Shown: positions 1 to 64,000 of the stretch, one piece after another
Numbering within the stretch: the stretch's first letter is position 1
Layout: each line of letters opens with the position of its first letter
Origin: Leucobacter tenebrionis
GTDB taxonomy: Bacteria > Actinomycetota > Actinomycetes > Actinomycetales > Microbacteriaceae
Length of the DNA: 64,000 nt
Reading direction: 5' to 3'
NCBI RefSeq assembly: GCF_019884725.1
Contig: NZ_CP082322.1
Location: 3,038,001 to 3,102,000 of the forward strand
The notes under the pieces: generated by a model
What the model saw: the letters and a program-made list of their open reading frames with translations, nothing else
The model's database searches: none
Told to the model about the DNA's origin: nothing
Position numbers and translations under genes: made by a program

Positions 1-1766
1 GCGGCGTCGATATCGTCGTCGGCACGCCGGGGCGCGTGATGGATCACCTGAACCGCGGTTCGCTCGACCTCTCGCAGATCAAGTACCTCGTGCTCGACGA
101 GGCCGACGAGATGCTGAAGATGGGCTTCGCCGAGGACGTCGAGACGATCCTCGCCGACACCCCCGCCGAGAAGCAGGTCGCGCTGTTCTCCGCGACGATG
201 CCCGCGCAGATCCGGCGCATCTCGCAGCAGCACCTCAACGACCCGCAGGAGATCAAGATCGCGGGCAAGACGCAGACGAGCTCGAGCATCACGCAGCGCT
301 ACACCGTGGTCTCGTACACCCAGAAGCTCGACGCGCTCACGCGCATTCTCGAGGTCGAGGAGTTCGACGGGCTCATCGTCTTCACCCGCACGCGCGGCGA
401 CTCCGAGCAGGTGGCCGAGAAGCTGCGCGCCCGCGGCTACTCGGCGGCGGCCATCAACGGCGACATCCAGCAGGCGCAGCGCGAGCGCACCGTGCAGGCG
501 CTCAAGGATGGCAAGCTCGACATCCTCGTCGCGACCGATGTCGCCGCGCGCGGCCTCGACGTCGAGCGCATCAGCCATGTCATCAACTACGATCTGCCGA
601 TCGACACCGAGAGCTACGTGCACCGCATCGGTCGCACCGGCCGTGCCGGCCGCAGCGGTGACGCGATCAGCTTCGTCACCCCGCGCGAGCAGCGCCTGCT
701 CAAGGCGATCGAGAAGGCCACCAAGCAGCCGCTCACCCAGATGCCGCTGCCGCGCGTCGAGGAGGTCAACGCCACCCGCCTGTCGCGCTTCGACGACGCC
801 ATCACGGCGGCGCTCGACGAGACCAAGCGCATCGAGGCCTTCCGTGACATCATCGACCACTACGTGCGGCACCACGACGTTCCCGAGGCCGACGTGGCCG
901 CGGCGCTCGCCGTCGTCGCCCAGGGCGACACCCCGCTGCTGCTCACCGAGGCCGATGACCGCAAGTTCGAGCGCGATCGCGCTCAGGCCGCGCGCTTCCT
1001 CGAGGACGGCTCGCGGGGACGCGACCGGAACGATCGCGGCGACCGGGGCGACCGTCGGGAGCGCGAGGATCGCGGCCCGCGTGCGCGCCGCGATGACCTC
1101 GCGATGTACCGCCTCGAGATCGGGCATCGCCAGAAGGTGAAGCCCGGCCAGATCGTGGGCGCGCTCGCGAACGAGGGCGGGCTGTCGCGCGACGACTTCG
1201 GGCGCATCCAGATCCGCGACGAGTTCACCCTCGTCGAGCTGCCCAAGCAGCTGCCCGCCGACTCGCTCGACAAGCTGGCGCAGACCCGCATCAGCGGCAA
1301 GCTCATCGACATGTCGCTCGACAAGGGCGGCTCGAGCGGTCGCGACCGGGGCGATCGCGGTGATCGCGGCGATCGTTACGACCGCGGGGGTCGCAATGAT
1401 CGGTACGACCGCGGGGATCGCGGAGACCGTTCGGGCGGATACCAGCGCCGCGACCGCGACGATCGAGGCGGCTACGATCGCAACCGAGGCGGCTATGATC
1501 GCGGCTCGCGCGACGATCGCGGTGGTTACGACCGGGGCGGCTACGACCGCAGCCGCAACGATCGTGGCGATCGCGGGTACGATCGTGGCGATCGCGGGTA
1601 CGATCGTGGCGATCGCGGCAACCGCGGTTGGGACCGCGGCGACGACCGCCGGGGCGGGGGAGACCGCTGGGATCGCAACGACCGCCGTGACGGCGGTCAG
1701 CGCGATGGCGGTCAGCGCGACCGCGGCGGCAACCGCGCCGACGGTAAGCGCAAGCCTCGCTGGTAG
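1..1766 (+). CDS. deaD: DEAD-box ATP-dependent RNA helicase, 5' end outside window
   Basis: ATP-dependent RNA helicase acting in ribosome assembly and RNA remodelling in the cytoplasm. Reading from base 3, about 587 residues remain; the Q motif and Walker A lie upstream of the window. Visible in order are TPGR (motif Ib), VLDEADEML (II), SAT (III), IVFTRTR (IV), ATDVAARGLDV (V) and HRIGRTGRAGR (VI). Next comes a DbpA/CsdA-type RNA-binding domain (around RLEIGHRQKVKPGQIVGAL), then a roughly 140-residue Arg/Gly/Asp-rich tail of RGDRG and YDRG repeats. Such tails are common in actinobacterial DeaD proteins and bind RNA. A strong terminator follows 21 bp after the stop. DeaD/CsdA is clear from the domain order; the exact paralogue is less certain. 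Confidence 0.95.
   Translation, partial: GVDIVVGTPGRVMDHLNRGSLDLSQIKYLVLDEADEMLKMGFAEDVETILADTPAEKQVALFSATMPAQIRRISQQHLNDPQEIKIAGKTQTSSSITQRYTVVSYTQKLDALTRILEVEEFDGLIVFTRTRGDSEQVAEKLRARGYSAAAINGDIQQAQRERTVQALKDGKLDILVATDVAARGLDVERISHVINYDLPIDTESYVHRIGRTGRAGRSGDAISFVTPREQRLLKAIEKATKQPLTQMPLPRVEEVNATRLSRFDDAITAALDETKRIEAFRDIIDHYVRHHDVPEADVAAALAVVAQGDTPLLLTEADDRKFERDRAQAARFLEDGSRGRDRNDRGDRGDRREREDRGPRARRDDLAMYRLEIGHRQKVKPGQIVGALANEGGLSRDDFGRIQIRDEFTLVELPKQLPADSLDKLAQTRISGKLIDMSLDKGGSSGRDRGDRGDRGDRYDRGGRNDRYDRGDRGDRSGGYQRRDRDDRGGYDRNRGGYDRGSRDDRGGYDRGGYDRSRNDRGDRGYDRGDRGYDRGDRGNRGWDRGDDRRGGGDRWDRNDRRDGGQRDGGQRDRGGNRADGKRKPRW
1560..1622 (+). repeat. 21-bp tandem repeat, three copies, inside the helicase tail
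   Basis: Three consecutive 21-bp units beginning GATCGTGGCGATCGCGGG encode DRGDRGY. The first two are identical and the third differs only at its 3' end. They sit in the RGD-rich tail and suggest growth of the tail by slippage. Confidence 0.85.
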
Positions 1767-1787
1767 ACGCGGGTCTTACTGACTGCA

Positions 1788-1824
1788 CGCTCGGGGCCGG
1801 ACGCATCGCGTCCGGCCCCGAGCG
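1788..1824 (+). terminator. Rho-independent terminator after deaD
   Basis: A perfect 17-bp stem (1788-1804 with 1808-1824) closes a 3-nt loop and is followed by TTTCT. It begins 21 bp after the helicase stop codon. Confidence 0.9.
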
Positions 1825-1905
1825 TTTCTACGGGCGTTCGGGCGGACCCCGGCTTAGTCAGCGGGCTTTCGGCCCCGGCCTCGGCCCCCGTGCGCTTCAT
1901 GTACG

Positions 1906-1962
1906 CCGAAAGGCGGATTTTGCACGCTGAACCCCGAGATTCCGTGCAAAACCCGCCCTCGG
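1906..1962. repeat. Intergenic palindrome, AAAGGCGG family, copy 1
   Basis: Arms at 1906-1925 and 1944-1962 pair almost completely around an 18-nt loop. The left arm core CGAAAGGCGGATTTTGCA is nearly the same as the arm at 49463. It lies between convergent genes (helicase end 1766, next gene end 2112). The rest of the 345-bp gap holds the terminator above and a GC-rich stretch with no credible gene. Confidence 0.8.
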
Positions 1963-2111
1963 TTGGGTAAGCCAGGGGCAGGGGAGACCAGAGGGGCTGG
2001 AGGCGGAGCGTGCTGCCGGAGCGCAGCGGATGCGCGCGGCCCCGCGGCGCAACCCCGGCCCCGCGCCAGCCCTCGAACGCCCGCCAGCCCCCGGACCCGC
2101 GCCGGCCCACC

Positions 2112-3353
2112 CTACGAGAGCGCCGGCGAATCCCAGAGCCGCAGCCTCGTGCCGATGCCGCGCTCGATCGCGTTGCGGTAGACCTTGGTCGCCCACGCGA
2201 CATCCTGCACCGGAATGCCGCCCGTGCCGAACACGAATACCTCGTCGTCGTGCTCGCGTCCCCGGGTGAGGCCGGGGATGATCTCGCCGAGGTCCTCGAA
2301 CCGCTCGGCCGGCAGGCTCCCGGCACGCACGCGCTCGACGAGGTGCACGCCCCAGAGCCCCACCGTCTCGTATGCGGGAGCGGGCACCTCGTCGGCCCAC
2401 ACCTCGTAGATGCGCCGGGCGTCGACGACGTGCCGAGCCCGCTCGACCAGTGCCTCGTCGAGGGCGAGGTGCGCGGGGCAGAAGATGAACGCGCCGGGCT
2501 TCACCCACTCGTTGACGACGAAGGGATAGTGCTCGGACCCCGAGGGGCTGGGCACCGCGATGCTGACGATATCGGAGCCCCTTACCGCGGCCTCCATGCT
2601 GTCGACCGCCACCACCGAGGCGACCGCGGGGAACTGCTCTCGCGTCCAGCGGATGAACCCGTCGACGTCGGCCTGCACGATGCCGTAGACCTTCACCTCG
2701 TCGATGCCGGGCCGCACCGCCATGAAGGCCTCGAACGAGGCGCGGTTGATCGGTCCCGGTCCGACGACGCCCACCGTGCGGGTGTCCTCGCGTGCGAGGT
2801 ATCGCGCCCCCACTCCGGGGATCGCGCCGGTGCGGTAGGCGCTCAGCAGGTTCGCCGACATGATCGCGAGCGGCGCCCCGGTGTCGGTGTCGTTGAGGGT
2901 GTACATGAGGATCGAGCGGGGCAGACCCCTCTGGCGGTTCTCGACGTTCGATCCGTACCACTTGCACCCCGTCGCGCGGTAGTCGCCCCCGAGATAGGCG
3001 GGCATCGCCATGAAGCGGCGGTCGGGGCCGTCGGCGGGCATGCCCGGGAACTCCGGATCGGCCGGGAACGACAGCATCGCTCCGTGCGAGAGGCTGTCGG
3101 CGCCGGCCAAGCGGTAGTCGCCCCGGGCGAACAGCTCGAGCACGTCGGTCATGGTGTCGACGCACGCGGCCATGTCGGTCACGCCGGCGGCGATCATGGC
3201 CGGTTCGTCGAGGTAGAGGAAGTCGAGGCCCGCGGAGGGCGGGGCGGGGCTGCCCGGCGAGGGTGGCACGGAACCGGGCGCGGAGGGCGGGGCGGGGCCG
3301 CCCGCAGAAGCAGCAGCGGGGTCGCTCGCCGAGGGGGCGCTTTCGACGGTCAC
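2112..3353 (-). CDS. Ornithine cyclodeaminase/mu-crystallin family protein (tyramine oxidase subunit B-like)
   Basis: NAD(P)-binding protein of the OCD/mu-crystallin family, 413 residues. The nucleotide-binding loop is visible as VGVVGPGPINRAS. An N-terminal Ala/Pro/Gly-rich stretch of about 40 residues precedes the conserved part (LDFLYLDEPAMI). I chose the GTG at 3353 because AAGGAG lies just upstream; a longer reading has no SD. Close relatives are often labelled tyramine oxidase subunit B in databases, a label I recall rather than prove. Last gene of the leftward operon, 56 bp after the SnoaL-like gene. Possible roles are imine or ketimine reduction, or amino-acid dehydrogenation, in amine catabolism; true ornithine cyclodeaminase activity is not supported. 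Confidence 0.85.
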   Translation of the reverse strand: MTVESAPSASDPAAASAGGPAPPSAPGSVPPSPGSPAPPSAGLDFLYLDEPAMIAAGVTDMAACVDTMTDVLELFARGDYRLAGADSLSHGAMLSFPADPEFPGMPADGPDRRFMAMPAYLGGDYRATGCKWYGSNVENRQRGLPRSILMYTLNDTDTGAPLAIMSANLLSAYRTGAIPGVGARYLAREDTRTVGVVGPGPINRASFEAFMAVRPGIDEVKVYGIVQADVDGFIRWTREQFPAVASVVAVDSMEAAVRGSDIVSIAVPSPSGSEHYPFVVNEWVKPGAFIFCPAHLALDEALVERARHVVDARRIYEVWADEVPAPAYETVGLWGVHLVERVRAGSLPAERFEDLGEIIPGLTRGREHDDEVFVFGTGGIPVQDVAWATKVYRNAIERGIGTRLRLWDSPALS

Positions 3354-3409
3354 TGTGCTCCTTCGGGCGGGGTGAGGAATGGGAGAAGAGTCCCGGCGCG
3401 GCTCGCCGC

Positions 3410-3766
3410 TCAGACCGTGGTGAAGACCTTGCTGGTGATGCGCCACACCCCGTCGCGCTTGATGAGCCCGAAGTGGTTGCGGAAGTCGGCGCCGAGGAAG
3501 CCCCGCTCGTCGAGTACGGCGTGGGCGATGTCACCGGTGACGGTCACGCTGTGGATCTCGGAGGAGTACTCCGGTCCCGCGGGCGCGGCGGTCGCCACGA
3601 CGTTGTCGGCGAACTCCGCTCCGCTCATCGTGGCGTAGTCGGGCCCGAGGTAGCCCCACATGATCGCGTTCGGATCGAAGGCGTCGCGCACGACCGCGGG
3701 ATCGGCTGCCTTGCACCCGTCGACGTACTTCTGCACTGCGGCCTCGACCGCTGCTGCTTCACTCAT
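3410..3766 (-). CDS. SnoaL/NTF2-like (lumazine-binding-like) protein
   Basis: Small alpha+beta cone-barrel protein of 118 residues in the NTF2/SnoaL superfamily, closest in pattern to the putative lumazine-binding group (AAVQKYVDGCKAADPAVVRDAFDP at the start, HFGLIKRDGVWRITSKVF at the end; shown here as two separate motifs). Such proteins act as small isomerases, hydrolases or ligand carriers. The start at 3766 is set by AGGAG about 7 bp upstream. It sits between the aldehyde dehydrogenase (108 bp) and the OCD-family gene (56 bp) on the same strand, so it is probably part of the same pathway. The substrate cannot be read from sequence. Confidence 0.8.
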   Translation of the reverse strand: MSEAAAVEAAVQKYVDGCKAADPAVVRDAFDPNAIMWGYLGPDYATMSGAEFADNVVATAAPAGPEYSSEIHSVTVTGDIAHAVLDERGFLGADFRNHFGLIKRDGVWRITSKVFTTV

Positions 3767-3874
3767 ACTGTTCTCCTGCTCATAACGGGAAGACGAGGGG
3801 AGGTCTCGCACGGCGACGAGACGACGGCGGGCGCGGTACTCGAGCGAGCACCGCGCCCTTTCTCGAGCCTCGGG

Positions 3875-5290
3875 TCAGCGTCCGCTGATCACCTGGGGCT
3901 CGGCGACGGCCTTGAGGCCCTCGACACCGAACTCGCGGCCGTAGCCGGACTTCTTTGCACCGCCGAAGGGCACCATGGGGTGGAGCCCGCCGTGCGAGTT
4001 GATCCAGGTGGTGCCGGCCTGCAGGCGGCCCGCGACCTCGAGCGCCTTGGCGCGATCCTGCGTCCAGACCGAGGAGCCGAGGCCGAACTCGAGCTCGTTC
4101 GCGAGGCGGATCGCCTCGTCGAGGTCGGTGTAGCGGATGATGGGCAGCGCCGGCCCGAACTGCTCCTCGACGACGAGATCGTTGTGGGGGTCGATGTCGG
4201 CGACGATGGTGGTCGGGTAGAAGTTGCCCGGGGCCTCGCGGTCGGGCTCACCGCCGAGCACCACGCGGGCGCCGGAGGCCTTGGCTGCCTCGACGAGTCG
4301 GTCGACGGTGTCGAACTGGTTGCGGTTCTGCAGCGGGCCGAGCACGTTGTTCTCGTCGAGCCCGACGCCCATCGGCACGTTCGCGGCGAACTTCGCGAGC
4401 TCGTCGACGACGGCGTCGTAGACCGAGTCGTGCACGTAGAGGCGCTTGAGCGCGGCGCAGGTCTGGCCGGTGTTGATGAATGCGCCCCAGAAGAGCTCCT
4501 CGGCGATCGCGGCGGGATCGACGTCGGGGAGCACGATGCCGGCGTCGTTGCCGCCGAGCTCGAGCGTGAGACGGGTGACGTTGTTCGCCGACGCCTCGAT
4601 GATCTGCTGGCCGACCGGGGTGGAGCCGGTGAACATGATCTTGCCGATCTTCGGGCTGCGGGTGAGCGCATCGCCCACGGTGCGGCCAGGGCCGGTCACG
4701 ATGTTCAGCACGCCCTCGGGCAGCACCTGGTTCATGACGGCGACGAGCGCGCGCACCGACAGCGCGGTGGTGTCGGCCGGCTTGATGACGACGGTGTTGC
4801 CCATGCGCAGCGAGGGCGCGATCTGCCAGATCGAGATCATCATCGGCCAGTTCCAGGGCGAGATCGCGCCGACGACGCCGATGGGGCGGTAGTGCATCTC
4901 GGCGTACCCGGACTCGTCGTCGACGAGGACCTCGACGGGCAGCGGGGTGTCGGCCGCGGTGCGGGTCCAGGCCACGCAGCCGCCGACCTCGAAGCGGGCG
5001 TTCGGGCCGTTGAGCGGCTTGCCCTGCTCGCGCGAGAGCAGCTCGGCGAGCGCCTCCGACGACGCCTCGATCTTGTCAGCGGCACGGTGCAGGTACGCGC
5101 TGCGCTCCTCGTCGGAGAGCGCGGCCCACGCGGGCTGCGCAGCCTCGGCCTTGTCGATCGCGGCCTCGAGATCCTCGATCGACTGCTTCTGCACCTTGCC
5201 GATGACCTCGTCAGTGGCCGGGTTGACCGAGTCGCGCGTCTCGCCGTCGGTGGCGACGACCGCCGCGAGCAGGCTTTCGTAGGTTTCCAT
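3875..5290 (-). CDS. NAD(P)-dependent aldehyde dehydrogenase
   Basis: Oxidises an aldehyde to the carboxylic acid with NAD(P)+ in the cytosol. It has the full family length of 471 residues. Visible are the SPWNWP loop (Asn147), Lys170 in VVIKPAD, the general base Glu244 in LELGGNDAG and the nucleophile Cys278 in NTGQTCAAL. GGAGG lies 6 bp before the ATG. It is 32 bp downstream of the MFS gene in the leftward operon. With the alcohol dehydrogenase upstream it could take an alcohol or an amine-derived aldehyde to an acid. The chain-length or aromatic preference is not evident; a phenylacetaldehyde-type role is inference from the amine oxidase elsewhere in the window. Confidence 0.95.
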   Translation of the reverse strand: METYESLLAAVVATDGETRDSVNPATDEVIGKVQKQSIEDLEAAIDKAEAAQPAWAALSDEERSAYLHRAADKIEASSEALAELLSREQGKPLNGPNARFEVGGCVAWTRTAADTPLPVEVLVDDESGYAEMHYRPIGVVGAISPWNWPMMISIWQIAPSLRMGNTVVIKPADTTALSVRALVAVMNQVLPEGVLNIVTGPGRTVGDALTRSPKIGKIMFTGSTPVGQQIIEASANNVTRLTLELGGNDAGIVLPDVDPAAIAEELFWGAFINTGQTCAALKRLYVHDSVYDAVVDELAKFAANVPMGVGLDENNVLGPLQNRNQFDTVDRLVEAAKASGARVVLGGEPDREAPGNFYPTTIVADIDPHNDLVVEEQFGPALPIIRYTDLDEAIRLANELEFGLGSSVWTQDRAKALEVAGRLQAGTTWINSHGGLHPMVPFGGAKKSGYGREFGVEGLKAVAEPQVISGR

Positions 5291-5322
5291 GGATCCTCCA
5301 GGTCGAATACCGCTAGGTGTTC

Positions 5323-6651
5323 TCAGCGTAGCTTCCCCGCCTCATCGGGGCTTGACTCGTGCGGTGCCCCCGTTGTCTCTGAGGGAACAGTCGCCGGGGA
5401 GGGGGCAGGATCGGTCCCCGGCGCTTCACGGGCGAGTCGTCGGACGGCGAGCCAGCCGATGAGCGCCGCCGCCGCGGCGCCCGCCGCGATGCTCGTCGTC
5501 ATGGTTGCGGCCGAGCTGCCGGCGAGCGCCGATACCACCGGTGCCGCGACGGCGCCGGCCGTGAACATGGCCATTCCCAGCAGCGCCGACGCGGTGCCGG
5601 CTCGCGACCCGTGCCCGCCGAGCGCGAGCGCGGTGCCGTTGGGTCCGCCGAGCCCCGCCGCCCCCAGGTAGAGCGCGAGCAGCGCGATGAACACGGGCGC
5701 CGGCGCGCCGAGGAGCGTCGCGATGAGCAGCGCGAAGGCCGCGGTCGCCCCGGCGAGCTGCCCGGTGAGGTACATGCGGGCCGTGCCCAGCCGCCGCACG
5801 AACACCCGACTGACCTGCGCCCCGCCGAGCTGCGACAGCGCGTTCATCGCGAACACCAGGCTGAAGAGCTGCGGGGTGAGCCCGAACTGCCCCTGCAGCA
5901 CGAAGCTCGACATCGAGAGGTAGGAGAAGAAGGCCGCGCCGCTCAGGCACGCCGCCAGCATGAGTGCGACGAACAGCGGATCGCGCAGCACCACCGAGGC
6001 GTGCGACACCGTGGTGCCGAGCACCCCGCCGGCGTGCCGCCCCGCCTCGGGCAGCGATTCCCGCAACCCGAATACCGCGACGAACACGAGCGCGGCGCCG
6101 ATCCCCGCCAGCACGAAGAAGATGCCGCGCCAGTCCATCACCCGGGCGAGCTGACCCCCGATCACGGGCGCGATGATCGGGGTGAGCGAGGTCACGAGCG
6201 CGAGCAGGGACAGCATGCGCGAGAGCTCGACGCCGTGGAACAGATCCCGCGCCACGGCCATGCTGATCACCACGCCGGCCGATCCGGCGAGCCCCTGCAG
6301 GAGCCGCGCCGCGAGCAGCACCTCGATCGTCGGCGCGATCGCGCACACCGCCGAGAGCACCGAGAAGAGGATCACCCCGACGACCAGCGGTCGCTTGCGG
6401 CCGAAGCGATCGGAGAGCGGGCCGGCGACGAGCTGCCCGATCCCGAGCCCGATCATGCACACCGACATGGTCGCCTGCGCAAGCGCATCGGAGGTGCCGA
6501 GTGATTGCGCGAGCTGCGGCAGCTGCGGCAGGTAGAGATCCATCGAGAGCGGGCCGAAGGCCTCGAGCAGACCCAGCACGAGGGTGATCCGCAGCAGCCC
6601 CATCGGCCGGGTGGGGGAGGATCGCGCGCTCCGTCGCCTCCGCGCGCTCAT
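5323..6651 (-). CDS. MFS transporter, Bcr/CflA drug-resistance family
   Basis: Twelve-helix inner-membrane exporter of 442 residues. It has the Bcr/CflA N-terminus (GPLSMDLYLPQLPQLA) and MFS motif A (GPLSDRFGRKRPL) between helices 2 and 3. The ATG at 6651 overlaps the stop of the upstream esterase (ATGA), which fixes the start and shows translational coupling. A short Arg-rich N-terminus precedes helix 1, and the C-terminal tail is hydrophilic. It may export a toxic intermediate or an unrelated drug; its place inside the catabolic operon favours the former. Confidence 0.9.
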   Translation of the reverse strand: MSARRRRSARSSPTRPMGLLRITLVLGLLEAFGPLSMDLYLPQLPQLAQSLGTSDALAQATMSVCMIGLGIGQLVAGPLSDRFGRKRPLVVGVILFSVLSAVCAIAPTIEVLLAARLLQGLAGSAGVVISMAVARDLFHGVELSRMLSLLALVTSLTPIIAPVIGGQLARVMDWRGIFFVLAGIGAALVFVAVFGLRESLPEAGRHAGGVLGTTVSHASVVLRDPLFVALMLAACLSGAAFFSYLSMSSFVLQGQFGLTPQLFSLVFAMNALSQLGGAQVSRVFVRRLGTARMYLTGQLAGATAAFALLIATLLGAPAPVFIALLALYLGAAGLGGPNGTALALGGHGSRAGTASALLGMAMFTAGAVAAPVVSALAGSSAATMTTSIAAGAAAAALIGWLAVRRLAREAPGTDPAPSPATVPSETTGAPHESSPDEAGKLR

Positions 6652-7673
6652 CGGGCGAGGATCCGGCGCCACCAACTGTCGCGGGCGTCGTTCGCGGCGC
6701 GCGACACCGCGGCGTCGGGTGAGAAGCCCGTGAAGCCGTGGTACCCGCCGGACCAGACGTGCAGTTCGGCCTCTCCGCCCGCGGCCCAGATGCGGCTCGC
6801 GTAGTCGACGGACTCGTCGCGGAAGACCTCCGCTGAACCGACCTCGATGAACGCCGGGGGCAGACCCGAGAGGTCGGTCGCCCGCGCGGGAGCCTGGTAC
6901 GGGTGCACGCGCTCGCCGCCGCGGTCGGCCCCGAGCGCGGCGTCCCAGCCGGTGTCGTTATTGTTGCGGTCCCAGGCGCCGATGCCGTCGTACTGCCATG
7001 CCGAGACCGTGGCGTTGCGGTCGTCGATCATGGGGCAGCCCACGAGCTGTCCGGCGAGCGCGGGGCCGCCGCGATCCCGCGCCATGAGCGCCACCGCGGC
7101 GGTGAGGCCGCCTCCGGCCGAGGCTCCCGAGACGACGATGCGATCGGGATCGACGCCGAGCTCCGCGGCGTGCCGCGCCATCCAGGCGAGCGCTGCGTAG
7201 CAGTCCTCCGCGGCGGCGGGAGCGGGGTGCTCGGGGGCGAGACGGTACTCGACCGCGACGCCGACGGTGCCGTAGCGCTCGGCGAGATCGATCAGCTCGC
7301 CGGTGCCGAAGAAGCGCGTGCCGAGCACGTAGCCCCCGCCGTGGATGCCGAGCACGCCCGGGCGGGTCTCTGTCAATCTGCGCGAGGAATCGCTGGGACG
7401 CACGATCGTCACCTCGACGTCGGGCGCGCCCGCGGGGCCGGGGATCGTGCGGTGCTCCCACTCGACCGCCCTGCCGTCGGCCTGCGCCTCGATCGGCGGG
7501 ATGACGGTCTCGAAGTGCGCGCGGTTCTCGAGGATCGTGTGGGCCCGCAGCGGGATCCGCTCGACGAGATCGAGGAAGAAGGCGAGCCCGCTCTCGAGTT
7601 CGGGATCGTAGGGCACGGGAGCGGGGCGGCTCGCGGGCTCGGGCGCCCGGTAGAGGGAACCGGTCTCAGGCAT
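6648..7673 (-). CDS. Alpha/beta hydrolase, hormone-sensitive-lipase family (copy 1)
   Basis: Esterase of 341 residues. The oxyanion-hole motif HGGG is at 111-114 and the nucleophile Ser185 is in GASAGG. The acid is probably the Asp of EVFRDE, and the His is in GGYHGF near the C-terminus. It hydrolyses a carboxylic ester in the cytosol. Its first 8 bp overlap the 3' end of the second HSL gene and its stop overlaps the MFS start. It aligns along most of its length with the next gene, so the pair arose by tandem duplication. It may serve the same pathway with a different acyl or alcohol part. Confidence 0.92.
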   Translation of the reverse strand: MPETGSLYRAPEPASRPAPVPYDPELESGLAFFLDLVERIPLRAHTILENRAHFETVIPPIEAQADGRAVEWEHRTIPGPAGAPDVEVTIVRPSDSSRRLTETRPGVLGIHGGGYVLGTRFFGTGELIDLAERYGTVGVAVEYRLAPEHPAPAAAEDCYAALAWMARHAAELGVDPDRIVVSGASAGGGLTAAVALMARDRGGPALAGQLVGCPMIDDRNATVSAWQYDGIGAWDRNNNDTGWDAALGADRGGERVHPYQAPARATDLSGLPPAFIEVGSAEVFRDESVDYASRIWAAGGEAELHVWSGGYHGFTGFSPDAAVSRAANDARDSWWRRILAR

Positions 7674-8691
7674 CGCCGCCTCCGCTCAGCACGCGGGAGA
7701 TCCATGAGTCGCGCGACGCGAGCGCGGCCCGACTGATCTCGGTGTCGGGCATGTACATGTCGAAGCCGTGGCATCCGCCGGACCAGACGTGCAGCTCGGC
7801 CTGTCCGCCGGTCTCCCAGATGCGCCGCGCGTAGTCGACGTCCTCGTCGCGGAACATCTCGGCCGCGCCCACCTCGATGAATGCCGGCGGCAGTCCCGAG
7901 AGGTCGGCCGCCCGCGCCGGAGCCGCGTAGGCCGGAGCCTCGGGCGAGTAGGCGAGCTCCTCGCCGAGCACGCACTCCCACGCGAGCAGGTTCGCATCGC
8001 GCGCCCAGGTGCCGATGCCGTCGTACTGCAGGCTCGACACGGTCGAGTTGGTGTTGTCGAGCATGGGGCACAGCAGCAGCTGGCCCGCGATCGCGGGGCC
8101 GCCGCGATCCCGCGCCATGAGCGACACCGCCGCCGCGAAGCCGCCGCCCGCGCTGCCGCCCATCACGATGAGGCGATCCGGATCGGCGCCCAGTTCGGCC
8201 GCGTGCTCCGAGACCCAGCGGGTCGCCGCGTAGTTGTCCTCGGCCCCGGCGGGATACGGATGCTCGGGGGCGAGCCGGTACTCGACGTTGACGCCGACCA
8301 CACCGTGGCGTTCGACGAGATCCACCACCCGGCCGTGCTCCCAGGAGCGATGCCCGACGATCATGCCGCCGCCGTGGAAGTTCACGAGCACCGGTAGCGG
8401 GCTCGGCCCGCGATCCGCGGGAGCGAACACCGTGATCTCGAGATCGGGTGCGCCCTCCGGCCCGGGGATCAGCAGTTCTTCGGCGGTGACGGGGCGCCCC
8501 GCGACCAGCTCGGCGCCGCTCGAGAAGGCCGGCCCGGCGCCGGGCTCCCGCATCGCGGCGAGCGTGGCGCGGCTCAGGCCCGGCTGGGGCGATGCCGCGA
8601 GCGCCTCGAGCGCGGGCAGCAGCTCGGGATCGAACGGGACAGGGGCGACGCTCGGGGCGCCGTGTGCGATCGGACGGTTCGGGGTGCTCAT
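7666..8691 (-). CDS. Alpha/beta hydrolase, hormone-sensitive-lipase family (copy 2)
   Basis: HSL-type esterase of 341 residues with the HGGGM oxyanion motif, the nucleophile Ser in GGSAGGG and the catalytic His in GGCHGFD. It is clearly homologous to the next gene (shared VEYRLAPEHP, LMARDRGGPA and DLSGLPPAFIEVG). I took the ATG at 8691. A GTG at 8700 overlapping the upstream stop (GTGA) is equally possible and would add three residues. GGAAGG lies upstream of both. It is co-transcribed with the aldo/keto reductase. Confidence 0.92.
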   Translation of the reverse strand: MSTPNRPIAHGAPSVAPVPFDPELLPALEALAASPQPGLSRATLAAMREPGAGPAFSSGAELVAGRPVTAEELLIPGPEGAPDLEITVFAPADRGPSPLPVLVNFHGGGMIVGHRSWEHGRVVDLVERHGVVGVNVEYRLAPEHPYPAGAEDNYAATRWVSEHAAELGADPDRLIVMGGSAGGGFAAAVSLMARDRGGPAIAGQLLLCPMLDNTNSTVSSLQYDGIGTWARDANLLAWECVLGEELAYSPEAPAYAAPARAADLSGLPPAFIEVGAAEMFRDEDVDYARRIWETGGQAELHVWSGGCHGFDMYMPDTEISRAALASRDSWISRVLSGGGDA

Positions 8692-8696
8692 CGCGC

Positions 8697-9659
8697 TCAC
8701 GGCCCTTCCGGATCGACGAGGCCGCGATCGGCCCAGAACGGTTCGACGCGGGCGCGGATCTCCTCGGCGCCCACGCGCTCGAGCAGTTCCAGACTGCCGA
8801 GGTTCGCCTCCAGCTGCGCCTCGCTCGAGGTGCCGAAGAGCGTCGTCGCCGTCGCCGGGTGCGTGAGCGTGAACGCGATCGCGAGCTGCGCGGGGGTGCC
8901 GCCCAGCTCCTCGGCGAGCTCCACGAAGGCCGGCACGTCGTCGATGATGCGCTGGCGGATCCCGCCCGGATCCCGACCCACCATGCGGTCCGTCTCGACC
9001 TTGCCCGCGAGGTAGCCGCCCTCCATCACGTCGGAGGCCTGCATCGAGAGCCCCTGCTGCCACAGCCGCGCGAACGGTTCGCCGTCGGGGATCGAGCGGC
9101 GCGAGACGCTGTACTTGAGCTGCGCGATCTCGGGGCGGGCGACACCCTCGGCCTCGGCGATGTCGAGCAGGGCCTGCACGTTCGCCGCCGACCAGTTGTT
9201 GACGCCCCACGCGCGGATCAGGCCGTCCCGGCGCAGCTCATCAAGGCTCAGGGCGATATCGCGCAGCTCCACGTCGTCGCGACGCAGATCGCCGAGGATC
9301 ACGAGGTCGGCGTGGTCGTCGCCGACGCGGAAGAGGGCGTTCTCGAGCTGCGGGCGGAATCCGCGATCCGCGTCCCACCCCTCGAGCCACAGCTTCTCCG
9401 AGAGCAGGTAGTCGTCGCGGCGCACACCCGCGGCGCGGATGATCGCAGAGAACAGCACGTCGGTGAACGCCGGCGGCATGCCGGGGGCGCCGTAGACGCC
9501 CACGTCGAACAGGTTGACGCCGCGGTCGATCGCGGTGCGCACCATCGCGACGGCATCCTCGAAGTGCATGCGGTCGTAGATGTGCCAGGAGCCGAGCGCG
9601 AAGATCGAGGTCTCGAGGTCGCTCAGTCCGATGCGGCGGCGGGGGATCGGGGTGTTCAT
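8697..9659 (-). CDS. Aldo/keto reductase family protein (copy 1)
   Basis: TIM-barrel protein of 320 residues in the AKR superfamily. It has the FALGSWHIYDR start, Asp52 and Tyr56 in FDVGVYG and Lys89 in SEKLW. The position that normally carries the catalytic His reads LVILGDL, so the tetrad is incomplete. It would use NADPH to reduce a carbonyl, or act as an AKR-fold isomerase or dehydratase. AAAGGA lies 6 bp before the ATG. It is second in the leftward operon, 27 bp after the alcohol dehydrogenase. A paralogue with the same change lies at 13571. Confidence 0.85.
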   Translation of the reverse strand: MNTPIPRRRIGLSDLETSIFALGSWHIYDRMHFEDAVAMVRTAIDRGVNLFDVGVYGAPGMPPAFTDVLFSAIIRAAGVRRDDYLLSEKLWLEGWDADRGFRPQLENALFRVGDDHADLVILGDLRRDDVELRDIALSLDELRRDGLIRAWGVNNWSAANVQALLDIAEAEGVARPEIAQLKYSVSRRSIPDGEPFARLWQQGLSMQASDVMEGGYLAGKVETDRMVGRDPGGIRQRIIDDVPAFVELAEELGGTPAQLAIAFTLTHPATATTLFGTSSEAQLEANLGSLELLERVGAEEIRARVEPFWADRGLVDPEGP

Positions 9660-9686
9660 GTCAGGTCCTTTCAGTGGAGTCGCGGA

Positions 9687-10826
9687 TCAGGCGGCGTCGA
9701 TCCGCGGATCGATCACGGCCTTGACCTCGCCCAGACGGTGCATGTTCGCGATCCTGTCCGAGGCCTCGGACAGGCCGCAGGGCGCGGAGAACAGCTCGTC
9801 CCAGGGGAAGCGGTCGGCGAAGGTGCGGAAGAACTCGATCGAGCGGTAGTAGTCGGAGACGTCGCCGTTGAGCGACCCCACGACGGTGAGCTCCTTGCCC
9901 ATGACGGTCGAGAGCGGGAACGGGTCGCCCGCGGGGCCGGTCGAGCCGACGATCGCCACGGTGGCGCGCTGCGCCGCCATGGCCACGGCCTCGGGTCCGA
10001 TACTCGGGGCGCCCGCGAAGTCGAGCACGAGATCCGCGCCCTGCCCGTCGGTGATCTCCATGACCCGCGCGATCGTCGCCTCCGATCCGCCGGGCTTGCC
10101 GTCAGCCCCGGGGGCGCCGATGTCGACCGTGTGGGTCGCGCCGAAGCGCTTCGCCAGCTCGAGCCGCGCGGCGGGCGCCCCGACCGTGACGACGGTGCCG
10201 GCCCCCGAGATGCTCGCGACGGCCGTGGCGAACAGGCCCAGTGCGCCCGAGCCCTGCACGACCACGCGCGATCCGGCGCGCACGCCGCCCGCCCGATCGA
10301 AGGCCCGCAGCACGGTCTTCGCCGCGCAGCCGGCCGCCGAGGCCCACGTGTCCTTCACCTCGGCCGGCAGCCGCAGCTTCTGGGCGCCGGGGGTGACGTA
10401 GGCGTAGTCGGAGAGCCCGGCGGTGGCGTAGGGCGGCACGTCGCTGCGCTGCAGGAAGCCGTAGCCGCGCTTGGAGCAGGCGTTCGGCTGGCGCAGCACG
10501 GTGCAACCGAAGCACTCGCCGCACACCGACTCCGACCAGCCGAGGCGGTCCCCGACCGCGATGGGCTCGCCGAGGGCGTCGGTCGTGCCCTCGCCGACCG
10601 CGACGACCTCGCCGACCATCTCGTGCCCGAGCACCATCGGCAGCATGCCGGGGAAGCTCATCTTGCCCGCCCAGATCTCGATGTCGGTGCCGCAGAGGGT
10701 AGTGCAGGTGATGCGCACGAGCGCCGCGCCGGGTTCGATGCGCTCCGGCAGAGGCAGGTCCTGCATCTCGAGGGGGCGCCCGTGCTCGGTGAGCACCGCG
10801 GCGCGGGTGGACGTGGGGATCGTCAT
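9687..10826 (-). CDS. Zinc-dependent medium-chain alcohol dehydrogenase
   Basis: MDR-superfamily alcohol dehydrogenase of 379 residues. Catalytic zinc ligands are the Cys in TTLCGTD and the His in GHEMVGEV. Structural zinc ligands form C-x2-C-x2-C-x7-C in CGECFGCTVLRQPNAC. The Rossmann loop reads VVVQGSGALGLF. I use the ATG at 10826, which has GGAG 6 bp upstream, rather than the ATG 12 bp earlier. It is the first gene of the eight-gene leftward operon and is divergent from an amidohydrolase. It probably oxidises an alcohol to the aldehyde or ketone; the substrate is unknown. Confidence 0.92.
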   Translation of the reverse strand: MTIPTSTRAAVLTEHGRPLEMQDLPLPERIEPGAALVRITCTTLCGTDIEIWAGKMSFPGMLPMVLGHEMVGEVVAVGEGTTDALGEPIAVGDRLGWSESVCGECFGCTVLRQPNACSKRGYGFLQRSDVPPYATAGLSDYAYVTPGAQKLRLPAEVKDTWASAAGCAAKTVLRAFDRAGGVRAGSRVVVQGSGALGLFATAVASISGAGTVVTVGAPAARLELAKRFGATHTVDIGAPGADGKPGGSEATIARVMEITDGQGADLVLDFAGAPSIGPEAVAMAAQRATVAIVGSTGPAGDPFPLSTVMGKELTVVGSLNGDVSDYYRSIEFFRTFADRFPWDELFSAPCGLSEASDRIANMHRLGEVKAVIDPRIDAA

Positions 10827-10891
10827 CGAATGCTCCATTCCGTGGGTGTCGGCATGGCGTCGTTGCCCGACTGCCGAGGATGTGGTTTTAT

Positions 10892-10905
10892 TCTACATAC
10901 GTTGA
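10892..10905. promoter_or_regulatory. Candidate TetR operator, TCTAC-N4-GTAGA family
   Basis: TCTAC-ATAC-GTTGA (one mismatch from the palindrome), flanked by GTTT and AAAC, in the divergent gap between the alcohol dehydrogenase operon and the amidohydrolase. It matches the elements at 13495, 16685, 16736, 20990 and 31662. Confidence 0.55.
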
Positions 10906-11005
10906 CCCAAACGGGAAGCCCGATTCGCCGATGCGATGCAGGCGCCGAACCGAGAGTCGCGAAATCGCGAGGTCGCGAGAGAATTCATCGAGACGGAGTG
11001 CATCC

Positions 11006-12478
11006 ATGGCGCAGTGCAGTGACACATCCTCGGGCGGGGCGTGCGAGCCGGGCGAGGTCGCCCCCTCCGTCGCGGCCGGTCGGGCCGACCTCGTGCTGCG
11101 CGGCGGAACCGTGCTGACCATGACCGAGGGGAGCGGCGGCGCAGGGGCAGGCGCGGGCGACCGCGCCGAGGCCGTCGCGGTCGTCGGCGGGCGCATCGCG
11201 GCCGTCGGATCCGACGCCGAGATCGAGCCGCTGATCGGCCCCGGCACCCGGGTCGTCGAGCTCGCGGGCCGCGCGCTGCTGCCGGGCATCAACGACTCCC
11301 ACCTGCACGCCACCTGGCTCGGCGCGCGCTGGCCGCACACGTTCTTCGGCGCTCCGGATCCCGAAACCGCCGCGAAGGTGAGCGGGATGCTCGCGCCGGA
11401 TCGGGCCTCGCGCCGCGCCGCGATCCTCGCTGCCGGCCGCATGCTCTCCGAACTCGGCATCACCAGCTACACCGAGCCCGGCATCGGCCCGGGGGAGGAC
11501 GACGGCGAGACCGGGTGCTTCCACAGCGAGGTGCTCGACGTCTACCGCGAGCTCGCCGCGGCCGGCGAACTGCGCCAGCGGGTCACCATGCTGGCCCTCT
11601 ACGGAGTGCTCGACGGCCCGTGCGACGTCGACACCGTGCTCGCCGGCATCCGCGAGCGGGCGGCAGCTGATCCCGAACCCGATCCCGCGTGGCTCAACGT
11701 CCCCGGCGTGAAGATCTTCGGTGATCTCATCCCGCTCTCGCGCCAGGCGTGGACCTCGCACCCCTACGACGACGGCACCCACGGCGACCTGCTCGTGCAC
11801 GGCGACACCGTCGAGCAGAAGGCCGAGCGGCTCGCCGAGATGATCCGCGCGGCCCACGCGGCGGGCCTGCAGATCGGCCTCCACGCCACCGGCGACCGCA
11901 CGATCCAGGTCGCGCTCGACGCGATCGCCGAGGCCGCGGCCGTGCCCGGCGCCCCCTCGTCGCACGAGCTCGGCCACGTCATGATCCACGGCGACCTCGC
12001 GACCGAGGCCCAGGTGCGGCGCATGGCCGAGCTGGGCGTCTGGCTCAATACCCAGCCCGGCATCGCCGCCATCACTCGCGACTGGCTCGCGAGCATGATG
12101 GGCGACGCCGTGGCCGACAGCGCCTGGCAGCTCGGCGCCGCGCTCGACGCGGGTGTGCTCGTGCTCTCGTCGGACTCGCCGATCCTCGGATTCGACTGGC
12201 GGCGGTGGATCGCCGACGCCGACGCCCGCATCGTCGCGATGGGCGGATCAGCTATGCCGGAAGCGGCGCGGGACCGCCTGCATCGGCTGCTGCGCGCCTA
12301 CACCGCGGTGCCCGCCGCGCAGGACCGCGCCGCCGCGTGGAAGGGCACGATCGAGACGGGCAAGGTCGCCGACCTCGTCGTACTGGCGCGCGACCCCTTC
12401 GAGGTCGGCGCCGCGGCGCTGCCCGAGGTGCCCGTCGATCTCACGGTGCTCGACGGGCGGGTCGTGTTCGAGCGGTAG
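11006..12478 (+). CDS. Amidohydrolase family 3 (YtcJ-like) protein
   Basis: Metal-dependent amidohydrolase of 490 residues with a beta-sandwich and TIM-barrel layout. It starts with ADLVLRGGTVLTM, has the metal motif DSHLHA after LPGIN, then HATGD, HVMIHGD and LSSDSPILG with the late Asp, and closes with the composite strand VADLVVLARDPFE. It hydrolyses a C-N bond; substrates of the YtcJ group are mostly unknown. The start at 11006 has GGAG 7 bp upstream. It is divergent from the alcohol dehydrogenase operon and shares an operator-like site with it. It is one of three such genes in the window. Confidence 0.9.
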   Translation: MAQCSDTSSGGACEPGEVAPSVAAGRADLVLRGGTVLTMTEGSGGAGAGAGDRAEAVAVVGGRIAAVGSDAEIEPLIGPGTRVVELAGRALLPGINDSHLHATWLGARWPHTFFGAPDPETAAKVSGMLAPDRASRRAAILAAGRMLSELGITSYTEPGIGPGEDDGETGCFHSEVLDVYRELAAAGELRQRVTMLALYGVLDGPCDVDTVLAGIRERAAADPEPDPAWLNVPGVKIFGDLIPLSRQAWTSHPYDDGTHGDLLVHGDTVEQKAERLAEMIRAAHAAGLQIGLHATGDRTIQVALDAIAEAAAVPGAPSSHELGHVMIHGDLATEAQVRRMAELGVWLNTQPGIAAITRDWLASMMGDAVADSAWQLGAALDAGVLVLSSDSPILGFDWRRWIADADARIVAMGGSAMPEAARDRLHRLLRAYTAVPAAQDRAAAWKGTIETGKVADLVVLARDPFEVGAAALPEVPVDLTVLDGRVVFER

Positions 12479-12538
12479 GCGGCGCGCTCTCGTGTGCGCC
12501 GACGCCGACGCGGACTCCGACGCCGATGCCGACGCCGA

Positions 12539-12596
12539 CGCGGAGTCCCATCCTGCTGATATTCCTCGGGTGGAAGCAGCAGTTCGGGACTCCGCG
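12539..12596. repeat. Intergenic palindrome, GCGGAGTC family, copy 1
   Basis: Arms CGCGGAGTCCC (12539-12549) and GGGACTCCGCG (12586-12596), with an inner TGCTG/CAGCA pair. It lies between convergent genes. The right arm TTCGGGACTCCGCGTTT matches the right arm at 15775. On either side are low-complexity CCGACG and GGTGCC runs (12500-12540, 12602-12650). Confidence 0.8.
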
Positions 12597-12673
12597 TTTT
12601 CGTGCCGGTGTCGGTGCCGGTTCGGGTGCCGGTGCAGGTGCCGGGTGCAGGCGCGGACACCGGGTGCCCAGGC

Positions 12674-13450
12674 TCAGGTGAGCAGCTGGCCGCCGTCCAC
12701 AGCGAGACTCACTCCGGTGATGTGCCCGGCGTCGGTGCTCGCCAGGAACACCACCGAGGGTGCGATGTCGGTGGTCTTCGCGAGGTCGCCGAGCGGGATC
12801 CGGCTCGACCAGGCCTCGCGTGCCGCCGATCCCTCGGGCATCCCCATCTCGAGCATCGGCGTGAGCACGGGCCCTGGGGCGACCGCGTTGACGCGGATGC
12901 CGTGGGCGGCCAGCTCGATCGCCGCCCAGCGGGTCACGGAGTCGACCGCTGCCTTGCTCGACTCGTAGGCGCCCATGCCCGGGGTCGGCTGGCGTCCGCC
13001 GATCGATGAGATGTTGACGATCGCGCCACCGCCGCCGGCCGCGATACGGTGCCTTGCGAACGCCTGGATCATGTTGAAGGTACCGATCACGTTCACTTCG
13101 AGGATCGAGCGGTAGGCGTCGGGTTCGAGCTCGGTCACAGCTCCGTGCACCGACAGGATCCCGGCGTTGTTGACGAGCACGTCGACGCCGCCCCGCTCGG
13201 CGAGGTCGTTCAGCGCGGCGGCGACGGCTGCGGCGTCGGTGATGTCGAGCGCGAGGGCCTCGGCGCCGAGTTCCGGTGCCGCCGCGGTCACCGCTGCGGC
13301 ATCGCGATCGGCGAGGATCGCGCGGTCCCCGGCGGCGATGAAGGCCCGGGCGATGCTCTGCCCGATCCCGCCGGCGCCGCCGGTGATGAGGACGGTGCGG
13401 GGTTCAGCGCTGCCCGGGCTGGGGGTGGGGGTGGGCGCGGATGAGGTCAC
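12674..13450 (-). CDS. Short-chain dehydrogenase/reductase
   Basis: Classical SDR of 258 residues. The cofactor loop is TGGAGGIG, followed by NNAG, Ser in NISSIGG and the Tyr/Lys pair in YESSK. The C-terminus has VDGGQLL. It oxidises an alcohol or reduces a ketone with NAD(P)(H). The GTG at 13450 has AAGGAG 5 bp upstream; the first 16 residues are a Ser/Pro-rich extension. It is divergent from the second aldo/keto reductase, with an operator-like palindrome between them. Confidence 0.92.
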   Translation of the reverse strand: MTSSAPTPTPSPGSAEPRTVLITGGAGGIGQSIARAFIAAGDRAILADRDAAAVTAAAPELGAEALALDITDAAAVAAALNDLAERGGVDVLVNNAGILSVHGAVTELEPDAYRSILEVNVIGTFNMIQAFARHRIAAGGGGAIVNISSIGGRQPTPGMGAYESSKAAVDSVTRWAAIELAAHGIRVNAVAPGPVLTPMLEMGMPEGSAAREAWSSRIPLGDLAKTTDIAPSVVFLASTDAGHITGVSLAVDGGQLLT

Positions 13451-13494
13451 GGTGACTCCTTCGTCGGTCGGATGCGAGAGTGGATCGTTCGCGA

Positions 13495-13522
13495 TTTATA
13501 TTATACGATCGTAGAAAATAAA
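13495..13522. promoter_or_regulatory. Candidate TetR operator, TCTAC-N4-GTAGA family
   Basis: Two 12-bp arms around GATC match at 10 of 12 positions; the core is TATAC-GATC-GTAGA with flanking TTTAT and ATAAA. It is centred in the 120-bp divergent gap between the SDR and the second aldo/keto reductase. Confidence 0.65.
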
Positions 13523-13570
13523 CGGCAACGGCTCGGCGGAGCCGAAGTCTCGAACTGCGAGGAGGCGGTT

Positions 13571-14596
13571 GTGGAGTTCAACGGCAAGGTTCCCACTCGG
13601 AAGCTCGGGCCCGGCGGGCCGGAGGTGCCGGTCTTCGCGCTCGGCTCCTGGAATATCTGGGACCGCATGGAGGCGGCGGATCGCCGTGCGCTGATGAGCC
13701 GGGCCGTCGAGGCGGGATCGGCGTTCTTCGACGTGGCCTACTACAACATGGGGCCGCATGCCGAGGCCTCGCGCACCGACCTGCTCTTCGGTGAGACGAT
13801 TCGGGATCTCGGCCTTGCGCGCTCCGACTATCAGCTCTGCGGCAAGCTCTGGCTGTGGGAGTACCCCGATACCGGCTTCGCGAGCCAGATGGATGTCTCG
13901 CTCGAGCGCATCGGCGCCGGGGCCGGCGGACCCGAGAGCTTCGACACGGTCGTCGTGGGCGACTTCATGGGCGACATCGATATCGCCCAGGTGGTGCGCG
14001 ACGTGCAGGCGGAGATCGACCGCGGCAGCTTCGCCAGCTGGGGGGTCAACAACTGGCCGGCCGAGTCGCTGCAGCTCGCGCTCGACACGGCGACCGCCGA
14101 GGGGCTGACCCCGCCGAGCTTCGCCCAGCTCAAGTACGGGCTCGTGCGCCGCAGCATGGCCGAGGGGGAGTTCTACGGGCGCTGGTTCGAGAACGGCACG
14201 CTCGCGCTGCAGGCATCGGACGCCTTCGAGGGCGGGATCCTGGTCGGCAAGCTCAGCCCCGCCCGCAAGATCGGCGCCGACGTCGGGGGGATCCGCGAGC
14301 GCATCGTCGCGGCCTACCCGCGCGTCGCCGAGATCGCCGCATCGTTCGACGCGACGCCCGCGCAGCTCGGCATCGCGTTCTGCCTCGCGAACCCCGCGAC
14401 CGCGAACGTGCTCTTCGGGGCCTCGAGCGTGCGGCAGCTCGACGACAACCTCGGCGCGATCTCGCTGCTCGATCGCGTGGGCGCGCAGCGGATCCGCGAG
14501 GCCACCGCGGAGCTCTGGCTCGACCGCGAGGTGCGGGCAGACGGGGTCTGGGAGTCCCCTGCGCCCCCTGCGTCACCTGCGCCCCCTGCCGCGTAG
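13571..14596 (+). CDS. Aldo/keto reductase family protein (copy 2)
   Basis: AKR-fold protein of 341 residues, paralogous to the gene at 8697 (shared FALGSW-x-I-x-DRM, GVNNW, ATPAQLGIAF-like and FGASS). Asp54, Tyr57/58 and Lys92 are present. The catalytic His position reads VVVGDF, as in its paralogue. The GTG at 13571 has AGGAGG 5 bp upstream. The C-terminus ends in a Pro/Ala repeat tail. It probably reduces or rearranges a carbonyl compound; the missing His argues for an unusual reaction. Confidence 0.85.
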   Translation: MEFNGKVPTRKLGPGGPEVPVFALGSWNIWDRMEAADRRALMSRAVEAGSAFFDVAYYNMGPHAEASRTDLLFGETIRDLGLARSDYQLCGKLWLWEYPDTGFASQMDVSLERIGAGAGGPESFDTVVVGDFMGDIDIAQVVRDVQAEIDRGSFASWGVNNWPAESLQLALDTATAEGLTPPSFAQLKYGLVRRSMAEGEFYGRWFENGTLALQASDAFEGGILVGKLSPARKIGADVGGIRERIVAAYPRVAEIAASFDATPAQLGIAFCLANPATANVLFGASSVRQLDDNLGAISLLDRVGAQRIREATAELWLDREVRADGVWESPAPPASPAPPAA

Positions 14597-14625
14597 GGGT
14601 GGACGCCCGCCGACCCTCCCCATGG

Positions 14626-14687
14626 ATCGCGGAGTCTCAAATTGCGGGGTCGAGGGCGGGGTAAGCCGCAGATTGACACTCCGCGAT
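14626..14687. repeat. Intergenic palindrome, GCGGAGTC family, copy 2
   Basis: Arms at 14626-14647 and 14666-14687 match at 19 of 22 positions, and the left arm reads ATCGCGGAGTCTCAAATTGC. It lies upstream of the AbiEi/Vsr-like gene. The rest of the gap to 14819 shows nothing I can name. Confidence 0.75.
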
Positions 14688-14819
14688 TGAGGGGTTGGGG
14701 CGGATCGAGCGTGCGGTACTTCGCTCACATCTGGCCGAGATCGACCGGATGATTCGAATCGACCCGGGATGCGGTGGATAACCCGTTCCAGGCGCCGACG
14801 CCGGGGCAGGATGCTGGGC

Positions 14820-15743
14820 ATGCCTCGCGATCCCTCACCCCTCCCTCCGCACCTCGCCGGTGCGCCGTTCACGGTGAGCGCTGCGCTCGCGTCAGGGGTG
14901 CCGCCCCATCGGCTGCGATGCGGAGACCTGCAGCGGGAGTTCCACGGCGTGCGAGCACCTCGCTCTGAACTGCGGGGGCTGTCGGATCGCTGCCGCCTGC
15001 TGCTGACGGGCAAGCCCGAGAACTGGGCCATCGGTGGAGCCACCGCGGCGCGGCTGCACGGGCTGCCCCTGCCGAGAGAGCTCGAGACCGACACCCGTCT
15101 GCACGTGGTCGCGATCGGCGGTGCGAACGCTCCCGACGGAAGGGGATTGTGCGGTTCGCGTACGAAACGCGCGCTGCCGGTCGTGATGAAGAACGGAGTG
15201 AGGGTGCTCGCTCCGGAGTATGCCTGGGCATCGCTGGCGGGGCTGGTGTGGAGCGACGTGGCACTGCTCGTCGCCGGCGAGCGACTGTGGGATCGATTCG
15301 AGCCGCTGGTGTCGGTCGATGCCGTCGATGCCATGCTCGGAGACCTGCGCAACTGGAAGGGCATCGCTCGTTTGAGGGCGGCCAGGGTCCGTATGATGCC
15401 GGGTACGCACTCACCGCGGGAGACGCGGCTGCGGCTTCGTCTCGAGGACGACGGGGTGCCGACGGGTGTTCCGAACGGGCGGATCGAGCTCGTGGGTGGT
15501 GAGGTGTTCTACGGCGATCTCGTGCTGTACGAGTACCGGCTGGTCTTCGAATACGACGGCGAGTATCACGGGGAGGAAGCCCAACGCGGGCGAGACGCGA
15601 GGCGTCTCAACGCGCTCGGCTCCGAGGGGTGGCTGCCGGTGTGCTTCACGCGATACGACAGCTTCAGCAGTCAGCTGCGGCAGGCGCGCCGGGCGCTGCG
15701 CTCACGGGGTTGGTATCCCACCGGAGAAAACGCGGAGTCCTGA
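14820..15743 (+). CDS. AbiEi-N-like/Vsr-type (DUF559-like) endonuclease-fold protein
   Basis: Protein of 307 residues in a family common in Microbacteriaceae. The N-terminus has the shape of the AbiEi antitoxin winged-helix region (PFTVSAALASGVPPHRLR, then the GATAARLHGLPLP motif). The C-terminus looks like a Vsr/DUF559 endonuclease fold: ETRLRLRLED, YGDLVLYEYRLVFEYDGEYH with the acidic residues spaced as in PD-(D/E)XK (given here as positions about 226-268), and a final LNALGSEGWLPVCFT. I chose the ATG at 14820; an ATG 9 bp earlier is possible. Palindromes of one family lie on both sides, and the stop codon is inside the downstream one. The function is unknown: nuclease, solitary antitoxin or repeat-associated protein. 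Confidence 0.7.
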   Translation: MPRDPSPLPPHLAGAPFTVSAALASGVPPHRLRCGDLQREFHGVRAPRSELRGLSDRCRLLLTGKPENWAIGGATAARLHGLPLPRELETDTRLHVVAIGGANAPDGRGLCGSRTKRALPVVMKNGVRVLAPEYAWASLAGLVWSDVALLVAGERLWDRFEPLVSVDAVDAMLGDLRNWKGIARLRAARVRMMPGTHSPRETRLRLRLEDDGVPTGVPNGRIELVGGEVFYGDLVLYEYRLVFEYDGEYHGEEAQRGRDARRLNALGSEGWLPVCFTRYDSFSSQLRQARRALRSRGWYPTGENAES

Positions 15744-15791
15744 ATTGCGGGTTCGGGTGGTGGTGATCCCGCAATTCGGGACTCCGCGTTT
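15728..15791. repeat. Intergenic palindrome, GCGGAGTC family, copy 3
   Basis: Two 24-bp arms (15728-15751, 15768-15791) with one G-U type mismatch enclose a 16-nt loop. The left arm contains the last codons and stop of the AbiEi/Vsr-like gene. It lies at a convergent gene end (15743 and 15850), so it can also act as a bidirectional terminator. Confidence 0.88.
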
Positions 15792-15849
15792 CCTGGGGGC
15801 GGGGGAGGATGACTGGGGAAGGTGAGGGAGATGTGTAAGGGTACTGCGC

Positions 15850-16572
15850 TTATCCCTTGAGGAAGCGGATCGCCGCCTCCCTGAACTCCGTGCTGTCGAG
15901 TGCACCGCGGTGGTCTCCGGGCACGCGTGTGAGGGAGCCGTCGGGCAGCGCGTCGGCGAGATCCTCGATGCCCTGCGTCATCTGGTCGTCGCTGCCGGCG
16001 ACGAGCAGCGTGGGCACGGCGGGGGCCGCGGACTGCGGCGCGAAGGGTTCGCTGGCGAGGCCCGGGATCAGCCTGGCGAGCGACGCGGTGTCGCGGCCCG
16101 GCGCGGAGATCATGCCGGCCATCATCCCGACGAGCGGGTTGCCGGGCTCGGCGCCGGCGAGGGCCGCGTCGAGTTCGGCGGGATCCACCGCGGTGAACGG
16201 CTCGAGCGGGCTCACCCCTCCGAGCACCATGCGCCGCACGCGGGGCGAGGCCGCAGGCAGCTCCCACGCGAGCCTGCCGCCGAGGGAATACCCGATCACG
16301 TCGAATGCGCCCTCCGGGGCGATGCCGGAGACGCTGTCGAGGATCGCGGCGACCACCGCCGAGGTGGTGGCCTCGGCGGAGGACTCGACGGCCGGGCTCT
16401 CGCCGTGTCCGGGGAGGTCGATCGCGATGACCGAGCGCCCGGCCGCGTTCAGTGTCTCGGGCCAGCCGGTCGCGAGGAAGTCCTCGGCGGCGCTCGACGC
16501 GAAGCCGTGGACCAGCACGACGGGCGGCAGGTCGCTCTCGGGTACGGGGAAGTGGTGGGCTGCGAGAACCAT
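15850..16572 (-). CDS. Alpha/beta hydrolase
   Basis: Classical alpha/beta-fold hydrolase of 240 residues. It has the VLVHGFASS oxyanion strand, DLPGHGES, the nucleophile Ser in GYSLGG, the acid in AGSDDQ and the His in GDHRG. It is of the size of C-C bond hydrolases and small esterases such as MenH and BphD relatives. The ATG at 16572 has GAAAGG upstream. It is divergent from the methyltransferase and shares two operator-like sites with it. The substrate is not evident. Confidence 0.9.
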   Translation of the reverse strand: MVLAAHHFPVPESDLPPVVLVHGFASSAAEDFLATGWPETLNAAGRSVIAIDLPGHGESPAVESSAEATTSAVVAAILDSVSGIAPEGAFDVIGYSLGGRLAWELPAASPRVRRMVLGGVSPLEPFTAVDPAELDAALAGAEPGNPLVGMMAGMISAPGRDTASLARLIPGLASEPFAPQSAAPAVPTLLVAGSDDQMTQGIEDLADALPDGSLTRVPGDHRGALDSTEFREAAIRFLKG

Positions 16573-16684
16573 TGGAAAGCCTTTCGACGGTGAAGGGTGG
16601 GGTCTGGGGGAGCGGGCCGGGGCGATCGGCGCGATCCCGCATCGCACGGTTCGGGATCGCGGCAGTCGGCGATCCCGAACCCCG

Positions 16685-16710
16685 TTATTTTCTATGGTAG
16701 TAGAAAATAA
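16685..16710. promoter_or_regulatory. Candidate TetR operator, perfect 10-bp inverted repeat
   Basis: TTATTTTCTA and TAGAAAATAA form perfect arms around TGGTAG. This is the strongest example of the TCTAC-N4-GTAGA family, in the divergent gap between the hydrolase and the methyltransferase. Confidence 0.75.
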
Positions 16711-16735
16711 GCCATCGGGCGCTGGACTTTTTATG

Positions 16736-16749
16736 TCTACGTCTGTAGA
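16736..16749. promoter_or_regulatory. Second candidate operator, TCTAC-GTCT-GTAGA
   Basis: Exact TCTAC-N4-GTAGA palindrome 45 bp (between centres) from the one at 16685, nearer the methyltransferase start. Two sites in one gap suggest control of both divergent genes. Confidence 0.65.
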
Positions 16750-16822
16750 GTTTCCGCAGGCCACACCACGGACACCGTCGTCCCGCTCGCGGGGCGGCCC
16801 TGAATCGCAAGGAACGACTCGC

Positions 16823-17797
16823 ATGACCGCAACCCCCTCCCGCATCGTCGACATCGCCATCGGATTCATGGGCGCGAAGCAGCTCGACGCCGCGGCTCGC
16901 ATCGGCCTCTTCAAGGCGCTCGCCGACGGGCCCAAGAGTCTCTCGGAGCTCGCCGCCGCCACGCAGCACGCGGAGCGCCAGGTGCGCACCCTCGCCGACG
17001 CCATGAACAGCCTCGGCCTGCTCGGGCGCGAGAACGGCGTCTACTCCCTCGCCGAAGACGCCGAGAAGTACCTCTCGGGCAAGGGCGAGATCGACCTCAC
17101 CCCGTTCATCGCCTTCCTCGGCGACATCAGCTACAAGCAGTGGCTCGGCTACGACAAGACCGTCGACACTGACGAGGCCGGCACCCTCGACCTCGACGAG
17201 GCGGGCTGGGCGTTCTTCCTGAACGGCGTGATGACCTACAACGCCCTGCACGCCGAGCAGTTCGGCGAGGCGTTCGACTTCTCGCAGTACCGCGATGCGC
17301 TCGACTTCGGCGGCCTCGCGGCCGGCTTCTCGATCGTCGCGATGCAGCAGAATCCCGAGCTGAAGACCCGCTTCGTCTACGCCCCCGACATGTCCGGGGG
17401 CATCGCCGAGGCCGCGGCGGCAGCGGGGCTCGCAGACCGCGTGACCGTCGAGGAGGGCGCCACCGAGTCGACCGAGCCCGGCGGCGAGCACGACCTCGTG
17501 CTGCTGACCCACGTGCTGCACCGCTTCGACGAGGCCCAGAACCGCGCGATCCTGCGCGCATCGCGGGGCGCGGCCGCCGAGGGGGCGACGCTCATGCTGC
17601 TCGACTTCTTCCTCGACGAGGACGAGACGCAGCGCCCCATCGACGCGCTGCACGCCGGCGAGTACTTCAACATCGATGGCACGGTCGTGTACCCGATCGC
17701 GCAGGTGGAGGGTTGGCTCGCCGAGACCGGCTGGAAGGCCGAGCGCCTCGTCGCGCTGCCCGGCAGCCCGCGCGTGCTCGTCGCGACCGCGGTCTGA
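16823..17797 (+). CDS. Methyltransferase-like protein (winged-helix dimerisation plus SAM-type fold)
   Basis: Protein of 324 residues built like small-molecule O-methyltransferases. An N-terminal winged helix (DIAIGFMGAKQLDAAARIGL to ENGVYSLAEDAEKYL) precedes a Rossmann domain with LTHVLHRFDE, resembling the conserved His motif of that family. The SAM loop, normally DVGGGxG, reads DFGGLAAGFS, so SAM use is not certain. AAGGA precedes the ATG. It is divergent from a hydrolase and 110 bp upstream of the phosphotriesterase-like pair. It may methylate a phenolic or acidic intermediate, or may be a non-methylating descendant. Confidence 0.8.
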   Translation: MTATPSRIVDIAIGFMGAKQLDAAARIGLFKALADGPKSLSELAAATQHAERQVRTLADAMNSLGLLGRENGVYSLAEDAEKYLSGKGEIDLTPFIAFLGDISYKQWLGYDKTVDTDEAGTLDLDEAGWAFFLNGVMTYNALHAEQFGEAFDFSQYRDALDFGGLAAGFSIVAMQQNPELKTRFVYAPDMSGGIAEAAAAAGLADRVTVEEGATESTEPGGEHDLVLLTHVLHRFDEAQNRAILRASRGAAAEGATLMLLDFFLDEDETQRPIDALHAGEYFNIDGTVVYPIAQVEGWLAETGWKAERLVALPGSPRVLVATAV

Positions 17798-17907
17798 GCG
17801 CGGACGCGGGAGCGGGCATGCGCCGCGAGCTCGCAGCGCATGCTCGCAGCGGGATATGAGGCTCGGGCGTGCATGACCCGGGGTGTGAACGCAATGGAGG
17901 ATCGCGG

Positions 17908-19158
17908 ATGCCCGTCATCGAGACCGTGCTGGGAGCCGTCGACGCGGCACCGCTGCGCACCGTGCTCGCAGCCGAGACCCTGCTGTGCGCCCCGCCGCAG
18001 CAACGCGGCAACGCAGGTCTGCCGGCCACCGACGCGGAGTTCGCGCGTGCGGCGGTGAGCATGCCGATGCTCGGCCGGCTCATGCTGGGCGCGCCCAACA
18101 TCGACGACCGCACGCTCGTCGCCGCGGACGCCGAGGGCGCGCTCGACACGCTCGCAGCGGCGACGGGCGGGCAGAACGGCGACGAGGGCGGCGATGCCGC
18201 CGCGACCGCGGTGATCGCCCTCGCCGGATTCGGCTCGACCGCCGACCGCGCCTCGCTCGCGTGCCTGAGCCGCGCGAGCGGGATCGCGATCGTGCGGGGC
18301 GTCGACGGTCGAGCCGCGGGGGCCGACGGCCGACCAGCGCGCGACGACGAAACCGCGCCCCACGGCGGACTCGCACCCCGCGACGACCCAGAGGCCGCGG
18401 GGGAGAGGATCGCGGTCGAGCTCGAGGAGTTCAACGCCGGCGTCGTGGGGGCGATCCCGCTGCCCGGGGCGGCGCAGGGAGGGGATTCGGGATCCGGCGC
18501 CTCCTCGGCCGCACCCGACGCCGATCGCGCGCTCCTCGCCGCGGCCGCCGCCGCTGCGCATCGAGCCGGGGCGGCGCTCGTGCTCGCCCCGCGCACCGAT
18601 CCCTGGGCCGTCTCGCAGGGGCTCGCCGGCGGTGTCGGCGACACGGAAGAGCGAGCGGCCCGCGATACCGTGGCCCTGTTCGAGGAGGCTCTCGAGGTCG
18701 CGGAATCCGCGGGCCTCGACCGTTCGCGCGTCATCCTCACCGGGGCCGCGGGCCTTGTCTGCGACGCCTCCGGGGCGGGCGCGGATCACGGCCGCCTCGA
18801 TGCGCTCCTCGACCTCGGTGCGGCGATCTGCTTCGACCAGCTGGGGCGGATCCCGAACGTGCGCACGATCGTCTCGGACCACGACATCGCGGTCGCGATC
18901 CTGCGCGCCGCCGAGCGGGGAGCGGCGAGCCGGATCCTGCTCAGCTGCGGCATACGCAACAAGCACCGCCTCGCGTCGTACGGCGGCAACGGGCTCGAGT
19001 TCGTGCCGCAGCAGTTCCTGCCATATCTGCGGATGCTGGGCGCCGACGACGCGCTGGTGCGCGCCGTCGGCGGCGGGAACGCTCTGCGCCTGCTCGCGCG
19101 CGAACCCGCGCGGGCCGGGGAGCACGACGACGAGACGACTCGGGGAGCGAACGCATGA
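17908..19158 (+). CDS. Degenerate phosphotriesterase-like protein
   Basis: Protein of 416 residues whose C-terminal half resembles the phosphotriesterase family (RILLSCGIRNKHRLASYGG, then PYLRMLGADD; two separate motifs). The N-terminal HxH metal motif is missing, and the late GGD/GHD metal Asp is replaced by SCG. A long Gly/Ala/Asp-rich insert lies near residues 135-200. It is therefore unlikely to bind the usual binuclear zinc centre. GGAGG precedes the ATG at 17908. Its stop overlaps the start of the intact homologue (ATGA), so the two are translationally coupled and may form a hetero-oligomer. Confidence 0.75.
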   Translation: MPVIETVLGAVDAAPLRTVLAAETLLCAPPQQRGNAGLPATDAEFARAAVSMPMLGRLMLGAPNIDDRTLVAADAEGALDTLAAATGGQNGDEGGDAAATAVIALAGFGSTADRASLACLSRASGIAIVRGVDGRAAGADGRPARDDETAPHGGLAPRDDPEAAGERIAVELEEFNAGVVGAIPLPGAAQGGDSGSGASSAAPDADRALLAAAAAAAHRAGAALVLAPRTDPWAVSQGLAGGVGDTEERAARDTVALFEEALEVAESAGLDRSRVILTGAAGLVCDASGAGADHGRLDALLDLGAAICFDQLGRIPNVRTIVSDHDIAVAILRAAERGAASRILLSCGIRNKHRLASYGGNGLEFVPQQFLPYLRMLGADDALVRAVGGGNALRLLAREPARAGEHDDETTRGANA

Positions 19159-20324
19159 GTGCGAACGGCGCGATCGGCCGGGGCGGCCCCGCGGGCATGA
19201 GCCGCACGGGCGGCGGCCCGATCCCGAACTCGGACGGGTTGCCGCCGATCCCGAACCTCTCGGGTCTCGTGCAGACCGTGCTCGGCCCGCTGCCGCCCGA
19301 GCAGCTCGGCCCGACGCTCATGCACGAGCACATCTTCCTCGACATCCGCCGCCCGGCGCACACGCCGAACCCGCGGCCGGGGGAGTGGGACGAAGCTGCC
19401 CGGGATCCGCTCACCCTCGACGCGCTCGCCGCCGTGCGCCGAGGCCGCCCCAACATCGACAACGACGTGCTCGGCGACTTCGACACGGCGCTCGACGAGG
19501 TGGGCGATTTCGCCCGCCAGGGCGGCGGCACGATGGTGGAGGTCACCCCGAACGGCGTGGGCCGCGACGCCCGGGCGCTCGCGCGACTCAGCCGCGCCTC
19601 GGGCCTCAACATCGTGATGGGCGCCGGCTGGTACCAGAAGGATCTTCACCCGGCCGGCTTCTCCGACCGCAGCATCGACGATCTCGCCGCCGAGATCGTG
19701 CGCGACATCGTTCTCGGCGTCCCTGACGCGGACGGTCGGAGCACCGGGATCCGCTCGGGCATCATCGGCGAGGTCGGCGCCGAGGGCGATCCCGTCGACC
19801 CCGAGGAGATGCGCAGCGTGCGCGCCGCCGGGCGGGCCTCCGCTCTGACGGGCGCGCCGATCACGCTGCACATGGGCGGTTTCGGTGAGGCGAAGCTTCG
19901 GGTGCTCGATGCGCTCGAGGAGGAGGGCGCGGATCCGCGATCCGTCGTCTTCGGGCACGCCGGCACTATCGCCGACGACATGGATCTCGCGCGGCGGCTG
20001 CTCTCGCGCGGGGTGACCGTCGAGGCGGACTTCCTGGGCACGACCGGGAGCCCGTGGGGCACGCTCTTCCCGTTCACCGACCGTTCGGTGGCGCGCGGCT
20101 TCGCGCAGCTCGTCGCCGAGGGATGGGGATCGCAGCTCGTGCTCGGCGGGGACGTGTGCCAGAGGGTGCAGCTGCGCCGCTACGGCGGGCACGGCTACGG
20201 GTACATCGTCGACCACTTCCTGCCGACGCTCGAGGAGTTCGGCGTCGCCCCCGAGGCGCTCGACCGCATGATGGTCGAGAATCCCGCGCGAGTGCTGACG
20301 TTCCGGGAGCCGCGCGAGGGCTGA
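19155..20324 (+). CDS. Phosphotriesterase-family metal-dependent hydrolase
   Basis: TIM-barrel amidohydrolase of 389 residues with an apparently complete metal site. His57 and His59 are in LMHEHI, bridging Glu206 in IIGEVG takes the place of the carbamylated Lys, and His239, His268 and Asp333 (GGDVC) follow. Glu at the bridging position is known from E. coli PHP-type relatives. It may hydrolyse lactones or phosphoesters; the family name does not prove phosphotriesterase activity. An N-terminal 40-residue Gly/Pro-rich segment precedes the domain. It starts by ATGA overlap with the degenerate homologue and is convergent with TetR-1. Confidence 0.88.
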   Translation: MSANGAIGRGGPAGMSRTGGGPIPNSDGLPPIPNLSGLVQTVLGPLPPEQLGPTLMHEHIFLDIRRPAHTPNPRPGEWDEAARDPLTLDALAAVRRGRPNIDNDVLGDFDTALDEVGDFARQGGGTMVEVTPNGVGRDARALARLSRASGLNIVMGAGWYQKDLHPAGFSDRSIDDLAAEIVRDIVLGVPDADGRSTGIRSGIIGEVGAEGDPVDPEEMRSVRAAGRASALTGAPITLHMGGFGEAKLRVLDALEEEGADPRSVVFGHAGTIADDMDLARRLLSRGVTVEADFLGTTGSPWGTLFPFTDRSVARGFAQLVAEGWGSQLVLGGDVCQRVQLRRYGGHGYGYIVDHFLPTLEEFGVAPEALDRMMVENPARVLTFREPREG

Positions 20325-20368
20325 GCGCCGCTGAGCTGCGCGAGCCGCAGGAGAGTGGGCGCCGCCCC

Positions 20369-20959
20369 TCAGGGCTTGCGGAGCCGCGCGATGAAGTCGG
20401 TCACCTGCGCGTCGAGCACGGCGCTGTCGAGGTGCTCGGGGCTCACGACGCGGGTGACGGTCGCGCCGATGTTCATGAGCACGATCTCGCTGACCAGCTG
20501 CTCGTCGGGGGTCTCGGTGACGATGTCGCCGTCCTCGCGCCCCTCGCGCAGGTACTGCATGTACCCGGCCTTCCAGCTGGTGAGGTGCTCCCCGTAGTCG
20601 TGATCGATCTCGCTGCTGAAGGCGCAGCGCTCCCAGAACGAGAGCAGCACGCGCGCGGCGGTGGCGTCCTCGTTGGTGGGCAGCGTGTAACGCATCGACA
20701 TCTCGAGCGCTTCGATGCCGCGTTTGCCCGCGACATGCTCGGCGAGACGGCCCTGAATGCGCGACAGCGACCGCTCGTAGGCGCCCTCGATGATCGCGTC
20801 CTTGCCAGAGAAGTAGTGCTTCAGGGCGCCGTTCGCGAAGCCGGCCCGCGACGCGATCTCGCGCATGGTGGCCGCCTCGATGCCGCCCTCCACGATGAGC
20901 TGCCACGTGACGTCGACGATCTCCTTGCGGCGCTGATCGTGGTCGATGATCTTCGGCAT
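20369..20959 (-). CDS. TetR-family regulator (TetR-1)
   Basis: Transcriptional regulator of 196 residues. The N-terminal HTH is MREIASRAGFANGALKHYF, and the rest is a ligand-binding helical domain. The start MPKIIDHDQRR is shared with TetR-2 and TetR-3 in this window. AGAGG precedes the ATG at 20959. A TCTAC-N4-GTAGA-like element lies about 30-40 bp upstream, which suggests autoregulation. The same element recurs at three catabolic promoters to the left, so this is the best candidate for local repressor of the block from 2 to 20 kb. Confidence 0.92.
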   Translation of the reverse strand: MPKIIDHDQRRKEIVDVTWQLIVEGGIEAATMREIASRAGFANGALKHYFSGKDAIIEGAYERSLSRIQGRLAEHVAGKRGIEALEMSMRYTLPTNEDATAARVLLSFWERCAFSSEIDHDYGEHLTSWKAGYMQYLREGREDGDIVTETPDEQLVSEIVLMNIGATVTRVVSPEHLDSAVLDAQVTDFIARLRKP

Positions 20960-20984
20960 TGAGAACCTCTCCGGCGAGTTCGAG

Positions 20985-21009
20985 TTTTCTCCTCCATTGT
21001 AGACGAAAA
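20985..21009. promoter_or_regulatory. Candidate TetR-1 autoregulatory operator
   Basis: TTTTC and GAAAA arms flank TCCTC-CATT-GTAGA, a weaker member of the TCTAC-N4-GTAGA family, just upstream of TetR-1. The remaining gap to 21226 shows no gene or other clear signal. Confidence 0.5.
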
Positions 21010-21226
21010 CGGCGGCGCGCTGCGGAGCGTGGGAACGCCCCGGATCCGCGCCCTCCTCTCGTGAGCGAGGCGCTTGATCCTGCGATCGAGATGACGCGTA
21101 CGGCCCCTTGCGGGCGCTGCCGGGGGCAACAGGCGTGATCTCGATCACGGGCGCCTCCCCCACCCGCTGTGCGCAGGAGTGCAATGCCGGTGCGTCGAAA
21201 CCCTAGAGGTCGCCCGCACCCTGGCC

Positions 21227-21232
21227 TAGCAT
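21227..21232 (+). promoter_or_regulatory. Leaderless -10 element before the 5'-nucleotidase
   Basis: TAGCAT followed by exactly six bases and the ATG at 21239. This is the TANNNT-N6-ATG layout of leaderless actinobacterial transcripts, and no good SD is present. Confidence 0.55.
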
Positions 21233-21238
21233 CAGGGG

Positions 21239-23155
21239 ATGCTTCAACGGAGAAGAACCTCGCAGAACCTGATCATCGGAACCGCGGCTGGGGCAGCCGC
21301 GCTGCTCCTGGCGGCTGCACCCGCAGCGGTGGCGGAGGAACCCGCCGCCGATCCCGCGTTCACGGGCACCGTCAGCATCGTGCACATCAACGACGTGCAC
21401 TCGAACGTGTTCGAGGGGGAGCCCGGCATCGGCTACGGCCGTGCCGCAGCCTACGCCGCGCAGGTGCGCGCGGAGAATCCCGACACGCTCTTCCTCGACG
21501 CCGGCGACGTGTTCGCGGGGAACCCGTACTCCGCGATCGACGAGGGAGCCGGCCTCGTGCCGGTGCTGAACACCCTCGATCTCGACGCGATGACGGTGGG
21601 AAACGCCGAGTTCACCTACGGCTCGTCCGTGCTCGAGGAGCGGCTCGGCGCGTTGAACTACCCGGCACTCGGGGGCAACATGATCTACCGCGCCGACCGG
21701 CGGCCGATCGCCCCGACCACCACCACGGTCGACCTGCCGAACGGCATGACCGTCGGGATCGTCGGGGTGACCACGCCCTCCTCTGCGCTCATGGGAGCCG
21801 ACGATCTCGCCTACGTCGACGCGATCGAGGTGGCGCGCCAGGGCGTCGCCGAGCTGCGCGCGGCGGATGTCGACCTGCTCGTGGGCCTCGTGCACCTGGG
21901 CGAACTCGACGCGGAGATGTCGAGTCCGAAGCTCGCCGAGGCGATCCCCGATTTCGACGTGATCATCGACGGGCACAGCCACACGGCGTTTCCCGAGGGG
22001 CTCGTCGTGAACGGCACGCTCATCGCGCAGGCCGGGGGATTCTCGGAATACATCGGACGGGTCGATCTCGATCTCGTCGACGGCGGGGTCACCGGAGTGG
22101 AGGCGCAGCTCAGCGGTCTCGAGGATCTGGCCGGGCTCGCTCCGAAGCCCGATACGCAGCAGGCGCTGGATCAGATGCGGCAGAGCGCTGATGAGCAGTT
22201 CGCGGAGGTGGTCGGGTCGACGCTGGTGCCGCTCGACGGCAATCGCTCGCTCGTGCGCACCGGAGAGGCCGCCGTCGCCAACATGTTCGCCGACGCGGTC
22301 AGGGAGGCGACCGAGGCGGATCTCGCGTTCCTCTCAGCCGGGTACGTCGGAGGCCAGATCGAGCCGGGCGACATCACGCGCCGTCAACTCTTCGAGATCG
22401 CGCGGGTCGACACGAGCATCATCACCAAGCGCATGACGGGGCAGCAGATCCTCGACTACATCGAGCGGTGCGTGCGGGAGTATCCGAGGGAATCGGGCGA
22501 GTTCATCCACGTGGGCGGTGGAGGCTACTCCATCGACGTCGAAGCCGAGCGCCGCGTGCACAGTGTGACGGTCGACGGTGAGCCCATCGGCCTCGACACG
22601 AGCTACCTCGTGGCGCTGCCGAAGGGCGGCGGCGAGTTCCCCGGTGCGATCGACGCCGAGACCGTGGCGGATCACGGCTCGGCGACTCCGATGCTCGAGG
22701 CGTACCTGCGGGCGCACAGCCCGGTGTCGCCCGAACTCGAGGGGCGGATCGCCTTCGCGCCGACCCCGGGGCCCGGCGATAGCGATGCCGGTGCCGACTC
22801 GGGCGCTGAGGGCAGTGACGCGGGCGGCGGACCCGAGAGCGACAGCGATGCCGGTGCGGGATCGCCGGACGGCAGTGCGCCGGGGGATGCCGACGCGAGC
22901 GGGCAGGCGACGGCGGGATCCGAAGCGGCTGCCGATTCCGGTGCGGGTGCTGGCGCTGGATCCGACGCGGATGCGGACAGCCGGGAGAGCGGCGGCGCCT
23001 CGGATGGCCCGGCACCGTCCGCTAAGGGCGACTCGGAAGTCGGACTCGCGAGCACCGGCTCCGAGGGTTCGGGCGTCGTGCTCGGGTTGGCCGGGATCGC
23101 GGTACTCGTCGGGGGCGCCGTGCTCGGCCTGCGTGCGAGGGCGGTGCGCCGGTAG
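21239..23155 (+). CDS. Cell-wall-anchored 5'-nucleotidase/metallophosphatase
   Basis: Secreted nucleotidase of 638 residues. A signal peptide (residues 1-32, ending AVAEE) is followed by a metallophosphoesterase domain (HINDVHSNVFE, DAGDVF, GNAEF, IDGHSHT) and a 5'-nucleotidase C-terminal domain (about 310-505). A 120-residue Gly/Ala/Ser/Asp spacer then leads to LASTG, a hydrophobic helix and RAVRR. LAxTG is a sortase E-type sorting signal, so the enzyme is probably linked to the wall. It releases phosphate from extracellular nucleotides. It appears to be a stand-alone housekeeping gene between catabolic blocks. Confidence 0.93.
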   Translation: MLQRRRTSQNLIIGTAAGAAALLLAAAPAAVAEEPAADPAFTGTVSIVHINDVHSNVFEGEPGIGYGRAAAYAAQVRAENPDTLFLDAGDVFAGNPYSAIDEGAGLVPVLNTLDLDAMTVGNAEFTYGSSVLEERLGALNYPALGGNMIYRADRRPIAPTTTTVDLPNGMTVGIVGVTTPSSALMGADDLAYVDAIEVARQGVAELRAADVDLLVGLVHLGELDAEMSSPKLAEAIPDFDVIIDGHSHTAFPEGLVVNGTLIAQAGGFSEYIGRVDLDLVDGGVTGVEAQLSGLEDLAGLAPKPDTQQALDQMRQSADEQFAEVVGSTLVPLDGNRSLVRTGEAAVANMFADAVREATEADLAFLSAGYVGGQIEPGDITRRQLFEIARVDTSIITKRMTGQQILDYIERCVREYPRESGEFIHVGGGGYSIDVEAERRVHSVTVDGEPIGLDTSYLVALPKGGGEFPGAIDAETVADHGSATPMLEAYLRAHSPVSPELEGRIAFAPTPGPGDSDAGADSGAEGSDAGGGPESDSDAGAGSPDGSAPGDADASGQATAGSEAAADSGAGAGAGSDADADSRESGGASDGPAPSAKGDSEVGLASTGSEGSGVVLGLAGIAVLVGGAVLGLRARAVRR

Positions 23156-23335
23156 GGGCCGGCCCGACACGAGGTCAGGGATCCACCGCCCCGCGTCCGA
23201 CCCCGATTGACCGCCCCGGCACTGGTCTTGCACCTGGGAGCACGACCGGGGCGGAAGCTCTCGACCGGTATTCGCGGCGGTGCCAGGCTGGAGGACGGGT
23301 GCGGCGAGGGCGCTGCACGTGTGAGAGGAGTTCTG

Positions 23336-24910
23336 ATGTCGGAGCATTCGGGTTCGGCGGTGCCGGAGAGCGTGATCGTTGTCGGTGCGGGTTCGGCGGG
23401 GTCGGTGGTGTCGCGTCGGTTGGCCGATGCGGGGGTCGAGGTGACGCTGCTGGAGGCCGGTGGTGAGGATACGAATCCCGCGATCCATGATCTGAGCCGG
23501 ATGGGCGAGTTGTGGCACTCGCCGGATGACTGGGATTACTACACGGTGCCGCAGGCGGGCGCGAACGGGCATCGTCTGCACTGGCCGCGCGGCAAGGTGC
23601 TGGGCGGTTCCCACTCGCTGAACGCGATGATCTGGGTGCGGGGTGTGCCGCAGGATTACGATCACTGGGCGTCGTTGGGCAATGACGGCTGGGATTGGGA
23701 GAGCGTGCTGCCGGTGTTCAGGGCGATCGAGCACTATCGGGGTGGGGGCGAGCCGGCCCTGCACGGGGCCGAGGGCCTGCTGGATGTGACGGACGAGTAC
23801 GAGTTGTCGCCGATCCAGCGGTCCATCATCGAGGCCGCGGTCGAGGAGGGCCTCGCGCGTAACCCGGATTACAACGGCGCCTCGATCGAGGGGGTGGCGC
23901 AGCAGCAGATCACGGTGCGCGACGGGAAGCGGCTGAATACGTATATGGCGTATGTGAAGCCGGTGCGGGATCGCATCCGGCTCGAGACGGGGTGCCATGT
24001 GCACGAGTTGATCTTCGCCGAGGACGGCGAGGGCGGGCGTCCCCGTGTGGTGGGGGTGCGGTTCTCGCAGGGCGGGGAACTGCGGGAGGTGCGGGCGGAT
24101 GAGGTGGTGCTCGCGGCGGGTGCGATCGATTCGCCGCGGGTGCTGCTGCGCAGCGGGATCGGCCCGGCCGACGAGTTGCGGGAGGTCGGGATCGAGCCGC
24201 GCGTGGACCTGCCGGGTGTGGGGAAGAATCTGCACGATCACTATCTGGCGCCGGTGATCTTCGATACGGAGACCCCGATCGATCCGCCGCGCGAGGGCGT
24301 GTCGGTGACGCAGTCGCATCTGTTCTGGAAGAGCCGGGAGGAGCTGGATCGCCCGGATACGCAGCCGATCCATTTCTCGGTGCCGATGTACGGCGACTTC
24401 CTGGAGCCGAAGGGTGATAACGGGTTCTCGTTGATGGCCGGGCTGGTGACGCCGCAGTCGCGGGGCGAGATCCGCCTGTCGGGGCCGGATCCGGAGGATC
24501 CGCTGCTGCTGGATCCGCACGCGCTCGAGCACGAGGACGATGTCGCGTCGCTCGTGGCGTCGGTGCGGCAGTGCCGCAGGATCGGGAGCCAGGCCGCGCT
24601 CGCGGCGGCTCCGGCCGACGGCGGGTGGGGCGCGACCGAGGTGTACCCGGGCCCAGAGGTGGGTGACGGCGAGGATCTGGTCGATTACGTGCGGAACACG
24701 CTCGCGACCTACCACCACCAGGTCGGCACCTGCAAGATGGGCGTCGACGAGCTCGCGGTGGTCTCGCCCCGGCTGGCGGTGCACGGGGTGGACGGGCTGC
24801 GCGTGATCGACGCGTCCGTGATGCCGCGCATCACTACGGGCAACACGAACGCTCCCGCGATCCTCATCGGCGAACAGGGCGCGAAATTCGTGCTCGCAGG
24901 CGAACGCTAG
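23336..24910 (+). CDS. GMC-family FAD-dependent oxidoreductase
   Basis: Flavoprotein of 524 residues of the glucose-methanol-choline family. The FAD loop is VVGAGSAGSVV, with LLEAGGED and GMC signature 1 in GKVLGGSHSLNAM. Signature 2 is in GAIDSPRVLLRSGIGP. The catalytic His is in YHHQVGTCKMG and the last motif is GNTNAPAILIGE. It oxidises an alcohol, with oxygen or another electron acceptor. GAGAGGAG precedes the ATG at 23336. Codons in the first two thirds often end in T or use TTG and GGT, unlike the neighbours, which suggests more recent acquisition. An SDR follows after 11 bp. Confidence 0.93.
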   Translation: MSEHSGSAVPESVIVVGAGSAGSVVSRRLADAGVEVTLLEAGGEDTNPAIHDLSRMGELWHSPDDWDYYTVPQAGANGHRLHWPRGKVLGGSHSLNAMIWVRGVPQDYDHWASLGNDGWDWESVLPVFRAIEHYRGGGEPALHGAEGLLDVTDEYELSPIQRSIIEAAVEEGLARNPDYNGASIEGVAQQQITVRDGKRLNTYMAYVKPVRDRIRLETGCHVHELIFAEDGEGGRPRVVGVRFSQGGELREVRADEVVLAAGAIDSPRVLLRSGIGPADELREVGIEPRVDLPGVGKNLHDHYLAPVIFDTETPIDPPREGVSVTQSHLFWKSREELDRPDTQPIHFSVPMYGDFLEPKGDNGFSLMAGLVTPQSRGEIRLSGPDPEDPLLLDPHALEHEDDVASLVASVRQCRRIGSQAALAAAPADGGWGATEVYPGPEVGDGEDLVDYVRNTLATYHHQVGTCKMGVDELAVVSPRLAVHGVDGLRVIDASVMPRITTGNTNAPAILIGEQGAKFVLAGER

Positions 24911-24921
24911 AGGGATCGGCG

Positions 24922-25665
24922 ATGAGCGCGCACGCGGTTCCCGCCCTGGCGCCCGGGCTGTTCTCCGGCAAGACCGTGCTGGTCACGGGCGGCACCTCGG
25001 GGATCGGTCTCGCAACGGCTGAGACGTTCGCGCGTCTGGGCGCCCGCGTGCTCGCGGTGGGTCTCGGCGCCGAGCGCGCGGAGGTCTCGGAGGGCGTCGA
25101 CCTCGAACTCGTCGAGGTCGACGTCACCGACGACGAAGCGCTGCGCGCTCTGATCGCCGGGCTCGACCGGCTCGACGTGCTGGTTCCCGCCGCGGGGATC
25201 AGCCTGGGGGAGCGCGAACTCGAGTGGGAGCCGTTCAACACCGTTGTGTCGATCCAGCTCGCCGCCGTGTACCGCGTCGCCGAACTGGCGCGCCCGCTGC
25301 TCGCGGCGTCGGGCGGATCCCTCGTCACGATCGCCTCGATGTTCGCGTACTTCGGCGGTGGATCGCGCGTGGCCTACTCCGCGTCGAAGGGCGGCGTCGT
25401 GCAGCTCACGAAGTCGCTCGCGGAGGCGTGGGCGGGCGACGGCATCCGGGTGAACTGCGTCGCGCCGGGATGGATCGAGACACCGCTCGCGGACGGTCTG
25501 GACCAGCAGGCGAAGGAGCGGATCCTCTCCCGCACGCCGCTCGCCCGCTTCGGCGCGGCCGCCGAGGTCGCCGCGGTGATCGCGTTCCTCGCGTCGGACG
25601 CGGCATCGTTCGTCAACGGAGCCGTGCTGCCGGTCGACGGCGGGTACCTCACCACCGCGATCTGA
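24922..25665 (+). CDS. Short-chain dehydrogenase/reductase
   Basis: Classical SDR of 247 residues: cofactor loop TGGTSGIG, DVTDDEA, PAAGIS in place of NNAG, Ser in TIASMFAYF, Tyr/Lys in YSASK and VDGGYLT at the end. It is co-transcribed with the GMC oxidoreductase (11-bp gap), which suggests two successive oxidations of one substrate. Transcription from this operon may run on toward the IclR gene, but the 221-bp gap suggests otherwise. Confidence 0.92.
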   Translation: MSAHAVPALAPGLFSGKTVLVTGGTSGIGLATAETFARLGARVLAVGLGAERAEVSEGVDLELVEVDVTDDEALRALIAGLDRLDVLVPAAGISLGERELEWEPFNTVVSIQLAAVYRVAELARPLLAASGGSLVTIASMFAYFGGGSRVAYSASKGGVVQLTKSLAEAWAGDGIRVNCVAPGWIETPLADGLDQQAKERILSRTPLARFGAAAEVAAVIAFLASDAASFVNGAVLPVDGGYLTTAI

Positions 25666-25886
25666 GGGGTCGGAGGAGCCGAGTCTTCTTGAAATCGTTA
25701 TCCTGCGTGGGCCCGTGGATCGCTCAGCTGGAATCCCGTACGCGATTTTCGGCGATCCGCGCCTACGCCACCGCGGAGACCGGCACGCTCATCGTCAGTG
25801 AGCGAGCACCTGCTCGGCGTTGTCCTGTCTGAGCGCTCGGATAGCATGAGAGGAATACAACGTCTGAGCAAAGGAGCGCGAGTCGC

Positions 25887-26630
25887 ATGTCCGAGCGTCC
25901 CGGTGAGTCCTCTACCGACGCGTCGGGCTCTCGGCGGCCCGCGGGCGGTGCTCGGGGAAGCCGATCGCAGACGCTCGAACGCGCGCTCGATGCGCTCGGG
26001 ATCCTGGCTGACGGAAAGCCTCGCGCCAGTGGTGAACTCGCCGCCGAACTCGGCCTGCACCGCTCCATCGTCTACCGATTTCTGCGAACCCTCGAGGATT
26101 ATCATTTCGTGAGCCGTGCGCAGGACGGTCGCTATATCCTCGGCCTCGGGATCGCCGCACTTGCCGAATCCGGTCTGAGCGGCTCTGAGCTGCGGGTCGA
26201 AGACATTCTCGATGAACTCGCGAATGCGACGCAGGCGACCGCGATTCTCTGCGTCGCACAGAAGGACCACGCAGTCGTGCTCTTCTCCGCGAGGCCCTCT
26301 TCGCAGACGGCGGCGGTATCGATCCGCCGCAGTACTCGATTCCCGCTGAGTTCGGGGGCGCCGGGAATGGCGATTCTCGCGCTCGATCCGCTGAGCGAAG
26401 ATGACTCCGATGAGGTCAAGCTCGCCCGCAAGATCGGATATGTGCACACCAAGGGAGGGCCGTTCCCCGGCTTCGATGCGGTCGCGCGGCCGGTCAGGAT
26501 GGGCGATAGTCAGGGAGGCAGTCTCGCCGTGGTGTATCCGACGAGCGAGCATCGCTCCCGCGAGGTCGCGCAGCCGCTGCAGCATGCGGCGCTCCGTATC
26601 GAGCGGCCTGCCGAGGTGTGGTCGAGCTGA
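25887..26630 (+). CDS. IclR-family transcriptional regulator
   Basis: Regulator of 247 residues with an N-terminal winged HTH (QTLERALDALGILADGKPRA, ELAAELGLHRSIVYRFLRTL; separate motifs) and a C-terminal effector domain. AAGGAG lies 10 bp before the ATG. It is upstream of the StyA-type monooxygenase, in the same direction. The 22-bp palindrome at 26741 is its likely target. The effector is probably the monooxygenase substrate or product. The upstream gap 25666-25886 has no gene; TAGCAT at about 25842 may be its -10. Confidence 0.92.
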   Translation: MSERPGESSTDASGSRRPAGGARGSRSQTLERALDALGILADGKPRASGELAAELGLHRSIVYRFLRTLEDYHFVSRAQDGRYILGLGIAALAESGLSGSELRVEDILDELANATQATAILCVAQKDHAVVLFSARPSSQTAAVSIRRSTRFPLSSGAPGMAILALDPLSEDDSDEVKLARKIGYVHTKGGPFPGFDAVARPVRMGDSQGGSLAVVYPTSEHRSREVAQPLQHAALRIERPAEVWSS

Positions 26631-26740
26631 GACCGAACCGGAGTTCCGGCTGCTCCGAGCTCCGCATCTTGTTCTTCACACTATCCGTTTTGCGAAGCCC
26701 CTATTGTGCTGCGGGGCGCCAAGCGTAGCATGGTGCTCAA

Positions 26741-26762
26741 ATATCGAGCATTTGCTCGATAT
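26741..26762. promoter_or_regulatory. Perfect palindrome, candidate IclR operator
   Basis: ATATCGAGCA and TGCTCGATAT are perfect 10-bp arms around TT. A further half-site ATATCGAG lies at 26771. It is the only dyad of this kind in the 207-bp gap before the monooxygenase gene. Confidence 0.7.
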
Positions 26763-26837
26763 GAGCTCTTATATCGAGCTGCTAACGCAATGGCGCGGGC
26801 GACTCCGTCGGCGTCCCTTCACGAGAACGGAGAGAAC

Positions 26838-28067
26838 ATGACCAGTATCGGTATCGTCGGCGCGGGGGTCGCTGGGCTGCACCTCGGCCTTCACCTGCGG
26901 CAGCAGGACCTCGACGTCACGATCTACACGAACCGCACAGCCGAACAGGTCGCGGACGGTCGGATCATGAATAGCGTCGCGCACATGAGTGCAACGATAG
27001 ATATCGAGCACGAGCTCGGCATCGGGGAATGGCCGGGCACCGACGCGGAATACTCATATCATTACCACTACAACGGGTGGGGCGATGATCGGCGTTTCAA
27101 AGGCGTCTTCGAGAAACCCGCGCGCATCATCGACTACCGCATCTATCTCCCTCGACTGATGGCAGAGTTCGAGGCTCGCGGCGGACGACTCGAGATCCGC
27201 GACCTCTCGGTGGCCGAGATCGAGGCGCTCACCGAACAACATGACCTCGTCGTCGTCTCGACAGGCAAGGGCGAGATCGGTGCGCTGTTCCCGCGACGGG
27301 AGGGCAAGTCCCCCTACACGAGTCCGCAGCGCAAACTCGCCGTGGGGTTCTGGAAAGGCGTTGCAGAACGGGATCCTCGTGGCGTAGAGATCAGCGTTGC
27401 ACCGCCCGCGGGAGAGCTGCTCGTGCTGCCGATGTGGTCGTTCTCGGGCAAGGTTAACGCGTTGCTATTCGAGAGCGTTCCCGGAGGTCCTCAGGAAGTG
27501 CTGACCGACCGTCGCTACGAGGAGGATCCGGAGGCTTATCGGGCTCTCACACTGGAGATGCTGAAGGAGTTTCATCCCACCGTCTACGAAAGGATCGACG
27601 AAAGCGCGTTCGAACTGCAGAACGGTGCGAAGGACATCTTGCAGGGCGCTGTCACCCCGGTGCTTCGGGAGGACTACGTGCTGCTGCCCAACGGCAGGTA
27701 TCTGCTCGCGCTCGGAGACGTGCATATGACAGTCGACCCCGTGCAGGCACAGGGTGCGAACTCCGCGACTTACTCCGCGAAAGTGGTGGCCGATGTGATC
27801 CGAGAGGATCATGTCTTCGACGAGCGCTTCATGCGCAAGGTCGCCCGGCGCCGTGCTGAACGTCTTGAGGCGTCCACTGACTGGGTGAACATCATCATCC
27901 AGAACCCTCCCGCCGAGCAGATCCCTCTCCTCTTCACCGAGATGGTGCACAACCAGGAGCTGGCGAACCGCTTCACGGAGAACTTCAACTACCCCATCCG
28001 TCAGATCGATCTGCTCGGTTCCCCCGAGCGTGTCGCTGCGGCGATCGCGGCGACCACCGGCGAGTGA
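26838..28067 (+). CDS. StyA-type FAD-dependent styrene/indole monooxygenase
   Basis: Oxygenase component of a two-component flavin monooxygenase, 409 residues, the normal StyA length. The FAD loop is GIVGAGVAGLHLGLHL, followed by VDYR-like IIDYRIYLPRL, VVVSTGKGEIG, and GDVHMTVDPVQAQGANSATY late in the chain. The C-terminus has FTENFNYP. StyA enzymes epoxidise styrene or indole using FADH2 from a partner reductase, here very likely the reductase gene 343 bp downstream. Base composition is less GC-biased than in most of the window. The real substrate could be another aromatic alkene. Confidence 0.88.
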   Translation: MTSIGIVGAGVAGLHLGLHLRQQDLDVTIYTNRTAEQVADGRIMNSVAHMSATIDIEHELGIGEWPGTDAEYSYHYHYNGWGDDRRFKGVFEKPARIIDYRIYLPRLMAEFEARGGRLEIRDLSVAEIEALTEQHDLVVVSTGKGEIGALFPRREGKSPYTSPQRKLAVGFWKGVAERDPRGVEISVAPPAGELLVLPMWSFSGKVNALLFESVPGGPQEVLTDRRYEEDPEAYRALTLEMLKEFHPTVYERIDESAFELQNGAKDILQGAVTPVLREDYVLLPNGRYLLALGDVHMTVDPVQAQGANSATYSAKVVADVIREDHVFDERFMRKVARRRAERLEASTDWVNIIIQNPPAEQIPLLFTEMVHNQELANRFTENFNYPIRQIDLLGSPERVAAAIAATTGE

Positions 28068-28092
28068 CGCGAAGAACCGAAAGGAGACTTCC

Positions 28093-28413
28093 ATGCACAA
28101 GCTCACTGTGCTCTATCCAGAACCTGCGGACCGCCGAACTTTCATCGACTACTACGAAACGACGCACCTGAAACTCGCGAAGCAACTGCCCGGAATGCTC
28201 GCTTGGCGCTACTCCATAGACGTGCAGCCAGGACCCGATAGCGCCCCGGCCCCTTACTTCGCGGTGTTCGAGGCGGAGTTCGCGGATGCCGATGCCTTCC
28301 GGCTGGCCATGAGCTCGGAAGCGGGGCGCGCTGTCGCAGCCGATGTGCCGAACTACGCCACGGGTGGGGCGGTCGTTCTCGACTACACGATTACGGGAGG
28401 AGAAGCATCATGA
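28093..28413 (+). CDS. EthD-family protein (copy 1)
   Basis: Dimeric alpha/beta-barrel protein of 106 residues. It starts HKLTVLYPEPADR, has DYYETTHLKLAKQLPG in the middle and ADVPNYATGG near the end. EthD proteins accompany oxygenases and handle reactive or volatile intermediates; their biochemical role is poorly defined. AAGGAG lies 6 bp before the ATG. It sits between the two components of the monooxygenase and its stop overlaps the reductase start. A close paralogue lies at 42512. Confidence 0.88.
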   Translation: MHKLTVLYPEPADRRTFIDYYETTHLKLAKQLPGMLAWRYSIDVQPGPDSAPAPYFAVFEAEFADADAFRLAMSSEAGRAVAADVPNYATGGAVVLDYTITGGEAS

Positions 28414-28910
28414 TTGAGTTGAGCCCTGAGCAGCTGCAGTTCCGACAGGCGATGGCGAATCTTGCCGCCGCGGTGCATGTCGTGACCACTGCCGGCCCGC
28501 GAGGCCGGCTCGGTATCACGGTGAGCGCCGCCTGCTCGGTGACTGACGACCCGCCGACTCTGCTGGTCTGCATCAATCGCAGCAGCGCCGCCCACGATGT
28601 CTTCGTCGGAAACGGGCGGCTCGCCCTGAACGTGCTCGCCGGAGAGCAGGAGCAGCTGGCGCGCCACTTCTCGGGGCAGACGAAAGTCCCGATGGAGGAA
28701 CGGTTCTCGTGGGACATCTGGGAGGATCTGGTGGGGATCCCGACGATTCGAGACGCGCGCGTAGCGCTTTCGGGCCGTATCTCCAGTACTCTCGAGCAGG
28801 GCACGCACACGGTGTTCTTCGTGAGGGTCGAAGGGATCCGCGTTCGCGCGGACGCCCGTGCGCTCGTCTATGACAGTCGTTCATTCCACACTGTCGGCAC
28901 TGGAGCGTGA
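28410..28910 (+). CDS. Flavin reductase (HpaC/StyB type)
   Basis: NAD(P)H:flavin oxidoreductase of 166 residues. It has the FMN-binding split barrel start (FRQAMANLAAAVHVVTT), GITVSAACSVTDDPPTLLVC and NGRLALNVLAGEQ. It would supply reduced FAD to the StyA-type oxygenase. It starts by ATGA overlap with the EthD gene, so the three genes are one operon. A close relation to StyB is inferred from context; HpaC-like enzymes look the same at this level. Confidence 0.9.
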   Translation: MIELSPEQLQFRQAMANLAAAVHVVTTAGPRGRLGITVSAACSVTDDPPTLLVCINRSSAAHDVFVGNGRLALNVLAGEQEQLARHFSGQTKVPMEERFSWDIWEDLVGIPTIRDARVALSGRISSTLEQGTHTVFFVRVEGIRVRADARALVYDSRSFHTVGTGA

Positions 28911-28913
28911 ACG

Positions 28914-29921
28914 GTGGCGGCCCCGGGGGAGCCAGGAGGCGTGTCGAGCAGCCAGTCTCCGCTGAGAGCCGTGGGCGTCTCCGCGCAGGCACGATCGCTT
29001 CACGCCGCCCAGGCGCTCGGTGAGCGACTCTACTATCGCCACCGTCTCACGCCGCTGATCGCGGGCACTGCCTCGGATGAGTTGACTCTCACGCTCACGG
29101 CGGCGCGACTCGGCCCGGTGACAGCAGGTCTGCTCCGGTACTCCACGGCCGTCAGAATCGATACGGATCCGTATGAGACGGCCTTCCAGGTCAATGTTCC
29201 TCTGCAGGGTACGCTCCGTACTTCCATCGGTGATCAGCACCTGCAGGCCACGAGTTCTCGAGCAGCGCTCTATACCCCGGATGTCTCGACCGCGATCAGC
29301 GGTTGGGAGCAGCCGTGCGTGATGTTGGCTATCAAGCTCGATCGTGAGCTGGTAGAGCAGCGCCTGGCGCATGAGCTGGCTGCTTCAGGGGAGCGGCCCT
29401 GGGACGCTGCGGAGCTCGATGTGTCGCGGGGAGTCGGGCGTGCCTGGATCACCGCGGTACGGTCGACGATTCGCACCACTCAACGGCTCGCAGATCTCGA
29501 CGCGGGGATCGTGCGGTATTTCGGCGAGCGCTGCGTCGACGGTTTCATCGTGAGCGTCTTGAGGTCGGAAGGAGAGGAGACGGACGGGAAGCGCAGCGAC
29601 GATCGGGTGGTCGCGTCGGCGATGGAAGCCATCATGCATGCGGAAGGCCCGCCGTTGTCGCTGGGGGTGATCGCGGAGTATGCGGGTGTGAGCGGCCGTA
29701 CCCTGCAATCGGCGTTCCGGCAGGTGATCGGGGAGAGCCCGATGCGAGCGCAGCGTCGAGAGCGACTGCGCAGGGTGCGCAAAGAGCTCCTCGCTTCCGA
29801 CCCGCTTGGCGAGCAGGTCGGAGCAGTCGCGCTTCGCCATGGTTTCACGCACCTCGGACGATTCTCGGGTCAGTATCGCGAGGAGTTCGGCGAGTTGCCC
29901 TCGGTGACTCTCGATAGGTGA
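28914..29921 (+). CDS. AraC-family transcriptional regulator
   Basis: Regulator of 335 residues. The N-terminus matches the AraC-binding-like domain (ARLGPVTAGLLRY, FQVNVPLQGTLR), and the C-terminus has two HTH motifs (IAEYAGVSGRTLQSAFRQVI and VALRHGFTHLGRFSGQYREE; separate motifs). The GTG start is 3 bp after the reductase stop, so it is co-transcribed with the monooxygenase genes and can form a positive feedback loop with them. It is convergent with the FGE gene. Confidence 0.9.
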   Translation: MAAPGEPGGVSSSQSPLRAVGVSAQARSLHAAQALGERLYYRHRLTPLIAGTASDELTLTLTAARLGPVTAGLLRYSTAVRIDTDPYETAFQVNVPLQGTLRTSIGDQHLQATSSRAALYTPDVSTAISGWEQPCVMLAIKLDRELVEQRLAHELAASGERPWDAAELDVSRGVGRAWITAVRSTIRTTQRLADLDAGIVRYFGERCVDGFIVSVLRSEGEETDGKRSDDRVVASAMEAIMHAEGPPLSLGVIAEYAGVSGRTLQSAFRQVIGESPMRAQRRERLRRVRKELLASDPLGEQVGAVALRHGFTHLGRFSGQYREEFGELPSVTLDR

Positions 29922-29958
29922 ACGGAGGGATGTACTCCGCCCGAGCGCCGGAGCGGGG

Positions 29959-30984
29959 TCAGACTCCGACCGTGCGGAAGCCGGCGTTGCCCATCGTCGA
30001 ATCGGGGGTGTTGCTCGACCTGGCCGAGTTGCGGTAGCGGTTGCAGTAGGAGGGGTGGCAGAGATAGCTGCCGCCCCGCAGCACCCGCCGCTCCGCTCCG
30101 TTGCTCGCGGTCGGGCCCTCGGGATTCTTGCGCGGGGAGACCCCGTAGTAGCGAGGATCGAATCGGTCGGCGCACCACTCCCAGACGTTGCCGACCGCCT
30201 GCCACAGTCCATAGCCGTTCGGAGCGAAGGAGCGCACGGGGGCCGTGCCGATCCAGCCGTCCGCGGCGGTGTTGTGAGCGGGGAAGGATCCCTGCCAGAC
30301 GTTCGCGCGCCAGGTCCCGTCGCTGCCGTCGATGGGCGCATCGCCCCACGGGTAGGTCGCCGCCTCGAGGCCGCCTCGGGCTGCACGCTCCCACTCGGCT
30401 TCGGTGGGCAGGCGGCGTCGGGTCCACTCGCAGTAGGCGAGCGCGTCGGCCCAGCTCACGTGCACGACCGGGTGCTGCTCGAGTCCGCTGAGCGACGAGG
30501 CCCGACCGCCGGGATGCCGCCAGTCGGCTCCGCGCACGCCGATCCACCACGGTGTGCCCGCGATCGGGCCGATGATGTCCGCGGTGGGAGCGTCCACCAG
30601 TAGATGGAACACCGCCGAGGCGCCGGTGCGCTCGGCATCGGTGAGATAGCCGGTGGCTTCGACGAAGCGGGCGAACTGCTCGTTGGTGACGGGGGTCGCG
30701 TCGATCTCGAAGGCGTCGATCTCGACGGTGTGCAGCGGCAGTTCGCCGTCGGCGGCGAGTCCGTCGCCGGAGGCGTCGCCCATCGTGAAGGCTCCCGCCG
30801 GGATGCGGCACTGCTCGATCCGGTGCTCGCCCGAGCCCGAGGCGGCCACCTGTGTGCCGGCGGGGTCGTGCGCGCCGGGGATCGAACCCGTCATCGACCT
30901 GTCGGCCCTCGCCGGGGGAGCGGCCGCCCGGTGGGCGGGACCGCAGCAGTGCGGCTGGCCGGTCGGCGTCGCACCCGCGTTCAT
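29959..30984 (-). CDS. Formylglycine-generating enzyme (sulfatase modifying factor)
   Basis: Converts the active-site Cys of sulfatases to formylglycine in the cytosol, using oxygen and copper. It has 341 residues. The FGE-sulfatase domain runs from about residue 55 (CRIPAGAFTMGD) to the end. The catalytic Cys pair is present as Cys309 and Cys314 in GGSYLCHPSYCNRYR, the canonical sequence, followed by SARSSNTPDS and GFR. It starts by ATGA overlap with TetR-2. It serves the two Cys-type sulfatases to the right. The N-terminal 50 residues are not part of the domain. Confidence 0.95.
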   Translation of the reverse strand: MNAGATPTGQPHCCGPAHRAAAPPARADRSMTGSIPGAHDPAGTQVAASGSGEHRIEQCRIPAGAFTMGDASGDGLAADGELPLHTVEIDAFEIDATPVTNEQFARFVEATGYLTDAERTGASAVFHLLVDAPTADIIGPIAGTPWWIGVRGADWRHPGGRASSLSGLEQHPVVHVSWADALAYCEWTRRRLPTEAEWERAARGGLEAATYPWGDAPIDGSDGTWRANVWQGSFPAHNTAADGWIGTAPVRSFAPNGYGLWQAVGNVWEWCADRFDPRYYGVSPRKNPEGPTASNGAERRVLRGGSYLCHPSYCNRYRNSARSSNTPDSTMGNAGFRTVGV

Positions 30985-31586
30985 GCCCCGCTCCCTTCGC
31001 GGCTGATGCTGGCCAGCAGCGAGTCGAGAGAGGCTCGCATGCGCTGATCGGTCGCGAACTCGGGCATGAGGAGACGGAGGGTCTGCCAGCCCATGTTCGC
31101 GGCGGCGATCTCGTCGGACGCCGTGGTCAGGTCCACGCCAGGCGCGAGTTCGCCCGCGTCCTCCGCCTCCTCGAGAAAGCGGAGGATTCGAGCCCTCCAC
31201 CGACGTGCGTGCTCACGCTGCGTGAACCAGAACGACTCGTTCTGCGCAGCATGGTTCCAGAACGCGAGGGCGACGCGTGCGTGACGGCTCCCATCCTCCC
31301 CGAAAGGCAGCACGGCCAGGCACAGGCTGTGCAGCGCTTCGAGCCCGTGCTTGCCCGCGGTCATCTCTTCGATGCTCTGGTCTGCGAGATTGCGGGTGCG
31401 GAGGAACGCGGCTGTGAGGAGACTCTCCTTGTCGGGGAAATAGCGGGCGAACGCGCTGTGCGTGAAACCCGCTTCCGCTGCGATATTGCGCATCGTGAGT
31501 CGGTCGAAGCCGTCGCGTGCGATGACCTGCCATGCAGCTTCCGCGATCTCGTCGCGACGCGCATCGTGATCGATAACTCTGGGCAT
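30981..31586 (-). CDS. TetR-family regulator (TetR-2)
   Basis: Regulator of 201 residues. The HTH reads MRNIAAEAGFTHSAFARYF, and the N-terminus MPRVIDHDARR is shared with TetR-1 and TetR-3. It is translationally coupled to the FGE gene and divergent from sulfatase 1. The intergenic region carries three dyads: one of the TCTAC-N4-GTAGA family, AAAGTTA-N8-TAACTTT, and one ACC-N4-GGT. TetR-2 probably controls itself and FGE; whether it shares operators with TetR-1 or TetR-3 is open. Confidence 0.92.
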   Translation of the reverse strand: MPRVIDHDARRDEIAEAAWQVIARDGFDRLTMRNIAAEAGFTHSAFARYFPDKESLLTAAFLRTRNLADQSIEEMTAGKHGLEALHSLCLAVLPFGEDGSRHARVALAFWNHAAQNESFWFTQREHARRWRARILRFLEEAEDAGELAPGVDLTTASDEIAAANMGWQTLRLLMPEFATDQRMRASLDSLLASISREGSGA

Positions 31587-31654
31587 TCTCGGTTCTCCGC
31601 GCTCGGCAGGGGCCAGGGGTCGCGGAAGTGTCTTGCGACCGGTGTTCCCAGCCT

Positions 31655-31696
31655 ACTTTATTCTCCATTTGTAGAAAGTTATTGATTTGTAACTTT
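31655..31696. promoter_or_regulatory. Two overlapping dyads between TetR-2 and sulfatase 1
   Basis: TCTCC-ATTT-GTAGA (31662-31675) inside ACTTT/AAAGT arms belongs to the TCTAC-N4-GTAGA family. It runs into a perfect AAAGTTA-N8-TAACTTT repeat (31675-31696). Both lie upstream of the TetR-2/FGE operon. Confidence 0.6.
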
Positions 31697-31719
31697 TGGG
31701 CATCGCGACGCGGTTATCG

Positions 31720-31741
31720 TTAGTGACCAATTGGTCTCTAA
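31720..31741. promoter_or_regulatory. Candidate TetR-3 operator before sulfatase 1
   Basis: A 22-bp dyad, TTAG-T-GACC-AATT-GGTC-T-CTAA, matches at 20 of 22 positions. It ends 16 bp before the sulfatase 1 ATG and shares ACC-N4-GGT with the sites at 36432 and 36493. Confidence 0.65.
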
Positions 31742-31757
31742 AGATGGCGAGGATGCG

Positions 31758-34079
31758 ATGGCAGGAGCTGATGCACGTGGATACGAGAGCTTTCGCGGCC
31801 GAGTGGAGGAGTTCTCCTCGGCGTCGAGCCCGTGGTATCCACCTCGGGACGTCGCGCCCGAAGGCGCTCCCAACGTGGTCGTCGTGCTGGTCGATGATCT
31901 CGGCTTCAGCGATCTGGGTCCGTTCGGCAGCGAGATCGAGACCCCGAACATCGACGCCGTAGCGGAGAGCGGCTGCGTCTTCACCGACTATCGCACTGCG
32001 CCGGTCTGCTCGCCCGCGAGGGCGTCGCTCCTCACCGGGCTGAACCCGCACCGAGCGGGATTCGGCACGGTGGCGCACGTGGATCCCGGGTATCCGGGCT
32101 ATACCTGCACCCTCCCCGATGATGCCCCGACCCTCGCGGAGTCGCTCCGAGCGGGCGGATACGCCACCTTCATGGTGGGGAAGTGGCACCTCACCGTCGA
32201 ATCCCAACTTCACGACGCGGCCGACAGGTCGTCATGGCCGCTGCAGCGGGGATTCGATCGCTACTACGGCAGCATGGACGGGTTCACCTCGCTCCACCAT
32301 CCGCATCGGCTCGTGCGTGACAATTCAGTCGTGGATCGGACCGGGTTCGCCGAAGATTACTTCCTCACGGACGACCTGACCGACGAGGCGATCGGCATGA
32401 TCGACGATCTGCGCGCCAACGATAGTCATAAGCCGTTCCTGCTGTACTTCGCTCACTCCGCGGTTCATGGGCCGGTGCAGGCCAAGAGCGAGGATATCCG
32501 CCGATATCGAGGAAGATACGCCGCGGGATGGGATGCCCTGAGGCAAGAGCGCTTCGAGCGGCAGAAAAGGCTCGGGATCATCGCCGATCTTTCGGCGCTC
32601 CCGGAATCGGGGCAGAACCAGGACCGGATCCCAGCGTGGGACGACCTCGACGAGGAGGCGCGAGAACTCTTCGCGCGCCACATGGAGGTGTATGCCGCGT
32701 GTGTCAGTGAGGTCGACGAGAGTGTGGGGCGAGTCGTGAAACGGCTCCGAGAGCTGGGTGAACTCGACAACACGATCATCGTGATCGCGAGCGACAACGG
32801 AGGTACCGCGGAGGGCGGTCTGCGGGGCACTCGAAGCTACTTCGCCCAGTTCGTGTCCGGGCTCCCGCTCCCGGAGGACTGGGTGCGAGACGTTCCCCGA
32901 GAACTCGACCTGCTCGGCGGTCCTCGGGTGCACGGGCACTATCCCGCTGGCTGGGCGCGGGTTTCCAACACGCCGTTCCGGGCGTTCAAGGGAACCCTCT
33001 ACGAGGGCGGCGTGCACGCTCCGCTCATCGTGTCGTGGCCCGCCGCACCGGAGGAGCTCCGGGGCAGAGGGCTGCGTGGTCAATCGGTCTTCGTCTCGGA
33101 CCTCGCGCCCACCCTGCTCGATCTCGCGGGTATCCCGCCGCTGCCGGCGCGCTCCGGCAAACCGGCCCTCGAGTTCGACGGTCGGAGTTTTGCCGCGGCG
33201 CTCGCGGACGCCGCTTCTCCCGGCCGTGATCTCCAGCACTTCGAGGCCTTCGGGTCGCGGGCCATGCTCTCCGGCCGGTGGAAGGCGCTTTCCCCCGTGC
33301 CGCCGACCCCTGCTGAAGGCGCGACCGGCGGTCGCTGGGAGCTCTACGACCTGGCCTCCGACCCGACCGAGACGAGGGATCGCGCCTCCGAGTTCCCCGA
33401 TACCGTTCGAGAGATGGCGGAGAGCTGGCGGGACGAGGCCTGGCGCAACACCGTGTTTCCTTTGAACGACGACGGCAGCCTGTTCTCGACTCGTCCGGAG
33501 AGCGAAGGCGCGCTCTCTCGAGAAACGCGGCTCACGTCGTTCAGGCCTCCTCTCGAACGGTTCCGTGCTTCGAAGCTGACCGTGCTTCGGTCGTTCACCG
33601 TGATCGCCGACCTCGAGGTCGAGCGCGACACCGGGGGAGTCGTCGTCGCGCACGGGGATCAGGGTGGCGGGTATCTACTGGCGATCGAGGACGGTGCACC
33701 TCTTGTCTCCTACAACGCATACGGTGACATGAGACGGGTGCGGGCGGCCCCTCTCGAGCAGGGCGCTCACCGTGTCGAGCTCCGTTTCGCGGAGATCGAA
33801 GGCTTGCGATGGAGGATCACGCTTCTCATCGACGGTCGCGCGGCGGCGGAGATCCCCGAGGTGCCCATGCTGCTCGGAATGGCGCCCTTCACCGGTATCA
33901 GCGTGGGCTACGACTACGGAGGTCCCGTCGATTGGGAGCTCGCGGAGCGCCATGCCGACGGTTTCCGGTTCACCCGCGGAGCCATCGTCGAGCTTCGTTA
34001 TCTGCCGGGGGAGCGCTCCCGACACGACCGCACCGTGCTGCATCGCATCGGGGAGGCCGCGCTCGCCGTCGCGGATTGA
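31758..34079 (+). CDS. Arylsulfatase-family sulfatase, Cys type (sulfatase 1)
   Basis: Type I sulfatase of 773 residues. The formylglycine precursor is Cys84 in CSPARASLLTG; metal ligands are visible in VLVDDLGFSD, GKWHLT and SDNGGTAEGG. A C-terminal domain of about 200 residues (GDQGGGYLLAIEDG, SYNAYGD) matches the long actinobacterial arylsulfatases. It hydrolyses a sulfate ester. No signal peptide is seen, so it acts in the cytosol, which fits activation by the cytosolic FGE and import by an ABC system. GAGG precedes the ATG at 31758. It is paralogous to the gene at 39974. The peptide-type binding protein follows after 51 bp. Confidence 0.95.
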   Translation: MAGADARGYESFRGRVEEFSSASSPWYPPRDVAPEGAPNVVVVLVDDLGFSDLGPFGSEIETPNIDAVAESGCVFTDYRTAPVCSPARASLLTGLNPHRAGFGTVAHVDPGYPGYTCTLPDDAPTLAESLRAGGYATFMVGKWHLTVESQLHDAADRSSWPLQRGFDRYYGSMDGFTSLHHPHRLVRDNSVVDRTGFAEDYFLTDDLTDEAIGMIDDLRANDSHKPFLLYFAHSAVHGPVQAKSEDIRRYRGRYAAGWDALRQERFERQKRLGIIADLSALPESGQNQDRIPAWDDLDEEARELFARHMEVYAACVSEVDESVGRVVKRLRELGELDNTIIVIASDNGGTAEGGLRGTRSYFAQFVSGLPLPEDWVRDVPRELDLLGGPRVHGHYPAGWARVSNTPFRAFKGTLYEGGVHAPLIVSWPAAPEELRGRGLRGQSVFVSDLAPTLLDLAGIPPLPARSGKPALEFDGRSFAAALADAASPGRDLQHFEAFGSRAMLSGRWKALSPVPPTPAEGATGGRWELYDLASDPTETRDRASEFPDTVREMAESWRDEAWRNTVFPLNDDGSLFSTRPESEGALSRETRLTSFRPPLERFRASKLTVLRSFTVIADLEVERDTGGVVVAHGDQGGGYLLAIEDGAPLVSYNAYGDMRRVRAAPLEQGAHRVELRFAEIEGLRWRITLLIDGRAAAEIPEVPMLLGMAPFTGISVGYDYGGPVDWELAERHADGFRFTRGAIVELRYLPGERSRHDRTVLHRIGEAALAVAD

Positions 34080-34130
34080 CGAGGCGGTCGAGCGTGAAGA
34101 ACGACTCGCAGTATTACTGAAAGGAACATC

Positions 34131-35654
34131 ATGAAACGAACACTCGCCGTGGCCGCCGGGCTCACGGCCGTCGCGCTCACCCTGACCGCTTGCTCGGGAG
34201 AAGGATCGCCGAACGAGGGCTCATCGACTTCGCCGACCGAGCTGAAGATCGGCAACTTCATGGATCTGACGTCGTGGGACACCGCTGTCGCCGATATCGG
34301 GTTCAACGGCCCTTACCTTTCTGCGGTCTACGACCCGCTCATCGCGCTCGACGGGGAGGGGAAGCCCGTTCCGGCGCTCGCCACGGACTGGACGGTTTCG
34401 GAAGACTTTCTGACGGTCACGCTGGAGCTGCGCACCGACGCGGTGTTCTCCGACGGCGAGAAGTTCGATGCCGATGCTGCCGTCGCGAACCTCGAGTACC
34501 TGCGAGACGGAGCGGTCTCCCGTGAGGCATATCTCAACGTCGAGAGTTTCACGGCGGTCGACGAGGATACCGTGGAGATCGACCTGAGCGCTCGTGACGA
34601 TCGGCTGCTCTATTTCATGGGGCTCGGCCGAAGCTACATGGCCGCGCCGTCGGCGATAGAGGCCGGCACTCTCGCCGAAGCCCCCGTCGGATCCGGACCC
34701 TACACGCTGTCGGAGAGCAGCATTCCCGGCGCCGAATATCACTTCGACCGGGTGGCCGACCACTGGGCGGCCGACGAGTTCCGCTTCGAGAAGGTCTCGG
34801 TGCTGCCGATCCAAGACGATAGCGCTCGGAACAATGCCATGGAGGCCGGCCAGATCAATGTGACCTTCGCCGACGACACGACGGTGGAGATGGCGGAGCA
34901 GAACGGTTGGTCGACGGAATCGAAGGTCGCAGCCTGGATCGGCCTGCGCATCAACGACCACACCGGCGAGCAACTCGAACCCCTCGGCGACGTGCGTGTT
35001 CGGCAAGCGCTCAACTACGCGTTCGACGGTGCAGAGATCCTGTCCTCGCTCGGACGCGACCGGGGCGAGGTCACCAACCAGGTCTTCGCGGTCGGATTTC
35101 CCGGTAATGATCCCGCTCTCGACGACCGGTGCGCCTACGACATGGAGAAGGCCAAAGAGCTGATGGCGGAGGCGGGATATGCCGACGGTTTCGAAGTGGC
35201 GATGCCGATGTCCGGACCTTTCCAGACCTGGCAGCCCACGGTCGAGCAGGTGTTCCAGGAGCTGGGGATCCGGGTCACCTGGGACGAATATCAGTTCACC
35301 GATTACCAGTCGAACGCTCCGAACTACCCGATGTTCATCGTCTCGCTCGCCGTGGACTCGGATCCCGTCGCGACCATCGCCCGTCAGTTCACGGTGCCGC
35401 AGTGGTACATGCCCGAACCCGATATCTCCGAGTTCCCCGAACTGCAGTCGCAGGTCGACGCGGCTCTCGAGGCGCCGCGCGGCGAAGAGCAGGAAGCCGA
35501 GATCCGTGAGCTCAACGAGATGGTGACGGAGCAGGCGTGGAACGTCGTCTGGTATCAGTCGGCGAACACCTACGTGACCACCCCTGACATCGAATTGACT
35601 CCGGTGACCGGCATGATGTTCCCGACGTTGAGGCAGATCCAGCCCGCCGCGTGA
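34131..35654 (+). CDS. ABC transporter substrate-binding lipoprotein, peptide/nickel type
   Basis: Extracellular solute-binding protein family 5, 507 residues. The lipoprotein signal ends LTACSGE with Cys21. Family features include FMDLTSWDTAVAD, VYDPLIALD, FDADAAVANLEYL and VRQALNYAFD. It delivers a solute to a Dpp/Opp-type permease, but no such permease genes are nearby, so it must work with a remote transporter. AAAGGA precedes the ATG. It lies in the sulfatase 1 operon, which suggests a sulfated or amphipathic ligand. Confidence 0.92.
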   Translation: MKRTLAVAAGLTAVALTLTACSGEGSPNEGSSTSPTELKIGNFMDLTSWDTAVADIGFNGPYLSAVYDPLIALDGEGKPVPALATDWTVSEDFLTVTLELRTDAVFSDGEKFDADAAVANLEYLRDGAVSREAYLNVESFTAVDEDTVEIDLSARDDRLLYFMGLGRSYMAAPSAIEAGTLAEAPVGSGPYTLSESSIPGAEYHFDRVADHWAADEFRFEKVSVLPIQDDSARNNAMEAGQINVTFADDTTVEMAEQNGWSTESKVAAWIGLRINDHTGEQLEPLGDVRVRQALNYAFDGAEILSSLGRDRGEVTNQVFAVGFPGNDPALDDRCAYDMEKAKELMAEAGYADGFEVAMPMSGPFQTWQPTVEQVFQELGIRVTWDEYQFTDYQSNAPNYPMFIVSLAVDSDPVATIARQFTVPQWYMPEPDISEFPELQSQVDAALEAPRGEEQEAEIRELNEMVTEQAWNVVWYQSANTYVTTPDIELTPVTGMMFPTLRQIQPAA

Positions 35655-35674
35655 CGGAGCGGTGATCGAGCGCT

Positions 35675-35714
35675 CCGGCGGTCTCCCTGCGAAGCGCATC
35701 GGGGAGGCCGCCGG
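35675..35714. terminator. Hairpin between convergent genes
   Basis: A 13-bp stem (35675-35687 with 35702-35714, one G-U type pair) encloses a 14-nt loop, 21 bp after the binding-protein stop and before the TetR-3 3' end. There is no clear U tract. Confidence 0.5.
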
Positions 35715-35769
35715 TTCCGCACTTCTCGCGCTGGGCAGCAGCACCGCCTGCCCGCGGCGTCGCGCCCGC

Positions 35770-36366
35770 TCACACGGAACCCCGCAGATCGGCGATCATG
35801 GAGTCGACGCTGGTGTTGATACTGGCGTCGTTCGCGGCCTCGGGTACGAGCACGGCCATCATCTGCCAGCCCGCGTTGTGCGCCGAGACCCGGTTCACCG
35901 CGTCCTCGATGTCGACCTCCTCGGCGAGCTCGCCGTCCTCGCGGGCCTCGGTGAGGAAGCCTCGGATCAGGTCGCGCCGCCGCGTGATGTTCTCGTGGTG
36001 GATCTCCCAGAGCTCGTGGTCCTGAGCGGCACGGTCCCAGAACGAGAGGACGACCCTGGACCGCTGGGGTCCGTCGGCCTCCAGAGGCATGAGTTCGAGG
36101 CACATCTGGCGGAGCGCTTCGAGACCGCGCACGCCCTCGGTGCGCCGAAGGGTGTACTCGTGGGACTTCTGGAAGACCTCGAGGAAGGCCGCGGTGAGCA
36201 GACTCTTCTTGTCGGGGAAATAGCGGGCTATCGCCCCGTGCGCGTATCCGGCCTCGGCGGCGATCTCGCGCATGGTCACCCGGTCGAAGCCGTCCCTGAT
36301 GATGATCTGGGTGACGGCTTCGACGATGTGGGATCGTCGCTCGTCATGATCCACGATCTTCGGCAT
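35770..36366 (-). CDS. TetR-family regulator (TetR-3)
   Basis: Regulator of 198 residues. The HTH is MREIAAEAGYAHGAIARYF, almost the same recognition region as TetR-2, with the start MPKIVDHDERR. GGAG lies 5 bp before the ATG at 36366. It is divergent from the NitT/TauT-type transporter operon. Perfect and near-perfect ACC-N4-GGT palindromes fill the gap, and one occurs at the sulfatase 1 promoter, so it probably represses both sulfatase operons. The inducer may be a sulfate ester or its product. Confidence 0.92.
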   Translation of the reverse strand: MPKIVDHDERRSHIVEAVTQIIIRDGFDRVTMREIAAEAGYAHGAIARYFPDKKSLLTAAFLEVFQKSHEYTLRRTEGVRGLEALRQMCLELMPLEADGPQRSRVVLSFWDRAAQDHELWEIHHENITRRRDLIRGFLTEAREDGELAEEVDIEDAVNRVSAHNAGWQMMAVLVPEAANDASINTSVDSMIADLRGSV

Positions 36367-36431
36367 GTGTCTCCGTTCGTCCCTTGAATTCTAGGGAGGA
36401 ATCCAGTCTCGACCTGTGCGGCGGGGTTTCG

Positions 36432-36445
36432 TCACCAATTGGTGA
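36432..36445. promoter_or_regulatory. Perfect palindrome, candidate TetR-3 operator
   Basis: TCACCAATTGGTGA, perfect over 14 bp, 65 bp upstream of TetR-3. Its core ACC-AATT-GGT is the same as at sulfatase 1. Confidence 0.7.
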
Positions 36446-36472
36446 TTAATCGTTACCGGAGCGTTACTTAAA

Positions 36473-36518
36473 ATAACCACTTGGAGATTATTCTTTAGTC
36501 ACCGAATGGTGATTAAAG
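36473..36518. promoter_or_regulatory. Two further ACC-N4-GG(T/A) dyads before the ABC operon
   Basis: TAACC-ACTT-GGAGA (from about 36474) is followed by CTTTA-G-TCACC-GAAT-GGTGA-T-TAAAG (36493-36518, arms pair apart from the G/T). The second ends 48 bp before the binding-protein start. Confidence 0.65.
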
Positions 36519-36565
36519 TGAGCTCGGCGAATGCGTCGATCTCCGCCGACGAAGGAGTCGAACAC

Positions 36566-37573
36566 ATGAAGAAGATCAACCGCCTGTGGGGTGCGCTCGC
36601 TCTCATTCCGGCCGCCGCGCTGGCACTCACCGCCTGCTCGTCGGGAGGAGGGGGCGCCGAAGCCCCGTCCGGCGGCAGCGGCGACGTCACGACTCTCAAG
36701 GTGGCGACGATCGGCCTCACCTCCGACGGCAGCCTGATCGGCGGCATCGAACAGGGGTTCTTCGAAGAGGAGGGGCTGGAGATCGAGACCTCGATCGTCG
36801 CCAACCCGCCGGCAGGCCTCGCCGCAGCGCAGAGCGGGCAGGTCGACATCGCCTACTCTCCGAGTATTCCGCTGCTCAATGCGCTCGGGCAGGGCGTGGG
36901 CATCAAGGTGATCGGGGCCGCCGACGGATACCCCGCCGATCCCTCGGAGATCGACGATCCCGCCGACTTCGACGACACCGGGCTGTTCGCCGCGGTCGGC
37001 AGCGATATCCACTCGGTCGCGGACCTCAAGGGCAAGACCATCGCCGTGCCGGCTCGCAAGGCGCAGCTCGAGGTGGTCATCGCCGGCGAGCTCGAGAAGG
37101 AGGGCATCGATCCCGCGTCCGGCGTGAACTGGGTCGTGCTCGACTTCACCTCGGCCGTGGCCGGGCTGCAGAACGGCACCGTCGACGCAGCCGGCCTCGT
37201 GAGTCCCTTCACCACCGAGGCCGAGGCCGCGGGAGCCGAGCAGCTCTCCGCCCCGTCGATCGGCTTCTTCGAAACGGGCGCGACCGGCCTGTGGACCGCG
37301 GGAGCCACCACGGTCGAGAAGAAGAAGGACGCGATCGCGGCCTTCCAGCGGGCGATCGTGAAGTCGAACGAGTGGGCGACCGAGAACCCGGAGGAGGCCA
37401 TTCAGGCGGGTCTCGACTACACCGACTCGCAGCTCACCGTCGACCAGGTGAAGGTGCCGGTGTGGCCGACCGTGGTGAACCCTGAAGACCTCGAGCGCCC
37501 CAACGAGAAGATGGTCTCTCTCGGCTTCCTGCCCGAGCCGGTGGATCTCACCGACGTGATCGTCTCGGAGTGA
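36566..37573 (+). CDS. ABC substrate-binding lipoprotein, NitT/TauT (SsuA-like) family
   Basis: Binding protein of 335 residues with a lipoprotein signal ending LTACSS. It has the NMT1/SsuA-like fold motifs VATIGLTSDGSLIGGIEQGF and GQVDIAYSPSIPLLNALGQG (two separate motifs), then DLKGKTIAVPARKAQLE. It captures a small anion such as a sulfonate or sulfate ester at the membrane surface. AAGGAG lies 8 bp before the ATG. It is first gene of a five-gene operon ending in sulfatase 2, so a sulfate ester is the likely ligand (inference). Confidence 0.92.
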   Translation: MKKINRLWGALALIPAAALALTACSSGGGGAEAPSGGSGDVTTLKVATIGLTSDGSLIGGIEQGFFEEEGLEIETSIVANPPAGLAAAQSGQVDIAYSPSIPLLNALGQGVGIKVIGAADGYPADPSEIDDPADFDDTGLFAAVGSDIHSVADLKGKTIAVPARKAQLEVVIAGELEKEGIDPASGVNWVVLDFTSAVAGLQNGTVDAAGLVSPFTTEAEAAGAEQLSAPSIGFFETGATGLWTAGATTVEKKKDAIAAFQRAIVKSNEWATENPEEAIQAGLDYTDSQLTVDQVKVPVWPTVVNPEDLERPNEKMVSLGFLPEPVDLTDVIVSE

Positions 37574-37577
37574 TCCC

Positions 37578-38354
37578 GTGCGAGATTCTCGACTGCTGAG
37601 GTGGGGTGTCGGTGCTCTGGGTGCGTTGGTCGTGCTCGGGGTGTGGCAGGTGGCTGCTGCGGGGCCGCTCGCGGGTTCGCCTCTGCCGACCGCGGGTGAG
37701 GCGATCGGGGAGCTGGCTGGGCTGGTCGTCACTTTGGAGATGTGGTCCGCGGTGTGGGACACGGTGGCGATGGCGGTGCTGGGGCTGGTGATCGCGACGG
37801 TGGCGGGGGTGCTGCTCGGTGTCGGGATCGGGGTGTCGCCTTTGGCGATGCACGCGACGCGGGTGCCGTTGGAGTTCTTGAAGCCGATCCCGCCGATCGT
37901 GATTCTGCCGGTGGTGGTGCTCGTGCTCGGCCCTACGGCGGGCATGGGCGTGTTCCTGGTGTTCATCGGGTGTTTCGTGTCGATCGTGGTGCAGGCGTCG
38001 GCGGGTGTGTTCGATACGGATCCGGTGGCGCGGGCGACGGGGCAGTCGTACGGGTTGAGTCGGGGTGAGGTGCTGTGGAGCATCGTGCTGCCGAGTGCGC
38101 TGCCGTATATCGGGACGGCGGTGCGGGTCGCGGCGCCGACCGCGTTGATCGTGGCCGTGGTCGCGGGCCTGATCGGGGGCGGCCCGGGGCTGGGGCAGAG
38201 CCTGGTGCAGACGCAGATCGCGGGCAATCAGCCGCGCTTGTTCGCGTACGTGCTCGTGCTGGGCTTGTTGGGATTGATCGTGCAGGGAGTGAGTCAGTGG
38301 GGCGAGCGCAGGCTGTTGCACTGGCACCCCCAGTACCGGAAGCAGGTGGTGTGA
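37578..38354 (+). CDS. ABC transporter permease, NitT/TauT type (first)
   Basis: Membrane permease of 258 residues with about six helices and the EAA-type cytoplasmic loop (DPVARATGQSYGLSRGEVLW). The GTG start is 4 bp after the binding-protein stop. It uses unusual codons for this window (many GGT, TTG, GTG), which suggests separate ancestry. SsuC/TauC permeases normally form homodimers; here a second, different permease follows at once, so a heterodimer is likely. Confidence 0.9.
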   Translation: MRDSRLLRWGVGALGALVVLGVWQVAAAGPLAGSPLPTAGEAIGELAGLVVTLEMWSAVWDTVAMAVLGLVIATVAGVLLGVGIGVSPLAMHATRVPLEFLKPIPPIVILPVVVLVLGPTAGMGVFLVFIGCFVSIVVQASAGVFDTDPVARATGQSYGLSRGEVLWSIVLPSALPYIGTAVRVAAPTALIVAVVAGLIGGGPGLGQSLVQTQIAGNQPRLFAYVLVLGLLGLIVQGVSQWGERRLLHWHPQYRKQVV

Positions 38355-39190
38355 TGTCGGTGACCTCGACCGTGCTGATCCGCACGAAGGAAGCGCGCCG
38401 TCAGAAGCGCAGCGGGCTGCCCAAGTGGGCGTTGATCGGGGCCGAGATCCTCGTCCCGATCCTGCTGCTGGGCCTGTGGTGGGTGGCGTCGGCGAACTCG
38501 ACGAACACGTTCTTCCCGCCCCTGCAGACGATTCTCGAGCGGATGGGGGCGCTGGTGGCGACCCCCGCGTTCTGGGGCGATGTGGGGTCGTCGGTGGGGA
38601 ACCTGCTGCTGTCGTTCGCGCTCGCCTGCGTGATCGGGGTGGGGCTCGGGATCGTGCTGGGCCTGTCGCGGTGGTTGTCGTGGCTGGTGGAGCCCACGAT
38701 CCATTTCTTCCGCGCGATCCCGCCCGTGGCGCTGGTGCCGATCTTCGTGTCGCTGATCGGGTTCGGCAACGAGACCCGCATCCTGTCGATCACGCTGTCG
38801 GCGGTGTTCCCGGTGCTGATCTCCACGATCGACGGGATCCATGCCACGGATCCGGATCGCCGGTCGGTGAGCCGCATCTACCGGTTGGGGGTGTGGGATC
38901 GGATCTTCCAGGTCGCGCTGCCCGAGGCGAGCCCCCGCATCCTGTCGGGCATGCAGGTCAGCCTGATCACCGCGTTCGTGGTGATGATCGCGTCCGAGAT
39001 GCTGGGCGCCTCGGTCGGGCTCGGGGCGCGCACCCTGCTCGCGCAGCAGTCGTTCATGATCGCCGACATGTGGGTCGGGATCCTCGTGCTGGGCGTGCTC
39101 GGCTATGCCGCGACCGCTCTGCTCGCCATCTTCCGGCGCCGCGTGCTGCGCTGGTACATCGCTATCCGACAGCAGGAGAAGAACCTATGA
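38354..39190 (+). CDS. ABC transporter permease, NitT/TauT type (second)
   Basis: Permease of 278 residues: a basic N-terminus (TKEARRQKRSG), six helices and an EAA loop around TDPDRRSVSRIYRLGVWDRI. Its ATG overlaps the upstream stop by one base (TGATG). The partner ATPase overlaps its own stop (ATGA), so the three are tightly coupled. It would pair with the first permease as the membrane pore. Confidence 0.92.
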   Translation: MSVTSTVLIRTKEARRQKRSGLPKWALIGAEILVPILLLGLWWVASANSTNTFFPPLQTILERMGALVATPAFWGDVGSSVGNLLLSFALACVIGVGLGIVLGLSRWLSWLVEPTIHFFRAIPPVALVPIFVSLIGFGNETRILSITLSAVFPVLISTIDGIHATDPDRRSVSRIYRLGVWDRIFQVALPEASPRILSGMQVSLITAFVVMIASEMLGASVGLGARTLLAQQSFMIADMWVGILVLGVLGYAATALLAIFRRRVLRWYIAIRQQEKNL

Positions 39191-39972
39191 CCACCACCAC
39201 GACCGCGCCCCGCCTGAGCGTGCAGGGCCTCGCGAAGACGTACGACACGAAACAGGGGGCGGTGCCCGTCATCGCCGATCTCACCTTCGAGGTGCAGGCC
39301 GCGGAGATCGTGTGCATCGTGGGCCCCTCGGGGATCGGGAAGACGACCCTGCTGAAGTGCCTGACCGGGTTGCAGTCGATCACGTCGGGTTCGGCGCGCA
39401 TCGATGGCAAGCAGATCGATGGGCCGCCGGAGGAGATGGCGCTCGTGTTCCAGGAGTACACGCGCTCGCTCATGCCGTGGCTCACGGTCGAGAAGAACGT
39501 GCGCCTCCCCTTGAAGCACCTGCGCCTGTCGGCCGCGGACCGGGAAGAGCGGATCCGGTCCGCGCTGGCCGCGGTCGGACTCGCCGGCGCGGAGACGAAG
39601 TACCCGTGGCAGCTGTCTGGCGGCATGCAGCAGCGCGTCGCGATCGCCCGCGCGATCGCGTACCGTCCCGAGGTGCTCGTCATGGACGAGCCCTTCGCGT
39701 CCGTGGACGCGCAGACCCGGTTCGAGCTCGAGGACCTCTGCCTGAAGATCCGCGACGAGTTCGGCATGACGATCGTGGTCGTCACCCACGACATCGACGA
39801 GGCCGTGTACCTCTCCGACCGCGTCGTCGTGCTCGGCGAACGCCCCGCCCGCGTCACCCGCATCGTCGATATCGACCTCCCCGCACCCCGCGACCAGATC
39901 ACCACCCGCGCCACCCCCGCGTTCGCCGAACACCGCACCGACATCTTCGAACTCATCCGAAAGGCGCACTGA
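39187..39972 (+). CDS. ABC transporter ATP-binding protein, NitT/TauT (SsuB/TauB-like)
   Basis: ATPase of 261 residues: Walker A GPSGIGKTT, Q loop in VFQEYTRSLMPW, signature LSGGMQQR, Walker B VLVMDEPFASVD and H loop VVTHDIDEA. It powers uptake through the two permeases. It starts by ATGA overlap. The stop is directly before the GTG of sulfatase 2, which makes import and hydrolysis one transcription unit. Confidence 0.95.
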   Translation: MTTTTTAPRLSVQGLAKTYDTKQGAVPVIADLTFEVQAAEIVCIVGPSGIGKTTLLKCLTGLQSITSGSARIDGKQIDGPPEEMALVFQEYTRSLMPWLTVEKNVRLPLKHLRLSAADREERIRSALAAVGLAGAETKYPWQLSGGMQQRVAIARAIAYRPEVLVMDEPFASVDAQTRFELEDLCLKIRDEFGMTIVVVTHDIDEAVYLSDRVVVLGERPARVTRIVDIDLPAPRDQITTRATPAFAEHRTDIFELIRKAH

Positions 39973-39973
39973 G

Positions 39974-42307
39974 GTGGGGGATCGACCGGCGCAACCCGAG
40001 CTCTCGCGGCGGGGATACGAGTCGTTCGGCGGCCGCGCCGCCGAGTTCGTCTCGGACTCCGTGCCGTGGTGGCCCGAGCGCCCGACCGCTCGCGATGACG
40101 CCCCGAACGTGATCGTGATGCTGGTCGACGACCTCGGCTTCAGCGATCTCGGTCCGTTCGGCAGCGAGATCCCGACTCCGAACATCGACGCGCTGGCCGA
40201 TGACGGATGGGTGTTCACGAACTACCGCACCGCCCCCATGTGCTCGCCGGCCCGCGCCGCCCTCATGACCGGTCTCAACCCGCACCGCGCGGGCTTCGGC
40301 TACGTGGCGCACACCGATCCCGGGTACCCGGGCTTCACCTGCGAGCTGCCGCAGGACGCCCCCACCCTCGCCGAGTCCCTGCGGGCCGGCGGGTACGCCA
40401 CCTTCGCTGTCGGCAAGTGGCACCTGACGCTCGAGTCGCGCCTGCACGACGCCGCCGACAAGTCGTCCTGGCCGCTGCAGCGCGGCTTCGATCGCTACTT
40501 CGGCAGCATGGACGGCTTCACCTCGCTGCATCACCCGCACCGCCTCGTGCGAGACAACTCCGTGGTCGACGTGCAGCAGTTCCCCGACGGCTACTTCCTC
40601 ACCGACGAGCTCACCGACGAGGCGCTCGCCATGATCGACGAGCTGCGGGTCAACGACCCGTCGAAGCCCTTCTTCCTGTACTACGCGCACACCTCGGTGC
40701 ACGGGCCGATCCAGGCGAAGGAGGCCGACATCGCGCGCCATCGCGGGCGCTACGAGGCCGGGTGGAACGCGCTGCGCGAAGCGCGATTCGCGCGGCAGCG
40801 GGAGCTCGGGGTGGTGCCGCCGCAGGCTGAGCTGCCCGCCGACGCCATCGCCGACGGGGATCGGATCCCGAGTTGGGAGTCGCTGAGCGACGAGGATCGC
40901 GCGCTCTTCGCCAGGCATATGGAGGTGTACGCGGCCGCGGTCGACGAGGTCGACCAGAGCGTCGGCCGCCTCGTCGAGCACCTGAGGCGGCTCGGCGAGC
41001 TGGAGAACACGATCGTCGTGCTCGCGAGCGACAACGGCGGCACCGCGGAGGGCGGCCCGAGCGGCACCCGCAGCTACTTCGCCCAGTTCGGGCACTCGGC
41101 TCCCGTGCCCGACGGCTGGGTGCGCGACGTGCCCCGCGATCCCGAGGATATCGGCGGCCCCAGGCTCTTCAGCCAGTACCCGACCGGCTGGGCGCGCGTC
41201 TCGAACACCCCGTTCCGATCGTTCAAATCGTCGACGTACGAGGGCGGCGTGCACGCGCCGCTCATCGTCTCGTGGCCGGCGGCTCCCGCGCGGGCTCGCG
41301 GGATTCGGGATCAGTTCGTATTCGTGTCGGATCTCGCCCCGACGATCCTCGAGCTGACCGGGGTGCCGCCGCTCGCCGAGCTGCGGGGGAGGCCGACGCA
41401 GGAACCCGACGGCAGGAGCGTCGCCGGGGTGCTCGCCGATCCCTCAGCCGAGGGCCGCGAGGCCCAGTACTTCGAGTGCGTCGGGCGCCGCGCGATGGTC
41501 GACGGGGAGTGGAAGGCCGTGTCCCCACTGCCGCCTCGCCGCGAGGAGGGCGCCGCCGGCGGATCGTGGGAGCTGTACCACCTCGCCGACGATCCGACCG
41601 AGACCCGCGACCTGGCCGCCTCCCACCCCGAGCGGGTGACCGCCCTCGCCGATCGGTGGCTCGATGAGGCCTGGAACAACGCCGTGCTGCCTCTCGACGA
41701 CGACGGGACGCTGCACAGCAATCGCCCGGAGACGGAGGCGCGACTCGAGGCTCCGGTGTCGCTCGTGCCGTTCCGCCCGCCGCTCGAGCGGTTCAGGTCG
41801 GCGAAGCTGACCGTGCTGAAGTCGTTCGTCGTCGAGGCCTCACTCGAGCTCGAGGAGGGTGCGGCCGGTGTGCTCGTCGCCCACGGCGACCAGGGCGGAG
41901 GATACCTGCTGGCCATCGAGGACGGCGCGCCGATCATCTCCTACAACGCCTACGGCGACATGCATCGCGCCCGGGGGGCCGCGCTGCAGCCCGGGATCCG
42001 GGAGCTCGTATTGCGCGTCGACGAGCTGGAGGGGCTGCGGTGGCGCCTGCGGCTCGAGGTCGACGGCGTGCCGTCCGCGGAGATCGCCGCGGTGCCCATG
42101 CTGCTGGGCATGGCCCCGTTCACCGGCATCAGCGTCGGCTACGACTACGGCGGGCCCGTCGACTGGGACCTGCACGAGCGGCACCGGGCGTTCCGCTTCT
42201 CAGGCGGTAGGATCTCGCGGCTGCGTTACGTGCCCGGCGCTCGCTCGCGGCACGACCCCACCGTGCTGCGCGCAATCGGCGAGGCCGTCGCAGAGCTCGC
42301 GGACTGA
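39974..42307 (+). CDS. Arylsulfatase-family sulfatase, Cys type (sulfatase 2)
   Basis: Type I sulfatase of 777 residues, similar over its whole length to sulfatase 1. The formylglycine precursor is Cys90 in CSPARAALMTG. Metal and sulfate contacts include VDDLGFSDLG, GKWHLT, SDNGGTAEGG and the C-terminal SYNAYGD domain. It has no signal peptide. The GTG at 39974 is 2 bp after the ATPase stop, and GAG in the overlap is a poor SD, so translation is probably coupled. It would cleave the ester imported by the ABC system. AT/GC use is closer to the window average than in sulfatase 1. Confidence 0.95.
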   Translation: MGDRPAQPELSRRGYESFGGRAAEFVSDSVPWWPERPTARDDAPNVIVMLVDDLGFSDLGPFGSEIPTPNIDALADDGWVFTNYRTAPMCSPARAALMTGLNPHRAGFGYVAHTDPGYPGFTCELPQDAPTLAESLRAGGYATFAVGKWHLTLESRLHDAADKSSWPLQRGFDRYFGSMDGFTSLHHPHRLVRDNSVVDVQQFPDGYFLTDELTDEALAMIDELRVNDPSKPFFLYYAHTSVHGPIQAKEADIARHRGRYEAGWNALREARFARQRELGVVPPQAELPADAIADGDRIPSWESLSDEDRALFARHMEVYAAAVDEVDQSVGRLVEHLRRLGELENTIVVLASDNGGTAEGGPSGTRSYFAQFGHSAPVPDGWVRDVPRDPEDIGGPRLFSQYPTGWARVSNTPFRSFKSSTYEGGVHAPLIVSWPAAPARARGIRDQFVFVSDLAPTILELTGVPPLAELRGRPTQEPDGRSVAGVLADPSAEGREAQYFECVGRRAMVDGEWKAVSPLPPRREEGAAGGSWELYHLADDPTETRDLAASHPERVTALADRWLDEAWNNAVLPLDDDGTLHSNRPETEARLEAPVSLVPFRPPLERFRSAKLTVLKSFVVEASLELEEGAAGVLVAHGDQGGGYLLAIEDGAPIISYNAYGDMHRARGAALQPGIRELVLRVDELEGLRWRLRLEVDGVPSAEIAAVPMLLGMAPFTGISVGYDYGGPVDWDLHERHRAFRFSGGRISRLRYVPGARSRHDPTVLRAIGEAVAELAD

Positions 42308-42344
42308 GGCGCGCGCTCCTGGCCTGCGCTCCTGCTCCTGCTCC

Positions 42345-42490
42345 CGCACGCTCCCTCGCTCCCGCTCCCTCGAGACCGCCTATTCGTATCGAGTCGGCCC
42401 GGAATATGCGCGAATCATGGGCCGGCTCGCAATAAATGGGACGGCTCGCGAGGGGCGGGCGGGAGCGGGCGGGGCAGGGCGGGGTGAGGG
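42345..42490. other. GC-skewed imperfect inverted repeat between convergent genes
   Basis: The left side is pyrimidine-rich (CTCC/CTCG runs, 42345-42375) and the right side purine-rich (GGGCGGG runs, 42450-42490); GCTCCCGCTCCCTCG can pair with CGAGGGGC...GGGAGC. Between them CGGCTCGC occurs twice. It may work as a terminator for both sides. Confidence 0.4.
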
Positions 42491-42511
42491 CAGGGCGGAT
42501 CAGCGGCAGCC

Positions 42512-42823
42512 TCAGCCGAGCGGCAGCGTCTCCACCGCGAACGGGAACACGACCGCGCCGCCCGTGGCGTAGTTCGGCACGTCGGCCTCGACCGCCCGCC
42601 CCTCAGGGGAGGCGAGCGCCGCGCCGAGCGCCGCTTCGTCGGCGAACGTGGCCTGGAAGATGCCGTAGTAGGGGCCCTCGCCGGGCTCGCAGATGTCGAG
42701 CGAATAGGTGATCTCCTGCACTCCGGGGAGCTTGGCGCAGAGCGGCAGGTGAGTGCTCAGGTAGTAGTCCCTGAACGCGGCGCGGTCGGCGGGCTCGGGG
42801 TAGAGCACGGTGAGCTTGTGCAT
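42512..42823 (-). CDS. EthD-family protein (copy 2)
   Basis: Protein of 103 residues, clearly paralogous to the one at 28093 (same HKLTVLYPEPADR start and ADVPNYATGGAVV end). AAGGAG lies 7 bp before the ATG. It is third in the leftward operon copper amine oxidase, amidohydrolase, EthD, 43 bp after the amidohydrolase. EthD proteins usually accompany oxidative degradation; here there is no monooxygenase beside it, and its partner would be an amine-derived aldehyde or related intermediate (inference). Confidence 0.88.
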   Translation of the reverse strand: MHKLTVLYPEPADRAAFRDYYLSTHLPLCAKLPGVQEITYSLDICEPGEGPYYGIFQATFADEAALGAALASPEGRAVEADVPNYATGGAVVFPFAVETLPLG

Positions 42824-42866
42824 GGGGTTCTCCTTGAAACTATGGCGGTTCGGCGGCAGCGCCGGA

Positions 42867-44504
42867 TCAGTCGCGGGCGTACACGCGTCGACCGGTGAAC
42901 CAGGTCTCCACGACGGTGGTCTGCACGAGCTCCTTCGCGGGGTGCTCGAACGGGTCCCGATCGAGCAGCACGAAGTCGGCCGACTTGCCGACCTCGAGCG
43001 AGCCCGTCTCCGAGGCGAGTCCCATCGCGGTGACGGCCCCGATCGTGAACGCGGAGATCGCCTCCTCGAGGGTGATCGCCTGCTCCGGCCAGAGCGTACC
43101 GGGGTACTGGCCGTTCGGGTCCTCGCGGGTGACGAGGCCGTGGATCCCCTCCCACGCGTTGGGCGAGGCCGCGACGGGCCAGTCGGATCCGCCCGCGACG
43201 ATGGCGCCGGCGTCGAGCAGCGCACGGTTCGGCTGCATCTTGTCCGCGCGCTCGCGCGGCAGCACCTCGCGGATCGCCTCGACGATCGGACCCGGCACCC
43301 AGATGAAGGGGCAGATGTCGGCGTCGACGCCCAGCTTCGCGAAGCGCTCGATGTCGTCCGGGTGCACGAACTGGCCGTGGGCGATATGGTAGCGGGTCTC
43401 GGTGATGCCCTCGCCGCGCAGCGTCTCGACGGCGTTCAGCACCTCGTGCACCGAGGCGTCGCCCGTGCAGTGGATCTTCGCCGAGAGGCCGGCTTTCGCG
43501 ACGCGGCGCAGCCAGTCGGTGAGCTCCTCGGGCTTCAGCAGGGTCTCACCGTGGTGATGGTCGCCGTGCACGTCGTCGGGGAGGTAGGGCTCCAGGAACG
43601 CGCCCGTGCGAGTCGGCGGCACGCCGTCGAGGAAGATCTTCACGAAGTCGGGGCGGTGGTGCTCGGTGCGGTACTGCTCGCCGTTGAACACGAGGCCGTC
43701 ACCGATCTCGGTGAAGCCGAAGATGTCGTCGTTGATGAGCATCGACGAGATCACCCAGGCGTCGAGCTCGCCTGCCGCGTCGAGCGAGCGCAGCGCCTCC
43801 ATGATGTGGTTCGAGACGCCCGCGTCCTGGAACGCGGTCACTCCGAAGGAGTTCAGGATCTCCACGCCGCGCTGCGCCGCGCGCCGTTCCTGCTCGGGCT
43901 CGAGCCCGCCCGCCGCCTGCTGCGCCTTCGCGACGGGCAGCCCCGCGGCCTCGAGCAGCACGCCCGTGGGCCGGCCGTCGGCATCGAGCACCACACCGGG
44001 CTGCCCGGCCTCGATCCCGGCGATCTCCATCGCCCGGGTGCTGACCCAGCGGTTGTGGTGGGAGTCGTCGGAGAGCATCACCGGGCGCCCGCCCGCAGCC
44101 TCGTCGAGCTGCGCGAGCGCGTCGGCCGTGTTCACCTCGTTCAGGCGGTCGCTCGCCCAGGGGCCGCCGACCACCCAGGCGTCCGCCGGCAGTTCCGCGG
44201 CGTGGGTGCGCACCGCCTCGAGGATCCCGTCGAGGTGGGCCCCGATCGGCACGCGCAGCTCGAACAGCTCCTCCTTGCCTGCGAGGAAGAAGTGGTTGTG
44301 CACATCTGCGAGCCCCGGCATGAGGAAGGCCCCGGCGAGATCGCGCACCTCGGTATCAGGGCCCGCCAGTGCGCCGACCTCATCGGCCGATCCGACCGCG
44401 ACGATCCGTCCTCCCGCTACCGCGATCGCCTCGGCGCGCGGGTTCGCCGGATCGACCGTGTAGACGCGGCCGTTGGTGAGGATCAGATCGGGCTGTGTGG
44501 TCAT
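42867..44504 (-). CDS. Amidohydrolase family 3 (YtcJ-like) protein
   Basis: Metal-dependent hydrolase of 545 residues: LILTNGRVYTVD start, metal motif DVHNHF, KIFLDGVPP with the bridging Lys region, KIHCTGD, RYHIAHGQFV, GGSDWPV and VLLDRDPFEHP. It removes an amide or similar C-N bond. It follows the copper amine oxidase by 40 bp. Possible role: release of a free amine from an N-acyl amine before oxidation; that is inference from the neighbour. It is related to, but not a recent copy of, the genes at 11006 and 47716. Confidence 0.9.
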   Translation of the reverse strand: MTTQPDLILTNGRVYTVDPANPRAEAIAVAGGRIVAVGSADEVGALAGPDTEVRDLAGAFLMPGLADVHNHFFLAGKEELFELRVPIGAHLDGILEAVRTHAAELPADAWVVGGPWASDRLNEVNTADALAQLDEAAGGRPVMLSDDSHHNRWVSTRAMEIAGIEAGQPGVVLDADGRPTGVLLEAAGLPVAKAQQAAGGLEPEQERRAAQRGVEILNSFGVTAFQDAGVSNHIMEALRSLDAAGELDAWVISSMLINDDIFGFTEIGDGLVFNGEQYRTEHHRPDFVKIFLDGVPPTRTGAFLEPYLPDDVHGDHHHGETLLKPEELTDWLRRVAKAGLSAKIHCTGDASVHEVLNAVETLRGEGITETRYHIAHGQFVHPDDIERFAKLGVDADICPFIWVPGPIVEAIREVLPRERADKMQPNRALLDAGAIVAGGSDWPVAASPNAWEGIHGLVTREDPNGQYPGTLWPEQAITLEEAISAFTIGAVTAMGLASETGSLEVGKSADFVLLDRDPFEHPAKELVQTTVVETWFTGRRVYARD

Positions 44505-44544
44505 CGTTGACTCCGTTCGTGGGGTGTGGTGAGTTGAAAACGGG

Positions 44545-46635
44545 CTACTTGCCGCAGGCGCAGCGCTCGTTGCCGCAGCGGCAGGTCTCGCCCGCGCAGC
44601 ATCCGCAGCCGGATCCCGCGCAGCAGCCGGATCCCGCGCCGTCCGAGGCGCACGCGCCGCCCCCGGCGCGCGCGTCGGAGGCGAGATCCATCGCGGGGTT
44701 CCGGTCGAGGAAGCCGTGCGGCTTGAACCAGAAGCCCGAGTAATCGACGGGCATGATCGGCCAATCCTCGGTGCGCGGGATGTGGGTGGGGCCGAAGACG
44801 TGCCACAGCACGATGTCCTCGCCGTCGAGCGAGCGGTCGGCCTTCGTCCACTCGGGCAGCCCGGCCCCGGGCGCGTGGGCGTTGGGGTAGAAGCCGGCCG
44901 GGTAGAGCTCTTCGGGATCGTACCGGGTGCCCCACAGGTGCTTCGTGGCGAAGTTGGCGCGCCCGTGCACCGTCGATTCGGGCTGCGCCGCGAGCAGCAT
45001 CTTGCCCTCGGGGATCAGCCAGTACGAGGTCGGCTTGCCCACGTGGTTCTTGCGGTGCGCGGACCGCACCTCCCACACCCGGCCGGTGAGGCCGTTGGCG
45101 ATCCGCTGCGCCTCCTGCTCGCTCCTCAGCTGCGTGTCCGACCAGGTGAAGGCGTTGCCGTAGGGGTTGTCGGGGCCGGTCGGGATCTGCACCGCCTCGA
45201 CCTCGTGCAGCGTGTTGTCCTCGCCGTCGATGGCGGCATCGATGCGGGCGCAGAAGAGGTGCTGGTGCACGGGGGTGAAGATGCCGGGCGCGATCTCGGT
45301 GCGGTGCGCGTCCTCACTGCCCGGGACCCCCGCGCCCGCGAATACGATGCCGGTGGCTTTCGCCTCGACCTGGATCGAGCCGTCGAGGTAGAAGTACCAG
45401 AAGAAGCCGTAGTCGTAGTTGCCGATGGTGGCGAAGTAGCTGACTACGAGGCGGCGGCTGCGGCGCACCTCGGCGTTGCCGTCGAGGTCGGTGTGCTTCC
45501 AGAGGATCCCGTAGTCCTCCTCGTGCATGCAGATCGCCTGGGGGATGCTCACGGGGTTGCCGCGGTCGTCGGGCACGAACGCGTCGAAGTAGTGGATCAC
45601 GCCGAGGCAGTCGCAGCCGAGCGCGAGGGAGTTCGCGTTCTTGCCGAGCAGGTACTCGCCGGCGTCGAAGTAGCTGATCCAGTAGCGGCTCACCGAGGTG
45701 TCGCCGTAGGGCACCACCATCTCGGGCACGCTCGCTCGGTGCGCGACCGAGCGATCCTCGTCGCCGTCGCGGAAGCTGATCTGGTTCAGCACCAGACCCT
45801 CCTGCTGCGTGAATCCGACCCTGAACTTCCAGTTCTCCCACTGTACGAGGCTGCCGTCGACCGAGAACGACGGCCCCTCCGGCTGCGTGATCTCGATGGG
45901 CTTGAGGCTCGTGCGGGCCGGGCCCTGCACGTCGAGCGTGTAGTTGCCGTGCGCCTCGGGCACGGGGATGTCGCCCTCGTCGTCGATGCGGATCACCCGG
46001 CGCTCGGTGAGGTCGACGTGCACCACGAGGCCCTCGACCGGGTGCGCCCACGGGCTGTCGGTCTCGGAGTCGCGCAGGTAGGTGTGCGAGCGCACGATCC
46101 GCTTGCCGACCTCGTCCTCACGGCCGAAGAAGCCGGGCGCGAGCGGGGAGCAGAATGCGAGCTCCATGCGGTCCTCGAGGCCGCGGCGCTTCATAGCGGC
46201 CTGCCACTCCGAGGAGGCCTTCACGATCGCGGCCGCATCCTCGTACTCCTCGAAGAGGTACTGCGGCTGACCGTAGGGCGCCTCGCCGTTCGGCAGCACC
46301 CGCAGGCTGTCGATCTCGCCGCGCGTCACAGCGACGATCGCCTCGGAGGCGACGCCGGTGCTGCGATCGAGCAGCGTCACCCTGATGCGGCGGTCGAGCG
46401 CATCTCCCGGCTGCCACGCCGCGAGGTCGGCCTTGGGCGGATCGACGGGCAGCATGCGCGGCACTCGCGTGTGCCCGGTGAAGTGCCCCGCGTCCGCGAG
46501 GATCCGCCGCGCTTCGGCGATCTCGTCGCCGGTGAGCGGGTCGAGCGGGTGCTCGACCGTCTCAGGAGTGGTCACTCGCTTGCCGTGGGTGTGGGTGGCG
46601 TCGGGTCGATGCTGGCGGCCTGCGGCTTGCGTCAT
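44545..46635 (-). CDS. Copper-containing primary amine oxidase with Cys-rich C-terminal tail
   Basis: Oxidises primary amines to aldehydes with release of ammonia and hydrogen peroxide, using copper and topaquinone. It has 696 residues. The topaquinone precursor is Tyr407 in TIGNYDYGF, the catalytic base is Asp324 in SYFDAGEYLLG, and the copper ligands are His457 and His459 (HQH) and His618 in FGPTHIPRTEDW. No signal peptide is visible. The last 36 residues hold ten Cys as CC, CxC and CxCG groups, which is not part of the family core. It is first in its operon and divergent from an SDR. A tyramine or phenylethylamine-type substrate is likely by family. Confidence 0.95.
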   Translation of the reverse strand: MTQAAGRQHRPDATHTHGKRVTTPETVEHPLDPLTGDEIAEARRILADAGHFTGHTRVPRMLPVDPPKADLAAWQPGDALDRRIRVTLLDRSTGVASEAIVAVTRGEIDSLRVLPNGEAPYGQPQYLFEEYEDAAAIVKASSEWQAAMKRRGLEDRMELAFCSPLAPGFFGREDEVGKRIVRSHTYLRDSETDSPWAHPVEGLVVHVDLTERRVIRIDDEGDIPVPEAHGNYTLDVQGPARTSLKPIEITQPEGPSFSVDGSLVQWENWKFRVGFTQQEGLVLNQISFRDGDEDRSVAHRASVPEMVVPYGDTSVSRYWISYFDAGEYLLGKNANSLALGCDCLGVIHYFDAFVPDDRGNPVSIPQAICMHEEDYGILWKHTDLDGNAEVRRSRRLVVSYFATIGNYDYGFFWYFYLDGSIQVEAKATGIVFAGAGVPGSEDAHRTEIAPGIFTPVHQHLFCARIDAAIDGEDNTLHEVEAVQIPTGPDNPYGNAFTWSDTQLRSEQEAQRIANGLTGRVWEVRSAHRKNHVGKPTSYWLIPEGKMLLAAQPESTVHGRANFATKHLWGTRYDPEELYPAGFYPNAHAPGAGLPEWTKADRSLDGEDIVLWHVFGPTHIPRTEDWPIMPVDYSGFWFKPHGFLDRNPAMDLASDARAGGGACASDGAGSGCCAGSGCGCCAGETCRCGNERCACGK

Positions 46636-46684
46636 TGAAAATCATCCTCGTCGTGGTGAACGTTGGGGAGTTCCCCTCAGTATC

Positions 46685-46697
46685 CCAAGCGGCTTGG
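46685..46697. promoter_or_regulatory. Palindrome CCAAG-CGG-CTTGG, candidate operator
   Basis: A perfect 5-bp inverted repeat with a 3-nt centre in the 209-bp divergent gap between the amine oxidase and the SDR. No regulator gene is adjacent. Confidence 0.35.
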
Positions 46698-46844
46698 CAT
46701 TTGGACAGTCGAGCAGTTGACTCTGCGGGAAGAGTGCTGCGCTGCGAGTGCCCACACCCTCCCCGGAGGCGCCCGGAGCCGAGAAGATGTGAGTGGACGG
46801 GTCATGGCGATCCGCGGAACAGGCCTCCGGCGAAAGGAACCTCA

Positions 46845-47660
46845 ATGGCAGACAAGAACGACGGCGTTCAGGGGCGAGTGGTCGTCATCACGGGCGGCGG
46901 CACCGGCATCGGAGCCGCGATCGCCGAGCGCTACGCGGGCGAGGGCGCCCACGTCGTGCTCATCGGACGCAGGATCGGCCCGATCGAGGACGTCGCGGCG
47001 AAGCTGGGCGGCACCGCGATCGCCGCCGACGCGGCCGACGGCGAATCGGCTCGCGCCGCAGTCGCGCAGATCGTCGACAAGTTCGGCCGCATCGACGTGC
47101 TCGTCGCGAACGCGGGCGGCCACGGCTTCAACGCGGTCGGCGAGACCGACGACGATACCTGGGAATCGTCGATCAAGGTGAACCTGACGACCGCGTTCAC
47201 GATGTCGCGCGAAGCCCTGCCGGCGCTCATCGAGAGCCGCGGTCAGATCGTGGTGATCTCCTCGCTCGCGGGCGTCTTCGCCGGCCCGAAGGTCGCCGGG
47301 TACACCACGACGAAGCACGCGCTCATCGGCCTCACCCGCTCCCTGGCCCGCGACTACGGCGTGCACGGCGTGCGGGTGAACGCGGTCTGCCCCGGCTGGA
47401 CCCGCACGCCGATGGCCGACGCCGAGATGGACGAGTTCATGGGGCACGTACCCGAGATCGCCAGCCGTGACGAGGCGTACGGCCGTGTCACCCGCGACGT
47501 CCCGCTCAAGCGCGTCGGCGAGCCCGACGAGATCGCATCGGTCGTGCGCTTCCTCGGCTCGAACGAGTCGTCGTACATCACCGGGGCCGTGATCATGGCC
47601 GACGGCGGCGCGCACATCGTCGACCTCCCGACGCTCGCGTTCGAGCACGCCGGGATGTGA
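46845..47660 (+). CDS. Short-chain dehydrogenase/reductase
   Basis: Classical SDR of 271 residues: TGGGTGIG, VANAGG in place of NNAG, Ser in VISSLAG, Tyr/Lys in YTTTK, and PGWTRTP. GAAAGGA lies 6 bp before the ATG. It is divergent from the amine oxidase and followed after 55 bp by an amidohydrolase. It could process a hydroxyl group on the same amine or aldehyde; the substrate is not shown by sequence. Confidence 0.92.
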   Translation: MADKNDGVQGRVVVITGGGTGIGAAIAERYAGEGAHVVLIGRRIGPIEDVAAKLGGTAIAADAADGESARAAVAQIVDKFGRIDVLVANAGGHGFNAVGETDDDTWESSIKVNLTTAFTMSREALPALIESRGQIVVISSLAGVFAGPKVAGYTTTKHALIGLTRSLARDYGVHGVRVNAVCPGWTRTPMADAEMDEFMGHVPEIASRDEAYGRVTRDVPLKRVGEPDEIASVVRFLGSNESSYITGAVIMADGGAHIVDLPTLAFEHAGM

Positions 47661-47715
47661 GCGACGCGGATCCCGCGCCGATCCTCATCGAAACCGACTG
47701 ACCGGAGGGAACACC

Positions 47716-49425
47716 ATGGAGACTGCCGATCTCGTGCTGCGCGGAGGCAGCGTCTACACCCTCGACGAGGCCTTCACCGTCACGCAGGCGATCGCCCTGC
47801 GCGGCGGCGAGGTGCTCGCCACGGGCTCCGACGAGGAGGTCGCCGAGGCGATCGGGCCCGACACTCGAGTGATCGAGCTCGCGGGGCGGGCCGTGCTGCC
47901 CGGCATCGACGACTCCCACCTGCACGCCGCGGCGTGGGGGATCGGCAGCCCGCCGTACTCGCTCGACCTGTCGTTCCCGGCCGTGCGCTCGATCGCCGAG
48001 ATCGCTGAGACCGTGCGCGGGGCGGCGGAGACCGCGCCGCCGGGAGAGTGGATCGTCGGTCAGGGCTGGGATGTCGGCTATCTGAGCGAGTGCCTCGACG
48101 GCGAACGCGCGATCCCGCACCGCTCCGACATCGACGGCGTCTCGCCGGAGCATCCCGTCTGCCTCACCGATTTCTCCGGCCACATGGTGCTCGTCAACAG
48201 CGCCGCGCTGCGCCTCGCCGGCATCGATCGCGACACCGTCGCGCCCGCGGGCGGGGTGATCGACCGCGATGAGAGCGGCGAGGCCACCGGCATCCTGCGT
48301 GAGGGAGCGCAGGATCTCGTGCAGTCGATCATCCCTCGCCCCGATTACGAGACCCGCAAGCGGGCCATCGCCGACGCCGTGCGCCGGCTCAACGCTCGCG
48401 GGATCACGGCCTACACGGAACCCGGGCTCGGCCCGGGAGGCGAGGGCGTACTCGGCGGCGCGCTCGGCGGCGACGCCATCCGCGCCTACGAGGAGCTGGT
48501 CGCGAGCGGGGAACTGACCGCGCGGGTCTCGGTGCTGCTGCTGCCGCTCGCGATGGGGGAGACGGCGGATCGCCTCGAGCCGCGCGTGCGCGAGCAGCAG
48601 GCGGGGCTCGGCGACGTCGACCCGCGACTCGTGAACGTGATCGGGGTCAAGCTGTTCGCCGACGGGGTGCCGCCGAATGAGACCGCCTACATGTACGAAC
48701 CCTACGGGCCGTCGCAGGGCCACGGCGCGCTCTGCGTGCACGGCGCCTCGGAGCCGCTGCAGGAGGCCGAGCTGCGCCGCGCGATCGCAACGGTGCATCG
48801 TATGGGACTGCAGGCCGGCGTGCACGTGACGGGCGATCACGGCATCGACATCACCGTCGCCGCCTTCGTCGCCGCGAACGACGAGCACCCCCGCGACGAC
48901 GCCAGGCACTACGTGATCCACGGGGACTTCATCTCCGACGAGCGCCTCGCGCAGCTCGGCGAGCGCGGCTACGGCGTCAACATGAACCCCGGCATCAAGG
49001 CGCAGATCACCGACCTCATGGACGCCGTGGTGGGCGAGGAGCTCTCTGCGCGCCAGTGGCCCACCCGATCCGCGGCGGAATCGGGCGCGACCTTCTGCGC
49101 CAGCTCGGATGCGCCGGTGACGGCGCCCGACTGGCTCGCGGGCGTCGCCGGTATGATGACCCGTCGTTCGAAGGCCACGGGCAGGGTCTCGGGCCCCGAG
49201 CAGTGCGTCGACCTCGAGACCGCGCTGCGGGCGTACACGACGAACGCGGCGAAGCAGAGCTTCGCGGAGCAGTGGCGCGGATCGCTCGAGCCCGGCAAGG
49301 TCGCCGACCTCGTGGTGCTCGACCGCGATCCGAGGTCCGTCGAGCCCGAGCGACTCACCGAGCTGCGCGTCGACCTCACCCTCTTCGGCGGCGAGACGGT
49401 CTACGAGCGGGAGTGGCGGGCGTAG
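47716..49425 (+). CDS. Amidohydrolase family 3 (YtcJ-like) protein
   Basis: Metal-dependent hydrolase of 569 residues. It has ADLVLRGGSVYTL, metal motif DSHLHA after LPGID, DFSGHMVLVNS, GVKLFADGVPP, VHVTGDHG, HYVIHGDF, SSDAPVTAP and VADLVVLDRDPRS. It is closer in its opening and HLHA region to the gene at 11006 than to the one at 42867. GGAGG precedes the ATG. The operon with the SDR ends at a long palindrome at the convergent junction. Confidence 0.9.
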   Translation: METADLVLRGGSVYTLDEAFTVTQAIALRGGEVLATGSDEEVAEAIGPDTRVIELAGRAVLPGIDDSHLHAAAWGIGSPPYSLDLSFPAVRSIAEIAETVRGAAETAPPGEWIVGQGWDVGYLSECLDGERAIPHRSDIDGVSPEHPVCLTDFSGHMVLVNSAALRLAGIDRDTVAPAGGVIDRDESGEATGILREGAQDLVQSIIPRPDYETRKRAIADAVRRLNARGITAYTEPGLGPGGEGVLGGALGGDAIRAYEELVASGELTARVSVLLLPLAMGETADRLEPRVREQQAGLGDVDPRLVNVIGVKLFADGVPPNETAYMYEPYGPSQGHGALCVHGASEPLQEAELRRAIATVHRMGLQAGVHVTGDHGIDITVAAFVAANDEHPRDDARHYVIHGDFISDERLAQLGERGYGVNMNPGIKAQITDLMDAVVGEELSARQWPTRSAAESGATFCASSDAPVTAPDWLAGVAGMMTRRSKATGRVSGPEQCVDLETALRAYTTNAAKQSFAEQWRGSLEPGKVADLVVLDRDPRSVEPERLTELRVDLTLFGGETVYEREWRA

Positions 49426-49462
49426 CGGGCCTCCCGGCGCCCCCCGTCATCACGAATAAGCG

Positions 49463-49518
49463 CGAAAGGCGGGTTTCGCATCTCCGACCGCGGCCAGAGA
49501 TGCGAAACCCGCCTTTCG
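49463..49518. repeat. Intergenic palindrome, AAAGGCGG family, copy 2
   Basis: Perfect 22-bp arms (49463-49484 and 49497-49518) around 12 nt. The left arm opens CGAAAGGCGGGTTTCGCATC, close to the arm at 1906. It lies in the 108-bp gap between convergent genes and may act as a bidirectional terminator. Confidence 0.88.
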
Positions 49519-49533
49519 GCGTGAATGCGCGGG

Positions 49534-50229
49534 CTACCCGCCCAGGTATGCCTGGCGCAGCAGCTCGGGATCCTCCTCGAGCGCCTTCGCCGACCCCTGC
49601 GGGTGGCTCACCCGGCCGCTCGCGACGACCATCGCCTCATCGGCGATGCCGAGCGCGAGGTGCGTGAACTGCTCGACGAGCAGCACGCCCACGCCAGACG
49701 CCGCGATCTGCTGTATGAGGGGCAGCAGGCGCATGAACACGACGGGCGCGAGTCCGAGCGACATCTCGTCGATCAGCAGGAAGCGCGGCTTCGACGCGAA
49801 CGCGCGGGCGAGCACCACCATCTGCTGCTCGCCGCCCGACAGCAGCACGGCCTGCGAGTCGATGCGCTTCTCGAGCTCGGGGAACGACTGCAGCACCTCC
49901 TGCACGCCGGCATCGTTCTTCGCGGTCAGCAGCAGGTTCTCGCGCACCGTGAGCGACGGGAAGATCGCGCGCCCCTGCTCGATGTGCGCGATGCCGGCCC
50001 GCGAGCGCTGCACGCGGTTCCACTTCGCGATCGACTCGCCGTCGACGGTGATGTCGCCCGCCGCGTGGCCGATCACACCCGACACCGACTCGAGCAGGCT
50101 CGTCTTGCCTGCGCCGTTCGGGCCGACGAGCGCGAGGATCCTGCCCTCCCGCACGGTGAGGTCGACATCGGAGACGACCGGTCCGGCCCCGCGGCGAACG
50201 GTCACACCGCTCAGTTGCAGTTCGTTCAT
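49534..50229 (-). CDS. livF: Branched-chain-type ABC transporter ATP-binding protein LivF
   Basis: ATPase of 231 residues: Walker A GPNGAGKTS, Q loop, signature LSGGEQQM, Walker B FLLIDEMSLGLAP (LivF-type, Met in place of Pro) and VLLVEQF. It powers a Liv-type importer. It starts by ATGA overlap with the permease-ATPase fusion and is last in that leftward transporter operon. Liv-type systems often import aromatic compounds and amines rather than amino acids, which fits the neighbours. Confidence 0.93.
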   Translation of the reverse strand: MNELQLSGVTVRRGAGPVVSDVDLTVREGRILALVGPNGAGKTSLLESVSGVIGHAAGDITVDGESIAKWNRVQRSRAGIAHIEQGRAIFPSLTVRENLLLTAKNDAGVQEVLQSFPELEKRIDSQAVLLSGGEQQMVVLARAFASKPRFLLIDEMSLGLAPVVFMRLLPLIQQIAASGVGVLLVEQFTHLALGIADEAMVVASGRVSHPQGSAKALEEDPELLRQAYLGG

Positions 50230-51989
50230 TGCGTCATCTCCGCATCTCCCATGTAGGCCGCGATCACGGCCGGGTCGTCGAGCACCTCGCGGGTCGGGCC
50301 CTGGGCGAGCACCTTTCCGAAGTCGAGCACGGTGAGTTCGGTGCACACGGAGCGCACGAGGTCGAGATCGTGCTCGATGACCACGATCGCCGTGTCGAAG
50401 CGCGACGGGATCCGGGTGAGCCGGTGGCCGAACTGCAGGTGCTCCTCGTGCGAGAGACCGGCCGCCGGCTCGTCGAGGATCAGCACGCGCGGGCCCGACA
50501 GCACTGCGGCCGCCACCTCGATGAGACGGCGCGTGCCCACGTCGACGTTCGCCAGCTGCTCCTCCGGGGGAGGGCAGCCGAGGAACGCGAGGGCGTCGGC
50601 CAGCTCGTCGTGATCGAGGCTCTTGCGCGCGACGAACCGCACGTAGGCCTCGACCGACAGCTGGGGCGGCACGCGATCCTGCTGGAACGTGCGGCGCAGA
50701 CCCTTGCGGGCGCGGGCCACCGGCGAGAGCCGCGTGATGTCCTCGCCGTCGAGCAGCACCGTGCCCGTGTGCTGGGGCAGGAAGCCGCTGACCGCATCGA
50801 CGAAGGTCGACTTGCCGGCGCCGTTCGGCCCGATGAGACCCATGATGGAGCGCGGCTTCACCTGCAGGGACACGTCGTCGTTGGCCTTGAGGCTGCCGAA
50901 CTGCACGCCGAGGCTGCGCACCTCGAGCACCGGGGCGGCGTTCTCCGGGATCGGTTCGGTCGCCTCGGGTACGGCGAAGACGTCGAGCGCGGTCGTGCCG
51001 ACATCGCTCGCGACGGCCTCGGCCTGCGCGGCCTGCCGTTTCTTCGCCCGCTTGCGGAACCCACCGCGGATCACCTCGCCCAGATTCGAGCCGCCCGTGA
51101 TCGCCTGGATGCCGAGCAGACCGAAGATGACGAAGCCCCAGTCCTGGGGCACGCCCCAGCGCTTCAGCAGCTCGGGCACGAGCACCCAGAGCACACCGCC
51201 GAAGATGGCCATATCGATGAGGTAGGCGCCGCTCATCACCGCGAGGATGTAGAGCGCGAGCGACATGATGGGCGTGAAGCTCGAGGCGTAGGGGATCCCG
51301 ACCTGACCGGCGAGCAGGCCGCCCGAGACACCGCCGAGAGCCGCGCTGACGGCGAACGCCGACAGCTTCGCCATGCGCACGCTCTGGCCGACCGCGGCCG
51401 TGCCGCGCTCGGAGAAGGCGACGGCCTTCCAGCTGCTGCCGACCCGGCTGCGCTGCACGAGGAACACGAGGTAGGTGCAGACGACCAGCACGATGATCGA
51501 GAAGAAGAAGTACTCGCGATCGCTCGAGAAGAGCCCGGGCCGCTCGACCGAGAGGCCCTCCTTCTGACCGGGGAACTGGGTCTGCACGAGCAGCACGTCC
51601 ACCGCCGCTGCGGCGCCGAGGGTGACGACCGCCAGGTTGACGCCGCGCAGACGCAGCGCGGGCAGGCCGAGCAGGATGCCGGCGACCGCGGCGACGACCG
51701 CTCCGGCGAGCAGCCACACGATGAACCCGCCGGGAGCCTCGTTCTGATTGAGGAAGGTGACGACCCACGCTCCGATGGCGCTGAACGTGAGCTGGCAGAG
51801 CGCGATGATGCCGGCCGAACCCGTGACGATGCCGAGACCGAGCAGCGAGATCGTCGCGGTGACCATGCTGATGGCGAGGTAGACGACGTAGCCGGAGAGC
51901 CCGACGCTCAGGGCCCAGCCGATGCCGAGGCCGATGACCGCGATGGCGATGGGCAGGACAGTGCGCAGGCGCCGATTAGCGAGCAGCAT
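50226..51989 (-). CDS. Liv-type ABC permease (LivM) fused to ATP-binding protein (LivG)
   Basis: Fusion protein of 587 residues. Residues 1-300 are a multi-helix LivM permease (GLPALRLRGVNLAVVTLG and the EAA-like region), 305-350 an Arg/Lys then Ala/Pro-rich linker, and 354-587 a LivG ATPase. The latter has Walker A GPNGAGKST at 387, Walker B VLILDEPAAGLS and VVIEHDLDLV. The ABC signature is changed: LANVDVGTRR replaces the usual LPxGxQR. The start overlaps the LivH 3' end by 14 bp. Such fusions are known in actinobacteria. It transports together with LivH and LivF. Confidence 0.92.
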   Translation of the reverse strand: MLLANRRLRTVLPIAIAVIGLGIGWALSVGLSGYVVYLAISMVTATISLLGLGIVTGSAGIIALCQLTFSAIGAWVVTFLNQNEAPGGFIVWLLAGAVVAAVAGILLGLPALRLRGVNLAVVTLGAAAAVDVLLVQTQFPGQKEGLSVERPGLFSSDREYFFFSIIVLVVCTYLVFLVQRSRVGSSWKAVAFSERGTAAVGQSVRMAKLSAFAVSAALGGVSGGLLAGQVGIPYASSFTPIMSLALYILAVMSGAYLIDMAIFGGVLWVLVPELLKRWGVPQDWGFVIFGLLGIQAITGGSNLGEVIRGGFRKRAKKRQAAQAEAVASDVGTTALDVFAVPEATEPIPENAAPVLEVRSLGVQFGSLKANDDVSLQVKPRSIMGLIGPNGAGKSTFVDAVSGFLPQHTGTVLLDGEDITRLSPVARARKGLRRTFQQDRVPPQLSVEAYVRFVARKSLDHDELADALAFLGCPPPEEQLANVDVGTRRLIEVAAAVLSGPRVLILDEPAAGLSHEEHLQFGHRLTRIPSRFDTAIVVIEHDLDLVRSVCTELTVLDFGKVLAQGPTREVLDDPAVIAAYMGDAEMTQ

Positions 51990-52851
51990 CCCACACCTCC
52001 TTTCGCTGCGACCACAGCAGCAGGATGACGATGAAGATGAGCGGCACGAAGTTGCGCACCAGCGCGAGCTCGTTGACCTGGGCGACCATGCCGTTGATCA
52101 GTCCGAGCAGCAGGCCGCCCACGACCGCGAGGTCGAGCCGCTTGAACCCGCCGAGCAGGGCGGCCGCGGCGGCGGGGATGATGAGCATCGAGAGCGTCAC
52201 CGCGTCGTTCGACTGGGTCGGAGCGATGATGAGGATCGTGACGGCGCTGATCGCGCCGGTCACCGCCCACACCCCGATGGCCAGGGGCTTCGACGAGATG
52301 CCGATGAGCTCCGCCGTGGTGGGGCGGTCGGAGAGTGCGCGGAGCTTCGTGCCGATGGTCGTCTTGCGCAGCACCAGTGCTGCGGCGACGGCGACGAGGA
52401 TCGCGAGCGTCACGGTGATGACCGTGACCCAGCTCACCACGACCCCGGCGATGCTGAATGCCGGCCCGTTGAAGATCGGAGCGAAGGGCTGCGGCTTGTT
52501 GCCGAAGAGGATGTAGGAGAGCGACATCAGCAGCAGGAAGGGGCCCACCGTCATCGCGGATCGCGTGGACAGGTCGGCCTCGGACAGCCAGGTGGCGGCG
52601 ATCCAGCCGATGAGAGCCGAGAGCAGCGCGCCGACCAGGATGCCGGCGATGGTGGCGAGCCAGACGGGCATGCCCAACTTGCTGGCGAACCACACCGCGA
52701 CGAACGCGGCGAACATACCGGTCGCCGCCTGGGCGAAATTGACGACGCGCACGAGGCGCGACATGAGCGTGAGCGTGACCGCGAACACCGCGTACACGCC
52801 ACCGGCGGCGAGGCCCGAGAGCGCGCCCTGCAGCAGGGCTCCGCCGTTCAC
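51976..52851 (-). CDS. livH: Liv-type ABC permease LivH
   Basis: Permease of 291 residues, eight or so helices, with GLAAGGVYAVFAVTLTLM at the N-terminus and the cytoplasmic loop RKTTIGTKLRALSDRPTTAELIG before the last helices (about 170-190). The GTG at 52851 has GGGGAGG 5 bp upstream. It lies 123 bp after the binding-protein gene, separated by a strong hairpin. It forms the pore with the LivM domain of the next gene. Confidence 0.93.
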   Translation of the reverse strand: MNGGALLQGALSGLAAGGVYAVFAVTLTLMSRLVRVVNFAQAATGMFAAFVAVWFASKLGMPVWLATIAGILVGALLSALIGWIAATWLSEADLSTRSAMTVGPFLLLMSLSYILFGNKPQPFAPIFNGPAFSIAGVVVSWVTVITVTLAILVAVAAALVLRKTTIGTKLRALSDRPTTAELIGISSKPLAIGVWAVTGAISAVTILIIAPTQSNDAVTLSMLIIPAAAAALLGGFKRLDLAVVGGLLLGLINGMVAQVNELALVRNFVPLIFIVILLLWSQRKEVWDAAR

Positions 52852-52918
52852 GATCGCCTCCCCGGTGAGTGGTGGGAACTGAGAAGCATGGGAATCCTTC
52901 GATATCTGAAACGGAGGT

Positions 52919-52957
52919 ACCCGGTGTGGCGGAGGGGGTCCCTCCGCCGCACCGGGT
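52919..52957 (-). terminator. Intercistronic hairpin between binding protein and LivH
   Basis: An 18-bp stem (52919-52936 with 52940-52957, one G-U type pair) and a 3-nt loop lie 17 bp after the binding-protein stop. It is likely a partial terminator or a 3' stabiliser that gives more binding protein than permease. Confidence 0.75.
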
Positions 52958-52974
52958 AGAAGACCGGAGAGGTC

Positions 52975-54153
52975 TTACTTGGCGGGGATCATCAGCCAGT
53001 CCTCAGCGGCCTTCTCCCAGGTGTTGGTGCCCGACTGCAGGGTGACGGGCCAGCCGCCCGGCTCGTAGTCCTGGGCAGCCATCTTGTCGAACTGGTAGGG
53101 GTAGGCGAGCATGGGGGTCTCGATCGGATCCATGTTCTTGAGCGCCTCGTTGACGCTCTCGCGGGTGATGTCGCCGTCGATGCCCTCGAGCACCTCGACC
53201 ATGAAGGTCGCGGCAAGGTAGCCGCCCTGGCTGAACGAGGTGAGCGTGATGTCGTTCTCCTCCATCAGCGACTTCCAGTCGGCGTTGACCTCGCTGTCCT
53301 CGGTGAAGGGGTAGAACTCCGCGGGCACGTAGACGCCGGCCGCGCTGTTGTCGATCGCCTTGGCGAAGCTCTCGCTGTACACCGAGGTGAGCATCAGGAA
53401 GGTGACGTCGTCCCAGCCCTGCTGGTTCGCGGCCTTGATCATGCCGATCGCGTCTGGCTCGACGTTGTTGGTGACGATGCCGTCGCAGCCGGCCTCCCTC
53501 GCCTTCACGACGTAGGGGGTGTAGTCGGCGCCGCCGTAGGGCACGGTGTCGTCGACGTACAGGGGCTCCTTGCCGGTGATCTCGCTCCAGCGGTCGACGC
53601 CGGCCTGGTAGGCGGGGCCGGTGGAGCCGATGACGCTGGTCAGCACGCAGAGGTTCTCGAGGCCGAGCTCTTCGGAGCCGTAGAGCATCGTGAGCGTGGT
53701 GTCGTTGAACGGGCCGATGTTCGCCGCGCCGATGTTCGGCGAGTTGAAGCAGCCGGGGTCGACGCCGATGCCCTGGATCGAGCGCACGTCCTCCTGCTCG
53801 TAGTACTTCGCGTTGATCTCGCAGTCGAGCAGCGAGGCGCCGCCGACGAGCGCGACGACCTCGTCGCTGCCGACCAGCTCTCGCGCAGAGGCCGTGGCGG
53901 TGGCCGGGTCGGCCTTGTCGTCGGTGACCTTGTACTCGATCTGGCGGCCGTTGATGCCGCCCTCGGCGTTGACCTTGTCGAAGACGGCGGCCGCAGCCTC
54001 GGACGCCTCGGGGAAGGTGGCGGGACCGCTGATGGTGTTGACGGAGCCGAGCTTGATCGGCCCGCCGTCACCGCCCTCGCTGCCCGCGCAGCCGCTCAGC
54101 ACGAGTGCTGCTGCCGCGGTCAGCGCGGCAGCGCCCAGGATGCGTGATTTCAT
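52975..54153 (-). CDS. Liv-type ABC substrate-binding lipoprotein
   Basis: Periplasmic-binding-protein family 6 lipoprotein of 392 residues. The signal ends LVLSGCAGS with the lipid-bearing Cys. Motifs include IKLGSVNTISGPA, EGGINGRQIEYKVTDDKAD and VALVGGASLLDC. It captures the solute for LivH/LivM. GAGAGGA lies 6 bp before the ATG at 54153. It is 49 bp downstream of moaF on the same strand, linking the transporter to amine catabolism. The ligand may be an aromatic amine or amino alcohol (inference). Confidence 0.92.
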   Translation of the reverse strand: MKSRILGAAALTAAAALVLSGCAGSEGGDGGPIKLGSVNTISGPATFPEASEAAAAVFDKVNAEGGINGRQIEYKVTDDKADPATATASARELVGSDEVVALVGGASLLDCEINAKYYEQEDVRSIQGIGVDPGCFNSPNIGAANIGPFNDTTLTMLYGSEELGLENLCVLTSVIGSTGPAYQAGVDRWSEITGKEPLYVDDTVPYGGADYTPYVVKAREAGCDGIVTNNVEPDAIGMIKAANQQGWDDVTFLMLTSVYSESFAKAIDNSAAGVYVPAEFYPFTEDSEVNADWKSLMEENDITLTSFSQGGYLAATFMVEVLEGIDGDITRESVNEALKNMDPIETPMLAYPYQFDKMAAQDYEPGGWPVTLQSGTNTWEKAAEDWLMIPAK

Positions 54154-54202
54154 GGTGTGTCCTCTCGGATGGATGAAGGGGTGCTGCAAGAAGAAAGTGC
54201 GA

Positions 54203-55021
54203 TCAGACCGGCTGCGCGTCGGGGTACTTGACGGTGCCGAGCGGGTAGATGTGGCCGCCCGCTCGGGAGTGCTCCGATTCGCCGTCGCCGTTGATGCCCA
54301 GGAAGATGCCCGTGGTCATGAGGTTGTAGCCCAGGTCGTGCAACCACACACTCGCGACCGAGATGCGGAACTCCCGGAAGCAGAAGAGGTAGAGACCGTC
54401 GTCCAGCTTCCATACGGTCGACAGGTCCATGTCGCCGTGGCCGCGCTGCACGCCCTGCAGGTTCTGCCAGGCGTAGCGCTCCGTCGACATGTAGACGTGC
54501 TCGTAGAGGTGCTCGGGGCTGTAGCGGTAGAGGTTGCGCATGCCGATGAGGTCGCGCGATTCGCCCGGCTCATCACCGATCGCATCGGCGCCGTCGATCG
54601 TGGCGGCGTGGAAATCCTGCTTCACCTGGGGCTCGCCCTCGACGCGCTCGGCGTCGATGTGCGAGTGGGTGACGATGGCTCGGCCGGTGCGCTCGGACCA
54701 GACCACGGTGACGGCCTCGCGATCCCGCGATTCCAGGGGCAGGTTCAGGAAGAACACGTCCTTCCGAACCTGCACGGCGTCGTAGGGATCGGTCGCGTCG
54801 GCCTCGGCGATGGTGCCGCTCGCGCTCCACCTCGCGGTGTCCGAGCCGAAGGCGAGCGAGAGCGAACTACCGTCATCGAGGGTGAGCGAGAGCTCGCGGC
54901 CCTCGAGCGACACGTTCGGCAGACGATACGTGTCGATGCCCGCCGCGAACTCGTCGTAGGTGGCCCACTCGTCGACGCCGCGACGCTCTTCCGTGAACTC
55001 TGCGATCTCTGCTTCTGTCAT
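54203..55021 (-). CDS. moaF: MoaF family protein
   Basis: Protein of 272 residues matching the two-part MoaF family: an N-terminal calycin-like domain (LTLDDGSSLSLAFGSD to TGRAIVTHSHID) and a C-terminal one (YSPEHLYEHVYMSTERYAWQ, YLFCFRE). In Klebsiella moaF belongs to the monoamine (tyramine) regulon. Databases often mislabel it as molybdenum cofactor biosynthesis protein F. AAGGAG lies 9 bp before the ATG at 55021. It stands first in front of the Liv-type transporter. Its biochemical role is unknown; a chaperone or binding function for amines is possible. Confidence 0.85.
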   Translation of the reverse strand: MTEAEIAEFTEERRGVDEWATYDEFAAGIDTYRLPNVSLEGRELSLTLDDGSSLSLAFGSDTARWSASGTIAEADATDPYDAVQVRKDVFFLNLPLESRDREAVTVVWSERTGRAIVTHSHIDAERVEGEPQVKQDFHAATIDGADAIGDEPGESRDLIGMRNLYRYSPEHLYEHVYMSTERYAWQNLQGVQRGHGDMDLSTVWKLDDGLYLFCFREFRISVASVWLHDLGYNLMTTGIFLGINGDGESEHSRAGGHIYPLGTVKYPDAQPV

Positions 55022-55078
55022 CTGCTTCGTCTCCTTTGATGAAGTGCGGACCGGGCTGCAAGCGCCGCGGAACCCGGA

Positions 55079-55169
55079 AGTGTTACCACTGTAGACAGAC
55101 GGGCGTCCGCCGAGGGCGGCGATCACCGCCTCCGACAACGGTCGTGCGCTACCGGTCAACGAGTGTTAC
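55079..55169. promoter_or_regulatory. moaF upstream region with AGTGTTAC direct repeats
   Basis: AGTGTTAC occurs at 55079-55086 and 55162-55169 in the same orientation. They could be half-sites for the neighbouring AraC-type regulator. The sequence CACTGTAGACA near 55087 faintly recalls the TetR-type element. Confidence 0.35.
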
Positions 55170-55215
55170 GAGTAGGTTGCGATCGGGTGTGCGCACCCGT
55201 CTTTCTGCGCACGTT

Positions 55216-55245
55216 CGTCGCCCTGCGCCTGGGCGCAGGGCGACG
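55216..55245 (-). terminator. Hairpin after the AraC-type regulator gene
   Basis: Two 14-bp perfect arms (55216-55229, 55232-55245) with a minimal loop, 15 bp beyond the stop on the minus strand. No U tract is visible. Confidence 0.65.
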
Positions 55246-55260
55246 GGTGAGGACCGCGCC

Positions 55261-56223
55261 TCAGGCGCGGCGCAGGTCGCTCGGCGAGACCCCGTACGCC
55301 GACTTGAACACGCGGCTGAAGTGGGCAGCGTCGGTGAAGCCCCAGCGGGCGGCGATGGCCGAGACCGTCCGATCGCTGAGCACGGGATCGAGTAGGTCGG
55401 CGCGGCAGCGCTCGAGACGGCGCTCGCGGATCCACGTCGAGACCGTGGTCTCGGCCTGCCTGAACAGCGAGTGCAGGTGGCGGGTCGAGATGTAGTGCGC
55501 GGCGGCGATGCTGCCGGGGGAGAGATCGGGCGACGACAGGTGCAGGTCGATGTAGCTGTAGATCTTCTGCAGCAGGACCTGGTGCGGGTCGCGCTGGCCC
55601 GGTTCGGCGTCGAGGATGCTCGAGAACAGCGTTCCCATGAGGTCGAGGCTCGTGTGCGCGAGCTTCGCGCGGATCGGATCCGAGAGATGCGCGAGCTGCG
55701 CCGGGAACTGCGAGAGGAACGCCGTGATGACCGGCGCGATCCCGCGATGCTCCTGGCTGAGCGAGACCGCGGTCAGCTGATCCGTGAAGGCGCTCGGCAG
55801 TTCGAGCCGATCCTTCGGGAACATCATGATGAGGTTGCGGAAATCCTCGCCGAACAGCAGGGAGTAGGGGCGCGAGGTGTCGTACACCGAGAGGTCGCCC
55901 GGTCGCATCACGAGCTCCCTGCCGTCCTGCACCAGGATGCTGCTGCCCGAGAGCAGTAGACTCACCTTGTAGTACCCGCTGCCGCCGTTCGCGATCGTCT
56001 CGGGGGTGCGCTCGACGAGGTGCGGCTTCGCCGCGATCTCGGTGAAGACCACGTCGTCGGCGTCGGCCGAGCAGAGCCGCGCGGCGAACGGGTCGGTGCG
56101 TTCGGCGCTGACCTCGAGCGGCACGAACGAGCGCGAGACGATACGGCGGAACACGCCGAGACTTTCGACCTGAGTCGGTCGGGAATCTGCGCGAGACACG
56201 TGCTGCTGTTCTGCAGTAGGCAT
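55261..56223 (-). CDS. AraC-family regulator, FeaR-like
   Basis: Regulator of 320 residues. The N-terminal ligand domain (FVPLEVSAERTDPFAARL, VFTEIAAKPHLVERTPETIA, PGDLSVYDTSRPY; separate motifs) matches the AraC-binding-like group that includes FeaR, activator of E. coli tynA/feaB. The C-terminus has a typical HTH pair (IAAAHYISTRHLHSLFRQAE and IAARWGFTDAAHFSRVFKSA). I chose the ATG at 56223, with AAAGG upstream, rather than one 18 bp earlier. It sits between moaF and the phospho-lyase, so it probably activates both in response to an aromatic amine or amino alcohol. Confidence 0.88.
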   Translation of the reverse strand: MPTAEQQHVSRADSRPTQVESLGVFRRIVSRSFVPLEVSAERTDPFAARLCSADADDVVFTEIAAKPHLVERTPETIANGGSGYYKVSLLLSGSSILVQDGRELVMRPGDLSVYDTSRPYSLLFGEDFRNLIMMFPKDRLELPSAFTDQLTAVSLSQEHRGIAPVITAFLSQFPAQLAHLSDPIRAKLAHTSLDLMGTLFSSILDAEPGQRDPHQVLLQKIYSYIDLHLSSPDLSPGSIAAAHYISTRHLHSLFRQAETTVSTWIRERRLERCRADLLDPVLSDRTVSAIAARWGFTDAAHFSRVFKSAYGVSPSDLRRA

Positions 56224-56284
56224 GTCGTTCACCTTTCTCATGATGCAACGTCGTCGATGCAACACCTTGCGGAGAGGATACCCG

Positions 56285-57553
56285 CTAAACCTCGGAGAGG
56301 GACTCTTCGAGCGCATCCAGCAGGATGGGCAGCTCGGCCTCGCCGAACGCGAGCGGGGGGCGCACCTTGAGCACGCTCTCGTCGCGGCCGATCCGGGAGA
56401 TGAGCACCTTGCGCGCCTTCATCGCCTCGACGACCTGCTTGGCGAGCTGGGGCGCGGGCTCACCGTCGATCGCGAAGTCGAGCCCGAGGAACATGCCGAC
56501 GCCCTTCGCCGAGCGCACGAAGTCGTACTGCTCCGCGAAGCCGCGGAAACGCGCTGCGGCCTCCTCGCCGAGGGTCTTCGCCCGCGCCATCAGCTGCTCC
56601 TGCTCCATCTCGATGAGCACGGCCTCGCCGACCGCGGCCGAGACCGGGTTGCCCGCGAAGGTGTTGAAGAACTCGTTGGTCGAGCCGAAGGCGTCGAGCA
56701 CGGCCTCGCTCGTGACGACCGCCGACATCGGGTGTCCGTTGCCCATCGGCTTGCCCATGGTCACGAGATCGGCGTCGAGCCCGGCGTACTGGTGCCCCCA
56801 CATGTGCGTTCCCGTGCGGCCGAAGCCGCTCTGCACCTCGTCGGCGATGACCATGCCGCCGGCCGCCTTGATGCGCGAGGCGATGCCCTCGATCAGGCCT
56901 TCGGGCAGGCGGGGCATGCCCTCCGTCGAGAACAGCGGGTCGAAGAGGCACGCGGCCACGCCGTAGCCGGCCTCCTGCAGCGACGCGATCGAGGCGTCGA
57001 GCGATGCGAGGGTCTCAGCGAGCACCTCGGCCTCGGGGCGCGGGTCGCGATCGAGATCCGGGATCCGCAGCGCTCGCACGTTCGGGTCCAGCGGCGTCGC
57101 GGTCTTGAGCCCCGTCGTGAGACCGGCGAGCGTGATGGTCGTGCCGTGGTAGCTGTAGTCGGACACGATCATGCCCGTGTTGCCGGTGAGCTGGCGCGAG
57201 ATGCGGATCGCGAGTTCATTGGCCTCGGATCCCGAATTGCCGAAGAAGATCCGATCGAGGCCCTGGTCGAATGTCGTGAGCAGGCGCTCCGAGTAGTCGA
57301 CCACGCGCTCGTTGAGGTAGCGGGTGTGCACGTTGAGCGTCGCGGCCTGCTCGGCGAGCGCGGACACGACGCGGTCGTTGCAGTGGCCCACGTGGGGCAC
57401 GTTGTTGTAGCCGTCGAGGTAGCGGTCGCCCGACGCCTCGGTGAACCAGACGCCCTTCGCCGACACGAACTGCAGCGGCTCGTTGTAGAAGAGGGGCGAG
57501 TAGGGGCCGATGGTGCGGTTGCGGCGCTCGATGAGTTCGGCGTTGGAAGTCAT
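56285..57553 (-). CDS. Class III PLP enzyme, amino-alcohol O-phosphate phospho-lyase (AGXT2L) type
   Basis: PLP enzyme of 422 residues. The PLP Lys is Lys268 in TMGKPMGNGHP, a wording typical of the AGXT2L group (ethanolamine-phosphate and phosphohydroxylysine phospho-lyases) rather than ordinary omega-transaminases. Other motifs shared with that group are NNVPHVGHC, FGNSGSEAN and SDYSYHG. It would eliminate phosphate and ammonia from a phosphorylated amino alcohol to give an aldehyde. AGGAG lies 7 bp before the ATG. A kinase gene lies 72 bp upstream on the same strand, giving the full kinase/phospho-lyase pair. Transaminase activity remains possible. Confidence 0.88.
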   Translation of the reverse strand: MTSNAELIERRNRTIGPYSPLFYNEPLQFVSAKGVWFTEASGDRYLDGYNNVPHVGHCNDRVVSALAEQAATLNVHTRYLNERVVDYSERLLTTFDQGLDRIFFGNSGSEANELAIRISRQLTGNTGMIVSDYSYHGTTITLAGLTTGLKTATPLDPNVRALRIPDLDRDPRPEAEVLAETLASLDASIASLQEAGYGVAACLFDPLFSTEGMPRLPEGLIEGIASRIKAAGGMVIADEVQSGFGRTGTHMWGHQYAGLDADLVTMGKPMGNGHPMSAVVTSEAVLDAFGSTNEFFNTFAGNPVSAAVGEAVLIEMEQEQLMARAKTLGEEAAARFRGFAEQYDFVRSAKGVGMFLGLDFAIDGEPAPQLAKQVVEAMKARKVLISRIGRDESVLKVRPPLAFGEAELPILLDALEESLSEV

Positions 57554-57625
57554 GGGGTTCTCCTGGGTCTGTGTTTGCGTCATCCTGGGCGACGGGGGAG
57601 TCGCAGGAACTCGGCGGGGCATGGG

Positions 57626-58624
57626 CTACGCGATGAGCTCGCGGGAGAGGCGGACGATGTTGGGCAGCACCGTCGTGGCGTGCCACTCGGCGGTGGGTTC
57701 GCCGCGGCGGTCGGCCGCCCATCCGAGGTAGGTGAGCCCGCGGGCGAGCAGGATCGCGGGGAACACGTCGTGGTCGGCCTCGTCGAGCGGACGCACGGCC
57801 TCGTACCCGGCGAAGAGCGCGTCGCGGTACTCGGTGTAGCGGGGGTGCGGCGTGAAGAAGTAGAGCGCGGTCGCGAGATCGAAGAGGTGCCAGCCGGCGG
57901 CGAAGTCGTCGAAGTCGATCAGCACGAGGCCGTCGCGGGTGCGCAGCACGTTCTCGGGCGTGAGATCGGCGTGGATCGGGCCGAAGCGGTGCGCGGGGGT
58001 GCCGTAGGCGCCGAGCACCTCGCGGATGCGCTCGATCGCCGCGACCACGGCTTCGCGATCCTCGCCCCGCAGCTCATCGATGCGCAGCGGGTCGCCCCAG
58101 GCGGGCTCGGCGCCGACGAGCCCCTCGAGATCCCAGTCGTCGCGCGGCACGGCCATCGTGTAGCCGGACTGCTCGGTGGCGCGGTGCACCTCGGCGGCCA
58201 GTCGGCCGAGCTCGGCGAAGTCGGCGGCGTCGAGGTCGGCGCTGCCGTCGACCGCGGTGCGCTCATCGCCGAAGTTGCCGTGGTTCGGGATGAGGTGCTG
58301 CAGGTCGACCTGGTGGGGGCCCGCAGCGTGGTCGCGGCCGACGACGCAGAAACCGCGGCCGTCGCGGGCCGTGACGAAGTTGGGCACGGCGACGCCCTCG
58401 CCGTGGAGGGCGCGCACGAAGTCGAGTTCGCAGCCGAGCTCGTCGTCGGTGTGGTAGCCCTGGCGGTGCACCCGCAGCACGTAGTCGGTGCCCCCGTCGC
58501 TGAGCGAGAAGACGAAGTTCTCGCGCTGCTTGAGCAGAGTGAGGTCGGTGGCGGGATCCATGCCGTACTCCGCGAGGGCCTCGCGTGCGAGCTGGGTGGC
58601 GATGGGGAGATCGACGGCGATCAT
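57626..58624 (-). CDS. Aminoglycoside-phosphotransferase-family kinase (amino-alcohol kinase)
   Basis: Kinase of 332 residues with the APH/choline-kinase fold. It has ENFVFSLSDGGTDYVLRVHR in the N-lobe, the catalytic loop HADLTPENVL and the metal-binding DFDDF. Hydroxylysine kinase belongs to this family and works with an AGXT2L phospho-lyase. Here the gene directly precedes such a lyase, so it probably phosphorylates the hydroxyl of an amino alcohol. GGAAGGA precedes the ATG at 58624. It is first in its operon and divergent from a TetR gene. It is not likely to be an antibiotic-resistance gene. Confidence 0.88.
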   Translation of the reverse strand: MIAVDLPIATQLAREALAEYGMDPATDLTLLKQRENFVFSLSDGGTDYVLRVHRQGYHTDDELGCELDFVRALHGEGVAVPNFVTARDGRGFCVVGRDHAAGPHQVDLQHLIPNHGNFGDERTAVDGSADLDAADFAELGRLAAEVHRATEQSGYTMAVPRDDWDLEGLVGAEPAWGDPLRIDELRGEDREAVVAAIERIREVLGAYGTPAHRFGPIHADLTPENVLRTRDGLVLIDFDDFAAGWHLFDLATALYFFTPHPRYTEYRDALFAGYEAVRPLDEADHDVFPAILLARGLTYLGWAADRRGEPTAEWHATTVLPNIVRLSRELIA

Positions 58625-58670
58625 TCGGTTCCTTCCGGCGGATGCCGCAGCGGAGAGCCCGTGCGGAAAT

Positions 58671-58687
58671 CTATACGCCGAGTATAG
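58671..58687. promoter_or_regulatory. Palindrome CTATAC-N5-GTATAG, candidate TetR operator
   Basis: Perfect 6-bp arms (7 with flanking T/A) around GCCGA in the 114-bp divergent gap between the kinase and TetR-4. It is close enough to the kinase promoter to block it. Confidence 0.65.
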
Positions 58688-58726
58688 AAACCAAACTCGG
58701 AGTACACAAGTGGCGCGCGCAGCTTC

Positions 58727-58732
58727 TACACT
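58727..58732 (+). promoter_or_regulatory. Leaderless -10 element before TetR-4
   Basis: TACACT, then six bases, then the GTG start at 58739. No SD is present, so the mRNA is likely leaderless. Confidence 0.5.
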
Positions 58733-58738
58733 GATGGG

Positions 58739-59347
58739 GTGACCGCAACGACCGCACCCCAGACCACGCTGCGCGAGCGCCGCCAGCAGCGCACGCGCGA
58801 GGAACTGGTCGACGCCGTGCTCGCGGTGATCGGCCAGAGCGGCCTCGCCGACACGACCATCGACCGGGTGTCGGCGGAATCGGGCATCTCGCGCGGCACC
58901 GTCTACGCCTATTTCCCCGGCGGCCGCGACGAACTGCTGCGCGCCGCGTACGCGCGACTCGGGCGGGGGCTCGTCGAGCGCACGCGAGAGGCGGTGTCGG
59001 CCGCGGGGGACTGGCGGGGCCGGATCGTCGCCCACGCCCGGGCCATGTTCGACCTCGCGGGCGATGCACGCATCGGCCACTTCTACAACGTGTCGGGGCC
59101 GACGCTCATCGTCGACGGGGCGGAGCGCGGCATCGGTTCGGGATCGAGCATCGTGATGATCCGCGAAGCGCTCGAGGCGGCGCAGACCGCGGGGGAGGTC
59201 GACGCCGAGGTCGACGCCGACACCGTGGCGGCGCTGCTGGTCGGGGCCATGCGGGAGGCGGCGATCGGAGTGGCCGCGGGTGAGCGGGACGCGGATCGCG
59301 CCTTCGCCGCGTTCGCCCGACTCATCGACGGGCTCGCCGCGCGGTAG
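58739..59347 (+). CDS. TetR-family regulator (TetR-4)
   Basis: Regulator of 202 residues: HTH IDRVSAESGISRGTVYAYF after a basic N-terminus (RERRQQRTREEL). It is not of the MPK-x-x-DHD type seen in TetR-1 to -3. It starts with GTG, probably leaderless. It is divergent from the kinase/phospho-lyase operon and is its likely local repressor, through the palindrome at 58671. It is convergent with TetR-5. Confidence 0.92.
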   Translation: MTATTAPQTTLRERRQQRTREELVDAVLAVIGQSGLADTTIDRVSAESGISRGTVYAYFPGGRDELLRAAYARLGRGLVERTREAVSAAGDWRGRIVAHARAMFDLAGDARIGHFYNVSGPTLIVDGAERGIGSGSSIVMIREALEAAQTAGEVDAEVDADTVAALLVGAMREAAIGVAAGERDADRAFAAFARLIDGLAAR

Positions 59348-59574
59348 CTGCGGTCTGCATTCGCGAGCGGGTCTGGTTCTCGGTTCGCCGGCGCAGTCCT
59401 GCCGGCTCGGCGGATCCCATTCCGCGCGCCGTTGCAGACCTCCTGCACCGTTGTAGACCCGCCGCGCGGTGCGGCGGCTGCTCCTTCGCGGGCCATGCGC
59501 TGCCGCGCTGCGCGCTCTAGCCGCAACTTCCCGGGGACCTGCCGGTGTTCCCGGGTCGCTTTCTGCCGTGTCAT

Positions 59575-59637
59575 CGATTTGGGGTCAGTTTCTGCCGTGT
59601 CGCGCCGGACGACACGGCAGAAACTGACCCCAAATCG
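59575..59637. repeat. Perfect 28-bp intergenic palindrome
   Basis: Arms 59575-59602 and 59610-59637 are perfectly complementary around 7 nt. A partial direct copy of the inner arm (TTTCTGCCGTGTC) lies just before it at 59560-59573. It sits in the 368-bp gap between convergent TetR-4 and TetR-5; the stretch 59348-59555 shows nothing recognisable. Confidence 0.92.
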
Positions 59638-59690
59638 TTCGGGCTGTTCGGGCTGTTTGGGCTGTTTGGGCTGTTTGGGCTGTTCGGGTC
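59638..59690. repeat. 9-bp tandem repeat GGCTGTT(T/C)G, about five copies
   Basis: The unit GGCTGTTTG or GGCTGTTCG repeats five times in a row and decays into GGTCGTTCG and CGTCGTTCA. It lies beside the 28-bp palindrome, 3' to TetR-5. It is outside the TetR-5 reading frame. Confidence 0.85.
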
Positions 59691-59715
59691 GTTCGCGTCG
59701 TTCAGGAGGGTGCGG

Positions 59716-60285
59716 TCACAGGGCCTCGAGCAGGGCGTCGACGGCGGCGCGCGCGCGGGCGGTGCGGCCGTCGTCCCGGTCGAAGTCTCCGATGAATACG
59801 TTGCCGAGCGCGGCTGAGAGCACTCCCTGGGCGGCCGCCTCGCGTGTCGCGGCGGGGGCGTCGGGCTTGGCTTCGGCGAGGTAGGCGGAGAGTCTCTCGC
59901 GTGTCGAGGTGTAGGCCGCGGCGAGCACCTCCGCGATCTCGGGGGTGGATCTCGCGAGCTCGACGAACGCGAGCACGATCGCGTTCTCCGCGCCCGAGGC
60001 CGCGAACTCGGGGCCGAAGAGGAAGTCGAGGGCGCTGCCGAGGTCGTCGATGGCGACGGGCAGGATCGCCGGCTCGCCGCGCTCGTCGGCGTAGAAGGCG
60101 CGCGCCGCGTCGAGCAGCAGGCGATCGCGATTGCCGACGAAGTGCCGCACGTGACCGCGTGACATGCCGGCGGCGTCGGCGATGCGGTCGAGCGTCGTCT
60201 TGCTGATCCCCTGCTCGGAAATGGTCTGCAGAGTCGCCTCGATGATCTGCTCGCGGCGCTCGTCGGCGACCGAGGGGCGTGCCAT
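59716..60285 (-). CDS. TetR-family regulator (TetR-5)
   Basis: Regulator of 189 residues: HTH LDRIADAAGMSRGHVRHFV, resembling BetI-type members, and a long helical C-terminus. AAGGAGG lies 4-5 bp before the ATG at 60285. It is divergent from the CocE-type hydrolase operon, whose promoter region carries a TAGTC-N6-GACTA dyad, so it is the likely repressor of that operon. Confidence 0.92.
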   Translation of the reverse strand: MARPSVADERREQIIEATLQTISEQGISKTTLDRIADAAGMSRGHVRHFVGNRDRLLLDAARAFYADERGEPAILPVAIDDLGSALDFLFGPEFAASGAENAIVLAFVELARSTPEIAEVLAAAYTSTRERLSAYLAEAKPDAPAATREAAAQGVLSAALGNVFIGDFDRDDGRTARARAAVDALLEAL

Positions 60286-60375
60286 GGGCCCTCCTTTCCG
60301 GGGTCGGTGCGGTGCTCCAGGGCGAGCGGCACCCTCTCGAAGACTAGCGCGATCGCGTCGCCGAGAAAAATTGTC

Positions 60376-60413
60376 TAGTCCGACTTGACTATTTATTGAA
60401 GTGACCCTAGCTT
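60376..60413 (+). promoter_or_regulatory. Promoter and dyad before the CocE-type hydrolase
   Basis: Candidate -35 TTGACT (60385-60390), 17-bp spacer, -10 TAGCTT (60408-60413). The dyad TAGTC-N6-GACTA (60376-60391) overlaps the -35, as a repressor site would. Confidence 0.5.
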
Positions 60414-60465
60414 GGTTCTCACGCGGACGGCCCGAACCGTTCCGCCCACGTCCCGAAGGAGCGAC

Positions 60466-62142
60466 ATGACGACGCAGTACCTGCACCTGGCCCCGGCGCC
60501 GGTCAGCCCGCTCGCACGCGAGGAACGCGTGCGAACCCGTGACGGGGTGCGCCTCGCGACCGATGTCTACCTGCCCGCGGGTGAGGGGGACCGGCGCGAT
60601 GAGACTCCGGGCTATACGATCCTGATCCGCCTGCCCTACGACAAGAGCGGCGAGTACACCTTCATCCCGCTGATCGCCGAGTACTTCATGGCGCACGGCT
60701 ACCGCGTCGTGGCGCAGGACGTGCGCGGTAAGTTCCGCTCGGAGGGCGAGGCCCTGCTGTTCGTCAACGAGGTGCGCGACGGCGCCGATACCCTCGACTG
60801 GATCGTGCAGCAGCCCTGGTCGAACGGCCGGGTGGCGATGTGGGGCGACAGCTACTATGGCTACACGCAGTGGGCCGCCGCAGCGAGCGGCCACACGGCC
60901 CTCAAGGCGATCGCGCCGCGTCTCACCGGCACCCGGCTGGGCGAGCCGGTGCACCGGAGGCACGCAGGCCGCACTCGCGCGGTGGAGATGGGGATCACGA
61001 ACCTCTACCCGCTCACCCACTTCTTCGGCGGCGACACGTATCTGTGGGAGCCGGACTGGGACCGGCGCGACTTCGCGGCGCAGGCCGAGGCGTTCATGGC
61101 CGAGCGCGGCCGGCGATCGGTCTCCTACGACCAGTGGGTGCCGCACCCGGTGATCCTGCCGCGCTTCCCCCACGGGAGCCCGTTCACCGGGCGCTCCGTG
61201 CCGGTGCTGCACACGATCGGCTGGTGGGACAACTGCGCCCCGCTGTCGTGGGCCGACGAGGCCGAGATCGCGCGGCACCCGCACTGGGACGCGCACCGCT
61301 ACCTGCGCATCGAGTCGATCGATCACGAGAATCACACGCTGCTGGAGCCCCCCGAGGATCGGGTCGAGGACCGCAGCGAGGATCAGATCCGCGCCATGCT
61401 CCCCGCCTATCTCGACCCCGCACTGGAGTTCTTCGACATATTCGTGCGCGGCAAGGGTCGGCCGGCTGATATGCCCCGGGTGACCTGGAATCTCGCCGGC
61501 ACCGATGAAATGCGCACCGCCCCCGAGTGGCCGCCTGCGGGCATTCGCATCGAGACGCGTTTCGCGACGACGAGCAGACGCCTCGTGAGCGAGCGGCCGG
61601 AGCTCGAGTCCGAGCTTCACTGGGAGCATGACCCGGCGAACCCGGTGCCGTCGAGCGTGCCCGACGCGTTCTCATACCTGCTGCACCTGCCGGACGAGGC
61701 TCCTCTCGGCGCCCGGCATGACGTGCTCGTGTTCGAAGCCCCGGTGCAGGAGGGCGACGTCGACCTGGCCGGTCCGGTCATCGCGCGGGTACGGTTCCGC
61801 TCGACGGGCCCGGTCGCCGACTGCTTCGTGCGTCTGCTCGACGTGGCTCCCGACGGGACCGCGCTCAGGATCGCCCGAGGTCAGATGCAGCTGCGCGACG
61901 CGACGCGGCCGGAGACCCTCGAGATCGATCTCGGGCAGGTCGGCTACCGGCTGCGCGCCGGGCACCGGCTGCGGGTGCATCTGTCGAGCAGCGACTACCC
62001 CGAGTTCCTGCCGCAACCCGGTACCGGGGCGGACCCCTGGACGGACGGCGAACGGATGATGCCGAACACGCAGACCGTCGTGGTCGGGGGAGTTCACGCC
62101 CTCGCCATCGATATACCCGTGCTGGAAGGAGCACTCGTATGA
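60466..62142 (+). CDS. CocE/NonD-family hydrolase (S15 peptidase-like)
   Basis: Hydrolase of 558 residues. The alpha/beta domain has LPYDKSGEY, AQDVRGKFRSEGE and the nucleophile Ser in MWGDSYYGYTQW. A C-terminal jelly-roll (X-Pro dipeptidyl-peptidase C-like; DVLVFEAPVQEGDVDLAGPV, split here at residues about 423-442, and VHLSSSDYPEF) follows. The His is probably in IDHENHT. It cleaves an ester or amide, as in cocaine esterase or glutaryl acylase relatives. AAGGAG lies 4 bp before the ATG. It is coupled by ATGA to a DUF3237 gene. No signal peptide is seen. Confidence 0.92.
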   Translation: MTTQYLHLAPAPVSPLAREERVRTRDGVRLATDVYLPAGEGDRRDETPGYTILIRLPYDKSGEYTFIPLIAEYFMAHGYRVVAQDVRGKFRSEGEALLFVNEVRDGADTLDWIVQQPWSNGRVAMWGDSYYGYTQWAAAASGHTALKAIAPRLTGTRLGEPVHRRHAGRTRAVEMGITNLYPLTHFFGGDTYLWEPDWDRRDFAAQAEAFMAERGRRSVSYDQWVPHPVILPRFPHGSPFTGRSVPVLHTIGWWDNCAPLSWADEAEIARHPHWDAHRYLRIESIDHENHTLLEPPEDRVEDRSEDQIRAMLPAYLDPALEFFDIFVRGKGRPADMPRVTWNLAGTDEMRTAPEWPPAGIRIETRFATTSRRLVSERPELESELHWEHDPANPVPSSVPDAFSYLLHLPDEAPLGARHDVLVFEAPVQEGDVDLAGPVIARVRFRSTGPVADCFVRLLDVAPDGTALRIARGQMQLRDATRPETLEIDLGQVGYRLRAGHRLRVHLSSSDYPEFLPQPGTGADPWTDGERMMPNTQTVVVGGVHALAIDIPVLEGALV

Positions 62143-62687
62143 CCTCGCAGAAACCCGGATCGACCCCTGAGTGCGCTGCGGTGGTGAGTCGTGCAGATCC
62201 CGACTCATCCCTGCCTGATCCCTGCCTCGAGTACGTCTTCGAGATCCGTGCCACGATCGAGCCCGATGTGCGTGTGGGTCGCGGCGTCGACGAGGTGCTC
62301 ACCTTCACGCCGATCTCGGGCGGGAGCGTGGCCGGGCCGCGGCTGAACGGGGAGGTGCTCGCGGGAGGCGGAGATTGGGCCGTGGAGCGCTCGGGGACCT
62401 CCCAGCTCGAGGCGCGCTACCTGATCCGCGCTGACGACGGCTCCGTCATCGACGTGCTCAACCGCGGCTACTTCCGCGCGAGTGACGATGTGATCGCCCG
62501 CATGGAGCGTGGTGAGGCGGTCCCCGAGGACGAGCCCGGACTCTACTTCCGCACCGCCCCGGTCTTCCAGACCGATGCTCCCGCGCATCGCTGGCTCGCC
62601 GAGCATCAGTTCATCGGCCTCGCGCGAGACGGTGAGAGCGAGACGGGGGAAGCGCAGGTCTGCGTCCGGGTCTTCGCGGTGCGATGA
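62139..62687 (+). CDS. DUF3237 family protein
   Basis: Protein of 182 residues. After a 28-residue Ser/Pro-rich start it follows the DUF3237 pattern: LEYVFEIRATIEP, FTPISGGSVAGPRLNGEVL, GGGDW, ARYLIRADDGSVIDVLNRGY and FRTAPVFQTDAP (separate motifs), ending in WLAEHQFIGLAR. The fold is a beta-barrel; the function is unknown, but members often lie in ester and aromatic degradation operons. It is translationally coupled to the CocE-type hydrolase. Confidence 0.9.
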   Translation: MTSQKPGSTPECAAVVSRADPDSSLPDPCLEYVFEIRATIEPDVRVGRGVDEVLTFTPISGGSVAGPRLNGEVLAGGGDWAVERSGTSQLEARYLIRADDGSVIDVLNRGYFRASDDVIARMERGEAVPEDEPGLYFRTAPVFQTDAPAHRWLAEHQFIGLARDGESETGEAQVCVRVFAVR

Positions 62688-62803
62688 TGCGGCGGATCGG
62701 GCTATCCTCGTCATCCTGCGCGAGTGTACGCGTCGCAGGATCCCGCAACGCGGTGGTGCCGTGGGCGCCATCGGGAGATGCAGAGAACGCTTCGCGTCTG
62801 CTT

Positions 62804-63394
62804 CTAAGCATCTCGCGCGCGCGGGACGGAGGGCAGCGCGCGCAGCGCAGACAGTGCGACCTCGCGCGTGCGCGCCGCGTTCCAGTACGCGGGGTCCTCG
62901 GCATTCGCGAAGTAGGAGCCGCGCAGCAGCAGGTAGCCGAGCTCGCTCGCGAGGTCGGGATCGGCGTAGCCGGCCTCGCGAGCGGTTTCGCGCAGCGCCG
63001 CCCGGTACCCCGCCGATTCCCGGCGCAGCACGTCGCGCAGCGCGGGCTCCGTTTCGGCGTTCGCGACGATCTCGAGGATCAGGGCCCGCAGCACGGGTTC
63101 GGCATCGTCGGGTTCGGGCTCCCACGAGACCAGGGCCTCGAAGCGCTCGGCGGGGGAGAGGTCGTCGACGACGTTCTCGTATTCGGAGCGCCATCGAGCG
63201 CTGGCGCGGTCGAGCACGTTGAGGATCAGCGCGGTGCGCGAGGGGAGGTAGTTCGTGACGAGCGTGGTGGACCCGCCGAGCTCGCGGGCGACCGCACGGA
63301 TGGTGACGGCGTTGGCGCCTGAAGCGCGGGCGACGCGGATCGTGGCCTCGGCGATGGCCTGGAGTCGTGCTTCACGGTCGATGTCCTTGGGCAT
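62804..63394 (-). CDS. TetR-family regulator (TetR-6)
   Basis: Regulator of 196 residues: HTH IRAVARELGGSTTLVTNYL and a helical C-terminus. The start MPKDIDREARL recalls TetR-1 to -3 but the rest differs. TAGGCT six bases before the ATG (63401-63406 on the minus strand) suggests a leaderless transcript. It is divergent from the peptide-binding lipoprotein at the right edge and probably controls it. Confidence 0.92.
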   Translation of the reverse strand: MPKDIDREARLQAIAEATIRVARASGANAVTIRAVARELGGSTTLVTNYLPSRTALILNVLDRASARWRSEYENVVDDLSPAERFEALVSWEPEPDDAEPVLRALILEIVANAETEPALRDVLRRESAGYRAALRETAREAGYADPDLASELGYLLLRGSYFANAEDPAYWNAARTREVALSALRALPSVPRARDA

Positions 63395-63432
63395 AGCGCG
63401 AGCCTAGCGACCGGCCTCACAAAAATGCAACA

Positions 63433-63460
63433 TTGATGTACAACAGCGTTATATTATGAT
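63433..63460 (+). promoter_or_regulatory. Candidate promoter of the last gene
   Basis: TTGATG (63433-63438), 16-bp spacer, TATGAT (63455-63460), in an AT-rich patch with a small ACAT-TG-ATGT dyad overlapping the -35. Confidence 0.45.
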
Positions 63461-63517
63461 GTGCCTCGGATGGATCATCGTCGATCCACCCCGAGGCGAT
63501 TCCGAAAGGACGGAACC

Positions 63518-64000
63518 ATGAAACGAAGCGGACTGGTCGCGGCACTGGCGCTCGGAGCGGCGGGGCTCTTCGCCGTCACCGCCTGCGCGCCGCGCGAGAG
63601 CGTTGCTACCGAGAGTCGGGAGGCGGTCGATCGGGAACAGCTCGTCACGGCGCTGCCCGCGGCCGAGACCCCGGTCGACGAGGTCGTGTGGTCGGTCGTC
63701 GAGGGCGAGCCGGCGACGCTCGACCCGGGCACGTCGGCGACGGTGATCATCCCCAACCTCTGCGAGAACCTGCTGCAGCTGCAGCCCGACTTCTCGATCG
63801 CTCCCGGCGTCGCCGAGAGCGCCGAGTGGATCGACCCCGTGACCTTCGTCATCGAACTGCGCGACGACGTCTTGTTCTGGGACGGCACCCCGCTCACAGC
63901 CGACGACGTGGTCTACAGCCTGCAGCGCGGCCAGGATCCCGCCTCGCAGTGGTTCGCCGCGTTCGTGCTCGTCTCGAGCATCGAAAAGACCGGCGACCTC
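63518..64000 (+). CDS. ABC substrate-binding lipoprotein, peptide/nickel type, 3' end outside window
   Basis: The first 161 codons of an extracellular solute-binding family 5 protein. The signal peptide ends FAVTACAPR with Cys23 as lipid site. Then come VVWSVVEGEPATLDPG, CENLLQLQPD, FVIELRDDVLFWDGTPLTAD and VYSLQRGQDP (separate motifs), as in DppA/OppA relatives. AAAGGA lies upstream of the ATG. It is divergent from TetR-6. Permease genes probably follow outside the window. Confidence 0.92.
   Translation, partial: MKRSGLVAALALGAAGLFAVTACAPRESVATESREAVDREQLVTALPAAETPVDEVVWSVVEGEPATLDPGTSATVIIPNLCENLLQLQPDFSIAPGVAESAEWIDPVTFVIELRDDVLFWDGTPLTADDVVYSLQRGQDPASQWFAAFVLVSSIEKTGDL

Follow-up and report, generated by a model that had tools for sequence, protein, structure and literature searches.

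The DNA analysed here (the window) is a stretch of 64,000 nucleotides from Leucobacter tenebrionis. At 56285-58624 on the minus strand it encodes an APH-type kinase and a class III PLP enzyme. This kinase-lyase pair is proposed to be the entry point of aromatic beta-hydroxyamines into arylacetate catabolism; for the full route as set out below we estimate a probability of about two in three (0.68). The PLP enzyme is identified as an AGXT2L-type phospho-lyase, an assignment supported by sequence comparison, a tree and the predicted fold; for the aromatic substrate, the support comes from the neighbouring genes in several lineages. Both ideas had been put forward in a preliminary description of this DNA, and the comparisons agree with them.

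If true, the proposal would provide a natural substrate class for the solved phospholyase A1RDF1 and carry kinase/phospho-lyase catabolism beyond aliphatic amino alcohols to aromatic ones. The pair would then also be a simple marker of bacteria, whether in soil, plants, insects or guts, that destroy signals resembling octopamine or noradrenaline. As a family, these enzymes are already known. A search of the open literature found no paper linking a phospho-lyase pathway with phenylethanolamine or octopamine; the search took in little of the subscription literature, and such a link may be in print.

Organisation of the locus

The genes on the minus strand are ordered kinase, PLP enzyme, FeaR-like AraC regulator, MoaF, Liv binding protein, permease, fused permease-ATPase and ATPase. 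The kinase frame (57626..58624) ends at 57626 and has an ATG at 58624 behind GGAAGGAA. The open reading frame of the PLP enzyme (56285-57622) contains GKPMGNGHP; its start is probably the ATG at 57553, which lies behind AGGAGA, rather than 57622, and the predicted phospho-lyase would thus occupy 56285..57553. The preliminary description had named a class III enzyme with this motif and an APH kinase preceding it. Both frames are present, and both proteins score over the Pfam cut-offs (PF00202 Aminotran_3, 217.1 bits against 30.5; PF01636 APH, 71.8 bits against 23.2). The HxD....N motif is present in the kinase, which carries HADLTPEN and IDFDD.

The FeaR-like regulator, MoaF and Liv importer named in the same description are also found. 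The regulator (55261..56223, minus strand, likely start 56223) scores 147.9 bits with NF007243, which is under the FeaR equivalog cut-off of 199. MoaF (54203..55021, minus strand) is a two-domain beta-barrel family protein with PF10703 and PF17409 over cut-off. It is followed on the minus strand by a Liv-type periplasmic binding protein (52975..54153; PF13458, 191.7 bits), a LivH-like permease (51976..52851; named from gene order and sequence), a fused LivM-LivG-like permease-ATPase (50226..51989) and a LivF-like ATPase (49534..50229), the last two names likewise being tentative. The MoaF model (pLDDT 67, moderate confidence) has only one good match, MoaF 4q51, and resembles phenolic acid decarboxylases only weakly (TM 0.30-0.34). 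A part for MoaF in the pathway is presumed.

A perfect 14-bp inverted repeat without a T run, read by eye, lies 3' of the FeaR-like gene (55216..55245) and is a possible transcript end. The MoaF and FeaR-like genes are separated by a 239-base gap, and the repeat is inside this region. Together, the repeat and the gap suggest that MoaF and the importer are on a separate second transcript. A promoter and terminator scan gave no signal above shuffles, and the repeat is absent from the terminator-scan list.

A short-chain dehydrogenase (46845..47660, plus strand; PF13561) is a recurrent partner, found at 60% identity or more in 24 of the 29 Leucobacter loci. A copper amine oxidase of the Arthrobacter phenylethylamine-oxidase type (44545..46635, minus strand; NF008559, 854.7 bits, cut-off 651) has phenylethylamine oxidase as its best PDB entries; it is an optional neighbour, present in 9/29 loci, and was rejected as a core part. 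An amidohydrolase (47716-49425) was also rejected, with orthologs in 2/29 loci. The aldehyde dehydrogenase at 3875..5290 (minus strand) is a candidate next enzyme. It is over no NCBIfam cut-off among the matches listed and is 67% identical to the aldehyde dehydrogenase adjoining A1RDF1, itself 82% identical to the FeaB of pTC2. A member of the 'tyramine oxidase subunit B' family is encoded at 2112..3446 (minus strand; NF004848, 537 bits, cut-off 362). An 85-kb stretch that includes the pair also has sulfatases, amidohydrolases and an S58 peptidase.

The PLP enzyme groups with phospho-lyases

The best PDB match of the PLP enzyme is A1RDF1 (5g4i, 523 bits), followed by the human enzyme 6tor (280 bits) and then by dialkylglycine decarboxylase (164 bits). 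Identity is 58% to A1RDF1 and 36% to 6tor. The catalytic lysine, K268, is aligned in 133/133 rows. In a FastTree tree of these 133 rows, the window enzyme falls with A1RDF1 and 6tor in a set of 127 rows with support of 100; FastTree was the sole tree method, and the program flags long branches, 6tor among them. Outside this set are five class III enzymes of the same genome and dialkylglycine decarboxylase. The preliminary description had chosen phylogeny beforehand as a means of refutation, and the enzyme is found inside the AGXT2L group.

Residues N50-N51-V52 and R78 are common to all 30 Leucobacter rows (the window included), 84/84 named and plasmid rows, 4/4 mid-identity rows, 7/7 paralogs and 6tor (1/1). 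They are found in one of the six own-genome paralogs which the residue alignment took in (out of seven), and not in the single dialkylglycine decarboxylase (0/1). These residues may be diagnostic for the phospho-lyase group. The predicted structure (pLDDT 88) has A1RDF1 5g4i as its best Foldseek match, with a TM of 0.95 and an rmsd of 1.6-1.7. Ranked on TM only, several racemases and transaminases (0.85-0.90) come as close as the human phospho-lyase 6tor (0.87).

The kinase and its pairing with the lyase

The best PDB chain for the kinase is 6ef6 (135.5 bits; the next scores 38.8), which we take to be the aminopropanol kinase of M. smegmatis. The kinase is 45% identical to the one adjoining A1RDF1 on pTC2. 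A wider sample was drawn of 80 named loci, the best 80 of at least 586 relatives; 77 of these are not from Leucobacter. In this best-80 sample, a kinase homologue is found in 74 of the 77 non-Leucobacter loci and lies within 500 bp of the lyase in 71. The kinase is beside the lyase in all 29 Leucobacter loci fetched. The kinase motif pattern, which may be too strict, was found in 94/114 kinase matches. Judged by this distribution, the kinase-lyase pair is an old association.

Regulators and a conserved palindrome

A TetR-family regulator (58739..59347, plus strand; PF00440) starts at 58739 on the strand opposite to the kinase and is present in 29/29 Leucobacter loci. The TetR-kinase gap contains a 17-bp palindrome, CTATACgCcGAGTATAG (58671..58687). 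The palindrome CTATACTCnGAGTATAG is found in this gap in 29/29 Leucobacter loci, with no mismatch in 9, one in 12, two in 4 and three in 4. The window copy has one mismatch; it is the only site in the window and in the genome at three mismatches or fewer. No match was obtained in 100 shuffles of the window, and the pattern read backward gave two matches per strand genome-wide. The palindrome is likely to be the operator of the divergent TetR gene, as its position and conservation indicate. A three-mismatch site also lies between TetR and the kinase in Microbacterium (L102), and one lies outside the TetR-kinase gap in L100. A second weak site is found before MoaF in L040, L053 and L090, the last being the same species as L040.

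Conservation and linkage in Leucobacter

A lyase ortholog at 72% identity or more is present in 31 of 54 Leucobacter genomes, including this one. Gene context was compared for 29 of the 30 orthologs outside the window, all but that of G042. The FeaR-like gene is found in 28 of the 29 loci, MoaF, LivK, LivH and LivMG in 25 each, and LivF, like the short-chain dehydrogenase, in 24; some contigs end early, which affects these counts. The presence of the ortholog in 31/54 genomes and the gene order kept in 29 loci argue that the arrangement is not due to chance.

In L048, the series TetR-kinase-lyase-FeaR-SDR is joined within 20 kb by HpaE and HpaD. Of the 31 genomes, 22 have HpaE and the lyase on one contig and 8 have them on different contigs; in one, HpaE was not found. 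The same-contig distance is 81 kb or less in 22/22 cases (median 51). PaaA was not found in 15 of the 31; in 9 it shares a contig with the lyase, always at least 420 kb away. Twenty paralogs (40-46% identity) were used as a control. Eight are on an HpaE contig, 4/8 within 81 kb (22/22 against 4/8, Fisher 0.0026), and the region is thus partly a catabolic hotspot. This control weakens the kb-scale linkage between lyase and HpaE in Leucobacter. Across the genus, presence of the lyase goes with HpaE (p=0.044) and, almost as well, with PaaA (p=0.053). Seven of the 20 paralog loci were fetched; they have no FeaR, MoaF, copper amine oxidase or window-type kinase match at 1e-10. In L066, a 357-residue ORF with a kinase-like start adjoins the paralog.

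Aromatic catabolism genes in this genome and beside related pairs

Homoprotocatechuate (hpa) genes lie about 69 kb from the kinase-lyase pair. HpaE (661.8 bits) and HpaD (430.8 bits) are both over cut-off; HpaH (346.3, cut-off 351.5) and HpaI (295.8, cut-off 368.8) are the best rows and are below theirs. The genome has no PaaA match at E<=1e-60. It also has no HpaB match with TIGR02309 or PF11794; the PF11794 cut-off is passed in 11/54 genomes of the genus. A distant HsaA/C2-type monooxygenase homologue 1.2 Mb away (C2 hydroxylase 2jbr, 4e-33; XiaF matches better) is a candidate for the missing monooxygenase. PF08028 matches at six places in the genome, two of which were compared with the PDB; the second best matched glutaryl-CoA dehydrogenase.

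The A1RDF1 locus, on plasmid pTC2 of Paenarthrobacter aurescens, has the kinase, TetR (adjoining A1RDF1; 38% identical to the window protein), the lyase, a FeaR-like AraC protein (36%) and MoaF (35%). It also has two FeaB-type (phenylacetaldehyde) dehydrogenases, a third fragment, and HpaE, HpaD, HpaH and HpaI within 13 kb. In Rhizobium dioscoreae (L107), HpaB, an HpaC-like flavin reductase and a UPF0261 protein come first, followed by a class III aminotransferase and then by the lyase and the kinase, which head a homoprotocatechuate cluster. This continues with CHMI, HpaE, HpaD, ALDH, FAA hydrolase, HpaH, HpaI, SDR and MoaF. Its HpaD, HpaE, HpaH and HpaI pass their cut-offs; HpaB-2 falls below (754 of 885.2), with PF11794 and PF03241 over cut-off. 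Phyllobacterium zundukense has the order tyramine oxidase, aldehyde dehydrogenase, permease, lyase, kinase, SDR. In Mesorhizobium AR07, the lyase and kinase are directly before paaX and the paa genes.

Within about 10 kb in the 77 non-Leucobacter loci (from the best 80 of at least 586 relatives), homoprotocatechuate genes are found in 10, a FeaB-like dehydrogenase in 5, and paaA, copper amine oxidase, MoaF and a FeaR-like gene in 2 each. The paaA cases are Streptomyces torulosus L096 and Pseudomonas insulae L104. The SDR is present at 50% identity or more in 8/77. By a rough estimate without a matched background, a 21-kb stretch would include the one cluster of a 5-Mb genome in fewer than 1% of loci; the loci are related, so the marker counts are not independent events. 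None of the aromatic markers sought is within 10 kb in 60/77 of these best-matching loci, and the lyase family may therefore serve several substrates.

Proposed route and alternatives

Phosphorylation by a kinase followed by 1,2-elimination is known phospho-lyase logic. In the proposed route, the kinase would spend ATP on phosphorylating a primary aryl-ethanolamine at its benzylic hydroxyl, octopamine and noradrenaline being the best candidates. The PLP enzyme would form an external aldimine with the primary amine, remove the C-alpha proton and expel phosphate from C-beta; hydrolysis of the enamine would give ammonia and an arylacetaldehyde. An aldehyde dehydrogenase would convert this to the arylacetate, which would be cleaved via the homoprotocatechuate (HpaD/HpaE) pathway. 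Control may be exerted by the TetR protein at the palindrome and by the FeaR-like activator, and the amine may enter the cell through the Liv-type importer.

The preliminary description had suggested both phenylethanolamine and octopamine as substrates. With HpaD and HpaE present and no PaaA match, octopamine or noradrenaline fits this genome better than phenylethanolamine. A ring-hydroxylated substrate, phenol or catechol alike, would be consistent with the gene content. The homoprotocatechuate ring-cleavage genes occur here without HpaB, so the natural substrate may already be a catechol. The absence of HpaB as proof of a catechol is weakened by the C2/HsaA-type homologue in the genome and by the HpaB beside the Rhizobium cluster. 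A more far-reaching version is an ATP-dependent route that is dedicated to neuro-active octopamine and noradrenaline and has spread horizontally. It would act here perhaps on a catechol, either noradrenaline or its insect-cuticle conjugates, from which the sulfatases, amidohydrolases and S58 peptidase of the 85-kb stretch could release the amine. We consider this version less likely than not.

The same chemistry might act on an aliphatic substrate, ethanolamine or 1-amino-2-propanol, with the aromatic neighbours as hotspot bystanders. The human O-phosphoethanolamine phospho-lyase as second-best PDB match of the lyase, 6ef6 as best match of the kinase, the 60 marker-free loci and the paralogs near HpaE all point this way. 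Against the aliphatic reading, such pairs in Paenarthrobacter, Rhizobium, Mesorhizobium, Phyllobacterium and Leucobacter repeatedly share a cluster with FeaR, MoaF, arylacetaldehyde dehydrogenase and hpa or paa genes, and we consider this reading rather unlikely. Unsubstituted phenylethanolamine, yielding phenylacetaldehyde and phenylacetate, is less probable again. It would suit the Mesorhizobium, Streptomyces and Pseudomonas loci with their paa genes, and a genome without PaaA could still use the amine for nitrogen alone; against this, PaaA has no match here at E<=1e-60, was not found in 15 of the 31 lyase-bearing Leucobacter genomes, and is remote from the lyase where the two share a contig.

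It is very improbable that the PLP enzyme is an omega-transaminase for aromatic amines standing next to an unrelated kinase. Its best NCBIfam matches, NF004799 and NF004800 (414.8 and 305.9 bits), are below cut-offs and are named aminotransferase or hypothetical, and class III enzymes are mostly transaminases according to PMC8154272. The same paper (2021) states that, before PbfA, the documented class III lyases of such kind were limited to ethanolamine-phosphate phospho-lyase and one close relative. The transaminase reading was rejected on the tree, the best PDB and Foldseek matches, and the N50-N51-V52/R78 residues, which are common to the two known phospholyases and not to dialkylglycine decarboxylase; the close kinase in 71/77 of the best-matching loci also counts against it. 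The aryl-ethanolamine route remains the preferred reading.

Comparison with known systems

The nearest known system is A1RDF1 of Arthrobacter (Paenarthrobacter) aurescens TC1, which answers to the reports from Arthrobacter-like bacteria mentioned in the preliminary description. It resembles the window in fold and in its kinase, TetR, FeaR-like and MoaF neighbours. It differs in its amino acid permease, its two FeaB-type dehydrogenases and its closely placed hpa genes, whereas the window has a Liv importer in the operon and the hpa genes are distant. The human O-phosphoethanolamine phospho-lyase (AGXT2L1/ETNPPL, 6tor) belongs to the same class III group and has NNV and R78 in common with the window enzyme, but it is more divergent and acts on phosphoethanolamine, according to its PDB name and papers cited in PMC8154272. 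Hydroxylysine kinase and phosphohydroxylysine phospho-lyase (AGXT2L2) follow the same kinase-then-lyase logic, as a reference title in PMC8154272 indicates; that substrate is lysine-derived, and the comparison made here is one of logic.

Fused kinase/phospho-lyase proteins are represented by NF004799/NF004800, whereas the window has two separate genes. A fused relative is present elsewhere in this genome, and the tree places it outside a 125-row set. A 1-amino-2-propanol kinase/phospho-lyase belongs to mycobacterial microcompartments; the link to the window is through 6ef6, presumably the aminopropanol kinase, and no microcompartment shell proteins are among the window proteins scanned. In Arthrobacter synephrinum, synephrine is reportedly dehydrated directly to 4-hydroxyphenylacetaldehyde. 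The route proposed for the window would have the same outcome, but from primary amines and at the cost of ATP.

Further genes and features in the window

The strictly conserved core of MoaF (window 54203-55021), comprising RDLIG, YEH, RYAWQ, GVQRGHGD and FREF, suggests a ligand-binding barrel or an enzyme rather than a cofactor gene. A perfect 14-bp inverted repeat without a T run is found 3' of the FeaR-like gene (window 55216-55245).

A formylglycine-generating enzyme (window 29962-31200, minus strand) and two sulfatases (window 31758-34076 and 39974-42304, both plus strand) are interspersed with ABC transporter genes; together these are predicted to form a sulfate-ester module, which might release conjugated aromatic amines. 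Two plus-strand genes, one for a StyA styrene-monooxygenase-like protein (window 26838-28064; 117.8 bits to Smoa_sbd, PF17885) and one for a flavin reductase (window 28410-28910), may together encode an aromatic epoxidase, in a genome with no match at E<=1e-60 to the phenylacetyl-CoA pathway marker PaaA.

Other loci

In Rhizobium dioscoreae (L107), a UPF0261 protein (6725-7975) is encoded shortly ahead of the lyase and a class III aminotransferase (8643-9995) immediately ahead of it; several further loci have a second class III match at the equivalent position. In L. tenebrionis, a DmpA-type S58 peptidase (L076:2903-4060, minus strand) is encoded about 3.5 kb from the homoprotocatechuate-pathway gene HpaE, and its gene adjoins an amino acid permease gene. 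The genome also encodes a fused kinase-phospholyase (L002 1489-4263; C1, near 520548). This protein has the NNV motif common to the window lyase and known phospholyases, and is predicted to be another amino-alcohol lyase, belonging to a subfamily other than that of the window lyase.
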